A stretch of 64,000 nucleotides of DNA from Arcuatula senhousia (Eukaryota; Mollusca; Bivalvia; Mytilida; Mytilidae). The notes below the pieces were generated by a model. That model did no database searches. It saw only the letters and a list, made by a program, of their open reading frames with translations, and was not told the DNA's origin. The stretch is from contig OZ020304.1 of the NCBI GenBank assembly GCA_963971305.1, forward strand, positions 16,660,103 through 16,724,102, read 5' to 3'. Position numbers and translations under genes: made by a program. Below, in pieces: positions 1-64,000 of this stretch (its first letter is position 1; each line of letters begins with the position of its first letter).

Positions 1-754
1 TGTTGCGTACACTTATTCCACATCTCTTTATCGTCTATTGGCATGAATTAACAAACCAATCAGAATTAACAAATATTGTTCTTATTTTTCACCACTGTTC
101 ACTACACTGTTGTCGTCGTTACTGATCGTTATAAGAAATTTCATGTTTGCGTTGTTAATATTAAAACTAAAAAAAAAAAGTGTTTCTTTAGGAAACGACC
201 ATTTGATTCCGAGAAGGGATACGGTGTAAAAAATTATAGATTTAGAAAATATATTATGAGAAAAGCTGCTACAATGTAGGTCATGATGCAGATCACCCCA
301 GAATTCAGAACTTCATGATGTTTTGTAAAGTGTTGAGAAAGAGCTTTGGTAACACAAAACCCGGTTCCATCAAACATGTATAAACATTTTCTTAGACATG
401 GTAAACTAAATTCGGCCATTTCGAAGTGCTAGTTGCACATTTTTGAATTATTCCATAATTTGCTGCTTTCATCGTTATTCTTAACGTCACGCGCGTTAAA
501 TCGGATCAAAGCCATGATTTTGTTTTACCGCAACGAAACTATGTTACATACAAGTATGTAACACTTGTACCCGGGCATGTACATGGCAGTGTGGTTACTT
601 TCACAAGAGGGAAATATGGGAAATTTTTGTGGTTATTAACAACGTTAAATTGCCGTGGTTAAAAGAAAATAAAACCACCTGGACCAGGTAACAATTGATT
701 GCTGGAAATTTTTATCAATTCATTTTAAATTCTATGGAGTATCGACTTCCTTGA

Positions 755-800
755 AGTGAATTATAAATAGAAACACATTATGTATGGCGTATTTATAACT
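755..800 (+). promoter_or_regulatory. Candidate core promoter (TATA box) of the TNF-ligand gene
   Basis: TATAAATA lies at 762-769, about 150 bases before the proposed start codon at 915. Transcription starting near 790-800 would give a 5' leader of about 120 bases. There is no other evidence for the start site; AT-rich DNA yields TATA-like strings by chance, so this is a positional inference. Confidence 0.35.
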
Positions 801-914
801 TTGTTTGATTATCATGACAAGTGATCCATTTAATATTTTGTAGAACAGCGTTAGTGTTGTGTATTAATGGCGATAGTGATTTGAATATAGTTTTCTTGAT
901 TCTTGGGGGGAAAT

Positions 915-1241
915 ATGTCCACGACAGAGCCGCTTATTTATACTAATCGTGTGACAGAGAAGGGGACAGGCTTAGAAGAAAAAAGTAGACACGATGATGG
1001 TAAGAGATGTCATGGATGTGGCCGCGTACAGATTTTTTGTTTTGGTTGCAACCTAATATTAGTAGTTGCAGTCTTCATAGTTTCTGTTGCATGGTCAGTG
1101 GCGAGAAAAACACCATTAACAGACTTTGAGATGTCCCCGGCCCCCGGGAAGGATCGGTCAATATGTGTTCCACCAGGGAACGGAGAAGGAACGTGTGTTA
1201 GAAAACTACCTGAGGATTATATCGAGGAAGTTGTTGAAAAG
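915..1241 (+). CDS. TNF ligand exon 1: cytosolic tail, membrane anchor, stalk
   Basis: Encodes residues 1-109 and ends in phase 0 at the donor AAG|GTATTT. The hydrophobic run beginning at FCFGCNLILVVAVF is the signal anchor. Reading past the donor meets a stop at 1287-1289, as expected for intron sequence. A TTG 12 bases earlier is open in frame but is not a plausible eukaryotic start. Confidence 0.85.
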
Positions 1242-4098
1242 GTATTTTATTCTACTTTTAATATTGAAATATTATGTTGTAATTTCTAAATTTATTAGGA
1301 AGTTTTGTGAATATCCGGCAATCTGCCAAAAACTTACTGATAATATTAAATATGCGTAACGAACTTCTTTATGTATGTTGTAAGACAACGACAGACTTGC
1401 ACGACTAAGAACAGATATTAAATGTCAATACCGTCATTTTGTAGAAATTCAATGAAAAATGATAGTGAAACTAAAATTTAATTGTAATCATTATGATCGA
1501 TTGTATTTATTTTTTGTACAGTCATGACAGAAATCGAAAGAATATTAATAAAAAAGAACTTTTATTAAATAAAACACTAACATTTGCATTGATTTTTTAA
1601 ATAAAGTTCAAGTTAATGTATTGCTGCATTGTGTCATCAATGTTTGATTTCATAACTATTACTTTTAATTTTAATTCTTGAAATACAATTGTAAATGCAT
1701 TCATGTTGCTAATTGCAACGCGACAGTTGCTAGCATAACTCGAATGCAAAATTTTATTAAATCATTTAATTTATTATTCTAACATGCCGAAGAAAGCTTG
1801 AGTAGCATTCTTACATGACTTAGTTGTACATTACTTAGCTTTTCATACATTGTCATATATTTTTGGTAGAGCGCATCTGATGAGTCTTGAATAGACGAAA
1901 CGCGCGTCAGGCGTAGCAAAATTTATTGTCTGGAACTTTGTTGTCATTTGTATTGAAGGTTATTTGTCATTTTGTATGATTTTTACACATTTTAAGACCT
2001 TTTTCTTTCAGTATAATAAACAATTATATTTATTGTATTAATATTTTCCAGAAAATGAGAAAACTTCAGATGAAATATATGGCAGGTAAAACTTCAATGA
2101 CAATCAGTTGTTACTCATATACATATACATAAAGCAAAGAGCCAGAGCTGATGTCAATATAACCGCCATATTCAATTGTTATGTTCGCGTAGCATATTAT
2201 CAGTACCATTTGCATCGTTATAAATGGAACGAAATACATGAAGCACTAGTGAATTAAAAGTATCAAAAGACAAGTATTCGTTTATTCAAGTTAGAAAAGG
2301 GGCACTTAATCAACCAAAATGATATATTTATCACATGCATAAATGCAGCATGCAAGCAAGACGCATGGTGTTTAATGCAGATACAAAATTTCGAAAAAAT
2401 CGAGGTACTGACAAGCAGGAATTAATATAATATGCAATGCAGCATACAAGCAAGACGCATGGTGTTAAATGCAAATAGAAAAATTCGAAAAAATCGAGGA
2501 ACTGACAGGCAGGAATTAATATAACAGTTGAGGTGCGGTTAAGTTACAGTCCCATCAACCTTGGACTAGCCTATGATTCAGCACTTGGCTTCCATTCCTG
2601 TTTTTGATAATTAAATGCTACCACAAAATCAATTGTTCACATGTTTTTGTTATTGTTTTACCATATTATATTTTTTTTTTCAGAGAAACTAAATTATGCA
2701 AATGTTGTCTGTCGTAAAAGCAAACCATCAGTTCATGTATTCCATGGAGTTGAACGTGTAACAGGTTCAAAAGGTCAGTGTTTATAAATCTTTACTGTTC
2801 TTCGAATGATCGGGTTGATGCATTTTTTATGTATGAACTATCGATACAAACACATTGTTGTTAAATTTACTACAAGAAGGAAGTATCTGTATTTCACTTG
2901 TATTTATCGGTTTTTTTCGTTGCACTCACTCGAATGCCTCATTGGCGCCTCTTTGCTTTTTTCAATTAGTTTTCGGCAAGCAGTCATTCTCAAATAAGTG
3001 ACCCATTGTCATAATATACGTGTCGCGTCATTGTATTCGTAAAAAGTTTTCATAAATTGACCAGCAAAGTCTATACAATCAACTTATCTCTTAAAAACTG
3101 TTTTGTTGGAAACATCCGAAATCAATATTTTTGTTGGGTATAGAGGGCCATAATTTTGAGAATGACTGAAGACTTATATTTTTTTCCAACCATGTAGAAT
3201 TGAACGAGGGAAAGTGATCTATACATGTACAACATTTTTTTACCAGTCAACTCGCGTTATTGGCAAAGCTTTTCATAAAACGTCTGGACGGGTGCCGAGT
3301 GGTCTGAGTCATTGATTAAAAAACAAACTATCTATAGGTAGACCTAGTCAATCACCCATACTTCATCAGAGTTCGAGTCTATGAAACAAAACAGCGGATT
3401 TTTTGCTTGTTCAGTATGTAACTAGGTACATCAGTTAATACCTTGTTAATTTCGGCAGTTTCCTCTCTATGCGATAGTTTCATTAAAAAGCAGAATGTTG
3501 TCACATGTGAAGAAAATCAATTTAAAAACAAAATTTAAAAAGTATGATGTTAAAAACATAGAAAAAAAAATAGAAAAAAATATCTATAGGCCCGCCGATC
3601 AAAAATGAAAAGGTTGCTTTTAGCTTTTTATATACAACCAATCACTAGGATCAACTACCGTGATTTATCCCATTTTTTAAAACTTATTTAATTAACATTC
3701 AATCATTTTTTTGATTTACAGGCAACATTCGCTGGATTAACAACAATCAACATCACAAAGCCAACAAATCTTTGACATACAACACAGAAACAGGACAATT
3801 CGAAGTAGAACGAGACGGCTTATATTTCATAAACAGCCAGATCACAGAAAAGGCACAGAACCTGGCAAACAATGGAACCTCTTTGAAAATTGTGATAGAA
3901 CGCAATGGACGTTCTCATACTCTAGTAGAGAGTGACTCTGCCCCTTGCTTTATGATCAAGGCGGAAGCAAAGAAAGCTCATTACGTGGGATCTGCGCATC
4001 TTTTACAGACAGATGACGTATTATATGTCGTACATTCACATCCGGTTGATGTCGTAAACGACAAAGATACATTTATCGGCATAAGAAAGTTGTGGTGA
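915..4098 (+). CDS. TNF superfamily ligand, type II membrane protein, four exons
   Basis: Spliced gene with CDS exons 915-1241, 2052-2085, 2684-2773 and 3722-4098. They join in frame to 275 codons plus TGA, and every intron is GT...AG. The 34-base exon 2 is required: joining exon 1 directly to exon 3 gives an immediate stop. The protein has a cytosolic N-terminus (1-38), one hydrophobic segment at about 39-62 typical of a signal anchor, a stalk with a Cys84/Cys94 pair, and a C-terminal TNF homology domain at about 136-275. Domain hallmarks are VHVFHG at the first strand, Trp155, GQFEVERDGLYFINSQ (175-190) and the closing DTFIGIRKLW. TNF ligands trimerise and bind TNF receptors to drive apoptosis or NF-kB signalling. 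The receptor and subfamily cannot be read from the sequence. The ATG at 915 has A at -3. Two CxxC motifs (32-35, 42-45) sit next to the membrane. No clear furin site is seen in the stalk. Possible N-glycosylation sites are N165 and N201. Confidence 0.9.
1840..1953 (+). repeat. Penelope/retrozyme-type hammerhead repeat in TNF intron 1
   Basis: Interspersed repeat reading TTTGGTAGAGCGCATCTGAT and onward to TTGTCATTTGTATT. Related copies lie at 28775-28865 (minus), 50113-50325 (plus), 52655-52750 (minus) and 52985-53110 (minus). It lies wholly in intron 1 in the sense orientation. Confidence 0.75.
1871..1914 (+). ncRNA. Hammerhead ribozyme-like motif, intronic
   Basis: Core elements are in order: CTGATGA at 1877-1883, a three-pair stem II (GTC/GAC) with a 7-nt loop, GAAA, a minimal stem III of C-G capped by GCGC, and the cleavage triplet GTC at 1906-1908. 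Stem I pairs GCGCAT with AGGCGT, with one A.G mismatch and one G.T wobble. Hammerheads with very short stem III and a self-complementary GCGC loop are known from Penelope-like elements and retrozymes, where dimers are thought to be active. Cleavage here is inferred, and stem I is weakened. Confidence 0.65.
2052..2085 (+). CDS. TNF ligand exon 2 (34-base micro-exon)
   Basis: Bounded by TTTTCCAG at 2044-2051 and GTAAAA at 2086. It encodes KMRKLQMKYMA plus one base, a basic stalk segment. It is supported by its splice signals and by phase: it enters in phase 0 and leaves in phase 1, which is what exon 3 needs. Transcript data would be needed to exclude another small exon serving the same purpose. 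Confidence 0.65.
2341..2524. repeat. Tandem duplication, 95-bp unit, two copies, in TNF intron 2
   Basis: Units start at 2341 and 2436 with AATGCAGCAT, and both end in GAATTAATATAA. They differ by a few substitutions and small indels, so the duplication is not recent. No coding role; it lies between exons 2 and 3. Confidence 0.85.
2684..2773 (+). CDS. TNF ligand exon 3: first strand of the TNF domain
   Basis: Preceded by a long T tract and CAG (2681-2683) and followed by GTCAGT at 2774. It encodes residues 121-150, including SVHVFHGVERVTGSK, the position of the conserved first strand in TNF domains. Its phase (1 in, 1 out) matches exon 4, which completes the Gly151 codon. Confidence 0.85.
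3287..3385 (+). repeat. tRNA-like sequence (Leu/Ser-type A and B boxes), probable SINE head or pseudo-tRNA
   Basis: GTGCCGAGTGG at 3292-3302 resembles an RNA polymerase III A box. GAGTTCGAGTCT at 3369-3380 resembles a B box about 67 bases later, the wide spacing of long-arm tRNAs. No clean acceptor stem or anticodon stem could be folded by eye, so a functional tRNA is unlikely. It lies in TNF intron 3. Confidence 0.4.
3722..4098 (+). CDS. TNF ligand exon 4: most of the TNF homology domain and stop
   Basis: Starts after TTTGATTTACAG. It encodes residues 151-275, running from NIRW through the GLYFINSQ core to DTFIGIRKLW and TGA. One Cys only (Cys226) lies in this exon, so the paired-cysteine bridge of many vertebrate TNF ligands is absent. 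A single exon holding most of the domain is the usual arrangement for this family. Confidence 0.9.
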
Positions 4099-4431
4099 AA
4101 GATCCTACCAAACAAATATTGGCATCAAACTTTTTAGAAGTTTTTAAGTTTTGAATTTGTGATACAATTTCGATCTCTTTCTTTCGTCTTCTTCAAAGAA
4201 TTATTCATATATACAGATATTTTTTCAGCTTTGCTCTAGATCTATAAAGCTTAATATTTGTTCTACTATCACTATTGCTGATAAGATAGAAAATGAACTT
4301 TACCATAATCTCATGTGGTTTGGTCTATGACCCACTGACACGATCAGACACTATCTACGTTGATAGGTATTGATATTGAGTATTATTTTGTCCAGGTTGA
4401 CAACATTGTTTTGAATATTTTGATATGACGC

Positions 4432-4437
4432 AATAAA
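4432..4437 (+). promoter_or_regulatory. Candidate polyadenylation signal AATAAA of the TNF-ligand gene
   Basis: First good AATAAA after the stop codon, 334 bases downstream. It implies a 3' UTR of about 350 bases. The UTR is AT-rich and contains ATTTA-like strings, but these are not informative in this base composition. Confidence 0.45.
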
Positions 4438-4592
4438 TTGATATCGGTCATATTTATATAAAGTCTTAAAAAGAACTGTAAATTAAATTTATTTTGTAAT
4501 TTCTAGACCGGAGTTGAAAAGAAATTTCTGGACTGATATAAAAAAACCCGGCGTTAGTCTCGGGATATTTATTTAAGACAGTTTGTAGTTCA

Positions 4593-4995
4593 GCAAATAT
4601 ACCAAAGCTAAGTGTTGATTACCACACTCGGTATGTTAAGTAATCTGATATACATTTATCACTCTTCAGTTCCTTGCCGATACAACAGCTTAGTTGTCGT
4701 CTCGGATTGTTGAGTGCTGAACTAGTTATTCCTGGGCCAATATATACCACAGCTCAGTGGTCGCCTCGAAATATTGAGTGCTTCCTGAGTTGATATAAAC
4801 CACAGCTAATCGGTTGCCTCAGATTATTGAGTAATTCCTATGCCAATATACAACAGCTCAATTGTTGTCTTGGGTTGTTAAGTAATAACCGGACCGATTT
4901 ACCCCAGCTACGTGGTCGCCTCGGCTTATTGCCTAAGATTCCTGGGCTAATAAACCACAGCTCAGTGGTTGCTACGGGTTGCTGAATACATGTAA
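4593..4995. repeat. Degenerate ~53-bp tandem repeat, about seven units
   Basis: Units resemble CCAATATACCACAGCTCAGT followed by GGTCGCCTCGGATTATTGAG and a short CCTGGG spacer. Clear starts are near 4677, 4737, 4790, 4843, 4894 and 4947, with a weaker unit before them. Units differ widely, which suggests an old array. It lies about 200 bases beyond the proposed poly(A) signal. Confidence 0.75.
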
Positions 4996-6681
4996 AAAGA
5001 TTTTTACCCCGCACCTAAGTGATCATCTGAGGTTGCTTATTGGTTAAAACTTCACCCGTTCATGTTGATTAATCTAATACTATAACTTTGTGTTCTTCTA
5101 CATTGTATTAGCATTTTAAGTGCATATGTAAATGTTAATAGTATTATATAATAATAGTAGTTCTACAAAATGATCACAAGTCTTACATGTCTTACTAGCA
5201 CAGGAAAATATACATATATAGCATTATGTTGATATATACGACGTCTGTTGACATTGATAAATTTATGACTTATGTTTATGACAAAAACTATTTAAAATGT
5301 AACTATATTTTTTAGTAACTGTAACTGTAGTAACACTTTCGATTAAATAATGATTAGTAAGAATTGTGTTGTATTTTGAATTGCATAAGGTTGTGATAAA
5401 ACTAATAATGATATCGTATGTAAATGATTTTTGTAACCATGTAATGTGTTCACAAAATTTTGCATGCAGTTAGAAGCATATCAGCAGCAACTTGTAATGG
5501 TTGGAAAGTTGCGATTATAATGCAAAGTAATTGTAAAGCTCAGGGGAATAGCCAGTGAAATGTTATATCATGTATGAATTGTTGTTATAAAGTTCTTTCT
5601 GGTGAATTTTTGTCCTACGTGGATTTCTTGCTTTATTTTGATTGTAGAAAATAAAAGAAAGTGACAAGCCGTGGAAAATTTTGATCCGAAGGTCATTACA
5701 GAAAAAGGATGTATGTAATGTTTATATGTACAATATATTGATTTTTTGTTGATAAAACTCATGTATGGTTTTGGGTGTAGTTGGAATTAACTTATTTTGA
5801 AACATTTACCCTTCTTATTAAAATTGGTTATATATAATTCTTAACCAAATGTTCATATTATTTGTTGTTTTCAGATCTCTTGTTTTGTTTTGCAGTTCTG
5901 TTTTTGATTTTGAGTGTCTACGTCGCCTCTTTATATGCTTAACAAATCATGTATTAAATGTTGTTATAATGACGTCCAAATGTACGTGGCTTTTGAGATT
6001 GTTTCCCTTTAACTCGTATTAAACATTTCATGGATAAAAAATTCGGGGTTTTATTTATTGGATTGGAAAGTTAACTAATTGAGCTCAGTTATCATGTAGT
6101 TTTATTTTTGATATTTCCTAAAATGAAATGTACCTCTAGAAACCCTATGTATGGACTTTAATTTACTTTTGAAATCAAGATTGTATGTAAAAGCAACACT
6201 TTTCAGTCACTTGTCTTAAAAAGAATAACATAGTTTTTTTTTAGTTTTTTTGGTAATATTAAAAAACTGTATGTTTGTAGATATGTGACAATATGTAATT
6301 ACCTTTCGGTTTGTTTATTGTTGTTACATGATATTAAAATATTATTTCCTTCATTTTCAGCACTTTGTTTTCTTTTTTTCTTATTTGCATAATCTAATAT
6401 TAGATACAGTATGGATCCTTAGTAGATATCTTGTAACAGACAGGGAGACTGTGTCAAGTGTGTGTTGGAGCAGAGTTGTATCCTTAATGTAGATTGATTT
6501 ATCCATTTTTCTATTCTAAGGAGGAAAGAAGGAAGGGATAATCTGACTAATGCTTTATTTTGTATTTTTATTGACATTCTAACGCATTGAAGAAGATGGC
6601 TTTTGCCGCAATCTTTTGTTATTAAATATCTTTTTTTGTAATGCATGTACCTTCATTGTACATGAAGGCCTTTTATTTGGG
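4996..6681. other. AT-rich intergenic stretch, no gene seen
   Basis: Only short chance frames are present. The minus-strand frame at 6419-6646 (75 codons) has no recognisable motif. Nothing here can be supported as a gene or element. Confidence 0.6.
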
Positions 6682-6779
6682 GTGAGTGAGTGAGTGAGTT
6701 GGTGTTTTACGCCCGTGCAACGCTATATAGGTTATTTACAGGCGATAAACATGAAAAGGATGATAAAATGAACATGATA
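6682..6779 (+). repeat. Truncated copy of the GTGAGTGAGTTGG mollusc repeat
   Basis: Matches the first ~95 bases of the complete copy at 33203-33580, from the GTGA tandem through TGGTGTTTTACGCCCGTGCA to ATGATAAAATGAACATG. The remaining ~280 bases are missing. Confidence 0.8.
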
Positions 6780-7806
6780 TTTTGACTGAATTTCATGTTC
6801 AAGCAATCTAAAATGGATGTTGTGAAATAACTCACAGGATATCTTTATTTAACATATAGAAAACAGTTTTCTCGTGATAAAGTTGTGCTGTTTCTTTCGG
6901 TTACATCCTAAAGATGGGAATAAAAAGGAAAATATTCATTTTTGTCGATTTTTTACCACTTTTCACCACTACGGTGCTCAGAACAAACGTAGCCACAAGC
7001 TCTGACCAAGCTAGATTTTTGTTTATTGAGTTATTACTTTAACATGTTTGTGGTCAGATTATGCGGCCAACATGATATTCATCATTTTTACCGAAAATTA
7101 TGCTAATTTGTAAAAAATAACGTTTTTGAAAGAATTTTATCAACTTGAAAGTTTAAGTTTAAAGTATCTGCTGTTCACAAAAGTAAACAATTCATGCCCC
7201 ATTATTGACATTTATAGTGTCTTGTAACAATTTTAGCGTCATTATATCGACGCTGTCTCGAATTTAATTTAGGGCCGTTTTTGGCCCTTTCCGAACATAC
7301 TCCTTAAGAGCATGTGGTTCTCTTTTCTTTTGCTTAATTTGTAGGCTGTTGTCTGACATTTTGAGATTAATAATTTTAATGTTAAGTCTTCTATTGTTAC
7401 ATTTACGACATTTTGCACTTACATTTCACCTTTTAAACTAGTCGAAGCAGTTACGCTGCATATTCCCGCGCTATTCTTGTGTAGATAGTAAAAGGGACCA
7501 AGAACAAAAAGAAATGAACAGGGACTCTAATTGTTGTTAGACTTATTATGGCAGTAATAATACCAAAAGAAATAAGATTATTGATATTTGGTTTAGGGGT
7601 AGGTACATCCATTTCATCTAATGCTGAGGTTGATTTGGCTGACACAAAAGAAATAGGGCTTTCAGTTTCATAATAGTAAATTTGGTAAAATAAATGCTTT
7701 ATACCGATATTTCAAGGAGTAACCTCTCATCATCAGTAATTGAACCAAAACATTGGAAGATGGAAAACCAAAAGTATCGAATGAAAAGTATTTAAAGACA
7801 AGAGGA

Positions 7807-8100
7807 TATTCCAAATAACCTGGGAGGAGTTGCGTGACGAAGAAATATTGTGCCCTTAGGCTACCTATACAGATCAGTCCATAGGGGCATTATCAAAACT
7901 CTGAAACCTTCAGCAGAATCGTCATGCATAGTGCAACTACTGAGCCAAGTTTCAGTTCCGTATTCCAAATAACCTTGAAAGAGTTGTGTGACGAAGGAAT
8001 AATCTGCCCATAGGCTACTTATGCAGCCCAGCCTCTAGTGGCATTATCAAAATTCAGAAACCTTCTGCAGAATCTACATCCATAATGCAAGTGCTAAAGC
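7807..8100. repeat. Tandem duplication, 154-bp unit
   Basis: Both units begin TATTCCAAATAACC (7807 and 7961) and contain GGCATTATCAAAA and AACCTTC.GCAGAATC. Divergence is moderate. No coding potential. Confidence 0.8.
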
Positions 8101-8525
8101 CCCAGTCACACTGTCACGTTTCGGCATCCCGTTTTACTACGTTTCTTAAACGTAGTGAAACGGCTATAAACGTAACGAACCGTACCGACACGTAGTTGAA
8201 ACCGGCTATATACGTAGACTTACCTGGACAGAAACGTGACACGTCCCGTTTGTATCGTTTGCACAACACAAACGTGGCTAAAAAAATATACGTAACAAAT
8301 ACGTACTAAAACGTATTAAAACGTTGTTATAACGTATTAAAACCTAGTAAAAGCGTAATGGAAACCTAGTCAAACGTAGCGAATGCCAACCAGCAGGTTT
8401 TACTACGGTTCACCAGGTATTTGTTGCGTTTCACGAGGTTTCAATGGGTTTTAGTACGATTCATTACGTTTTATGTTACGTTTTGGTAGGTTTTATCACG
8501 TTTTCTCGCGTTTTAGTAGAGATAA
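8098..8525. repeat. Motif cluster AAACGTAGTAAAACG with a strand switch
   Basis: Dozens of variants of AAACGTAGTAAAAC run in the forward sense to about 8395. From about 8400 to 8520 the same motif appears as its reverse complement (TTTTACTACG, GTTTTAGTACG). The block opens with CCCCAGTCACACTGTCACG. Sub-terminal repeats in opposite orientations are typical of non-autonomous DNA transposons, but no clear terminal inverted repeat or target duplication is seen. Confidence 0.55.
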
Positions 8526-8985
8526 TCGGACAAGAGCCGTATCGTGAGTAATGTTGACATTAAGCCGTTTACCTGTTACGTTCTAATGTCAAATAGTCGG
8601 GCATAAATTCTTGTTATCTCCCTTTTAATTATAATACCTTATATGGCTAAACTGTGAACACTGCTCACGAAAAGATTTATTTTTCAAACTTGAATCAATG
8701 TATCATAGAAGGAAGAAAAAAGGGGGAGGGCCCAAGCAAATATTTTGTTTTCGGTTTATACTTTAAGTTATTTCGGAGTTTTCCCAGAACATTGGACTTT
8801 GATCAACCGTTAACATCTCCGACCCCATTTGTTAAATAGGGTGTGGGGTAATGATGTGCAGTAAAAAAAATCATATTGTCCGCCCTCGAAGATTCATCAT
8901 TTTATTACCTACAAGTAAAAATCTTACCAAAGCAATTTTTCGTCGATCGGCTTTTTGTAAAGCATCCAATCCGAATTCCGTCGAT

Positions 8986-9125
8986 GTTTTGTATCCCTAT
9001 TTTACACGTTCAAATAAAAATTAAATTCAAATAATAATTTCATGTCAAAAATTTTGTTTTGTATCCCTATTTTACACGTTCAAATAAAAATTCAATTCAA
9101 ATCATAATTTCATGTCAAAAATTTT
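8986..9125. repeat. Tandem duplication, 70-bp unit
   Basis: Units 8986-9055 and 9056-9125 start GTTTTGTATCCCTATTTTAC and differ at two or three positions, so this is a fairly recent duplication. Confidence 0.9.
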
Positions 9126-11040
9126 AATCAGGAACATTTAAAATATATAAAAAGTTTCTGCTGTGGCAGATCCAGAGACAGGATGTTTCGGAGTTGGGGG
9201 GGGATCGAAACACACCCTATTCTTTGAAAATTTTGTAAAATTTTTGTGCAGATGTTAGGCAAAATAGCCTGGAACCCTCTTTAGTAGACAATTGGTGGAC
9301 CCCCTTTCAAAATTCATGTACAAAGTCAGGACCGTTGCAATCTTCAATTTCTATGGTATTTTTACCTTGTTTCGTCGACAATGAGATCGATCCTTCAAAC
9401 TCGGTAATTTTGCTACCATTTATTCATGCAAATATTCATTAGATGCGATTTATCCAAAAGATTGACAATCCAATCAGACTCACTTAGGACAGGGGGCTCA
9501 TAGACTAATTTATGATTTTGTCGATGTTTTGGGTTTTTTGTTTATAACTTAATTTTTATTTTTTATGTCAAACATTCAATTTGTATTGTATTGATTTACA
9601 TGACAATAAAGTGTTATAATAATTAAAATCAATTCAATGCAACCCCAATAAAAATGTATGCCGCACTTGGACTATTAAAAAAAAACAACCGACCATTTAA
9701 CTTGAAAGGGTGGGAGGGGGCTTGGTTTTATCCCCCAAAAATATTTTGGAATTGATAGAAAAGTATTTTGGCAGCAGAGGGTAAGAATTAGAAAAAATAT
9801 TCTGAAGAAGGATTTCAGCTACAAAAAAAATGCAAATAATGAAAAAAAAATTCTGTCGCGATGCCTTCAAAAAATATTTAAAAAAAAAATTCTTTTAAGT
9901 TAAATGGCCTGTCCCTTATGTCTTGAGTAGTAAGAACCTTAGGACTTTGACAATTTTGAAATTTAAAACGGAGAATTTCATTGCTTTGATGTGTTTGTTA
10001 ACAATCTAAGTATTGATGACGGAGAGATTGAACATACCAAACATGCACTAGATACGAACATGAAGAGCAAAGATTTTAAAAACATTATATGTCGAGCAAG
10101 AACACAATTTTGACCCAAGATCGGCCAATAACATCAGAGAAGTTTTAATTTTAACGAATAATTCTAATTTCATTGCTTTGGTGTGTACGTCATCGGGTTT
10201 TTTTTTTGACACTCAAAGAAATTTTAACTTTCTTTTAGAAAGAAACTTAAGTTTATTTTTGATATATACCTCAAATATGCATTTACATGGTCAGCTTCTG
10301 CTAAATAATGGTTTTACTTACGCCCGCTTTAGATTTGATAATTTTAATTTTTGTTCATAATAAATGATCACCAACTGAGGGGTCGATTTTAAATAATAAG
10401 TATGAACTTCCACTATGGTTTGTTTTGGATGAATTGGTCTTCTGCATATACATGAAGGTCGAAAAGCGGATAAACACACGGATTCTCACATAAAATACCA
10501 AAAAAGATCTCAACGAGATTTTCATTTGCAAGCAACTAGACCCAAATTACAAATTTTGGTTAAAAATGGCGACAACCCAAGGCATGTAAGTTTTCGAGTT
10601 ACATGTAGATCTATATAGTCCATTGTCTTACATGTCCACATTTAAACCTTTTGAAAGGGTTCCTATGAATTCCAACTACAGTTGTATTTTATCTAAACAT
10701 CCTGACTGTCTGAATTCTCCATTGTTTATTGTAACGGAGTGCGGAATTATGTGTTCGTGTCCGTCCGTTCGTACACTACGGCAAGTTAATAACCTTTAGG
10801 TAAACGTTTTTTTCCCATAGAGCATGTATAATAATAAATTATCATGAAACTTTATTTATATTTGCATAATAGTATATATAGAGACAGATTTATGATGAAA
10901 TGAAAAATCAAAATATTATACTCCTGAGAAAAAAAACTTTATAATACGAGTGCATGAAGATCGCAGAATAAGGGACATGGTGCGATGATACGGGGCGAAT
11001 AGGGTCGACATGTCTTTAGATATATTCTTACTTACAACTA
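9126..11040. other. Gene-free DNA with old repeat fragments
   Basis: The segment at 9315-9420 (AAGTCAGGACCGTTGCAATC then CTCGGTAATTTTG) is a diverged copy of 58512-58650. The block near 9680-9760 (GACCATTT then a G-rich and C-rich run) resembles 12865-12900 and 15737-15770. Low-complexity A tracts lie at 9780-9900. No coding frame is convincing. Confidence 0.55.
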
Positions 11041-11049
11041 TCAGACAAT

Positions 11050-11775
11050 GAATAGTATAATTCTAAAAAAGAAACGGAGCAGTCGCACACGACAGCTTAT
11101 CCCCTCGCCCGTTACATTAAAATGTAAGTGGAACAGATGTCAATTACTATCCAAGATATACCCACTTTCCAAATATAATTCCTCTTCTAATTGGAATTAC
11201 CGAGATATGCGCCTTAACCAAAACTTTAACCTGAATCATTCATCTGAAAAATGTAGGTCAAGGTGACCTAATTTGGGTACGGATGTCGGTTACTTTCCAG
11301 GATGTTCACACTGACCCAGCATTATTTCTCTACCACTTGCAGTTGCTGAGATTTGGACCTTAACCAAACTTAAACCCGAGTCATTCATGCGGAAAATGTA
11401 GGCCAAGGTGACCCAATTTGGTACGGATGTTGGTTACTGTCCAAAATGTACCCACTGACCCAATATCATCGCTCTATCACTTGCAGTTGCTGGGATATGG
11501 ACCTTAGCCAACACTTTAACCGGAGTCATTCATGCGGAAATATAGGTCAAGGTCACTTCATATGGTACTGATTCTGACTACCATCAAAGATGTACCCACA
11601 TTACCAAATATCATCTCTCTATGTTTAGTTCCCAAGTAATTGACAAAACAAATACCATTACGTACATACGTACGAACGAACGAACGTACGAACGTATGAA
11701 CGAACGAACGAACGTATGAACGAACAAACTAAACGCTATATCCCCTCCCCAACTCTGTTGGGCTCGGGTATTTAA
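11050..11775. mobile_element. Pearl-like non-autonomous element: ~145-bp tandem core plus (ACGA)n
   Basis: A core repeat of about 145 bp recurs with anchors CAGATGTCAATTACTATCC at 11134, CGGATGTCGGTTACTTTCC at 11280, CGGATGTTGGTTACTGTCC at 11424 and a fourth at 11569. It is followed by an (ACGA)n microsatellite (11661-11728) and a short palindromic end (CCCCAACTCTGTTGGG). Tandem core, microsatellite and 3' flank in this order is the layout of bivalve pearl elements, thought to be Helitron-related. Exact ends are not defined. Confidence 0.65.
11661..11728. repeat. (ACGA)n / (ACGT) microsatellite
   Basis: Imperfect tetranucleotide array of ACGA with interspersed ACGT, inside the pearl-like element between its tandem core and its 3' end. 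Confidence 0.9.
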
Positions 11776-12240
11776 AAATAAATGATACCCAACATTTCTA
11801 TATTTTTATAGATAAAATTAAGAGGAAATTCGCACAGTTGTTGTAAAACCCATTTCAGCATGATTTTGTAACAGATTAAAAGACTTTTGCTGTGGTCATA
11901 TAAACTTGTATTTGTTAAAACTTCCGTTTTTGCCTCAGTTTTGTTCAGTGGTGTATCCATTGATATATCTGAAGTAGATGGTACATACAATGGATGAAAG
12001 TTGCAACAAACATACAAACTAAAACATTTGCTACGACTGACGCAAGGTTTGTCTCATCATTTCCGCTGTAACCAAAAAGAAAAAAAAGCCAAACACTATC
12101 ATAAAGAATATAGAACGATGAAACAAAAGAAACAAGAAATCTGTGACCCAATGCTCACCAGTAATACTTCCGCTTTCACAACTACTACTAGTATGCAATG
12201 CGTTTAGTATCAAGTTAACAACAAACAGGAAGTAAATGTT

Positions 12241-12740
12241 CGATGGATCCAAAAATGTATCAATACATCATATCAATACGGAGCTTGATACCAACTATCA
12301 GCAACCTAGGAGTTGCTGAGTTTTCATGTAAGTGAATGAAATGTGCGACAGTTTTTTGTTTTAGTTTTCGGTTATAATTAACAGGAAGTAGAATAATTGA
12401 TGAAAGGATATGGAGTAAATGAACATGACACTATGTACAACACATATGTCGACTCCAACTGCAATTAATTAAGAAGTCCGATGGATCAAAAAAGTATCCC
12501 ACAATACATCATATCCATATCAAGCTTGTTTCCAAATATCAGCAACCTAGGAATAATAGTTGCCAAGCCAAGTTATATGCAAATGAAAAGCAGGGGAGAA
12601 TTAATTTTGTGTGACGGAAAATATTAAAGTCTTCGATAAACGAATTAAATGCCCGATAAATCAAAAAACGTATGCACAATACACCATGCCATAACAAGCT
12701 TGTTTCCAAATACCAGCAATCTAGGAATAATAGTTAAAAT
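12241..12740. repeat. Degenerate tandem repeat, three units of ~170-240 bp
   Basis: Anchors CGATGGATCCAAAAATG (12241), CGATGGATCAAAAAAGT (12479) and CGATAAATCAAAAAACG (12653) are each followed by AATACATCATATC, AAGCTTGTTTCCAAATA-like text and CAGCAACCTAGGA. Units differ in length because of internal indels. Confidence 0.7.
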
Positions 12741-13720
12741 AGTATACCCTGTTCTTCTTCGAAGCGGGGCATAAAAATGCAAAATTGAATACAAAATTTG
12801 AAATTTGATTTAGATGAGTCAAAAATGTGCCTGAGGTAGAAATAAACCACATGTAACATAGGGAGCGACCATTTGATTTTGTTTTGGAGGGGGGGGCTTT
12901 GGTAAAATTTGAAATAAAAAAGCAGTATGCCAACAACAAACAATCAGAAAATAAAAATGCAGGACAACGCTTCGATATTAAAAAGGGCAATATGGTCTTT
13001 TTTGCTGTTAAATTTTCATTTGATTTTAAAATTCAAAATTAGCTCGCAAAACATCAAGGCTTTGATTGTTCAGATAATATTTAGGCTGGATGAAAAACAT
13101 ATCAATAACCCCATTAGCCCCATAAAAATCGAATGATCGCTCTCTTAAATGTACGGTGCTTAAGATTTTATTAAATTCATGCAAGATGTTATTCAAATTC
13201 CACTGTGATGCATAGGAAGAGGTTATTTGGACAGTGTAACAGACAATTATCTACAAATGACATGTAGCTACTGTTTAACTTATTCTTTGTAAAAAAATCC
13301 CCTCTTCTACAAAAATGTTCAGTACTTACAATCCAGTTTACTATACGTGGGGTTTTTGATACCAAATTCCAACAAAAAGGTAATAAATATATCTTTGACA
13401 AACTAGCAGATGAACGCACAATCCGCAACAAAGTTAGTTACTCTTCAATAAATTTTATTCATTAAAACAGTGGAAAAATTTTAATAATATATAAAATTAA
13501 TTTTAAAATTAATATAAAAAAATCCAGAATAAAATATGGGAAGCCTTGGTGAATATTTTTAAAAACAAAGGTTTAAACGGAATAATCGCTAAATTATAAG
13601 ATGTATTTTTAATTTTTTAATTTCTTATAGATTATAATACATGTTCAAATCTAGTGCGGATCAATTAAGATACCTGGCATAAGGGAGGTAATGATTATGT
13701 CGTTTTTAGACTTCTTAGGG
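12741..13720. other. Gene-free AT-rich stretch
   Basis: Contains the GACCATTTGATTTTG plus poly-G repeat fragment near 12868-12900. Overlapping short frames on both strands show no motif or codon signal. No feature can be supported. Confidence 0.55.
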
Positions 13721-13724
13721 CAAC

Positions 13725-13805
13725 TTAACGATACGTAGATACGTACGTCGCTTTTCCGATTATCTCTATTAGGTATTATGACGTTTTACTACGCATTACT
13801 ACGCT
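13725..13805 (-). repeat. Second cluster of the AAACGTAGTAAAACG-type motif
   Basis: GACGTTTTACTACGCATTAC and neighbours are the reverse complement of the 8.1-kb motif. TCCGATTATCTCT at about 13757 is the exact reverse complement of AGAGATAATCGGA at about 8521, which suggests that both clusters come from one element family in opposite orientations. Confidence 0.5.
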
Positions 13806-14084
13806 TACTGCCACCTTTCACCTATTTTTGCACATAATATTAAAGAATAATCATAGAGTTTGAATATTGCTGCACGAACACATTTTGCAGATGAGGCTGT
13901 TGTTGCTTCAGTATAACCAGAACCGGTACCATGCAGGGGGTAAGAAGAGTGCTTTTTATTTGGTTGAGAGATTAAATAAGTAAAAGACCCTAGTTCCTTG
14001 GATTGCAATGGAAGAGGGAGGTTTGGTTCCATAAAACCTTGTTTAACACATCATATCTTTATGAAATTCTTGTATTGGGATTTT

Positions 14085-14580
14085 CAATGTTTTGTCTTTT
14101 CTTCTTGTCATATGAGATTGTGCATTCAAGTTCGGTAGTTATGTTGTTATCTTTATTCGGCATATATGAACAACTTTATGATGAACAGAGATGTGAGGAT
14201 ATTGTTTCTTTAAAATAACCAGGATATGTTTGTGTCAAATTTTTTTGACTGGAACTTTGTTTTATTTTTTTATTTCTAACAAATGATGGTTAGCACTGCT
14301 GTTGGAGTTATTATTCCCCGAGGTTGACCCGCTCCGTTATCAACACTTATGTGCTGAAGATCATATAAAAGTTAAAAAAACTATCAGTGTAATGTTTATA
14401 ATTGTCAAAATTCCGAGCTTCTCTCTACCTCAGCTAGGTATAGGTTGATCTCAGTTAGAGTAAAATATTACGGTTCCAGTTTGGCATATTTTTGTTATTG
14501 AGTCTATGCTCTTCGTATTCATGTAGTATTTGAGTTTTTCAATATTTGAGTAGGGCTCTATACAACACAATTTCAAATGT
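14085..14580 (+). repeat. Fragments of retroelement-associated repeats
   Basis: 14085-14170 (GAGATTGTGCATTCAAGTTC GGTAG) resembles 9370-9420 and 58600-58650. 14436-14570 (TAGGTTGATCTCAG then TATGCTCTTCGTATTCATG) is collinear with 50113-50225, the segment preceding the hammerhead motif at 50.23 kb, but here it stops before the ribozyme core. Confidence 0.55.
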
Positions 14581-15339
14581 CGTATACTTGGAAAACGAGA
14601 GCGAGGCAATGATTTATGAACACGGAAGATGCATATAAATGGATGGATAAATGCAGCTTAGCAGTTAATTGCTATTTGGCAGCTCCACCATGCCCTTATT
14701 TGAGTTGAAGGAAAGCATGCGGCTACAAGATGTCCATCCGATGGAGGACGAAAAGTTTATAGTTGGGCCACCCATAAGAAAATGATCGTTTGATTTTACC
14801 GGTCCAAGGGTCCTAGTGTTAGGTAATTAGGGAATTTTAAGCCAAAAATTTATATGCAATCATACAAACTGCTAAAAAAATGGAAAGAGAATTGTGTCAT
14901 GCAAGACTCATCATATCGCATTGTTGAAGTTTTCTTTTGATATTGTGATTGTGATTGTGCAATTTGAACATGGAAAACAAATCTCTTGTGAAATCCGAGG
15001 AATAAAAACAGTTTCGGTATAATATCATGATAAAAAATTTGGGGTAAATAGTAGGACCAATTTTTCTGGGTAGGTAAAAACAAACAAACATGTTTTTTTC
15101 TTCTTTTTTGGCCTTATTGAAATACACCTGGCACGGAACATGTTAACCTCTTAATACATGAATAGTCGTATATTTTTAATACACAATATAAATGTACTAG
15201 AATATGAATGCTGTTAAAATTTACATTCATTTTCTTCAAATTCAAGACTGCCTTTTTCGAAGAAGCCTGATTTAAAAGTGAAATGATAAAATTTTTGATA
15301 TTTGAGAAACTCAAAATGACGCAATTTTCGCGAGGAATC

Positions 15340-15665
15340 AATTACAACGTAGTGACACGTAGTACTACGCAGTTAAACGTAGCACAAACCCAACAAAACC
15401 GCACCAATACGTAATCAAACGTACTGTAAACCTAGTAATCCCTGACAAACCCTAGTAATACTCAATGAACCGTACCTGATACGTAGCAAAGCGTAGTAAA
15501 ACCTAACAAAACGGCTTCTGTTAAACCTGGTTAAACGTAGTAAAACGTAATAGAACGTGGGGAAACCTTTCAAAACGTAGCATAAACCTAGTGAAAGGTA
15601 GAAACCGAAAATTATGACAATAAATTACATTGAAACGTGACGTTTTAAAACGTAGTATATATATA
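15340..15665 (+). repeat. Third cluster of the AAACGTAGTAAAACG-type motif
   Basis: Twenty or so variants such as AAACGTAGTAAAACG, AAACCTAGTAA and AAACGTAGC in forward sense. Same family as 8.1-8.5 kb. It abuts the left edge of segmental-duplication copy A. Confidence 0.6.
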
Positions 15666-16279
15666 CATTTGATTTGATTTATTTATTATATAAAACTGAT
15701 GGCCAGAGTTGACAAATATATATAGATTAGGCACCGACCATTTGATTTTCTTGGGGTGGGGGCCTGGGATTAAAAAAAAAATATTCTGACTCTGTTGCTA
15801 AAATCCTGGTCACGGCACCAGTTTCGTGTATTGGTAGTACTTCGTTGTGGATAATAAGACAAACCCGTGTATAGATTTCACTCTCTATTGCAATTCTGAC
15901 TGTCATAAAGACGTGACGTTACAAAAGTATATAATGCCGCGAAACGTTACAATTATTAAGCGCGATTTCCGACAGGCTGGAACACTTCCGGCTGTTTCAT
16001 CCGGGCAACCTCACGCGTATAAACGCTAAATGTCTTATTAGAAATTTACGATATGTAACAATTCAAAATTATTTTGATTAACTGCACATGGTCTCGATTT
16101 TGCTTTCCTGTGTGAACATTTTGAATTTAAGTACGTGTAACTTATCAATATTTAATAAAAATGCTGCTGCTGAGAGATTAACCCCTGAAATTTGCACATA
16201 CACCATAACGTAATTACCTGTTTTACGCCGCTTTGGTCTTTGTACTTGTTTATACCCGAGTTAGTACTGAAGGCGGTTA

Positions 16280-16640
16280 ACCTCGGGGAGACCGGAGACT
16301 CCACCAGTAGATGAGTGCTAATGTTGGTTTGTCAAAGGGCCTTGTTTTATCCTTCTTTACTGTTTGTTTGACACGCCAAATCGACCATTAATACCTTGAC
16401 GGATGTGATACATGACAGCAATAGGGAACTGCTTAGTACACTTCTTGAGCACCTGATTTCACTCTCATTACGGCTTTCGTTCGCGTTATTGATTACTACA
16501 TGTATGCAGTTGTTTTTGTATTATTGTCTTTTTGTGTTGTCTGTTTCTTCTTGTTGTCCTCGTTCGTGTTAACTGGTTTAGTACTTTTGACATTCGGATG
16601 TCCATTGGTAGTAGCTTTGCTTCATACAATGAAGTTCCAG
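16280..16640 (+). repeat. Old Penelope-like element 3' tail (copy A)
   Basis: The run from GCTAATGTTGGTTTGTCAAAG through GAACTGCTTAGTACACTTC and GAGCACCTGA to TTTGACATTCGGATGTCC parallels the 3' region of the RT fragment at 20440-20750. The same sequence is in copy B at 22310-22620, so it predates the duplication. Copy A lacks about 36 bases present in B after CACCAGTAGA. Confidence 0.6.
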
Positions 16641-16815
16641 GTTAACAATTTAACGCAGGTTTTCTTTATTGAAGACTTGATTACATAAGACAATAGATCC
16701 AATCAACTAGAAAATAATTAATACAGAGTTCATTTTTAAACCATAAAGTATGTAACAGGATGCCTTATTTAAAGACTAAATTATGCTTGGGTAATAGAAA
16801 ATAAGAAATGAAATA

Positions 16816-17306
16816 TACTCTTCAAAAAAAGTTACGCATAGATAGAAAATTTCCCGTACGTTTAAAGCAGATCTAAATCTAAACAATTTCAAAACAATAT
16901 TGCCGAGCTGTTCTGCAATCGATTTTCATGAGACAAAATCCAGTAAAAAGAAATCGAAAAAAAGATTGTTTGATTAATTGAGACCAAAATCCTAACTTCA
17001 ATAGTTTTTAAGATAGTGAGTAGAACACGACCAATGTTTTTTCACGAAACATTTTGCATTGATTTAAACGGGAAATTGATGCGTAAAATGTACACTTGAG
17101 TTCTACTTGCAATATTTTAACAAGCAGAGAAGTTACGATTTTGCACAAAATTTAACAAATAAAATACTTTCATTTTTCTTTTTATTGGTTTTTGTTTCAT
17201 GAAAATCGGCCTATGGACGCCTTGGTAATATTGTTTTGAAATGATGTGGGTTTGTATTAAACATATAGGAATTTTTCTACCTATGCGTAACTTATTTTGA
17301 AGAGTA
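16816..17306. mobile_element. 491-bp MITE with 26-bp terminal inverted repeats and TA target duplication
   Basis: Ends are TACTCTTCAAAAAAAGTTAC... and the inverted ...GTAACTTATTTTGAAGAGTA, matching at 25 of 26 positions. It is flanked by TA on both sides (16814-16815, 17307-17308). Copy B near 22790 reads straight through the site. TA duplication and the end sequence fit the Tc1/mariner superfamily. It has no coding capacity, so it would depend on an external transposase. Confidence 0.85.
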
Positions 17307-17984
17307 TAGTTTACAAATTAATTTGAATTTTAAGATTGATGTTTCTCAGTTCCGGGGTTAAGCTCTGGACGACTACTAGACTACACCACCAGAGTCAATT
17401 TAATCTCAATTTAAAACTATTATGACAAATTTCAATGCGAATTTATCAAATTGTTTCCAAGAATACACACATTCCCCATTTCTAAAAGAAAATTCTGATA
17501 AATCAGATACTGAATAAAAACTACTGTAAGCCACCTCGGCCGTGCCCTGTCCGCAACACGACCGTGGCTGCTTACGAATGATAGGACCAATAATCGTACT
17601 AACTTGTGGAGTATGACAAGTAGCTTTAAAGATAATGGAGACTGTAATTCAAACAAATGATTATTTATTAACGTTGATTATGTTGACATGTATATCCATA
17701 CAGTTTACAATATGACATGAAATAGTCAAAGGTGGTGTCCGACGTGTTGGGAGATAGCGCATGATGGTTCCATGGGTTAGGTCGTCCTCTCCAGCGACAG
17801 CGGCATTCTTCTATTAGGGTTCCTTTCCTTCTTAAAGTCTTGCGTGTCCAGTTATTCCAAACCCGAGATAAAGCTATGGATCCGTCGTCTGTTATGTGAT
17901 TTCTGTGTTTTCTAATTGAGAGCCCCTTGTCCAGAAGTCCTTTATGTTCCAGTCCTCTGACAGCTAATGATCATGAGTCCATGT

Positions 17985-18215
17985 CCTAAAGTTTCCTTAT
18001 CCAATAATCCAAGTAAAAGTTCAGAGTCCAAGATCCAATGCTTGGTGGCTTGTGTTCTAGCGTCATCAGGGTAAAGGTTCCGAGTCCATGATCCAATGTT
18101 CCTAGCGTCCTCCAAGTAAAGGTCCCAAGTCCAAGATCCAATGTTCCTAGAAGTCCCCCGAGTGAAGGTCCCGAGATCCTATGTTCCTAGCGTCCTCCAA
18201 GTCCAAGATCCAATG
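17985..18215. repeat. Degenerate ~50-bp tandem repeat inside the 1.8-kb insert
   Basis: Repeats of GTCCAAGATCCAATGTTCCT followed by AGCGTCCTCCAAGTAAAGGT, about four to five units with frequent indels. No coding role. Confidence 0.75.
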
Positions 18216-18435
18216 TGTGACAGCTTGCTCCCTTATTTCTGCTGGATTAACATAATATTGACGTTACGCTAATAATTCCCTTGATAGCTTCTTTTGTATA
18301 AATGTTTCCATATGATCCTTGTAAACGTCTTGTGGTCTTCTATCCAAAGCACCGTCCCTTACGTTTCTTGTTCCAAGGTGCTGTTTGCCGCTGGAGAGAC
18401 GTTCAGCTATCTGCCATTGTGAAGTGCTCGCTCGC

Positions 18436-18478
18436 TTTTATAAGAAGTCAGCGACGTCACATGACGTCATCAACCAAT
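18436..18478 (-). promoter_or_regulatory. Minus-strand promoter: CCAAT box, two CRE sites, TATA box
   Basis: Reading the minus strand in order: ATTGG (18478-18474), the perfect palindrome TGACGTCA (18469-18462), a CRE-like TGACGTCG (18459-18452) and TATAAAA (18442-18436). The spacing is that of an RNA polymerase II core promoter with CREB/ATF control, giving a start near 18410. The transcript begins with no long open frame, which fits an LTR promoter better than a host gene. Confidence 0.6.
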
Positions 18479-19596
18479 CAGCGTTTGTCCTTTTTCCGTA
18501 GCCGGAACTATAGTGATCCAAGAGACGTCAGATCTAAATAAATTGGTTGCCCGGGCTTGTCCTCTGCTTGCCCTTTTATTCAAATGTACTTCTGGAGTTG
18601 ATTCATCCATTTACTTCTCCCAAAAACGTTAGGTTAACGTTGCGACACCCCTTTGACGTGCGTAACAATACATAAAATAATTCACTCAAGTTATCAAAAA
18701 TACGACATAAAATAGTTCCTTACTTGCCCTTCAATTACTTCATAAAATGAGCGGCCGGCAGTCTATAAATTATTGATTTACTTTTGGTATCTTTAGAGTG
18801 ACACTCGATCGACAAAATAACTTTATAAAGTGCAATGTTAATATCTTCAAATACGTTTCATTCCCCATATGATTTTAGCCGGCGAAATGTCAACAAAAAT
18901 GAACATGACTTGTTTCTGCTTTATAAAAGACTTCATAGCAATAAAATATGAACAGGCATCATATCATTGGCATGAAAATGTGCCTTAACAATAGATCCTT
19001 AATTAAAAAGGTAAAACTATGAAGCTAAACCATGGTACAGGCCTAAAACTTGGTTTCACATTGCACAAAAACATTGACAAACTTTCACTGGTTATAAATC
19101 AAGACTATTATCTTCCTATTACTCTGACTGATGCTTAACAAAATTAGATTTGCAACACATAATTCATGTGCTAAATGACATCTCATGAACCAGGTTATAA
19201 AATACTTAAACAGGGTGAAAAAGGTCTGACAATAAGAAACCCTGTTTCTTACACTACTTAGGCCTGTATGGCAGCCATCTTGGATTTCTGCGAAAAAAAT
19301 GCCTGAATAAGCCTTTTTTTGAAGGTCTGTCAGTTTTACTATGTCTTGAATAGAAATTAAAATATTGCTTTCGACCAGTTTTGCTTGTATTTTCCCAGAC
19401 AGGCTCTCAATGCTGTCATCAAGATCATTGAGACGTACCCTGTCCTATACTACATAAGTCAACACGGTCAACTAAATTGGTTATTAGTTATCTCATGTAA
19501 TGTATCCGACAGACAAATATTTTTTTAATGACATTCAAATAGATATGTATATATTCAAAAATTCAATTTCTAAGGAACAACTAAATTCAAAGGTGG

Positions 19597-20750
19597 TTCA
19601 TCATGTAATAGCATTAAAACTTTTGATTTCTCTACATTATATACTTCAATTCCACATTCAGAATTAAAATCTTGTTTGGCACAGCTGATAAAACGTAGCT
19701 TTATCAAAAAGAACGAAAAACGCAGGTACAAGTATTTGGTAGTCGGTTATAAAAAGACTTACTTTGTCATCCAAGAGTCTAGCAAGAATAACAAATTTAC
19801 AGTAGATAAATTAATAGAAATGCCCAACTCTCTAATCGACAACATATTTGTACAGTTTGGTGGAAGACAATAGGTATCCCAATGGGCACAAATTGTGCAC
19901 CATTGCTTGCCGATTTGTTTCTTCATTCATATGAGGCGGACTTCTTACAATCACTTCTAGACAAAAAGGACCACAAACTTGCTTTATCCTTCAATCTCAC
20001 ATTACGTTATATTGATGATGTTCTTTCACTAAACACTCCTCGATTTGGTGACTATTTACATCTCGTATATCCGAAGGAACTTGAGATAAAAGGACACTAC
20101 AGATTCCAGGAGGTCCGCTCGAAATTGACACACAAGGAAGGCTTTGTACAAAGCTCTATGACAAATGTGATTACTTCAACTTTCAAATAGTTAACTTTCC
20201 CTTTCTGTGTAGCAACATTCCGTCCGCTCCAGCATATGGAGTTTACGTATCACAATACGCTCTAGATTCGTTATTCCAGAGCATGTTGGGAGTACAACGA
20301 CTTCCGTGATAGAGCTACACGGCTGACAAGCAATTTGTTAACACCATGGTACGTTGCTCCCAGGTTGTTGTCATCACTCAAGAAATTTATGGAAGACATC
20401 ATGTGCTTGTATACAAATACGGGATTTCTATCTCTCAGATGAGCACAGATGTTGGTTTGACAAAGAGTTTTGTAATGTCATCCTTTCCGGATTTGACCAA
20501 CACTAAATCGATCTTTGGCAACGGGACGGGTGTGCTATAGCAAGCAAAAACTGCTTACTCTTCCGGAGCACCTGAGTTCACTCTCGTTTCGACTTGGGTT
20601 CGCGTTGCTGAATGCGGTTTTGTTGTTATGTGTGTGTGTGTTTTATGTTGTTGTGTGGTTTGTTTTGTTATGATGATTTTTTGTCTACCGGTTTTGTCTT
20701 CGTCTTTACGGTTTTATGATACTGTAACCCCTTTGGTGCATCTTTGGTTC
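19597..20750 (+). mobile_element. Penelope-like retroelement fragment PLE-1, inserted in copy A
   Basis: Copy B (about 23290) lacks this block, going from AAAGGTGGTT directly to TAGATATAAAATGG. The fragment holds the C-terminal part of a reverse transcriptase and a 3' tail with GAGCACCTGAGTTCACTC and TCTACCGGTTTTGTCTTC. TGGTTC occurs at both edges, a possible 6-bp target duplication. The 5' half of the element, including the N-terminal RT motifs, is missing. Confidence 0.75.
19616..20190 (+). pseudogene. Penelope-like reverse transcriptase, 5'-truncated and frameshifted
   Basis: Translation begins KTFDFSTLYTSIPHSELKSC and continues through RSFIKKNEKRRYKYLVV. It breaks after QFGGR because 13 bases present in PLE-2 (28.16 kb) are lost. 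It resumes as GIPMGTNCAPLLADLFLHSY and RYIDDVLSLN, where YIDD is the catalytic RT motif. The reading degenerates after about 20190. The sequence type is that of the GIY-YIG-associated RTs of Penelope-like elements, though no endonuclease is readable here. Confidence 0.8.
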
Positions 20751-21479
20751 TTAGATATATTTAAATTAACAAATAAGCCAATAAAATAATTAACTTATTG
20801 TTAGAGTGCGAACTACAGGTACAAAGAAAAGTGCAAAATATATTAGTATTGTAAATGATTTTAATTAACCGTATGACCTTTAGACGTACAGTATAATACA
20901 AAAAGCCGTTAAGACAAGCAACAATCATGACAATACAGTGATCTGTTCTGACAAAAATGCGCTAATTGCTTCATTCACAACATTAACTAGTTTATACGCT
21001 GCACTGATTTACCGACAGCCGTTCCCATGATTATTGCGAAAATAACTGTAACTTAACTTAAATATGGATAGTTTGCATTAAATAAAGTTTAGAAAATAAA
21101 TTATTAGTTGCAAATATTAAAAACCAAAGAATATGGAATATGTGCCAGAAAGACACGATCCACATATTGAAACGACTGTGATAAATATACAAAAGACAAA
21201 AGACAAAAGTCCATATCTTGGGAAATTGTTTTTGACTCGTGTGTATTTTGAGTACTATTGCAGGGTTCACTAACTTGTAAGTCAAATTTACTGTCCTACT
21301 TCTTCATTTAGAGTTTCTCTGTGCACTGGTTTTATTTTAATCAAATATACCAAAACACTATTAGTGTAAGTTTACATATAATCTGACTTGTATCAGATTT
21401 GTTAAGGATAATTCTATATTGAGACATACAAAAAACGATGTAAAAATTCACAAAATGTAAATGTTTTGGTAAAAACAGG

Positions 21480-21547
21480 TATGTATGAAAGCCGAGAAGG
21501 CTCAGCAATAATTCATTATACACGAGCCTTCTCGGCTTTCGTATATA
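21480..21547. repeat. 24-bp-stem hairpin, 17 bp perfect
   Basis: GAAAGCCGAGAAGGCTC (21487-21503) and its exact reverse complement (21524-21540) are separated by 20 bases. Pairing extends outward to 21480/21547 with two G.U wobbles. It lies in the gap between duplication copies A and B. The size is like a pre-miRNA, but it may equally be a decayed MITE. Confidence 0.8.
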
Positions 21548-21844
21548 GGTATGAAAGAAACAGGCATTCATGATAAAAATGCAATCAAATGAGCAATGGG
21601 CTGTCATAGAAAGGTTTAAAGTTCTGTGAAATGTAATGCTTTGTGCTAATTGTGCAATGCTTGTAATGTTTTTAACAAAATAAAATAAGATTAATTCTAT
21701 TTCATTAGTCTTCAGGAATTTTACATAATTACTGCTCAAAATGTTATGAAAATTACAGTAACTATGTATAATAACGAATGATGCCAGTAATTATACATAT
21801 GTACTGAATGTATAATTCTTATTGATACACTTTTACTGTTACAT

Positions 21845-23650
21845 ATATACATATCATTTGATTTATTTATTGGGGAAAACTGATGGCCAAATTGCCTGAC
21901 ATGAGTTTACCAATATATACATTTAATTAAATTTATTAACTGTAGAAATTTACAATGTATATAAATTAAAAATTGTTTTATTAAAAAACGTGGTTTCCTC
22001 TCTGGTATTGCACTTGGTCTGGATTTTGCTTTTCTGTATGAACGTTTGGAATTCGAGTACTTTTCTATTAATTTTTTTAAGTACGTTTGACTTACCAATG
22101 TTGTAATTTAAATGCTGCTGCTGAGAGGTTACAACTTGAAACATGCACAGACAGTATAACCAAGTTACCTGTTACTATACACCGCTTTGTTCTTTGAAAT
22201 TGTCTTTACCCGAGTTATTACTGTAGGCGGTTCACCTCGGGCAGACCGGAGACTCCACCAGTAGAACCAACCATCCAGGCGATCTCAAAACAAAACCTCA
22301 GATTAGTGCTAATGTTGGTTTGTCAAAGGGCTTTGTTTTATCCTTCTTTATCGTTTTTGACACGCCGAATCGCCCATTAATACCTTGACGGGTGTGATAC
22401 ATGACAGCAATAGGGAACTGCTTAGTACACTTCTTGAGCACCTGAGTTCACTCTCATTACGACTTTCGTTCGCGTTATTGATTACTATGCAGTGCTTATT
22501 GTATTATTGTCTTTTTGTGTTGTCTGTTTCTTCTTGCTGTCCTCGTTCGTGTTAACTGGTTTAGTACTTTTGACATTCGGATGTCCAATGGTAATAGCTT
22601 TGCTTCATACAATGAAGTTCCAGGATAACAATTTAATGCGGGTTTTCTTTATTGAAGACTTGATTACATGAGACAATAGATCCAATCAACTAGATATATA
22701 GATATAAATATAAAGAGTTCATTATTAAACCATAAAGTATGTAACCTAGCTGCCTAATTTAAAGACTAAATTATGCTTGGGTAATTTAATAGTTTACAAA
22801 TTAATTTGAATTTTAAGATTCCAGGGTGGTTAAGCCCTGGACGACTACTAGACTACACAACCAGAGTCAATATAATCTCAGAACTATTATAACTAATTTC
22901 AATGCGAATCAATTAAATTGTTTCCAAGAATACACACATTCGCCATTTCTAAAAGAAAATTTTAAGGTTACTAAGGCCTGTAGGGCAGCCATCTTGGATT
23001 TTTTCGAAAAAAATGCCTGAGTAAGCCTTTTTAGAAGGTCTGTCAGTTTCACTATTGTCTTGAATAGAAATTAAATTATTGCTTTCGACTAGTTTTGCTT
23101 GTATTTTCCTAGACAGGCCCTCAATGCTGCAATCGAGATCATTGAGACGTACCCTGTCAACACGGTCAACTAAATTGGTTATTAGTTATCTCATGTAATG
23201 TATCTGACAGACAAATATTTTTTTTTAAAGACATTCAAATATATATTCAAAAATTCAATTTCTAAGGAACAACTACATTCAAAGGTGGTTTAGATATAAA
23301 ATGGATTAACAAATAAGCCAATAAAATAATCAACTTATTGTTAGAGTGCAAACTACAGGTACAAAGAAAAGTGCAAGTCAACGATTTTGATTAACCGTAT
23401 GACCTTTAGACGTACAGTATATTACAAAAAGCCGTTAATACAAGCAACAATCATGACAATACAGTGATCTGTTCTGACAAAAATGTGCTAATTGCTTCAT
23501 TCACAACATTACAGTTCCTGGTAAAACTAGTTTATACGCTGTACTGATTTACCGACAGCCGTTCCCATGATTATGGAGAAAATAACTGTAACTTAAATAT
23601 GGATAGTTTGCATTAAATAAAGTTTAGAAAATAAATTATGAGTTGCAATA
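21845..23650. repeat. Segmental duplication, copy B
   Basis: Shorter partner of copy A, free of the MITE, the 1.8-kb insert and the PLE-1 fragment, so it acts as an empty-site reference for each. Substitutions and small indels are frequent, so the duplication is old. It begins with TTGATTTATTTATTGGGG and ends near AGAAAATAAATTATGAGTTG. Confidence 0.85.
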
Positions 23651-23869
23651 GTTATGGTTCAATAAACCAAAAAATTATTACACTTAATTCTTATATATAT
23701 AAACGGATGATTTTTGAACAAGAGGAATGCAGTGTTTAGGAAAGTTTGCTACAAAATTCGGGAAACCACCTTTGATTCTTCAACAAAGACATGTACAAAA
23801 TTCCATAAAATGTACCAGCATACCTGGGCATTTGAACCAAAGAAATATTAAAGTTTGAAAACCAATGGA

Positions 23870-24066
23870 AAAGTAGCTCGAGAGAAATGGCAAGGTTCTG
23901 AAACTTTAGCCTATGAAGTGGACTTATTAGCAGTCCTGAAAGGGGTCTATTACTTTCATGACGCGCACACGAAGGTCCTCTATTCTTGCGACAAGCTGGG
24001 CTGCGGGACAGCCGCCTACTCGCCTCCCGGGTTTGAGGATCTCAAATGTACAAATAGCTTGGCTTA
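23870..24066 (+). repeat. Diverged copy of the mollusc GTGAGTGAGTTGG repeat, internal part
   Basis: ACTTTAGCCTATGAAGTGGA, CTGAAAGGGGTCTATTACTT and CGACAAGCTGGGCTGCGGG parallel the segments AATTTAGCCTATGTGGTGCA and CACAAAGGGGTCTTTTACGT of the copy at 33.4 kb, and CGACAAGCTAGGCGCTGGTG of the copy at 58.37 kb. The 70-codon frame across it is a by-product. Confidence 0.55.
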
Positions 24067-24440
24067 GGTAAGGATGATTCTGATTCGCCAGTATTGCTGT
24101 GCAACGATTTAATCACCTGACCATGCAGTGGCGTTTATATATGTTTTATACGAACAAAAAGGAAATATTCTTAAGGTTCATGGTTACACTTCGAATAAAG
24201 TGGTAGATATTTGACTTTTTTTCTAGTCTATGTACAGCTCAATCGACACAAAGAAACATGAAATAAAGTGTAACAGTGTAGATATAACAAGAGTTAACAC
24301 TAACGTATGTCTCGCCTGCCGGCACCATCAGAAACAATTGTTCTTTCTTACTTCCACTATATTTTGAATTTACATGGATTTTCAGTTTCTGAGATCAAAA
24401 GATGTGTAAACATTGCAAATATATGCAATTGAAATAACCA

Positions 24441-24931
24441 AAGTCACTCAACCGGAAAATCAAGGTCAAGGTCAAAAGATTGGGATGCAACTGTGCTAAG
24501 CTACTACTGGGGCATATGCATACCAAGATTCATCAACCTAGGACCTATAGTTCTTGAGATATGGAGGTGCTCGCAAAACTTTTCCATTGCTATTATATGT
24601 ATTGAAAATTGTCAAAGTCACTCAATCGGAAAATCAAGGTCAAGGTCAAAAGATGGGGATGCAACTGTGCTAAGCTACTACTGGGGCATATTCTATCCAA
24701 GTTTCATCAACCTAGGACCTATAGTTCTTGAGATATGGAGGTGCTCGCAAAACTTTTCCATTGCTATTATATGTATTGAAAATTGTCAAAGTCACTCAAC
24801 CGGAAAATCAAGGTCAAGGTCAAAAGATGGGGATGCAACTATGCTAAGCTACTACTGGGGCATATGCATACCAAGTTTCATCAACCCAGGACCTATAGTT
24901 CTTGAGATATGGAGGTGCTCATAAAACTTTT
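24441..24931. repeat. 174-bp tandem repeat, 2.8 units
   Basis: AAGTCACTCAA recurs at 24441, 24615 and 24789, exactly 174 apart. Because 174 is a multiple of three, one frame stays open across all units (24493-24924) and gives a repeated 58-residue peptide. The unit is otherwise AT-rich non-coding text with AAGGTCAAGGTC, so the frame is not taken as a gene. Confidence 0.95.
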
Positions 24932-24943
24932 CCAAAAAGTTAA

Positions 24944-24970
24944 CGCCGCCGTCGCCGCCGCCGCCGCCGG
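24944..24970. repeat. (GCC)n microsatellite
   Basis: Short imperfect GCC tract inside the pearl-like element, between tandem core and 3' flank. Confidence 0.9.
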
Positions 24971-25440
24971 TAAAGTTACACCTATGTCCCGCTCTGCTTC
25001 GCAGGTGAGAAAAAAATCGCCGATCATTTTCCCTTCCAGTTAACAAGATTATTTTTGTTGTTTTCTCTATTCATTTTCTTTCCATTCAAATTGTACCAAA
25101 AATATAACATGAATTACCCTTAAAAAACCTTCCATAAAACCGATTGTAATTAGGTTTAATAATAACAATTATGAAATAACCTTGCACGTGGAGGCCAAAT
25201 GGCAGGGCATTGCTGGTATTTGGCTATATTTCGGTGAACTGAAAAGTGCAAAGAAAATACCCCGGCAAAACAAATCAACTGTACACGTACAAAATACTAA
25301 AAGTTTATAAATGCAAAAAAAAAATATTTATCTAGACGCTGCTACGCCTTATTAAGCAGTTGAATATGTAGTTTAGTCTCTCATAGACTGAAAAAGGACG
25401 TAAAATATCGGTCATTTTTCCGAAGTGTAAAATTTTCCGA

Positions 25441-26080
25441 AGTGTAAAGATGTACCAATGATTTCAAAACGTGTATGATATTTTGACATCTTAGATTAGA
25501 GAGAAAATAAAGCATGTAAAGCAAATAACGTTAGCGCTAATTGCTTTTATATGTTTACATGTATCACAAAATAAAAAAGGACACAAAAGAGGACTGCTGA
25601 CGTACTTGAGTGTATCTTTGTTTGGACGAGAATGAATAAAACCCGAGAAAATAAAATAATGATTATCTTACATGTTCTACCTGGTTAAATCCAGTTTGTA
25701 CAACTATACTGAATAACAAATCATAATTCCAAAGAAAACGTGCTATTCATTAAAAAAATACTTATTCTTCTATTTTCTACAGGCAAAATAAAAACAGGTG
25801 ACATAAATGATAAAACGGTACCGTAAAAGCCACAACAGAAACAACATCTTCATCATAAAAAAACTGCATGTTTATATTAGGTTTAATATCCGTAGGCAAA
25901 GATGCTCTTCGAAAGTTTATTCACATGTAAAATATACATTTGGAGGCGCATGGTCATTACTCGATAAATGCAATGCCAGCCTTCAGGCTGTCGTGGATCT
26001 GGTGGTTGTCTTGTTGTGGGACGTTGATTTTTGATGCTCCAAACATAGTTTATGAAACTTAAAGAAGCAGAGGTACCTAT
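25441..26080. other. Gene-free AT-rich stretch
   Basis: No motif-bearing frame. The plus-strand frame at 25807-26034 (75 codons) has no recognisable domain. Nothing can be supported. Confidence 0.5.
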
Positions 26081-26084
26081 GGAA

Positions 26085-26265
26085 CATCCGAGTGTCAAAA
26101 GTCCGAAAGGGCAAAGACAAGACCAGAAAACACAAACGGGATCAGTACTAAGAAACAGACAACACAAAACACACAAAAAACTCCAGCTGAAAAACTATCA
26201 ACAACGCAAACCCATGTCGCGATAGTGAACTCAGATGCTTTGAAAAGTAAGCAGTTCCTACTTGC
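26085..26265 (-). repeat. Penelope-like element 3' tail fragment
   Basis: On the minus strand, ACTGCTTACTTTTC, ATCTGAGTTCACTATCGCG and CCCTTTCGGACTTTTGACAC follow the order of the PLE-1 tail (20560-20750). Similar tails lie at 54190-54300 and 60590-60760 on the minus strand. It is followed on the plus strand by a C tract and CTTCGAAAAAAGG. Confidence 0.6.
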
Positions 26266-26289
26266 TATAGCAGAACCGTCTTATCTTTA

Positions 26290-27900
26290 AGCCCCCCCCC
26301 CCTTCGAAAAAAGGAGAAAATAAGGTCTTTAAATACTCCATACAGAACGCTAAGAGCAACTCCGTTATATTGATTTTATACTTCGATCGTAAGTCCCAGA
26401 AAGTACAAAAACGATAATGGTAGTCAGGTCTGTGTAGAAATAGAACAATTGAATTCGTTAACAGAGTGTGCTTTGTTAGTCTAAATTTCCTGTTCGCTGA
26501 TGGTAAACTGTGGACGAGGGTTTATGTTTCAAGGTGAGATTTGACACTCGTCCGCAATTGGCTCTCTTTTTCAGAGTGAGATGACCAACTTGAGATGTAA
26601 CGACATTCAATAAAAACGGTCGGTACTGATAGTTATCGATGGCGTTGACCAATGAAATACAATTTTATTTAAAACTTACAGGATTTTGAGATGAAGCTAC
26701 CAAAACTTTAGAAAAAACATTGTACTTTGTAAACCTGCAATGATTTGTCACGCGTGACATAATTTTTTGGGTCTTTTGGCTCGTTCCACTGCGCTCCGCT
26801 TGCATACAGAATGAACAATTCTATCAGTGGGGAAAGACCCTCAACAAACAGTATGTATACAAAAACAACCAAATCAAACGACTATTCGTTTGTCTATGAA
26901 AGCTTATTCTTTTACATTGTTTTCGTAATTGAAATTATCTTGGACCTGTTTTTATTTGTTTCCTTAACTAACAATAATTATTTTACAGATGTGGACAAAT
27001 TTATACATATTGCACTTTTGCATATAATGTGTTACGTTTTCTATCATTTTTAATTCAAAAGCTAAATATAGCTACCGAATAAGAAAGACCAGCACTTTTG
27101 TTGGTTAAAAACAGAATATTGAAGACACTTTCAAAAGCTTAATGCATATTTGTATTCTATTTTTTCTATTGTTAGGTTATAAACAGAAAAGCAACGCAGT
27201 TTATCCACGTTTTGTACTGATTTTCCATTTGTATAACATTACGAACAGTGATACAATTAATGTAATTTACTATTATAGTATCCAGATTTAAGATCGCACA
27301 TTTACATTTTTCATTTTTTTCTAGCATTTAAAAGGTCTTAAATTAGAAACTCTAAATGGCAAGAACATGTTTCATTCTAGGTTTTGTGTTGATTTGAATA
27401 ACGCGACTGACTTTCCACTCCTTAAAATTATGTCATTCACATTTTGTATCCTTATTGTATTCATTGTAAGTGATTTGTTGAAACATCGAACAAATCCAAC
27501 CATTTTGTGACTTAGTGTAATCTGAAAATTAACGCCTATATTGTATAGCCGTTACAAATCGACACGTTCGTTTTGTTCAATTAGGATAATGATTTTGTAC
27601 CGTCAATAGTTTCTAAATTGTCAGATACAAATTGGCAAAAGCAAATGGTCTGTCTTAATGGTCTTATTAAAAAACTGTTTGTTCATTTTCCATTTCTGTC
27701 GATTGTAAAATCCTAAAACATATCTTTCATGATACGTTAATTACAAAATTGAGCAACAGTCATTGGGATTGTCAGTATTTAATATTTTCAAAATCAAAGA
27801 AGGAAAGGCATTTTCGTTCTTTTGTTTCATAATTCTAAATGTTTTTTTTTGTAAATTAAAGTTCTTTTTTATGACTGGCTGATTTCCATTTTGATTTTGA
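26290..27900. other. Gene-free stretch
   Basis: AT-rich, with an 80-codon hydrophobic frame at 26811-27053 that has no flanking splice or coding signal. No repeat family is recognised with confidence. Confidence 0.5.
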
Positions 27901-28130
27901 AGTTGCCGTTTCGTTATGCTGGTTGTGTCACGTAAACTTATTCCCCATGTCTTTATTATATATTTAAATAGTTTACTTAATTTGAAAAAAAATAAATGCT
28001 TGGTGTATCACCAAAAACATGTTTCATTCCACTTAAAAACGTCTCAACAGAAAGAAGCAAAGGTGTACCAAAGGGGTAATCAATATCATACAACAGTAAA
28101 GACAAAGACAAAACCGGTAGACAAGCAATG

Positions 28131-28690
28131 GTGAACAATTTGTGCCCATTGGGATACCTATTGTCTGTTGAAAAACACGTCCACCAAACTGTGCAAATAT
28201 GTTGTCGATTAGAAAGTTGAGCATTTCTATTATTTGATCTTCTGTAAATTTGTTTTTCTTGCTAGACTCTTGGATGACAAATAAAGTCATTTTATAATCG
28301 ACTACCAAATACTTGTACCTGCGTTTTCTGTTCTTTTTGATAAAGCTACGTTTATTCAACTGTGCCAAACGAGATTTTAATTGTGAATGTGTAATTGAAG
28401 TATATAATGTAGAGAAATCAAACGTTTTAATACTATGACATGATAAAAATGACTTAGAATGGAGACTTTCCATCAGTTCTTTAGAATTTTTGAGAATCCA
28501 CATTTGATTGACGCCATTTCTAGAGTAACAACAATCGAAATACTTTTGGAGGGCTGATTTTATTGCTGTCAATATTGATGTTAACAAAACTGAAAGAGGT
28601 TTAGTTGTACATTTGGATGACCCAGCAATAAATCGTTGCTTATATGGATTTTTATGTAGCTGTGGAATCCAATACAAGGATGGAACGTCA
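28131..28690 (-). pseudogene. Penelope-like reverse transcriptase, internal fragment
   Basis: Reads LYWIPQLHKNPYKQRFIAGS, continues through KTFDFSTLYTSITHSQLKSR and RSFIKKNRKRRYKYLVV, and ends at GIPMGTNCSPLL. These are the RT palm and finger segments preceding the catalytic YIDD block, which is deleted here. The frame runs on into tail sequence (residues after SPLL are not RT). The intact part has no frameshift, so this copy is younger or less decayed than PLE-1, but it cannot encode an active enzyme. Confidence 0.85.
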
Positions 28691-28794
28691 TCGTTCTTTT
28701 GTCAACAGAAATGCCAAACCACCGCGATTCTATAACGATCATGAAACTCTTGGAGATACAAATGACAACAAAGTTCCAGACAATTAAATTTGCT

Positions 28795-28838
28795 ACGCCT
28801 GACGCGCGTTTCGTCTATTCAAGACTCATCAGAGGCGC
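28795..28838 (-). ncRNA. Hammerhead ribozyme motif with intact core and stem I
   Basis: On the minus strand stem I pairs GCGCCT with AGGCGT over six pairs (one G.U). The core CTGATGA, stem II GTC/GAC, GAAA, minimal stem III with GCGC loop and the GTC cleavage triplet are all present. It is the best-preserved copy in the window, and it sits upstream of a Penelope-like RT in the same orientation, as expected for the terminal-repeat ribozyme of these elements. Confidence 0.8.
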
Positions 28839-28865
28839 TCTACCAAAAATATTGAAAATGCCAAA

Positions 28866-29437
28866 CAGGTCATGGGGAGTGCAGTACGTTACATGATCGG
28901 ATGCAACAGGATAAACGGTCAACCGTACTTATCTTAAAAGAAGACAAGGCAAAATCATACTAGTAATTCAAACACAAAGGAATACCATTCATACAGGTGT
29001 TGAAATGTCACAACTAAATAACCCATATTCGAGCTTATGGTTCATTTTGATAGACTACTCAAACTTTAACACAGCTTGAAAACAATATCAAAATGAATGG
29101 AATTTGTTATGATTTATAAGAATGCAAATACGAAAACTTAAGTTGAATTTGAAACATGCATAACATTACAACAAAGGCTCAGGCAAGTTTTGACCAAATA
29201 CAGACAAACATAACATACTTTGAATAATAAAGCAACATACATTTAAAATCATAAACAATATCAAAAACATTCTCTCATGCAAAATAAAGCAGTCGAAATA
29301 AACAATGTTTAAATACAACGAAACTTACTATAAATATTGCAATATTCTAGATGCACGTTTAGCGATGAACAGAGCAAAGTTTGCTTTCGAGAAGTTCATA
29401 AGTACTTTTAGTATATCAAAATGACAAAGCGTTTCAG
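28866..29437. other. Short gene-free spacer before the element array
   Basis: AT-rich sequence with no supported feature. It runs up to TTTCAGCAATAATAATG, where the (AAT)-linked array starts. Confidence 0.5.
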
Positions 29438-30647
29438 CAATAATAATGATAAATATTGATGATATGATCTCAGAGATCATGAATGGCTCCCAAACGACGG
29501 CCCCATGTCAACAACTGATATCTGGAATACATGCCATATCATTCAATTGAAGTAAATACAGTGGGAAATAAAATTTTATGGAGATCAGACAAAGTTCACT
29601 TTTAAAGTGGGTGGGAGTGTAGTGAAAATGGCCGCCATAGAAAATCCAGAAGTCGAATCAACATTCTGAGTGCACCATTGAATTCGGCATACCTGATTTA
29701 CCAAGATGACCCATTTTCAAGAAGATTCGACAAACTTTAATTTTTGGCTATTTTTAGAAATCAAAATGGCCGCCATTTGGAAACCGGAAGTCAGATCGAA
29801 ATTCCGATTGCTTCATTGAACTCAGCATACCTGATTTACCCACATGACCCATTTTCAAGAAGATTCGACAAACTTTAATTTTTGGCTATTTTTAGAAATC
29901 AAAATGGCTGCCATATGAAAACCGGAAGTCAAATCGAAATTCCGATTGCTTCATTGAACTCAGCATACCTGATTAACCCAGATGACCCATTTTCAAGAAG
30001 ATTCGACAAACTTTAATTTTTGGCTATTTTTAGAAATCAAAATGGCCGCCATTTGGAAACCGGAAGTCGGATCGAGATTCCGATTGCATCATTGAACTCA
30101 GCATACCTGATTTACCCAGATGACCCATTTTCAAGAAGATTCGACAAACTTTAATTTTTGGCTATTTTTAGAAATCAAAATGGCCGCCATTTGGAAACCT
30201 GAAGTCGGATCGAAATTCCGATTGCATCATTGAACTCAGCATACTTGATTTACCCAGATGACCAATTTTCGTGAAGATACGACAAACTTTAATTTTTGGT
30301 TATTTTAGAAATTTCTAGAAAATTCACATTTTTGCATTTTACGGAAAAACCGTAAATATCGCTTCCGAATTTTTTTTCGTATTTTTGTTGTACCCATCAT
30401 GCTCTACAATGATACCAAGTTTCAAAGTCCTGGCCACCTAGGTTCCAGAGATATAAGATTGTCCGAAATCTGGAACATTCCCCGTTGCCATGGAAACGGT
30501 AGCCATTTTGAAAATTTCCCATGCATTTGGCACAATTTCTCATAAGGGTCTATAATTGGGGAACATTTCATAATGTTTCGATAAACAGTTTACGAGAAAA
30601 CTTCCGGACAAAAATTTAGGGCGGAAGAAAGAATAATAATAATAATA
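29438..30647 (+). mobile_element. Array element 1, GGCTCCC family
   Basis: 5' hairpin ATGATCTC-A-GAGATCAT, then X = ATGGCTCCCAAACGA (29483-29497). The body has about five ~138-bp units with AAAATGGCCGCCATTTGG. The 3' end CTTCCGGACAAAAATTTAG leads to GGCGGAAGAAAG and (AAT)n. No own 3' hairpin module; the matching hairpin occurs at about 46715-46745 and 49995-50027. Confidence 0.75.
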
Positions 30648-31840
30648 AATATTGATGATATGATCTCAGAGATCATGAATGGCTCCCAAACGACGGCACC
30701 ATGTCGACAACTGATATCTGGAATACTACCATATCATTCAATGGAATTAAATACAGTGGGAAATCAAATTTCATTGAAATCAGACAAAGTTCACTTTTAA
30801 AGTGGGTGGGAGTGTAGTAAAAATGGCCGCCATAGAAAATCCAGAAGTCGAATCAACATTCTGAGTGCACCATTGAATTCGGCATACCTGATTTACCCAG
30901 ATAACCTATTCTCGTGAGCATTTGACTAACTTTAATTTTCGAACTATTTTTAGAAATAAAAATGGCCGCCAATAGGAAACCGGAAGTCGGATCGAAATTC
31001 CGATTGCATCATTGAACTTAGCATACCTGATTTACCCAGATGACCCATTTTCAAGAAGATTCGACAAACTTTAGTTTTTGGCTATTTTTAGAAATCAAAA
31101 TGGCCGCCATTTGGAAACCGGAAGTCAGATCGAAATTCCAATTGCATTATTGAATTCAGCATACCTGATTTACCCAGATGACCCATTTTCAAGAAGATTC
31201 GACAAACTTTAGTTTCTGGCTATTTTTAGAAATCAAAATGGCCGCCATTTGGGAACCGGAAGTCGGATCGAAATTCCGATTGCATCATTGAACTCAGCAT
31301 ACTTGATTTACCCAGATGACCCATTTTCAAGAAGATTCGACAAATTTTAGTTTTTGGCTATTTTTAGAAATCAAAATGGCCGCCATTTGAAAACCGGAAG
31401 TCGGATCCAAATTCCGATTGCAAATTTGAATTCAGCATACCTGATTTACCCAGATGACCAATTTTCGTGAAGATACGACAAACTTTAATTTTTGGTAATT
31501 TTAGAAATTTCTAGAAAATTCACATTTTTGCATTTTACGGAAAAACCGTAAATATCGCTTCAGAATTTTTTTTCGTATTTTTGTTGTACCCATCATGCTC
31601 TACAATCATACCAAGTTTCAAAGTCCTGGCCACCTAGGTTCCAGAGATATAAGATTGTCCGAAATCTGGAACATTCCCCGTTGCCATGGAAACGGTAGCC
31701 ATTTTGAAAATTTCCCACACATTTGGCACAATTTCTCATAAGGGTCTATACTTGGGGAACATTTCATAATGTTTTGATAAACAGTTTACGAGAAAACTTC
31801 CGGACAAAAATTTAGGGCGGAAGAAAGAATAATAATAATA
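30648..31840 (+). mobile_element. Array element 2, GGCTCCC family
   Basis: Near-duplicate of element 1 with the same hairpin, X at 30679-30693, the same ~138-bp units and the same 3' end. Tandem arrangement and high similarity point to local duplication rather than two independent arrivals. Confidence 0.75.
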
Positions 31841-33065
31841 ACTAGTTCTAATTGTGATCGCAAGCGAGTCACAAAAATGTCCCCTCACGTACCCCTCTTT
31901 GTCAATGTCTCTTAGCATTTGAGATAACTTATTATATCCAATTTTCATCAAAATAGGAGTAAGTTTAATTTTGGCGGGAAATGGCCAAAATTAAACTTAC
32001 TCCTATTTTGATGAAAATTGGATATAATAAGTTATCTCAAATGCTAAGAGACGCTAAAAAAAATTGATGTCAAAAATCAGTTCGCCATACCACTTTTACC
32101 TTATATACCAATTTCCATCAAAATCAGAGTAACTTTGATTTTGGCGGGAAACGGCGGCCATTTTGAAAATGGCCGACGAAATAAAAATTTCTATGTCAAA
32201 TATCAACTCGCCATACCACTATTACTTTATATACCAATTTTCATCAAAATCAGAGTAACTTTAATTTTGGCGGGAAACGGCGGCCATTTTGAAAATGGCC
32301 GACGATAAAAAAAATTTTGATGTCAAAAATCAACTCGCCAAACAACTATTACCTTATATACCAATTTTCATCAAAATCGGAGTAAGTTTAATTTTTGGCG
32401 GGAAACGGCGGCCATTTTGAAAATGGCCAACGATAAAAAAATTTTGATGTTAAAAATCAACTCGCCATGCCACTATTACCTTATATACCAATTTTCATCA
32501 AAATTGGAGCAAGTTTAATTTTTGGCGGGAAAATGGCGGCCATTTTAAAAATGGCCGCCAAAATTTTTTTTCGATACCAAAAATGAACTCGGCATACCAC
32601 TATTACCTTGTAAACCAATTTTCATTAAGAAATAACAAAGTTAAGAATTTTTACATTACTATTACAAAATATATTGTTCCAAGAAAGATAACTCAATTTG
32701 ACAAAAAAATTAAATTTCGATTTTTTGCAAAATTTTGAGAACCCTAAGTCTGATTTTCAAAATTTTTTTTTTAAATGAAAGGTATCGAAAGTCTACACTT
32801 ACCCCATAAAGGAATTGTTGTTACTCCTGCCGGATCAGAAATGCTAGGTAAAATTCAACTTCGGTTTCGAGGAGCCATTTTGAGGCCCTTTTTTGACCTA
32901 TAAGGGGTCGTTCGATTTCGACGAAAAATACAAAAAGCACAATCTCCCATTCCATACTCTTGATATATGAAGTTTCAGCTTCCTACCTTAAAAGATGTCG
33001 AAAAAATGAGGTGGACAAGTTCACGATCCAGAATACCGAGAAAAATAATAATAATAATAATAATA
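31841..33065 (+). mobile_element. Array element 3, TGTCCCC family, carrying a giant palindrome
   Basis: Start ACTAGTTCTAATTGTGATCG, 5' hairpin TGTGATCGC/GCGAGTCACA, X = ATGTCCCC at 31877. The first body unit is replaced by an inverted copy (31984-32052). Later ~120-bp units follow the TTTTCATCAAAATCGGAGTA and GGCGGGAAACGGCGGCCATT pattern. The last ~700 bp match element 5 almost exactly. Confidence 0.75.
31907..32052. repeat. Perfect 69-bp inverted repeat with 8-nt loop
   Basis: 31907-31975 and 31984-32052 are exact reverse complements; the loop is GGGAAATG. The sister element at 44662 has the ordinary direct arrangement here (GGCGGGAAATGGCGGCCATT), so the right arm is a new inverted copy of the left arm. 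The return junction shares GAC with the original GACGCTAAAA, which indicates a templated strand switch. Confidence 0.95.
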
Positions 33066-33984
33066 ACTAGGTATAATTGTGTTGGGATGCCAACACACAA
33101 GTCGCCCAAAATCGCCTATGATAGAGTTCCATTCAAATCAGTGCTTCAAAATAAGTCTAGAAATAAAATTTCGTTGAAATCAGACAAAGTTGACGTTTTA
33201 AGTGAGTGAGTTGGTGTTTTACGCCCGTGCAACGCTATATAGGTTATTTACAGGCGATGAACATGAAAAGGATGATAAAATGAACATGAAATGATGATGA
33301 TGAATGAAATATGGGGATGGGGTGGGACACAAAGGACCGGTAAATTTTGAAGAACCACAGGAAAAGGGGAGAGATGGGTAGGGGCGGAAAATTTAGCCTA
33401 TGTGGTGCACTACTGGGCGGTCCACAAAGGGGTCTTTTACGTGCATGAAGCGTGGCACTCTCCACACACGTTGGCCCACTATGGTCGGCGGTCAGGGTTT
33501 CCGTATTATAGACCTGACAACCCCCGCGGACGAGGGCTACCCTATTCAGCCACCTAGGGTACACACTTGGTCGCTCTGTGAGTTGACGTTTTAAGGGGGG
33601 CGGGTGTAGTAAAATGGCCGCCATTTTGAAATCGTAAGTCGGATTTCATATCCGGTCGCAGATTTGAGCTCAGCATACCCGCTTTACCCAGATGACCAAT
33701 TTTCAAGACGATCCGATGAAAAAAAAATTTCCGCCCACTTTTTCCGATGGCCGCCATTTTGAATCGGCGGCCATCTTGAAAATTTTAAAAGTGCATTACA
33801 CAACTTTGAGTGACCCACTATCCAATCTCACAAGTGTTATTCAATTTCCTTGGACCGTTTTCTTGTATTAGGGAGGACAAATTCTCGATAAAGAATCAGA
33901 AGAATAATAATAAGAATAATAATAATAATAAGAAACGGTGCAAAAACAATAAGTCTCCCAAACTTTGTTTTGGGCGACTTAATA
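33066..33984 (+). mobile_element. Array element 4, GTCGCCC family, with 3' hairpin and nested insertion
   Basis: 5' hairpin GTGTTGG-GATG-CCAACAC, X = AAGTCGCCCAAAA (33099-33111). Interrupted by a 378-bp repeat (33203-33580). It ends with (AAT)n, AAGAAACGGTGCAAAAACAA and a hairpin whose right arm TTTTGGGCGACTT is the exact complement of X, while the left arm (AAGTCTCCC) has drifted. Confidence 0.75.
33203..33580. mobile_element. 378-bp GTGAGTGAGTTGG mollusc repeat with 15-bp target duplication
   Basis: Flanked by AGTTGACGTTTTAAG at 33188-33202 and 33581-33595. The sister element at 44.3 kb has one copy of this site (AAAGTTGACGTTTTTGGGGG), confirming the insertion. It contains AATTTAGCCTATGTGGTGCA, GGCGGTCCACAAAGGGGTC and ACACACTTGGTCGCTCTGTG. 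A target duplication of 15 bp suggests target-primed reverse transcription. No poly(A) tail and no coding capacity. Confidence 0.85.
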
Positions 33985-35171
33985 ACTAGTTCTAATTGTG
34001 ATCGCAAGCGAGTCACATATATGTCCCCTCACGTACCCCTCTTTGTCAATATGTCTCTTGGCATTTGAGATCACTTAATATACCCAATATTCATCAAAAT
34101 AGGAGAAAGTTAAATTTTGGCGGGAAACGACGGCCATTTTGGAAATGGCCGACGATTAAAAATTTTAATGTCAAAAATCGAATCGCCATACCACTATTAC
34201 CTTATATACCAATTTTCATCAAAATCGGAGTAACTTTAAATTTTGGCGGGAAACGGCGGCCATTTTGGAAATGGCTGACGATGAAAAATTTTTAATGTCA
34301 AAAATCAACTTGCCACACCACTATTACCTTATATACCAATTTTCATCAAAATCGGAGTAACTTTAAATTTTGGCGGGAAACGGCGGCCATTTTGAAAATG
34401 GCCGACGATAAAAAAAATTTTGATGTCAAAAATCAACTCGCCAAACAACTATTACCTTATATACCAATTTTCATCAAAATCGGAGTAAGTTTAATTTTTG
34501 GCGGGAAACGGCGGCCATTTTGAAAATGGCCAACGATAAAAAAATTTTGATGTTAAAAATCAACTCGCCATGCCACTATTACCTTATATACCAATTTTCA
34601 TCAAAATTGGAGCAAGTTTAATTTTTGGCGGGAAAATGGCGGCCATTTTAAAAATGGCCGCCAAAATTTTTTTTCGATACCAAAAATGAACTCGGCATAC
34701 CACTATTACCTTGTAAACCAATTTTCATTAAGAAATAACAAAGTTAAGAATTTTTACATTACTATTACAAAATATATTGTTCCAAGAAAGATAACTCAAT
34801 TTGACAAAAAAATTAAATTTCGATTTTTTGCAAAATTTTGAGAACCCTAAGTCTGATTTTCAAAATTTTTTTTTTAAATGAAAGGTATCAAAAGTCTACA
34901 CTTACCCCATAAAGGAATTGTTGTTACTCCTGCCGGATCAGAAATGCTAGGTAAAATTCAACTTCGGTTTCGAGGAGCCATTTTGAGGCCCTTTTTTGAC
35001 CTATAAGGGGTCGTTCGATTTCGACGAAAAATACAAAAAGCACAATCTCCCATTCCATACTCTTGATATATGAAGTTTCAGCTTCCTACCTTAAAAGATG
35101 TCGAAAAAATGAGGTGGACAAGTTCACGATCCAGAATACCGAGAAAAATAATAATAATAATAATAATAATA
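33985..35171 (+). mobile_element. Array element 5, TGTCCCC family, mosaic
   Basis: X = ATGTCCCC follows the TGTGATCGC/GCGAGTCACA hairpin. The 5' ~330 bp are nearly identical to element 6, while the 3' ~750 bp are nearly identical to element 3. This indicates recombination or unequal exchange among neighbours. It ends in (AAT)n without a hairpin module. Confidence 0.7.
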
Positions 35172-36227
35172 ACTAGTTCTAATTGTGATCGCAAGCGAGT
35201 CACATATATGTCCCCTCACGTACCCCTCTTTGTCAATATGTCTCTTGGCATTTGAGATCACTTAATATACCCAATATTCATCAAAATAGGAGAAAGTTAA
35301 ATTTTGGCGGGAAACGACGGCCATTTTGGAAATGGCCGACGATTAAAAATTTTAATGTCAAAAATCGAATCGCCATACCACTATTACCTTATATACCAAT
35401 TTTCATCAAAATCGGAGTAACTTTAAATTTTGGCGGGAAACGGCGGCCATTTTGGAAATGGCTGACGATGAAAAATTTTTAATGTCATAAATCAACTTGC
35501 CACACCACTATTACCTTATATACCAATTTTCATCAAAATCGGAGTAACTTTAAATTTTGGCGGGAAACGGCAGCCATTTTGAAAATGGCCGACGATAAAA
35601 AAATTTTGATGTCAAAAATCAAATCAGCATACCACTATTACCTTAAATACCAATTTTCATCAAAATCGGAGTAACTTTAAATATTGGCGGGAAATGGCGG
35701 CCATTTTAGCCGCCATTTTGAAAATGGCCGCCAAAAAAAATTTTCGATTCCAAAAATGAACTCGGCATACCACTATTACCTTGTAAACCAATTTTCTTTA
35801 AGAAATAACAAAGTCGAGAATTTTTACATTACTATTACAAAATATAAAGTACAAAGGAAGATAACTCAATCTTACAAAAAAATTAATTTTCGATTTTTTG
35901 CAAAATTTTGAAAACGGTAAGTCCGATTTTCAAAATTTTTTTTTTAAATGAAAGGTATTAAATAGCCGCACTTAACCTATTAAGGAATTATTCCTACCCC
36001 TGCCGGATCAGAAATGCCAGGTAAAAGTTCAACTTCGGTTTCGAGGAGCCATTTTGAGGCCCTTTTTTTACCTATAAGGCGTCGTTCAATTTTGTCGAAA
36101 AATACAAAATGCACAATCTCCCATTCCATACTCTTGATATGTGAAGTTTCAGCTTCCTACCTTAAAAGATGTCGAAAAAATGAGGTGGACAAGTTCACGG
36201 TCCAGAATACCGAGAAAAATAATAATA
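35172..36227 (+). mobile_element. Array element 6, TGTCCCC family
   Basis: Same 5' hairpin and X. About four ~120-bp units, each with a palindromic GGCCATTTTGAAAATGGCC core, then the family 3' region (CCTGCCGGATCAGAAATGCC, GGTTTCGAGGAGCCATTTTG) and (AAT)n. Confidence 0.7.
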
Positions 36228-37829
36228 ACTAGTTCTAATTGTGATCGCAAGCGAGTCACATATATGTCCCCTCACGTACCCCTCTTTGTCAATATGTCTC
36301 TTGGCATTTGAGATCACTTAATATTACCAATATTCATCAAAATAGGAGTAAGTTTAATTTTGGCGGGAAACGGCGGCCATTTTCAAAATGGCCGACTACA
36401 AATAAATTTCAATGTTAAAAATCAACTCGCCATACCACTATTACTTTGAATACCAATTTTCATCAAAATCTGAGTTACTTTAATTTTGGCGGGAAATGGC
36501 CGACAATGAAAATTTTTTAATGTCAAAAATCAACTCGCCATACCACTATAACCTTATGTACCAATTTTCATCAAAATCGGAGTAACTTTAATTTTGGCGG
36601 GAAACGGCAGCCATTTTGAAAATGGTCAACGATAAAAAAATTTTGATGTCAAAAATCAACTCGCCATACCACTTTTACCTTGAATACCAATTTTCATCAA
36701 AATCTGAGTAACTTTAATTTTTGCGGGAAACGGCGGCCATTTTGGAAATGGCCGACGATGAAAAATTTTTAATGTCAAAAATCAACTCGCCATACCACTA
36801 TAACCTTATGTAAGAATTTTCATCAAATTCGGAGTAACTTTAAATTTGGCGGGAAACGGCAGCCATTTTGAAAATGGTCGACGATAAAAAAATTTTGATG
36901 TCAAAAATCAACTCGCCATACCACTTTTACCTTGAATACCAATTTTCATCAAAATCTGAGTAACTTTAATTTTTGCGGGAAACGGCGGCCATTTTGGAAA
37001 TGGCCGACGATGAAAAATTTTTAATGTCAAAAATCAACTCGCCATACCACTATAACCTTATGTAAGAGATGAAAAATTTTTAATGTCAAAAATCAACTCG
37101 CCATACCACTATAACCTTATGTAAGAATTTTCATCAAATTCGGAGTAACTTTAAATTTTGGCGGGAAACGGCAGCCATTTTGAAAATGGCTGACGAAAAA
37201 TAATTTTTAATGTCAAAAATCAACTCGCCATACCACTATTACCTTATATACCAATTTTCATAAAAATTGGAGCAAGTTTAAGTTTTGGCGGGAAAACGGC
37301 GGCCATTTTAGCCGCCATTTTGAAAATGGCCGCCAAAAATTTTTTTCGATACCAAAAATGAACTCGGCATACCACTATTACCTTGTAAACCGATTTTCAT
37401 TAAGAAATAACAAGGTTGAGAATTTTTACTTTACTATTACAAAATATATTGTAACAAGAAAGATAACTCAATTTGACAAAAAAAATTAAATTTCGATTTT
37501 TTGCAAAATTTTGAGAACCGTAAGTCCGATTTTCAAAATTCTTTTTTTAAATGAAAGCTATTAAAAGTCTACACTTACCCTTTAAATGAATTTTTCCTAC
37601 CCCTGCCGGATCAGAAATGCCAGGTAAAAATCAACTTCGGTTTCGAGGAGCCATTTTGAGGCCCTTTTTTGACCTATAAGGGGTCATTCGATTTCGGCGA
37701 AAAATACAAAAAGCACAATTTCCCATTCCATACTCTTGATTTATGAAGTTTCAGCTTCCTACCTTAAAAGATGTTGAAAAAATGAGGTGGACAAGTTCAC
37801 GGTCCAGAATACCGAGAAAAATAATAATA
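36228..37829 (+). mobile_element. Array element 7, TGTCCCC family
   Basis: Longer copy with about eight units. A short internal duplication near 37010-37130 repeats AATTTTTAATGTCAAAAATC and its neighbourhood. Unit number varies between elements, as expected for unequal exchange. Confidence 0.7.
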
Positions 37830-39310
37830 ACTAGTTCTAATTGTGATCGCAAGCGAGTCACAAAAATGTCCCCTCACGTACCCCTCTTTGACAATATTTC
37901 TGGCTTTTGTGGGAACCCTGTTTAAGCAATGACGCCCTTATCATTCCATTGAAGCACCCTTTTTACAAGCATTGGTAGCGTACTTGTAAACTATTGTAGT
38001 GACTAGCGAGCATAACTACCGCTCTCGTCCTCTACAATGGAGCCACTCTTCAATGAAATGCTAAAAACGTTACGGAGAAGCTTTTGGTTGACATCCATAT
38101 GAGATATTATTCTCCCTTAATCTCATATAGTCGAGAAGAATCACACAGTCGCATCCAAAAGCTGATGCATCGGACCATAAACAAAATTTGATGCTAAAAA
38201 TGAACTCCCCATACCACAATTACCCTGTATATTAATTTTCATTAAAATCGGAGTAAGTTTAATTTTGGCGGGAAACAGTGGCCATTTTGAAAATGGCCGA
38301 CCATAAATAAATTTCAATGTCAAAAATCAACTCGCCATACCACTGTTACCTTATATACGAGTTTTCATGAAAATCAGAGTAACTTTAATTTTGGCGGGAA
38401 ACGGCGGCCATTTAGTAAAATGGCCGACGATAAAAAAAATTCATTCCGAAAATCAACTCAGCATACCACTATTACCTCAAATACCGATTTTCATCAAAAT
38501 TGGTGTAACTTTAATTTTGGCGGGAAACGGTGGCCATTTTGAAAATGGCCGACTATAAAAAAAATTCGATGTCAAAAATCATCTCGCCATACCACTATTA
38601 CCTTATATACCAATTTTCGTCAAAATCGGAGTAACTTTAATTTTGGCGGGAAATGGCGGCCATTTTGAAAATGGTCGACGATAGAAAAATTTTGATGTCA
38701 AAAATCATCTCGCCATACCACTATTACCTTCTATACCAATTTTCATCAAAATCGGAGCAAGTTTAAATTTTGGCGGGAAATTTTAGCCGCCATTTTGAAA
38801 ATGGCCGCCAAAAAAAATTTTCGATACCAAAAATGAACTCGGCATACCACTATTACCTTGTAAACCAATTTTCATTAAGAAATAACAAAATTGAGAATTT
38901 TTTTCATTAATATCACAAAATATATGGTACAAAGAAAGATAACTCAATCTTACAAAAAAAATAATTTTCGATTTTTTGCAAAATTTTGAAAACGGTAAGT
39001 CCGATTTTCAAAATTTTTTTTTTAAATGAAAGGTATTGTATATCCGCACTTAACCTATAAGGGAATTTTTCCTACCCCTGCCGGATCAGAAATGCCAGGA
39101 AAAATTCAACTTCGGTTTCGAGGAGCCATTTTGAGGCCCCTTTTTTACCTATATGGGGTCGTTCGATTTCGGCGAAAAATACAAAAAGCACAATCTCCCA
39201 TTCCATACTCTTGATTTATGAATTTTTAGCTTCCTACCTTAAAAGATGTCGAAAAAATGAGGTGGACAAGTTCACGATCCAGAATACCGAGAAAAATAAT
39301 AATAATAATA
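37830..39310 (+). mobile_element. Array element 8, TGTCCCC family, long-leader subtype
   Basis: Shares the first ~60 bases and the 3' region with elements 3, 5, 6 and 7. It has a distinct ~300-bp leader after X (TTTCTGGCTTTTGTGGGAAC, GCATTGGTAGCGTACTTGTA, ATCTCATATAGTCGAGAAG) that is also found in elements 10 and 11. The leader has a small ATATGAGAT/ATCTCATAT hairpin. Confidence 0.7.
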
Positions 39311-39880
39311 ACTAGTGCTGACTGTGTTGGGGATGCCCAACACAAAAATATCTCCCAAACGTACGCATATTGTCATTCTTGCATAAACTTTGACATCGCA
39401 TCCTAAATCGTCATCATTTGAAACCCCTATATACCAAATTTTGTCGAAATCGTAGCATTTTGACAGTTTTCCCATTTTTGGGCCCGATAAATCGCATTTT
39501 CGTGAATAACTCGAAAACCGTAAATATCGCTTCAATTTTTTTTTTCATATTATTAAAGAGCTCCTTTTGCTCTACTAGCCTACAAAATTTCAGAACCCTG
39601 CGCACCTAGGTAACCGAGATATCGCAATGTCCTATATTATGACCTTTCCCTGTTTCCATGGAAACGGTGGCCATTTTGAAAATTTTGAAAATTGCATGCA
39701 CACCTCTGGGACCCATTCTACCACCATACAAAATTTCAGAAAGATCCATTCAGTAGTTTTATGAGATGTGGTGCAGACACGTTCATGGTCGGAAGAAGAA
39801 AAAAAAAGAATAATAATAATAATAAGAAACAGAGTAAAAACAATATATCTCCCAAACATAGTGTTTGGGAGATATAATAA
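39311..39880 (+). mobile_element. Array element 9, TCTCCCAAAC family, covarying variant
   Basis: 5' hairpin GTGTTGGG-GATG-CCCAACAC. X = ATATCTCCCAAAC (39348-39360), with A where the family has G. Its own 3' hairpin (39844-39858 paired with 39862-39876, 3-nt loop) carries the matching change, GTTTGGGAGATAT. It is the cleanest single-element example of X and hairpin changing together. Confidence 0.8.
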
Positions 39881-39890
39881 TAATAATAAT

Positions 39891-40013
39891 AAGAAACCGA
39901 GCAAAAACAATATGTCCCCGACACTTCGTGTTCGGGGACATAATAATAATAATAATAATAATAAGAAACCGAGCAAAAACAATATGTCCCCGACACTTCG
40001 TGTTCGGGGACAT
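39891..40013 (+). repeat. Two TGTCCCC-type 3' hairpin modules
   Basis: Identical 51-nt modules at 39891-39941 and 39963-40013: AAGAAACCGAGCAAAAACAA, T, then a hairpin with arms ATGTCCCCGA/TCGGGGACAT and a CAC-TTC-GTG tip. They sit after element 9's own hairpin, separated by (AAT)n, although element 9 belongs to another family. Confidence 0.9.
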
Positions 40014-40023
40014 AATAATAATA

Positions 40024-41262
40024 ACTAGTTCTAATTGTGATCGCAAGCGAGTCACATACATGTCCCCTCACGTACCCCTCTTTGACAATATTTCTGGCTT
40101 TTGTGGGAACCCTGTTTAAGCAATGACGCCCTTATCATTCCATTGAAGCACCCTTTTTACAAGCATTGGTAGCGTACTTGTAAACTATTGTAGTGACTAG
40201 CGAGCATAACTACCGCTCTCGTCCTCTACAATGGAGCCACTCTTCAATGAAATGCTAAAAACGTTACGGAGAAGCTTTTGGTTGACATCCATATGAGATA
40301 TTATTCTCCCTTAATCTCATATAGTCGAGAAGTCACACAGTCGCATCCAAAAGCTGTTGCATCGGACCATAAACAAAATTTGATGCTAAAAATGAACTCC
40401 CCATACCACAATTACCCTCTATATTAATTTTCATTAAAATCGGAGCAAGTTTAATTTTGGCGGGAAACGGCGGCCATTTTGAAAATGGCCGACGATATAA
40501 AAAAATTAATGTCAAAAATCAACTCGCAGTACCACTATTACCTTGAATTCCAATTTTCATGAAAATCTGAGTAACTTTAATTTTGGCGGGAAACGGCGGC
40601 CATTTTGAAAATGGTCGACGATCAAAAAAATTCGACGTCAAAAATCAACTCGCCATACCACTATTACCTTATATACCAATTTTCATCAAAATCGGAGCAA
40701 GTTTAAATTTTGGCGGGAAAATGGCAGCCATTTTAGCCGCCATTTTGAAAATGGCCGTCAAAAAAAATTTTCGACTCCAAAAATGAACTCGGCATACCAC
40801 TATTACCTTGTAAACCAATTTTCATTAAGAAATGACAAAGTTGAGATTTTTTTTCATTACTATTACAAAATATATTGAACAAAGAAAGATAACTCAATCT
40901 TACAAAAAAATTAATTTTCGATTTTTTGCAAAATTTTGAAAACGGTAAGTCCGATTTTCAAAATTTTTTTTTTTTAAATGAAAGGTATTGAAAGTCTTCA
41001 CTTACCATATAAAGGAATTTGTCCTACCCCTGCCGGATCAGAAATGCCAGGAAAAATTCAACTTCGGTTTCGAGGAGCCATTTTGAGGCCCTTTTTTGAC
41101 CTATAAGGGGTCGTTCGATTTCGACGAAAAATACAAAAAGCACAATCTCCCATTCCATACTCTTGATTTATGAAGTTTCAGCTTCCTACCTTAAACGATG
41201 TCGAAAAAATGAGGTGGACAAGTTCACGGTCCAGAATACCGAGAAAAATAATAATAATAATA
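40024..41262 (+). mobile_element. Array element 10, TGTCCCC family, long-leader subtype
   Basis: Leader as in element 8, two or three body units, family 3' region, (AAT)n. No 3' hairpin module. Very similar to the first part of element 11. Confidence 0.7.
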
Positions 41263-42611
41263 ACTAGTTCTAATTGTGATCGCAAGCGAGTCACATACAT
41301 GTCCCCTCACGTACCCCTCTTTGACAATGTTTCTGGCTTTTGTGGGAACCCTGTTTAAGCAATGACGCCCTTATCATTCCATTGAAGCACCCTTTTTACA
41401 AGCATTGGTAGCGTACTTGTAAACTATTGTAGTGACTAGCGAGCATAACTACCGCTCTCGTCCTCTACAATGGAGCCACTCTTCAATGAAATGCTAAAAA
41501 CGTTACGGAGAAGCTTTTGGTTGACATCCATATGAGATATTATTCTCCCTTAATCTCATATAGTCGAGAAGAGTCACACAGTCGCATCCAAAAGCTGTTG
41601 CATCGGACCATAAACAAAATTTGATGCTAAAAATCAACTCCCCATACCACAATTACCCTGTATATTAATTTTCATTAAAATCGGAGCAAGTTTAATTTTG
41701 GCGGGAAACGGCGGCCATTTTGAAAATGGCCTACGATATAAAAAAATTAATGTCAAAAATCAACTCGCAATACCACTATTACCTTGAATACCAATTTTCA
41801 TCAAAATCTGAGTAACTTTAATTTTGGCGGGAAACGGCGGCCATTTTGAAAATGGTTGACGATAAATAAATTTCAATGTCAAAAATCAAATCCCCATACC
41901 ACTATTACCTAATATACCAGTTTTCATCAAAATCGGAGTAACTTTAATTTTGGCGGGAAACTGCGGCCATTTTGAAAATGGCCGACGATAAAAAAAATTC
42001 GATGTCAAAAATCAACTCGCCATACCACTATTACCTTATATACCAATTTTCATCAAAAGCGGAGCAAGTTTAAATTTTTGCGGGAAAATGGCAGCCATTT
42101 TAGCCGCCATTTTGAAAATGGCCGTCAAAAAAATTTTTCGACTCCAAAAATGAACTCGGCATACCACTATTACCTTGTAAACCAATTTTCATTAAGAAAT
42201 AACAAAGTTGAGATTTTTTTTCATTACTATTACAAAATATATTGAACAAAGAAAGATAACTCAATCTTACAAAAAAATTAATTTTCGATTTTTTGCAAAA
42301 TTTTGAAAACGGTAAGTCCGATTTTCAAAATTTTTTTTTTAAATGAAAGGTATTGAAAGTCTACACTTACCATATAAAGGAATTTGTCCTACCCCTGCCG
42401 GATCTGAAATGCCAGGAAAAATTCAACTTCGGTTTCGAGGAGCCATTTTGAGGCCCTTTTTTTACCTATAAGGGGTCGTTCGATTTCGACGAAAAATACA
42501 AAAAGCACAATCTCCCATTCCATACTCTTGATTTATGAAGTTTCAGCTTCCTACCTTAAAAGATGTCGAAAAAATGAGGTGGACAAGTTCACGGTCCAGA
42601 ATACCGAGAAA

Positions 42612-42643
<32 letters not shown>

Positions 42644-42822
42644 GAAACCGAGCAAAAACAATATGTCCCCGACACTTCGTGTTCGGGGACATAATAATAA
42701 TAATAATAAGAAACCGAGCAAAAACAATATGTCCCCGACACTTCGTGTTCGGGGACATAATAATAATAATAATAAGAAACCGAGCAAAAACAATATGTCC
42801 CCGACACTTCGTGTTCGGGGAC

Positions 42823-42853
<31 letters not shown>

Positions 42854-42906
42854 GAAACCGAGCAAAAACAATATGTCCCCGACACTTCGTGTTCGGGGAC
42901 ATAATA
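41263..42906 (+). mobile_element. Array element 11, TGTCCCC family, with four 3' hairpin modules
   Basis: Leader as in elements 8 and 10, four to five body units, then (AAT)n and four hairpin modules of its own family. The module right arm (GGGGACAT) is complementary to X (ATGTCCCC). Confidence 0.75.
42642..42902 (+). repeat. Four identical 51-nt hairpin modules in (AAT)n
   Basis: Modules at 42642-42692, 42708-42758, 42774-42824 and 42852-42902 are identical, while the (AAT)n linkers are 15, 15 and 27 nt. The linker length varies but the module does not, as expected if modules multiply by slippage or exchange within (AAT)n. Confidence 0.95.
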
Positions 42907-44208
42907 ACTAGGTATAATTGTGATCGCAAAGCGAGTCACAAATGTCCCCTCACGTACCCCTCTTAGTTATAATCCAGCTTATTCAAGAATAATTTTCTGT
43001 TCCCCATCCATTATTAAGCTTAGATATCAATTCTAGTTGAAATCGGAGCAAGTAGAATTTATACCGGAAATGGCGGCCATTTTGAATTTTTCGACATTTT
43101 CGCCTTCACGCCTAAATTCGCCATCCTTTACAACCCCTAGATATCGATTTTTGTTAAAATCATAGCAAGATGATTTTTTACCGGAAGTTGCGGCCATTTT
43201 GAATTTTTTGACATTTTCGACTTCACGTCTCAATTCACCATCCTTTAAAACCTCCAGATATCAATTTTCGTTAACATTTGAGTGAGTTGAATTTTAACCG
43301 GAAGTGGCGGCCATTTTGAATTTTTCGACATTTTTCACTTCACGTCTCAATTCGCCATCCTTTAATACCCCTAGAAATCAATTTTCATCAAAATCGGAGT
43401 AAGTTGAAATTTAACCGGAAGAGGCGGCCATTTTGAAAATGGCAGCAGAATAAAAATTTTCAATACCAGAAATGAACTCAGCATACCCCAATTACCTGAA
43501 ATACAAATTTTCATTTAAAAATAGTAAAGTTTAAAATTTTTCCCAAAATCCATGGAAGTGGCGACCATTTTGAAAAAAACGGCCAATAAAAAATTCCGGT
43601 ACCAGAAATGAACTCGCCATACTCCAATAACCTTAAATACAAATTTTCATCAAATTCCGAGCAAGTTTCAATTTTGGCGGGAAACAGTCGGCCATTTTGA
43701 AAATGGCCAACCATTAATTTTTTCAAGATCAAGAATCATCTTGGCGCATACACCAATACCTGTTTACAGGTCTTCAGCGATACTTAATTTATAAAATGTT
43801 ACTTACAAATACTGATTATTTTATACAATTTCATATAATGTGGTATTCAATTATCTCCCCTTTTTTCGAATTTTTGCAAAATTTTGAAAACAGTACGTCC
43901 GATTTTCAAAATTCTTTTTTTGAAAGATACCTCTTGTACATACCTATTTTATATATAAACAGATTTTCAATAATTCAGCCGGTTTATAAATGCCGTTAAA
44001 AATAAAACTTTGATTTTGAGGAGCCATTTTCAGGCCCCTATTAACCCTAAAAGGGGGCGTTTTATTTTGACGAAAAAATCTGATTACACAATTTCACACT
44101 CCATACTCTTGATATATGAAGTTTCAGCTTCCTACCTTCAAAGATGTTCTTTAAATCGAGCGGACAAGTTCACACTACAGAATACTAAGAATAATAATAA
44201 TAAAAAAA
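42907..44208 (+). mobile_element. Array element 12, TGTCCCC family start with a different body
   Basis: Start ACTAGGTATAATTGTGATCG and X ATGTCCCCTCACGTACC as in the family. The body then changes to ~118-bp units with CGGAAGTGGCGGCCATTTTG and AATTTTTCGACATTTTC. The 3' region is a diverged version of the family end (GAGGAGCCATTTTCAGGCCC). The 5' hairpin carries an extra A (GCAAAGCG). Confidence 0.7.
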
Positions 44209-44661
44209 ACTAGTGCTGATTGTGTTGGGATGCCAACACATAAGTCGCCCAAAATCGCCTTGGATAGTATTCCATTCAAAATAAGTCTAGAAATCAAATT
44301 TCGTTGAAATCGGACAAAGTTGACGTTTTTGGGGGGCGGGTGTGGTAAAACGGCCGCCATTTTAAAATGGCGATGTTCGCGTAATTTTTTTTTCGGCATG
44401 TTGCTCAAAAAGGATCACTCTACCAGTGTACCAATTTTCATTAAAATCCATCCACCCATCTCCGAGATCTGAGAGGGGCCCAAAAATCTTAAACGGCGGC
44501 CATTTTGAAAATGGCGGCCATCTTGAAAATTTCAAAAGTGGATTGCACACCTCTGAGTGACCCTCCACCCATCTCAGCAGGTTTTATCTTGATTGGTCAA
44601 AGCATTTTCAAAAAATGTGGCGGACAAGTTCATGATTAAGGTAAGGAAAAGAATAATAATA
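44209..44661 (+). mobile_element. Array element 13, GTCGCCC family, short
   Basis: 5' hairpin GTGTTGG-GATG-CCAACAC, X = AAGTCGCCCAAAA (44242-44254). It retains the uninterrupted site used by the nested repeat in element 4. It ends GGACAAGTTCATGATTAAGG and (AAT)n with no hairpin module. Confidence 0.75.
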
Positions 44662-45981
44662 ACTAGTTCTAATTGTGATCGCAAGCGAGTCACAAAAATG
44701 TCCCCTCACGTACCCCTCTTTGTCAATGTCTCTTAGCATTTGAGATAACTTATTATATCCAATTTTCATCAGAATAGGAGTAAGTTAAATTTTGGCGGGA
44801 AATGGCGGCCATTTTGAAAATGGCCGACGCTAAAAAAAATTTGATGTCAAAAATAAGTTCGCCATACCACTTTTACCTTATATACCAATTTTCATCAAAA
44901 TCAGAGTAACTTTGATTTTGGCGGGAAACGGCGGCCATTTTGAAAATGGCCGACGAAATAAAAATTTCAATGTCAAAAATCAACTCGCCATACCACTATT
45001 ACCTTATATACCAATTTTCATCAAAATCAGAGTAACTTTAATTTTGGCGGGAAACGGCGGCCATTTTGAAAATGGCCGACGATAAAAAAATTTTGATGTC
45101 AAAAATCAACTCGCCATACCACTATTACCTTCTATACCAATTTTCATCAAAATTGGAGAAATTTTAATTTCTGGCGGTAACGGCGGCCATTTTGAAAATG
45201 GCCGACGATAAAAAAAATTTTGATGTCAAAAATCAACTCGCCATACCACTTTTACCTTATACACCAATTTTCATCAAAATCAGAGTAACTTTAATTTTGG
45301 CGGGAAACGGCGGCCATTTTGAAAATGGCGGACGATAAAAAAATTTTGATGTCAAAAATCAACTAGCCATACCACTATTACCTTATACACCAATTTTCAT
45401 AAAAATTGGAGCAAGTTTAAGTTTTGGCGGGAAAATGGCGGCCATTTTAGCCGCCATTTTAAAAATGGCCGCCAAAATTTTTTTTTTGATACCAAAAATG
45501 AACTCGGCATACCACTATTACCTTGTAAACCAATTTTCATTAAGAAATAACAAAGTTAAGAATTTTTACATTACTATTACAAAATATATTGTTCCAAGAA
45601 AGATAACTCAATTTGACAAAAAAATTAAATTTCGATTTTTTGCAAAATTTTGAGAACCGTAAGTCCGATTTTCAAAATTCTTTTTTTAAATGAAAGGTAT
45701 TAAAAGTCTACACTTACCCTTTAAAGGAATTTTTCCTACCCCTGCCGGATCAGAAATGCCAGGTAGAAATTCAACTTCGGTTTCGAGGAGCCATTTTGAG
45801 GCCCTTTTTTGACCTATAAGGGGTCGTTTGATTTCGACGAAAAATACAAAAAGCACAATCTCCCATTCCATACTCTTGATATATGAAGATTCAGCTTCCT
45901 ACCTTAAAAGATGTCGAAAAAATGAGGTGGACAAGTTCACGGTCCAGAATACCGAGAAAAATAATAATAATAATAATAATA
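44662..45981 (+). mobile_element. Array element 14, TGTCCCC family
   Basis: Closest relative of element 3, without its palindrome: it shows the ancestral direct unit after GTCTCTTAGCATTTGAG. About six ~120-bp units, family 3' region, (AAT)n. Confidence 0.75.
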
Positions 45982-46746
45982 ACTAGTGCTGACTGTGTTG
46001 GGGATGCCCAACACAAAAATGTCTCCCAAACGAATGAATTTTTGATAGTGTATTATTATTCACCATCCTTTAAAACCCCTAGATACAAAATATTGTTAAA
46101 ATCGAAGCATTTTTGCAATTTTTGCTTTTTCGGTGGCGGCCATTTTGAAAATGGCGGCCATTTTGAATTTTTTTATTTTAAGTATCAAGTCTACTCATAA
46201 CCCTCTACTAGCATACCAAATTTCATTAAAATCCATCCAGTAGTTTCCGAGATAATTTTAGGGTACCCTTTTGCCGTGGCGGCCATTTTGAAAATGGCGG
46301 CCATCTTGAAAATTTCGAAGTGCCTGTGCACACCTCCAATAACCAATCTACCATCATACAAAGTTTCGTGCAATTCCATTTTGTCGTTTTCAAAAAACCT
46401 TGCGGACAGTTTCATGTCCGGAAGAAAGAAGAAAAAAAAGAATAATAATAATAATAAGAAACAGAGTAAAAGCAATATGTCTCCCAACACATAGTGTTTG
46501 GGAGACATAATAAGAAACCGAGCAAAAACAATATGTCCCCGACACTTCGTGTTCGGGGACATAATAATAATAAGAAACGGTGCAAAAACAATAAGTCTCC
46601 CAAACTTTGTTTTGGGCGACTTAATAATAATAAGAAACCGAGCAAAAACAATATGTCCCCGACACTTCGTGTTCGGGGACATAATAATAATAATAAGAAA
46701 CCGAGCAAAAACAATATGTCTCCACAAACTTCGTTTGGGAGCCATA
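45982..46746 (+). mobile_element. Array element 15, TCTCCCAAAC family, with five mixed 3' modules
   Basis: 5' hairpin GTGTTGGG-GATG-CCCAACAC, X = ATGTCTCCCAAAC (46019-46031). The first 3' hairpin (about 46477-46508) has a right arm complementary to X. It is followed in order by modules of the TGTCCCC, GTCGCCC, TGTCCCC and GGCTCCC families. The body has GGCGGCCATTTTGAAAATGG palindromes. Confidence 0.8.
46455..46746 (+). repeat. Chain of five 3' hairpin modules from four families
   Basis: Each module starts AAGAAAC.G.G.AAAA.CAAT and ends with its family hairpin: TCTCCC (about 46457), TCCCC (46511), GTCGCCC (46572), TCCCC (46632), GGCTCCC (46696). Linkers are 0 to 4 AAT units. The final module is followed directly by AACTAG and element 16. 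Confidence 0.9.
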
Positions 46747-47729
46747 ACTAGGTATGATTGTGTTTGGATGCAAACACGAATGTCTCCCAAACAAACTCCC
46801 ATTGCCACTATTCTCTTCAGCAGGTCAAAAAACCCTTAAATATCAAATTTCATGTAAATCGGAGTACTTTGAAATTTTGGCGGCCATCTTGGATTCAAAA
46901 TGGCCGCCATTGTCAAATTTTAATTTTAGTCATAGAATGTTACTCGCAACATCATAATCTATCAGTATACCAATTTTCATCATAATCAGACCACTTTGAA
47001 ATTTTGGCGGCCATTTTGGATTCAAAATGGCCGCCATTGTCAAATTCTAATTTTACTTTAAGAATATTTCTTGCAACATCATAATCTATCAGTATACCAA
47101 TTTTCATCATAATATGACCACTTTGAAATTTTGGCGGCCATTTTGAATCCAAAATGGCCGCCATCGTCAAATTTTAATTTTAGTTATAGAATATTTCTCG
47201 CAACATCATAATCTATCAGTATTCAAATTTTTATCATTTTCAGACCACTTTGAAATTTTGGCGGCCATCTTGGATTCAAAATGGCCGCCATCGTCAAATT
47301 TTAATTTTAGTTATATGAATATTACTCGCAACATCATAATCTATCAGTATACCAATTTTCATCATAATCAAAACACTTCGAATTTTCGGACCAAAAAAAA
47401 TCACATTTTTGTAAATAACGCGCAAACTGTAAATATCGCTTCAAAATTTTTTTTCGTATTATTAAAGACCATCTTTTGCTCTATTCACCCACAAAATTTC
47501 AGAACCCTGAGCACCTAGGTTACCGAGATATCGCAATGTCCTATATAATGACCTTTTCCTATTTTCGCGCAAACGGCGGCCATTTTGAAAATTTTAAAAG
47601 TCGTTTGCAAAACTTCAGGTTGACCTTAACATATTCCCAAAGTTTCATATTGATTGAGCTTTGCATCTCTGAGAAAACGCGCGGACAAAGTAGCACGGAA
47701 AGAATAAAAAAGAAAGAAGAAGAATAAGA
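46747..47729 (+). mobile_element. Array element 16, TCTCCCAAAC family, second subtype
   Basis: 5' hairpin GTGTTTG-GATG-CAAACAC, a compensatory variant of the GTGTTGG hairpin. X = ATGTCTCCCAAAC (46780-46792). The body has four ~123-bp units with GGCGGCCAT and AAAATGGCCGCCAT. It ends GCGCGGACAAAGTAGCACGG and an A/G-rich tail instead of pure (AAT)n. Confidence 0.7.
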
Positions 47730-48826
47730 ACTAGATTTAAATGCCATTTCAAGAAATAGCAGATGTCACTCCACTTTGTGTGTGAAGTTTATTAAGTACA
47801 TGTTATAAGCTCTTTGAATTACGATATGTCATCATGACCTTCACCTATGTTCAAGCAAAAATTTTCCATGAGTCATCATTATGATAGATTTATAAATAGG
47901 AATTACTCAATGAATGGTATATTAATAGAAATTACTGCAGCAGGATGACACATTTTGACAGAAAATCAATACAAACTTGTCATATTTAATCTAAGGGACT
48001 TTAAAAGTTTTATAAGCTCTTCAATGGATTATATTATGTCATCATGACCTTTACCTAAATAGAAATTACTGCATGTTGACAGAAAATCAATACAAACTTG
48101 TCTTTATAAATTACAATATGTCATCATTACCTTTACCTTTGTATTACTCAATGATAATTTTATTAATAGAAATAATTGTATCAGGATGAGGCATGTTGAC
48201 AGAAAATCAATACAAACCTAGCATGTTTTCAGTCAATTTTAAACCTTTCAATAAACCTACAATATGTCATCATGACCTTAACCTTTGTCTTAACAAAATT
48301 TTCCATGAGTCATCCTAATGATATGTTTATAAATAGATATGATGCTATCTTGACAGAAAATCAATACTAACTTGGCATTTTGCCAGTCAATGTTAATCCT
48401 AACGGGAAAACAGAAAATCTTTAATTGGCGATTATTTGAAAATGCCTGCTTCGATCAACTTAAAAAAAAAATTGATAAAACTTTAAATTATAGTCTAAGC
48501 ATACTTAAAATTTCAAAACATTTAATCAAGTGGTTTTATCAAAAAGCTTTGGACAAAACTCAATATTTACCTGTAGCAGACGACGCATGTTAACTGAGAA
48601 AATCAATACCAACTTGGCTTTCTGCCAGCCAATGTTAAACCTATGGGAATTTTTAAATTTTGAAATCGATATAATTTACAAATGGCTGCTTTGATTGACT
48701 AAAAAAATAAATTTGGTATAAATTCAAATAATAGTCTAATTACATTTAAAATTTCAAAACAATTGATCAAGCCGTTTCCTCAAAAATCCCTGGACAAAAT
48801 TCATTGGAAGGAGAATAATAATAATA
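47730..48826 (+). mobile_element. Array element 17, TGTCACTCC family
   Basis: 5' hairpin TGCCATTTC-AA-GAAATAGCA (one mismatch), X = ATGTCACTCCAC (47763-47774). The body has loose repeats of TTGACAGAAAATCAATACAA and AATATGTCATCATGACCTT. The end TGGACAAAATTCATTGGAAG is followed by GAGAATAATAAT. No 3' module. Confidence 0.7.
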
Positions 48827-49776
48827 ACTAGATATAAATGCCATTTCAAGAAATAGCACATGTCACTCCATTTTGTGTGTAAAGTTTATCAAGTACATGT
48901 TATAAGCTCATTGAATTATTATATGTCACCATGACATTTACCTTTGATCAAGCAAAATTTTTTCACAAGATTTATAATTAAAAATTACTCAATGAAAGGT
49001 CTATAAATAGAAAGTACTGCAGCAGGATGACACATGTTGACAGAAAATCAATACAAACTTGTCATGTTAATAGTTTTATAAGCTCTTCAATGAATTACAA
49101 AATGTCATCATGACCTCTTCCTTTGTCCTAACAAAATTGTCCATGAGTCATCTTAATGATGTTTATAAATAGAAATTACTCAATCTTGACAAAAAATCAA
49201 TACAAACTTGTCTTTACAAATTACAATATGTCATCATGACCTTTACCTTTGTCCTATCAAAATTTTCCATGAGTCATCATAATGATATGTTTATAAATAG
49301 AAATGACTGAATCTTGACAGAAAATCAATACTAACTTGGCATATTGCCAGTCAATGTTAATCCTATGGGGAAAACAGAAAATCTTTAATTGGCGATAATT
49401 TGAAAATGCCTGCTTCGATCAACTTAAAAAAAAATTTGATAAAACTTTAAATTATAGTCTTAGCATACTGGAAATTTCAAAACATTTAATCAAAACGTTT
49501 TTTCAAAAAGCTTTGGACAAAACTCATTATTTACCTGTAGCAGACGACGCATGTTAACTGAGAAAATCAATACCAACTTGGCTTTCTGCCAGCCAATGTT
49601 AAACCTATGGGAATTTTTAAATTTTAAAATCGATTTAATTTAAAAATGGCTGCTTTGATTGACTAAAAAAATAAATTTGATATAAATTCAAATGATTGTC
49701 TAATTATATTTAAATTTTCAAAACATTTGATCAAGCGATTTCCTCAAAAATCCCTGGACAAAATTCATTGGAAGGA

Positions 49777-49812
<36 letters not shown>

Positions 49813-50034
49813 GAAGAAACATAGAATAACAACATGTCACATCCACGATGTGGAGTGACATAATAAGAAGAAACATAGAATAACAACATGTCACATCCAC
49901 GATGTGGAGTGACATAATAAGAAACCGTACAAAAACAATATGTCTCCCAAAACTTTGTTTGGGAGACATAATAATAAGAAACCGAGCAAAAACAATATGT
50001 CTCCACAAACTTCGTTTGGGAGCCATAATAATAA
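48827..50034 (+). mobile_element. Array element 18, TGTCACTCC family, with four 3' modules
   Basis: Tandem relative of element 17; X = ATGTCACTCCA (48860-48870). It ends with two modules of its own family, whose hairpin right arm TGTGGAGTGACAT is complementary to X as seen in element 17. One TCTCCCAAAC module and one GGCTCCC module follow. The array stops at (AAT)3 before TCTCTTTCGTTC. Confidence 0.75.
49811..50027 (+). repeat. Chain of four 3' hairpin modules from three families
   Basis: Two TGTCAC modules begin AAGAAGAAACATAGAATAAC and differ from the AAGAAACCGAGC type in their lead, yet have the same layout. They are followed by a TCTCCC module (about 49918-49970) and a GGCTCCC module (49977-50027). 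Confidence 0.9.
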
Positions 50035-50112
50035 TCTCTTTCGTTCTTTCAAAGCTTAAAATTATCCGTTTAAATTTCAAAATTGTTTAAACCCTAAGGT
50101 TTTTCCTACCCC

Positions 50113-50325
50113 AGACATAGGTTGATCATCTTGGTAATGATTTGGTTCCCCAGTTTGGTATTTTTTGGATTTACTGTTCTATGCTCTTCATAATCATAAA
50201 GTGTTTGACATTTTCAATATTTTTGGTAGAGCGTCTCTGATGAGTCTTGAATAGACGAAATAGACGAAACCCGCATCAGGCGTAGCAAAATTTATTGTCT
50301 GGAACTTTGTTGTTGTCATTTGTAT
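50113..50325 (+). repeat. Hammerhead-bearing repeat, core broken by a 9-bp duplication
   Basis: Collinear with 14436-14570 at its start. The ribozyme core (50231-50284) has TAGACGAAA duplicated (50252-50260, 50261-50269), and the cleavage triplet GTC is changed to ATC. It should be inactive. It ends with GTCTGGAACTTTGTTG and TCATTTGTATT like the other copies. Confidence 0.75.
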
Positions 50326-50329
50326 TTCC

Positions 50330-51800
50330 CCAAATTAACCCATGTTTAAATAAATTTCTTTTCGTTTAAGATAGAAATGATTAGGCGTATAAGCGTATGA
50401 ATTTGCGCGGGATTGTATCGTGTATTCAAAGTCATTTGACGGTTTGCATTCAACGTATACACTCGTGTCTTAATTAAAACCGAATTGGTTATCTAATTTT
50501 TAGGATGTTATTTGTGTTTAAATTATTACCATATAAAAAATTCATAAATGTTTTTTTTTAATTTGTTATCTATTTGACAGTGTTGTGTAGTTTCTAACTG
50601 TAATTATAGTATTGAAAAAAGTAAAACATATACAGTTTTGTCGTTTTCATAGCACCGTTCTGTTTTAAGTTTCATTAGATTGTGCAACATTTGGTTTCAA
50701 TTCATCGTCTTATGATAAATTTTATTCAGTAAGTTCATTATAGAGAAGAAGTTAACCGAAAAGGGTGCACATGCTACAAAAGGTTCGATACCCAGTCATT
50801 TTATAGAACTGATACTGCTGTCTTTTTAGAGTTTCTAATTCCAGTACTGTTGTTCATCGACCACCGCGTGGAACTGTATACAAACCATATAACTGCTTGC
50901 TTAAGAACCTACAGGATAACTACACAACTGACGTTCATCTATGGTGTAATACAAGTAGGATATAGTTCGAGGGTTCTACAGATATTCGTATTTCACTAAA
51001 TCTTTTCGAGTCGATGAACTGTATTGTACAGGCTGTAGTGATAAAGAGAACTTTGCGGACTGTTTTGATCAGCTCAAAACTCTTTTTTTTGTAACTCATT
51101 AATAAATGATACTGGTTGTCTGCAAACCTCCAAACCAAGTGTGTGTTGTGTTTCACTTCGCACTTATTAGAAAAGAAATGTTTTATGTTCGATTGAACAT
51201 GAGAAAAAGAACATAATTTACATTTTCATCTTATTTATTTTTATTATATTTCCTCCTTTATTTGTTATTTGCATTTTCTGTTTTGTAGTTTTTGTTGAAA
51301 CTTTGTGCGTGCTGAATTGTAATTGCCCGTTTTGTACACCTATGCTTCTTGCAATCATCTTTGTTATCATTATGTATACTATGAGACAGGCACATCTGTT
51401 TGCGGGATGTAAGTCATTGCATATAAAATGACAATAAGGATTCACTGATTTCTGTCGTCTGCCATATTAGTTTTAGTCACGTGTGGGTTTGACTAAAAAT
51501 TTGAATATAATAATTCTAAATCTTTTAGACTGTGACAACATGTTGAATTAAAACAAAGAAATATTAAAAATAATCGGGCATTTTTAGAAATTAGAATAAA
51601 AATGTTAAAAACGTCTGTTTTATTATTGTGCGGAAATGGCCCCGTGTCTAATTGTTTGACAATAAGATATGTTTCTAACTAAACTGGATGTATCTGGGTA
51701 CAACTTATGGTATAAAAAGTTAAAATTTTTAGAGATTATATCTTTTTATCTTTCCAAAAATGTATAGCAAAAATTATTAAAAATTACATTATTTACTAGT
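50330..51800. other. Gene-free stretch
   Basis: AT-rich. Frames at 50935-51156 and 51218-51445 on the minus strand are short and motif-free. No supported feature. Confidence 0.5.
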
Positions 51801-52317
51801 TAGACTTCAGATAAAACTGTGTTCATTTGGTATTGTCCTTAAAAAAGGTTATTTCGTCTACACGTGATCAATCTTATAATAACCGGACAATGGCGTGTAC
51901 CTAAAGCCATCATTAGTTCCATTCACTATTATCTGGATAAAAGCCCTGACTAGTTTATGTGTAAAGTAATTTTCGTGGAAAACATCTCATCTTTAGCAAC
52001 GTCATTGATTCTCTGTATGTAGACAGAAAGTAATCGTATCTTAAACCAGCCACAACACGTTGACAAAAGCACCGGCGTAGTGTTTCTCTGGTGATCGAAC
52101 TCTTACATGTAATCTACTATATACTTTCAGAGGTATTTACCCTCTTTACGTGTTGTCAGTAATTTGAGCGACTTTTTTTTCAGTAATTTTGACCAGTAAT
52201 CAGTGAGTAATCTGAAATTTTGTTCAGGTTACATAGGATATAAAAACTCCAACACTCATCAATTTTGTGTTTGTAAAATTTCCAAAATAATCATCAAGCA
52301 TGAAGTTATTTAGATCT

Positions 52318-52477
52318 TCTATTGCACAAAACTGGTTTATACATTGGGGTGTAAATAAAATAACAAAACAAGTATTTTATTAACATTGTTACAATTCTAT
52401 TGCACAAAACTGGTTTATACATTGGGGTGTAAATAAAATAACAAAAAAACCAAGTATTTTATTAATATTGTTACAAT
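52318..52477. repeat. Tandem duplication, 78-bp unit
   Basis: TCTATTGCACAAAACTGGTT starts at 52318 and 52396. The copies are nearly identical apart from a 4-base A/C expansion, so the event is recent. Confidence 0.95.
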
Positions 52478-52654
52478 TGCATTAATGAGTAATTTCAGAG
52501 TGAAATCAGTGATGGGTATTTTGGAACTCAAATCAGGAATGATTACTGAAAATCAGTAATGGCAAATACCTCTTTACTTTCCGTGTGCATACACATTTTT
52601 TTCAAGATTGTCGAAAGCAACAAAACTTAAAAAGATGGTTGACATCAAATCAAA

Positions 52655-52750
52655 ATGCAACAAAGTTTAAGCAATGAATTTTCGAGACGCGCGTTTTGTC
52701 TGTTCAAGACTCATCAAAGGCACTCTACCACAAAAATTTTGAAATGCCCA
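52655..52750 (-). repeat. Degraded hammerhead repeat
   Basis: On the minus strand the core reads TTGATGAG instead of CTGATGAG, and GACAAAAC instead of GACGAAAC, so two catalytic positions are lost. The surrounding text (GGTAGAGTGCC, AACGCGCGTC) is recognisable. Confidence 0.7.
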
Positions 52751-52984
52751 ATACTATCTGAATATTTAGAGCTTAAAACAATAAAAACCATATATTTTTG
52801 ACTGAAATCCAGGTTGCAATTGAGATTAACCAATGTTTGGGATGGGGACCGGTTTTGACAATTTTGAATTTACACGGATAGGGTTTGTTTTAGCTTTATT
52901 GATTTCTTCAGCACAAAAGTGTTAATACCGGGGCGGGTTACCCATCGGGTAATTAAAACTCCACCAGCAACGCCTACCAAAACA

Positions 52985-53110
52985 GATGTAAGAAATCGAA
53001 AATACAAAAAAGTTATAGACAATGATTTTGCTACACCTGACGGGCGTTTCACCTTTTCAACACTCATCAAAAGGCTCTCTACTAAAGAATATTTGAAAAA
53101 TGCCAAACAC
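52985..53110 (-). repeat. Degraded hammerhead repeat
   Basis: On the minus strand: TTGATGAGTGTTGAAAAGGT, then GAAACGCCCGTCAGGTGTAGC. Stem II no longer pairs and the core C is lost. The 98-codon plus-strand frame at 52919-53215 is a by-product of this repeat. Confidence 0.65.
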
Positions 53111-54184
53111 TATATCTATGAATATGAAGAGTTTAGACAAATAAAAGCCAAAATGATGAAGTGGAAACCAAATTATTACGGAGCAAGCTATGGTTGGGGT
53201 AGGGAGAATACATGAGAGGTTAAATATAATTAAATTTTGAAGTCTTGCTGAATAATGTTTGGACTTCTTTTCAACCAACTTTCTTTTCTTCTGTAGCATA
53301 ATTCCGTTCATTCCACTTTATTGGGTTCAGTTTTCAAACCTGTTACGATAATACCAGAGCATGAAGATATTCCACAATCTCCTTCAGGTTAATAAACAGT
53401 CACATCTAAAAAAAAATGCCAAATGAACATGCATGGATTTTCGTTGCTTGCCCTCCACAAAACACATTGTACAGAAGACATTTTTTGCTCGTTGACAAAT
53501 ACGAACTTTCAATGTACGAGTAAAGGAGTCATACATTTTTTAGCACTAAACGATTATATGAAAACCATAAATTGATCGTTTGTAAATCCACGAAAATGTT
53601 ATAACCGGAAGGAACTGCATATCCTGTCAAATCCACTGAGTAAACTCTCGTTACAAAGTGAGTAAACATTCCAAATATCAATTTGTTTGTTCATGGTGTC
53701 ATGTGTGCGTCTTTGTGCCGTTTTCTTTTATGACAAAGGTTTTCATTCTTGCTCTTCCGACATATAAATGCCCAATTAGCACTTCTTGTGCCTTCAAACA
53801 AAACCGTATAAAAGGCAATAAAAGGAGTCTTTTGAAAAAAAAAATGCGCCTTTTTAATTTGATGATATGTCAAATGAAAAGCCGACCAACCATACACGAA
53901 CGCATTGTGCTTTGCATATACATGTATCTCAAAGATTTTGCTATTGATCAACTGTTACAAGATACCATTTTGATTATTCCCCTTTGTTCACAATTCAAAT
54001 TACAAATCATGCCATAGAAGGATGCCTCAGATATATAATAATATATACATTTAACGATTATATATGGTCAATTATTCGATTTGTAAAGTATTTCTGGTCA
54101 CGAACAGTTTTGTTACAGTCTAAATTAGATGATGTATTAAATGAACATCGCCTAGCTCTATTTAGAGAAGCCAATTAAGGTGTA

Positions 54185-54300
54185 AAAGTCGGACAATCAA
54201 ATGTCATAAATTCGAAAGGGTAAAGACAAAATCAGTTCAAATAAAACCACACGACAAACTGTTCAAAACAACACATATTACAACCAAACACCATTTAGCG
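54185..54300 (-). repeat. Penelope-like 3' tail fragment
   Basis: On the minus strand, GATTTTGTCTTTACCCTTTC and TTTATGACATTTGATTGTCC follow the order in 60590-60760 (minus) and in the PLE-1 tail. It is short and diverged. Confidence 0.45.
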
Positions 54301-56565
54301 CAGGATGGGTAAGCTGTTTTTTCTTGCCCTTGCGCAAATACCTCTAATAGCACTATCCAAATAAATAAATAAAATGCATTTGTACTTAAAATGATGTTTT
54401 GTTCTTGCTGTATTGCGTTTCATGTCAATGAAATGTCGGTTTTAATCAGGAGAAGAATATAAAAATTTAAAGCTAGAATTGCTCAAATGACAACAATAAA
54501 GATCCAAAGAACATTGTTCCTTGAAATAAATAAAAGAAGAAATGCACTGTTAACATTTTTGAATTAAAAATCAATTCAAAATTCTTGATCAACGACCAAT
54601 TGTTTCATAGCAGAAATACTAACAACACGAAATTAGCACATGCGGGTTTCAAACCGATTTTCATCAATACTAGGCAAAATTTAAACTCACTCGCAGGTAT
54701 TTTATAAAACTTTGTGTTTTCGAACATAAGTATCTTACTGTTTCAAAAATAATGAAATACAGTTGTTTTAAAACAAAGTTGAAAGGAACACAGAGTTAAT
54801 ATGCCGACCGATATTCATGCTTAAAAACAATTTGATTTAAAAAAAAACATGTTTCTTTTAATGATTATAATAATAAATATGAAATATGAAAGACATTGAT
54901 ATTAAGAAAATAGAGGGTTCGTGGGCAAAAAAATAACCCTATTTTGATGGTAAAAACCAGAGGATTCCGAAAAAAATGACAGAAATCCCTAAAGAAGACT
55001 AGCGAGCATCCTTGAACTATAATTGAAACTAAGTATTTTTAGCTAGATAGCGGTTACCGTCCGTCAGAGCTAAGCAGATTTTTTTTACAATCCAATCATT
55101 CAATTACACTTTTTGATTTTTTATGATCGTTACAATTGTATTGCAACGATGATAGCTTGTGGTTTCTAGGTCTATTGTACATGCACTTTCAAGTATAGGT
55201 TAGTTTTAGTTATAAAGTTCGAAAAGTTTGGTTTACATATAAAGATGCTCTATTTTTTTTACCTGGACCTTTGTTGAAATGTAGCGTTTTCACTGTTATG
55301 TCTAAGTCGTACGTCTTTCTAGACGTCACGATTGCGATACTTACATTTGCACTTAACGCCTCTTTGCACTGTTTGTTGACATGTTGTACACTTGATGTCT
55401 GTTTTACTGTTATAAGTAACCGCCGATGACGTCAAATCAGCAAGATGCAATTTATAAAACCGTTAACTCCAAAAACAGTGCTAGCTATAGAAAAAAATAT
55501 CAAATCGAACACAATTTTGAAAATTCAAATGATAATATGGTATGAATAATTCACATTTGAAAGGTTTTTCTGCGTTTTAGAACATAAAATTTAAACAAGA
55601 CAATCAATATGAAAAGAAAACCATGCAGATAATTTTGTGTTTCGATTCTGCTATATAAGCTTGTATCTCTCTAATTTATTAACATTATATGATGCTCATT
55701 GTAACTTTTTAGCATAAACATTCGTATTGTTAATTCAAATAAAGTATCGAAAAATTACCAGACGAAACTCGGAAATGTTCCCACCAAAGGTTTCTTACAG
55801 TTGCAAAAAATACCATAAAAAGGCACACGAAGTATTTTTATGGTATGTTGCTATACGTTTATTGTTTTAGTTTCTGTTGTTACTCGTAAAGACTGTTTAG
55901 TGGTTATAAGGATAAAAGTGGTGGGTTTAAAAAAAAAAATGATCGTCCATAAAGGTTGGATTTTGTAGAGGCAAGGCGAGTGTCACATTTTTACTTGGTA
56001 TATTGCATGCAAATTTTCAATTGTCTAAGCAGACTTTTTTTATATCGAGATGCAATTTATTCGTCTCTTAAAACTGTTATCAATCAATACTTATACAAAA
56101 TTGAGGACACAGTGTTAAAATAAAGTTCACGGCATGTTATTGAATTTCACAATAGGCTTGTGTGGTATTATTAAAGTTATAGATCTTTCTAATGATATAA
56201 CGAAGAAAAAAATCAAATCTATCTTATGTAGCATTCTATCTTTGACATATGTTTTCACTAGATTTAATACTGTGAACGACTGTCTTTTACTTAAATCCTA
56301 CAGCGCTAAGTAAAATTGAAAAGTAGATTGAGTGCTATTAAAAAGTATGCCTTTAATCTATAACACTTCTTTATCAATAATCGAAGTTCATTTTATGTGG
56401 ATTTTTATTAAAATGGAGACAAATGTGACATTTATCAAATTTATAATATCAAAATAAGGGGTTCAACTTTTGTCCTATTTGAGAAAAAACAATATATGGA
56501 AGTCAAAGGGATTTTGCTTGGAAATACGTACAATTTACACATTTTAATTGGATTGACCAAATAAG
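54301..56565. other. Gene-free AT-rich stretch
   Basis: No frame above 60 codons with any motif and no recognised repeat. Chance CRE-like TGACGTCA occurs near 55429, without promoter context. Confidence 0.5.
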
Positions 56566-56569
56566 GTAA

Positions 56570-57095
56570 AACTTAAGGTTCATGGTTACACTTCGAAAAA
56601 AATGGTAGTTATTGGACCTATTTTTCTTGTCTATGTACAACTTAAACGACACATAGAAATATAACATAAAGTATAGCAGCGTCTGGCTATAAAAATCGCC
56701 GATCATTTTCCCTTCTATTTTACAAGATAAATCTTGTTGTTTTCTCTATTCATTTTCTTTCCGTTCAAATTGCACCTTAAATAAAGCATGAATTACCCCT
56801 TAATAACCTTCTCTAAAACCGATTGTGAGTAGATTTAATAACATCAATAATAGAACTACCCTGCACGTGGAGGCCATTTGACAGGGCAAGGTTGATATTT
56901 GGCTATATTTGGGTGAACTGAAAAACGCAAAGAAAATGCTCCGGCAAAACGGATCAAGTTTACACCTCCAAAATACTAAAACTTTGTGCAAAAACTATTT
57001 ATCTAGACGCTGCTACGCCTTATTAAGCGATTGAATGTGTAGTTTAGGCTCCACATAGACTGAAAAAAGACGTGAAATATCGGTCATTTTTTCGA
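56570..57095. repeat. Interspersed repeat, copy 2 (uninterrupted)
   Basis: Continuous counterpart of 24170-24290 plus 25014-25440. The join CTGGCTATAAAAATCGCCGATC marks the empty site of the pearl-like element. Similarity ends on both sides at about the same positions as in copy 1. Confidence 0.8.
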
Positions 57096-57744
57096 AAGTG
57101 TAAAGATGAACCTTAAACGTACTAATTCTACGTAGTAAACCAGAAAGGTTTTTACGAGGTTAGAACAAAAAGAGCCCTTAAGGTTTTGAGAGTTAAGCAA
57201 AAAGATACAAGCCATCGACCTTGGAAATTGTGCATCGTGTTTATACATTTTCTTGTCTATTCCTTATACATAATACACCAACCTGAAGCGTCGAGTAAAC
57301 AGCCAGTGAAATGTGGACAGTCATTACGACGAATCTGCTTTATTATCGGCTTCGTGGAAAACGTATTGCAAAATGAATAAAGATGGTTATTATCTTGCTC
57401 ATAGTACTAGAGGGTTTTAAGTAGAAGTTCTCAATTATGTGACATTTCCTAAAAAGCCCTCGGGTAAATTAATTTTTCGTAATATTTTTGCGTAAATAAC
57501 TTTTATAGTCTTTGATAGATGATGACTATCTTAGCTACAAAAATACCCTGTTTTAACAACGGACAACCGTATTTCCGTTCTTGGTGATGAATAACCTTTT
57601 TGACAGTGAATAGAGATCAGCTTTCTTTTTGAATATGATTGCCATATTCATTTTCTCTTTAGGCTACATATATCAAATAGACATCGTGAACAAAAACGGT
57701 TAACAATGGAGCAAGAAGCTTTTGGGTAAACTTAAAATAAATAA

Positions 57745-58430
57745 TGAGTGAGTGAGTTGGGGTTTTACGCTATATAGGTAATTTTAAGGCAATGAACATA
57801 AAAATGATGATACAAACATCAAATGATAAAAATAAATGAAATATTGGGCTGGGTTGGGAAACAAAAGAATAGTTAATTTTGAAGAACCACGGGAAAAGGG
57901 GTAGAGATGGGTAGGGGCGGAAAATTTAGCCTATGTGGTGCACTACTTGGCGGTCCACAAAGGGGTCTTTTACGTGCATGATACAACGAACATCAAATGA
58001 TGATGATAAATGAAATATGTGTCTAGGGTTGGAAACAGAAGGACAGTAAATTTTGAAGAACCTCAGAAATAGGAGAGTGATGGGTAGGCGCGAAAATTAA
58101 CCTATGTTGTGCACTACTAGGCGGTCAACATAAGGGGTCATGTACGTGTAAGAAGCACTCTCCACACACGTTGGTCCACTATGGTCGGCGGTCAGGGTTT
58201 CCATATTATAGACCTGACAACCCCTGCGGACGAGGGCCACCCTATTCAACCACCTAGTTAGTTAGTTATTGCTTTACTCCCAAGATTCAGCCACCTAGGG
58301 TACACACTTGGTCGCTCCGTGGGCTGAGCACTGACCCGACGTAAGAATTCCAAGACCCATAGTCGCCTATTACGACAAGCTAGGCGCTGGTGCGGGCCTA
58401 TTCGTCTCCCGGGCCCCGCTCAGGAATGAA
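57745..58430 (+). repeat. Long copy of the GTGAGTGAGTTGG mollusc repeat with internal duplication
   Basis: Begins GAGTGAGTGAGTTGGGGTTT. The segment from ACATCAAATGATGATAAAT to GGTCTTTTACGTG-like text occurs twice (about 57810-57980 and 57985-58150). It then continues through CTATGGTCGGCGGTCAGGGT and ACACACTTGGTCGCTCCGTG to TATTACGACAAGCTAGGCGC, beyond the end of the 33.2-kb copy. A GTTA tandem interrupts it near 58255. Confidence 0.75.
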
Positions 58431-58504
58431 ATAGATAAATAAATAATTATCGGTCTAAGTGCACGCAATTGTACATTTTGTGAGCGTCCTTGTTTGTATC
58501 GGTA

Positions 58505-58660
58505 CAGTTTTCTTTTGAAATGCCTGTACCAAGTCAGGACCATTGCGGTCTTCAATTGTTCTGGTATGTCTTCCTTGCTTTGTCTAGTCTTATGGACATT
58601 TGAGATTGATTCTCCAAGTTCGGTAATTTTGTTATTACCTTTATTTTGGAATACATGTGT
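58505..58660 (+). repeat. Interspersed repeat fragment (AAGTCAGGACCATTGCGGTC type)
   Basis: CTGTACCAAGTCAGGACCAT to AGTTCGGTAATTTTGTTATT, shared with 9315-9420 and partly with 14109-14170. It is probably the 3' region of an unidentified retroelement. Confidence 0.55.
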
Positions 58661-59780
58661 GACGTTTAGCATGTGTTTCTTTAAACCTATTTATTTATCC
58701 AGGAAGTTTGATGCTTATGTGAATCCACCTCTAGTTTGCAGTTAGCGTTCGTGGCCTTTGTAGCGGCCCCCATTGAGTTACTCTCCCCTTACTGTTACAC
58801 GGGACAACCATTATCGTCCCTTCCGAAGGTCTAGCATCGTTCCTTGAGACCATCCTAGCAAATGTTGGTATATATATCTTTATTCTCTAAAACCAAAATA
58901 CAATGGTACAGAGATATAAACAGAAACATTATGATACAATATGAATTGACTATACATTAAAGTTACATACATAATGAGGTACACATATATATAAACAAAG
59001 TCTTACCCCGGAGATTCTATCTTTTTGTTGATAATCCTAATAAATTTGCAAAGATTATTGAGGTCTGGAAGATATTTACTGTTCATAAGTTCATGAAAGA
59101 GTAGCATGTGTTGGAAAGACAATATATGATAACTTTTGTTGAATCAATTTGCTAATTGTGCTTGTAATTTGTAATAACCCCACACTTAACAGGGGAACCC
59201 CCATCGACATTATGGTAGGCCGGTATTATGGGTACATCTATTCTTGCAAGGAAAGGCGAAAATATGTATACGTTGATCAAATCAAAAGTCAAAGCTGCAA
59301 TATCGCTGATCAATTTGTTCACACTATATACATTCTGTACTTTCACCAAAAGGTTGAACTACAATTTTAAAGACATTTATCGAATGTTTTTATTCCTGAT
59401 GCAAATGATAAAAGACACAAAGCGACTGATATGACCCTGTTCTGTCGGTTGAAATGTAGTCTTTTTATTTGTCACAAGTCTAATTGATCCTTAGTAACAA
59501 CATTAAATTGTCCTTAAGCTCATCATTTGTATGCTCAACTTGATGGCTCAGTTTCCAATTAATGAACTATTTGCTGATATTACCAACTAATGAAATGAAA
59601 AATAGATGTAACCATTAGTGTTTTTGCACTTCGGTGTTGTATTTGTGTGTGTTCGTGGGTTTCTACTATAGATTTCATGCACAGAAATTCTGAGTTTTCA
59701 ATATGGTATAATTGAATCAACATGGTTAAATAAATCTATATCCCGCGTTGGTATTTTGTATTTGTATATATTAAAGTGTT
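58661..59780. other. Gene-free stretch
   Basis: A GC-richer patch at 58755-58860 is notable only for composition. Overlapping frames at 59149-59434 are motif-free on both strands. Confidence 0.5.
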
Positions 59781-59906
59781 GGCAGCCCCTTTCACAAAAA
59801 TCTTTCCAGAAAAAATTATCTTGATAAGTGTAAATTTCAAGAATTTTGATTGGCTGAAATCTCATAACTTTTACTCTTAAGATTTTATTTTGTGAAAGGG
59901 CTGCTA
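59781..59906. mobile_element. Possible 125-bp MITE
   Basis: AGCCCCTTTCACAAAA near the left end is inverted as TTTTGTGAAAGGGCTGCT near the right end, with a few mismatches. The interior is AT-rich. No target duplication was identified. Confidence 0.45.
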
Positions 59907-59909
59907 GAT

Positions 59910-61130
59910 GGTACCACACCCCATTATCAGGTAGACATTCAACCCCGCGAAATATATATATAAACTCAACTAATATGCTTTATCTCCATTTCTACCTAAG
60001 GTCAGTGGTTTAATTCTTGTATCCCGATTTCTGATATTTTTAAAACATACGAGTACCACACTAAGACCTTAATAACCACTTACTTTTTCTCTTAATCTTT
60101 GTACTTGGTCACGCTTGTTTGTCAGTGGTAATAATTTGCATTCAAATGCACACTATAAGAATAAGGTTGCGTCCTTGTATTCAACAATACAATACTCTCG
60201 AAATATGTTATGAAACTTAAAATACAGGATTAAAAGCAAAATATCAAATCAATATTTCAACATCCCGTCTTTTATATTTAATTATATATATTCAATAGGT
60301 TTTGTAAGTTGTAAATGACAAACTCCATCTGAAATCTTACAGTGATAAATCAAGTTGAAAAGAAGATTGACAATCAAGATTTTTTTTGACCTAGATTACT
60401 TCTATATTCATCATCACTGGATAATGATGCATATAGTCTTTTGTATTGAAGAAAAAGTCGAATGAAAATTTACTAAAGGAATGGCTTTGTTTACGAAAAA
60501 AGAACACGAAGTATGCGGCAATTCTTAATGATAATTGTTACATCACCTATAAACCCTTAAGACGAATTATATCAATTTTCGCGATATTTTCTAGATGAAG
60601 TTTTACTTAGGCTGAGAAGAACCAAACGTTTATAGATAAATGAAGGAAGCAAAGAGGCTACAATGAGTGTCAAAAGTCCGAAAGGGCAACAACTAAACCG
60701 GTAAACACGAAATAATGAATATGAGAAACGACGAACAATGTATGCTGTTAACAATATTCTGCACTTATAATGAACAAACTTAATTCTTTTTTTTTAAAAG
60801 ACAACGCGTATTAACATTAGGAGTGCCATTCCATTACATAAAACTACACGTTTCAATCATAAGATATTTTTGTTCGACGAGTGTTTCATATTTACCAATA
60901 TATATCTGAATAACACAAAAATGTCAAAAACCGTGATTTATAGCTCACAAATTTCAGTTTGGGTGAACGATTGAACGTGTACAACTAAATATTGCAATAT
61001 AATGATTAAGACTACAGATTAACCCGAAATAAGTAATAAGTTTTAAATTTGTCACAGAATGATATAGTTCCTATATTTTATGACAATTATATAATCTTTT
61101 TGAGCATAAAACAATCAACAAAAATAGGAA
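59910..61130. other. Gene-free stretch with a Penelope-like tail remnant
   Basis: 60590-60760 on the minus strand carries CCCTTTCGGACTTTTGACAC and TTTACCGGTTTAGTTG, a diverged Penelope-like tail. The rest is AT-rich without support for a gene. Confidence 0.5.
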
Positions 61131-61436
61131 AGTTAAACCTTTACATAAAGCGTTCATTTGATATTGTCTTTTCAAATGGTCGGTTCGTCTAAACTTGACA
61201 AATCCTATAATTAACAGACAATGACGTGAATCTAAAGCCATCATTAGTTCCATTTACAATTAACTGGTTAAAAGCTCTAGTTTATATTTAAAATGATTTG
61301 CGTGGAAAACCCCCCAATTTTTAGCAATGTCATTATATAGTCTTGGTATGTAGGAAGTAGAATTACTAATAGTATCTTGAAATTAGCTACAAAATATTGA
61401 CAAAAGTACAAGTTTAGTATTTTTTGGTACCTGTAA

Positions 61437-61541
61437 TAGTTATACCATGAGGTCAAGGTGTTTCTGGATAAGAAACCCCGAGGACTGGAGGTCCGAGTGG
61501 GTTTCCTATCCAGAAACACCGTATACCGAATGGTATAACTA
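61437..61541. repeat. 105-bp nested foldback
   Basis: Outer arms TAGTTATACCAT (61437-61448) and ATGGTATAACTA (61530-61541) are perfect. Inner arms 61457-61478 and 61499-61520 pair over 22 bases with one mismatch, and a small GGAC/GTCC hairpin lies at the centre. The terminal arms suggest a foldback or MITE-type element. Confidence 0.85.
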
Positions 61542-63080
61542 ACTTACACCCCAGTAAACTTAGAACAAAACTTGATTACAAATTTTTGATAAAAAGCAAT
61601 AAAATGTGGCTTTAATTATAAAACTGAGTTAGTAACTATATTTCTTATTTTTTTCTTCCCCACACAGGGGCCTCTTTTATTCAAAATATTAAGCAACTGA
61701 GATGATTTTAGGATTAAAACAGAGTAATCAACTTGTTAAACAGATTGATTACTTTACTTGATTACTTTAATTGATTATTTTATATCATGCTAATTAAAAC
61801 AGTGAACACTTCTAAACTGAATATCTTTAAGATTCTTTCAGTTTTTATATGACCATCGGGGAAGACGGGTGTGCTCTGACTGCTGTCCCTTTGAATATCA
61901 TTAATTTCTGAGAGCAGGTAATTTTAGTTGAGAAAATTTATTTCATTTCAATTTGATATTTTGTACTTTGATATGCAGTACGATGTCCCTTAGCGTGGGG
62001 TTCAATTAAGAGTCTTATTCTCATCTACTTCCTGTTTGCCGACTTACTTAATTTTTTGCATAAATGCTCAATTATGGACAATTGTCTTAACAATTTTCTC
62101 AGCAACCTGTTATTACATCCTTTTGATATTTGGTAATCAACATGGGTCCATGCCATTGAATTAAGTTCAGGTCTATTGTCTACATACTTCTCGATTAACT
62201 AAATCCGGCCATTTTTATCTTTGTCTTATTGTGATGCCCTATCTACGAAAGTTATTGGGGCATACAGTCGTCAGATACATTTGTTCGTCCGTCTCTTATG
62301 TTGCGAAATATTGGCATTGTGTCTATTGAACATATTCTTGCTTTGTTTTGTTTATTTATTTTCATTTTTTAATGTTTTGTTTTATTTTGTCTGTTTTTTA
62401 TTTTGCTACTTTTAAATAGGAGTCGATTTTTAAACCTTATAAAATGAACTGTTTTCATTTCCTTCTCAGATGCCCTGGGCTTGCTATTACAGAAGTTTCT
62501 TTGTGTGAGAAGCTCTATTGTTCTATGAACATGAGGTGTGTTCACAAGCGCAAACGCAGGGGTATCTAGAAACCCATGTTTTTGCCATTGTGAATTAAGC
62601 CTATTGATCTTAGAACAAAAGAGTTATTCACACAAAGAGTTTCTGAAAATGAAAGATCGACTTTAAACAATAGAACTGGGGTGTAACTGTTAAACTTTAA
62701 ACCTACCGGATTCTTTCCGGGTTTATACAAGTTTAGTAGAGGATTGTTGATATGAAGAACAGTTAAAAGAAATGGTTGACAAGTTTGTTATTATGTGTAG
62801 AGTGTTGTTGAATAATTTAAGACATCAACCAACTTGCCCTTCAAGAGTAGCATCATTCCGTCCGATCCAGTTTATGAGGTTAATCTTCACCCCTTAAACC
62901 ACTGAATCAATTTGACTGAAACTTATCAGAAATGATATGTGTTGGCAACAAACAATCGATCCTCTTTTTGATATGATGTTCCTTAAATCCAGAGCCTGTG
63001 GATATTTCACGATCTATCAAATAATTGCTAACATAGGTTTTTGCACCTTGTTAGTTGTTTTCTTTTACGTAAGACAAGCG
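61542..63080. other. Gene-free DNA within copy D
   Basis: T-rich hydrophobic frame at 62221-62415 is chance. 62480-62640 contains TTCTTTGTGTGAGAAGCTC and an approximate inverse near 62625 (TCACACAAAGAGTTTC), a loose inverted repeat. No gene. Confidence 0.45.
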
Positions 63081-64000
63081 TTGCTCGTAGACAAAAATGG
63101 ACTTTCTAGGTATAAACTTTTTGTAATGTGATTTTAAAATACATTTAATTGACCAATTGCCAAGCATCTAAAGAGTTGCAACAGGAAATAACTGTGTACC
63201 CTGACGGATTATCTGAGTTAACTCTTGTTCCATAGTGAATTTGCATTAACATTTGCGGTTTGGTAGCTTTGTGTCTGTATCCGTATGTTGAAAGTTTTCA
63301 TGTCGTTCCCTTTTGTCCAAAGGGTTTCACTTTGACTTACGACATTCGTCTGCTAAATTGGTACGACTTCCGCCAAGAGTGACTTGGCTACAAATGAATA
63401 CTAATCAATTTACTAACAAATATATTTATCCATTTGTCTTATACTAAAATCACTTGCGTCTTCCAACAAAACCTTATTAAAAGCTAAATAAGAGCTTTCA
63501 TATATTTTGCATTTTATCAAATTTGATATAATGTCAAAATATAACAGAAACGTTACCATGTAATAAAGCTACTCAACTATGCACAGTAACATTGTTGTTT
63601 GTATAAATCTCAGATTTAGCTGAGGAACACTCAGATACTTATTTGAAAAAAAGTTTTTTTTTACCATGTAGATTATTCCCCTTTGTACACAATCCAAGTA
63701 TTACTAATTAAGCAAATTGTCTCAATAAACGGATGCGTCAGATACAATTAATGACCATAAATGCGAGCTATGCAGATCGTTAATGGTCTAAGGTTTGTGG
63801 TCAGGTGCATACCGCTGTCTAATGTGTAAATTGTTATTGAATTTATAATTTTTAAGCCTCTGTTGGGGAATTATTTGCAGGCTTTGTAGAATTGAAAGGA
63901 ATTTTCCAATATTTCTTACATGTATAATACATTGAAAATTCATTATATCAAATATCGAATCCGAAAGCGTTTAATGGTGTTAGTGTTGTCATCATTTTTG

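Follow-up and report, generated by a model that had tools for sequence, protein, structure and literature searches.

Within the 64,000-nt window analysed here, the stretch at 29438..50034 raises the question of why terminal hairpins of several repeat families, chained by AAT tracts, should match one another family by family. Our analysis indicated that this stretch of 20.6 kb, probably from a mollusc genome, consists of small non-coding Helitron/Helentron-like transposons stacked one within another. The element ends read like balanced brackets, with each element sitting in the AAT repeat of an older one. The array is very probably a nest of 17 non-autonomous Helentron/Helitron2 (HINE) elements plus one recombination product, all on the minus strand. 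This reading draws on features that we read from the DNA itself, namely the anatomy of the elements, the matching of their ends, the bracket order, the empty sites in AAT phase, the single orientation and the A1/A3 mosaic.

Layout of the array and anatomy of the elements

The array, including its outer AAT tracts, contains 18 three-prime ends and 17 five-prime modules, all on one strand, and every element is read on the minus strand. A previous sequence-only reading had placed the array correctly to approximately 15 bases but in the reverse orientation; its "3' hairpin" forms the 5' terminus of the minus-strand element, and its "5' hairpin" the 3' terminus. Body ends and modules were equal in number for D (2/2), B (2/2), C' (1/1), C and E together (2/2) and F (2/2), and stood at nine bodies to eight modules for A. 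The modules are clustered, with as many as four units of 66-78 bp in a row linked by AAT, and all eight A modules are identical.

On the element strand, the 5' end consists of the terminal repeat, a loop, the inner arm, a conserved core with the sequence ATTGTTTTTGCTCGGTTTCTT or one close to it, and (ATT)n, in this order; these are followed by a TGTCC block (TGTCT in C'), the body, a subterminal repeat that copies the terminal one in inverted form, a hairpin and the 3' end. The elements begin with (A)TGTCCCC, (A)AGTCGCC or a related sequence, without a 5' TC, and the 3' end is CTAG in 16 of 18 cases, the motif being missing in both D elements. The 3' repeat starts 32-36 nt inside the end in all 18, and the 3' hairpin lies, by eye, approximately 8-12 nt before the end. 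In the array, an AAT tract adjoins each body end. Since GGACA (17 of 18) or AGACA (C') was found 22-40 nt to the body side of the tract at all 18 body ends, and the module core lies on the opposite side, the tract is internal to the element. No target duplication was apparent at the ATT tracts of the element strand, and T^T and A^T insertion are indistinguishable inside (ATT)n. Many bodies carry tandem repeats of 117-138 bp. In the five families that were folded (A, B, C, D and F), the 5' hairpins gave z values of -3.5 to -6.5; a 3' hairpin was present in all five, those of D and F being weak relative to shuffles (37 and 34 of 200 shuffles, respectively, folded equally well).

Family-specific matching of the two ends

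In every family, a motif of 8-16 nt beside the hairpin of one end (X) is reverse-complementary to the terminal hairpin arm at the other end. The five X/arm pairs listed in the sequence-only reading are all present in the array, and we found a sixth sequence type, C' (ATATCTCCCAAAC with GTTTGGGAGATAT). The ATGTCTCCCAAAC type comprises two families, C and E, which differ in their hairpins and core motifs; the addition of C' and this split bring the count to seven families with six end sequence types. The longest exact arm matches beside the facing hairpin were 15 nt in D, 8 in A, 13 in each of B, C' and C, 16 in E and 12 in F. Inverted repeats of 8-16 nt thus occur in all seven families and are exact over 12-16 nt in six; A, the commonest family, agrees exactly over only 8 nt and at 10 of 12 positions over 12 nt. 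F2 has one mismatch in 12 between X and arm.

The match was scored over 12 nt with one representative of each of the seven families of this array. Within families, 82 of 84 letters agreed, a score equalled by 2 of the 5040 reassignments of arms to families; these are presumably the true assignment and the exchange of C with E, which scores as well because the two families have the same X. The check for a better match within than between families, proposed earlier for the genome and run here in the array, gave a mean of 11.71/12 (n=7) within and 8.85/12 (n=40) between families. Mirrored changes in X and arm occur at 6 of 12 positions (2, 3, 4, 6, 8 and 12). Where the arms of a hairpin diverge, X had been claimed to match the terminal one; this held in five of the seven families (D, B, C, E and F, the difference in E being confined to positions beyond nucleotide 12). 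A and C' are uninformative, as there X is identical to both arms from end to end. A switch, in which the terminal arm pairs with either its neighbour or the far end, would be physically possible in any element of such a plan. An RNA switch was rejected as an explanation; nothing in the data bears on transcription, and the transposon plan accounts for the ends.

Bracket order and probable nested insertion

When ends were paired blind to sequence, the last opened being the first closed, same-type ends were joined in 16 of 17 pairs (18 three-prime and 17 five-prime ends), as against a mean of 4-5 and a maximum of 13 like pairs in shuffles (200,000 under each of three nulls). A non-crossing pairing of same-type ends covered 17 of 17, with a shuffle maximum of 14 (1500 under each of three nulls). 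With A2 set aside, like ends were paired in 17 of 17; the exact chance of this is 1.8e-9 for shuffled module labels.

A2 (33986..35172) has a 3' end without a 5' module of its own. Its first 375 nt are 99-100% like A3, and from approximately nucleotide 376 onward it is 99-100% like A1 (95% in the last window, which includes the AAT tract). A2 combines the sequences of its neighbours in the way expected of unequal crossing-over, and we regard it as a recombination product. Removal of any single one of A1-A8 also balances the bracket word, so the choice of A2 as the surplus unit rests on its mosaic sequence. The pairings inside A runs are uncheckable because the eight A modules are identical. 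An earlier pairing had given the module at 42852-42902 to A2; this was abandoned and the module is now assigned to A1.

The nest is up to seven elements deep in a single orientation. The outermost element, D1 (29450..50026; 3' end at 29450, 5' module 49976-50026), measures 1256 nt once the elements inside it are peeled away. At depth 2 it holds D2 (30646..46745; 3' end at 30646, module 46695-46745, peeled length 1265) and E (46748..49969; module 49919-49969, peeled length 1037). Within D2, at depth 3, lie A1 (31842..42902; 3' end at 31842, module 42852-42902 with A2 set aside, peeled length 1309) and A8, whose body is diverged (42908..46682; module 46632-46682, peeled length 1362). A1 also contains a 78-nt fold-back. 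Inside A1, at depth 4, are B1 (33067..33980; 913 bp, including an unrelated insert of approximately 393 bp) and A3 (35173..42824; module 42774-42824, peeled length 1134). A3 in turn contains, at depth 5, A4 (36229..40013; module 39963-40013, peeled length 1674) and A6 (40025..42758; module 42708-42758, peeled length 1305). A4 surrounds A5 at depth 6 (37831..39941; module 39891-39941, peeled length 1547), and A5 surrounds the innermost element, C', whose X is ATATCTCCCAAAC, at depth 7 (39312..39875; 563 bp, module 39824-39875); A6 surrounds A7 at depth 6 (41264..42692; 1428 bp, module 42642-42692). A8 contains B2 at depth 4 (44210..46622; module 46572-46622, peeled length 513), followed inward by A9 at depth 5 (44663..46562; module 46512-46562, peeled length 1374) and C at depth 6 (45983..46508; 525 bp, module 46456-46508). 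E contains F1 at depth 3 (47731..49915; module 49868-49915, peeled length 1151), and F1 contains F2 at depth 4 (48828..49861; 1033 bp, module 49814-49861).

Joining the flanks of each pair gave an uninterrupted AAT phase, that is, an empty site, in 14 of 17 cases; the three unclean flanks were a run of A at B2, an AAG-containing tract at F1 and a GAT unit at D1. Peeled D1 and D2, whose ends are 20.6 and 16.1 kb apart, respectively, aligned over 1255 nt at 95.1% with no gap longer than 20. The bracket order indicates insertion into the AAT tract present in every element between its 5' module and its body. Nested insertion into each element's own microsatellite thus explains the (AAT)n chaining, which had previously been considered unexplained. 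Private substitutions in family A numbered 12 in A3, 10 in each of A4 and A5, two in each of A6 and A9, one in A7 and none in A1 and A2; we drew no age order from them, because A1 and A2 are almost identical (1 difference in 459), which confounds the count, and because A5, at depth 6, does not come out younger than A3 or A4 on these numbers.

Coding content and searches for relatives

A Pfam scan of all 27 stop-free frames of at least 90 codons in the array gave no match at the curated cut-off and hence no Rep/helicase domain or transposase, in agreement with the earlier statement that no protein is encoded. A sub-threshold match to P53_tetramer in one frame (20.6 bits against a cut-off of 20.7) we take for chance. 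A search of bacterial and archaeal genomes with the 5' core pattern returned 24 stretches, of which 23 looked like chance by their flanks; in the remaining one, recorded as coming from a mussel symbiont, AAT repeats precede the core. Among viral contigs, four array patterns had no match, and a fifth matched 15 stretches with no AAT tracts or array-type hairpins in the flanks printed. The 5' core strings were not found in the literature searched. No title or abstract opening listed from the openly accessible literature on nested Helitrons, self-insertion and microsatellite targets described such a nest.

Alternative explanations

The hairpin modules could be a separate microsatellite-borne repeat, spread by slippage and unequal crossing-over and unrelated to the bodies. 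Their runs of up to four AAT-joined units, the identity of the eight A modules and the unequal crossing-over that occurred at least once, at A2, would suit such a repeat. However, the types of module and body correspond both in their numbers and in bracket order, and single-base changes in the module arm are mirrored in X at the body end, so we consider this origin, which the sequence-only reading had itself named as a refutation, highly improbable. A retroelement origin, with TAA repeats as the target and a tail of AAT, is equally hard to credit. Retrotransposons with this target are known, Dong being an example, and the bodies both end in and sit in AAT tracts; however, each of 17 elements has two fixed, matched ends, a fixed module lies beyond the tract, and aligned same-family pairs show no variable 5' truncation.

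Rolling-circle replication past the 3' terminator would produce head-to-tail multimers, and several A bodies are indeed arranged in this way; tandem Helitron clusters, ascribed to bypass, are described in PMC4067079 and PMC7492417. Concatemers should, however, have each module beside its own body, or modules missing, whereas the array stacks its modules at the far side, last in and first out, in matching numbers, and different families alternate; there is thus very little to be said for a concatemeric origin. A further alternative, which we regard as unlikely although less so than the other three, is that the elements are canonical Helitrons (Helitron1) with acquired inverted repeats rather than Helentron/Helitron2 derivatives. 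A canonical Helitron has 3' CTRR, a hairpin 10-12 nt from the end and no terminal inverted repeats. The CTAG 3' end (16 of 18, lacking in both D elements) and the hairpin shortly before it may suit the Helitron1 definition quoted in PMC5148889, and the target can be read as A^T. Against this stand the lack of a 5' TC and the inverted repeats in 7 of 7 families, and the same paper gives asymmetric terminal inverted repeats with a hairpin at both ends as marks of Helitron2. The boundary is a soft one, since the Phytophthora proto-Helentron has a 5' TT, a 3' CTAG and A^T insertion (PMC4067079).

Proposed mechanism and significance

For a nest of Helentron/Helitron2 elements, an autonomous Rep/helicase encoded elsewhere in the genome would move the elements as single strands, and insertion would go into the T-rich (ATT)n in one orientation. 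As every element brings its own (ATT)n, each insertion would supply the next target; the stack would grow inward and its innermost element would be the last arrival. The matched repeats may let the transposase join 5' and 3' ends of the same family. All 17 pairs have one type at both ends, despite many chances for hybrids. We tentatively suggest, with more doubt than confidence, that such an element carries its own target and so renews the landing site, and that its repeat pair acts as an address, by which movement begun at a 5' end ignores the 3' ends of other families and stops only at its own, even 20 kb away across intervening elements. If so, several nested families could occupy the same site with no hybrids arising.

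End tags that match are already known from such elements; what is unusual here is how deep and orderly the nesting is. Because the elements belong to a known kind, it is their arrangement that is of interest. To our knowledge, it is not settled how the Helitron2/Helentron transposase selects the correct 3' end to join to a 5' end. Six end types in strict order, with single-base changes mirrored at both ends, form a natural data set for this question. The nest also provides a relative order of insertion for 17 elements at a single site, suggests that insertion is strand-specific and illustrates how non-coding elements with satellite repeats can accumulate in a microsatellite.

Comparison with known systems

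Lepidopteran Helitron-like elements reportedly occur in (GAAA)n microsatellites (Coates 2010, by its title), and the array elements resemble them in being Helitron-like and microsatellite-associated. The Mutator-like MuTAnT, which targets TA microsatellites (PMC4486113), shares the microsatellite preference and differs in superfamily and in its plant host.

The Helentron plan named in the sequence-only reading was the right neighbourhood with respect to the asymmetric terminal inverted repeats. Family specificity, which that reading considered unexplained, belongs to the published plan: subterminal repeats of non-autonomous Helentron/Helitron2 elements differ by family, and a Helentron family is defined by subTIRs identical over at least 11 bp (PMC4067079). 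The overall anatomy agrees with published accounts of HINEs and Helitron2 (PMC4067079, PMC7492417, PMC5148889). HINEs have subterminal inverted repeats of about 11-15 bp and insert at TT within T-rich sequence, leaving the target unduplicated; their autonomous partners encode a Rep/helicase, joined by an endonuclease in Helentrons. As in HINE/DINE-1 elements (PMC4067079; oyster Cg_HINE, PMC7492417), the array elements have a 5' subterminal repeat with a complementary arm, a 3' subterminal repeat followed by a palindrome, an internal microsatellite, central tandem repeats, family-specific repeats and a T-rich target with no duplication seen, T^T in the array being indistinguishable from A^T. 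The internal microsatellites of the oyster elements are mostly of 4-base units (GTCY) and their target is T-rich (PMC7492417), whereas in the array (ATT)n is both microsatellite and target. Unlike HINEs, the array elements end 3' in CTAG (16 of 18), and the HINE descriptions, as far as their available text extends, contain no deep ordered nesting. The array shares asymmetric terminal inverted repeats and, with some subgroups, hairpins at both termini with Helitron2 elements such as FoHeli of Fusarium oxysporum (PMC5148889). That paper discusses self-insertion and nested composites; for FoHeli it presents a single case of nesting and 5' termini that are short and repeated, whereas the array contains 16 ordered nested insertions.

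Results

The array at 29438-50034 consists of non-coding repeats chained by AAT tracts. Motif listing gave 17 hairpin modules and 18 CTAG-side ends (CTAG after AA in 16, the D type in two), every one of them on the same strand; an AACTAG at 45361 was left out of the end count, as it lies within a body and by eye has no hairpin after it. A search of the array's other strand yielded neither D starts nor CTAG starts preceded by an AAT tract, nor any main-type module carrying up to three substitutions; the F-type module was sought on the plus strand only.

The sequence-only reading had called the CTAG side 5' and the module side 3', and this assignment had to be reversed: along the minus strand, the elements have a Helitron-like 3' end at the CTAG side and their 5' end at the module side. 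Read in this direction, the 5' end runs from the motif X through a loop, an inner arm and a core such as ATTGTTTTTGCTCGGTTTCTT to (ATT)n, and the 3' end consists of a copy of X, a hairpin and CTAG, followed by TTATT in most copies. When the ends of five families (A, B, C, D and F) were folded as DNA and compared with 200 shuffles, the 5' ends gave z values of -3.5 to -6.5 and the 3' ends -0.8 to -4.3; the D and F 3' ends folded weakly, with 37/200 and 34/200 shuffles as good.

The proposed correspondence between X and the reverse complement of the module's terminal arm was confirmed within the array, with family A as the weakest case. The matching stretch beside the partner end's hairpin measured 15 nt in D, 8 in A, 13 in each of B, C' and C, 16 in E and 12 in F. 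Within families, 82 of 84 letters agreed when 12 nt were compared, and 2 of 5040 family reassignments of the arms scored as well; mirrored changes at both ends were located at positions 2, 3, 4, 6, 8 and 12. The further claim that X follows the terminal rather than the inner arm where the two differ held in D, B, C, E and F, and families A and C' were uninformative.

With capitals for 3' ends, small letters for 5' modules and types named after the opening 8 nt of X (C denoting C', and E denoting C and E pooled), the ends run in the order D D A B b A A A A C c a a A A a a a a A B A E e a b a d E F F f f e d. Last-in-first-out pairing blind to type matched ends of equal type in 16 of its 17 pairs; shuffled orders averaged 4.1-5.1 such pairs and never exceeded 13 (three nulls, 200,000 shuffles each). 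The largest non-crossing same-type pairing was 17/17, the maximum being 14 in 1500 shuffles per null. At least 11 of 12 letters matched in 8/17 last-in-first-out and 2/17 first-in-first-out pairs, a threshold at which A pairs are uncounted because they score 10. The pairing test was designed after the end order had been noticed by eye.

One A unit without a module, A2 (33986-35172), is a sequence mosaic. Its first 375 nt are 99-100% like A3 (77-93% for A1), both copies are 97-99% like it at nt 376-450, and beyond nt 450 it is 99-100% like A1 (13-97% for A3), falling to 95% for A1 in the last window, which includes the AAT tract. A unit of this kind, which has a 3' end but lacks a 5' module, is what unequal crossing-over between A1 and A3 would produce. 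The word also balances after removal of any single one of A1-A8; A2 was chosen because the mosaic singles it out. Its removal gave a pairing of 17/17 at a depth of 7, which none of the shuffles reached (three nulls, 300,000 shuffles each) and whose exact chance is 1.8e-9 when module labels are shuffled.

The 17 elements, freed of nested insertions, measure 513-1674 bp, and D1 and D2 are 95.1% identical over 1255 aligned nt. AAT phase was unbroken across the joined flanks in 14 of 17 pairs, the others being a run of A (B2), an AAG-containing tract (F1) and a GAT unit (D1). D1, the outermost element, interrupts an AAT tract that belongs to the surrounding DNA. Of the 20,597 bases in the array, AAT tracts account for 546, yet they hold 16 nested insertions: 14 are in clean AAT, and the tracts that hold B2 and F1 are altered. 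The tract is an internal feature of the elements: the module core lies on one side of it and, on the body side at 22-40 nt, GGACA (17/18) or AGACA (C').

Several features of individual copies were also observed. The F1 and F2 bodies (48355-48803 and 49319-49769) contain tandem repeats of about 241 bp, and the units of other families are 117-138 bp. B1 carries an unrelated insert of about 393 bp (33190-33597), absent from B2, between copies of the 15-nt repeat AGTTGACGTTTTAAG, which looks like a target duplication; its relatives in the window are at 57767-58321, 6694-6780 and, more weakly, 23849-23965. The 3' part of A1 contains a fold-back inverted repeat with 78-nt arms (31898-31975 and 31984-32061), 95% complementary and 8 nt apart, which the related copy A9 lacks by eye and which looks like a template-switch mutation.

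Outside the array, a frame at 3715-4095 matched PF00229, the TNF-family domain, above the cut-off (E 3.6e-08), and C1q below threshold. Frames at 19810-20187 and 27980-28701 share, by eye, the string RNAQLSNRQHICTVWW and look like retroelement fragments, but the three frames scanned there had no Pfam match at 0.001.

Discussion

The arrangement of the array is consistent with a mechanism in which a Rep/helicase, encoded by an autonomous element elsewhere, probably nicks the 5' end; a single strand would then be peeled off or copied as far as a 3' end bearing the matching repeat, and would be inserted in one orientation into a T-rich single-stranded target. Because (ATT)n lies just inside its own 5' module, every arriving element would probably supply a fresh target. 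Once single-stranded, the 5' repeat would have two possible partners, its inner arm and the 3' copy. Of the two, the match to the distant 3' copy seems to be under the stronger constraint, since in D, B and F it is preserved although the inner arm departs from X inside the 12-nt stretch. This distant match may act by base pairing or through binding by one protein domain, and the sequence fits either.

Judged by flanks, the 5' core follows AAT repeats in 1 of 24 core-bearing database stretches, a contig assigned to a Bathymodiolus septemdierum symbiont but probably host DNA within a bacterial assembly. At positions 1-120 of this contig, AAT-chained modules carry the array's 5' core, and inspection by eye shows a second type of hairpin, ATTACATCAC...GTGATGTAAT, just before it. 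Together with the TNF/C1q-like frame at 3715-4095, this contig suggests that the window comes from a bivalve.

Self-insertion and tandem clusters have already been published (PMC5148889, PMC4067079), and some published titles refer to microsatellite targets. In the open-licence literature, represented mostly by titles and abstracts, we came across no account of a nest that is both deep and strictly ordered and that is built via an element's own target-like microsatellite. The elements themselves belong to a known kind. PMC4067079 and PMC7492417 describe non-autonomous Helentron/Helitron2 elements (HINEs) as comprising a 5' subTIR with a complementary arm, a microsatellite, central tandem repeats, a 3' subTIR and a 3' palindrome, and the array elements, read on the minus strand, have this plan.
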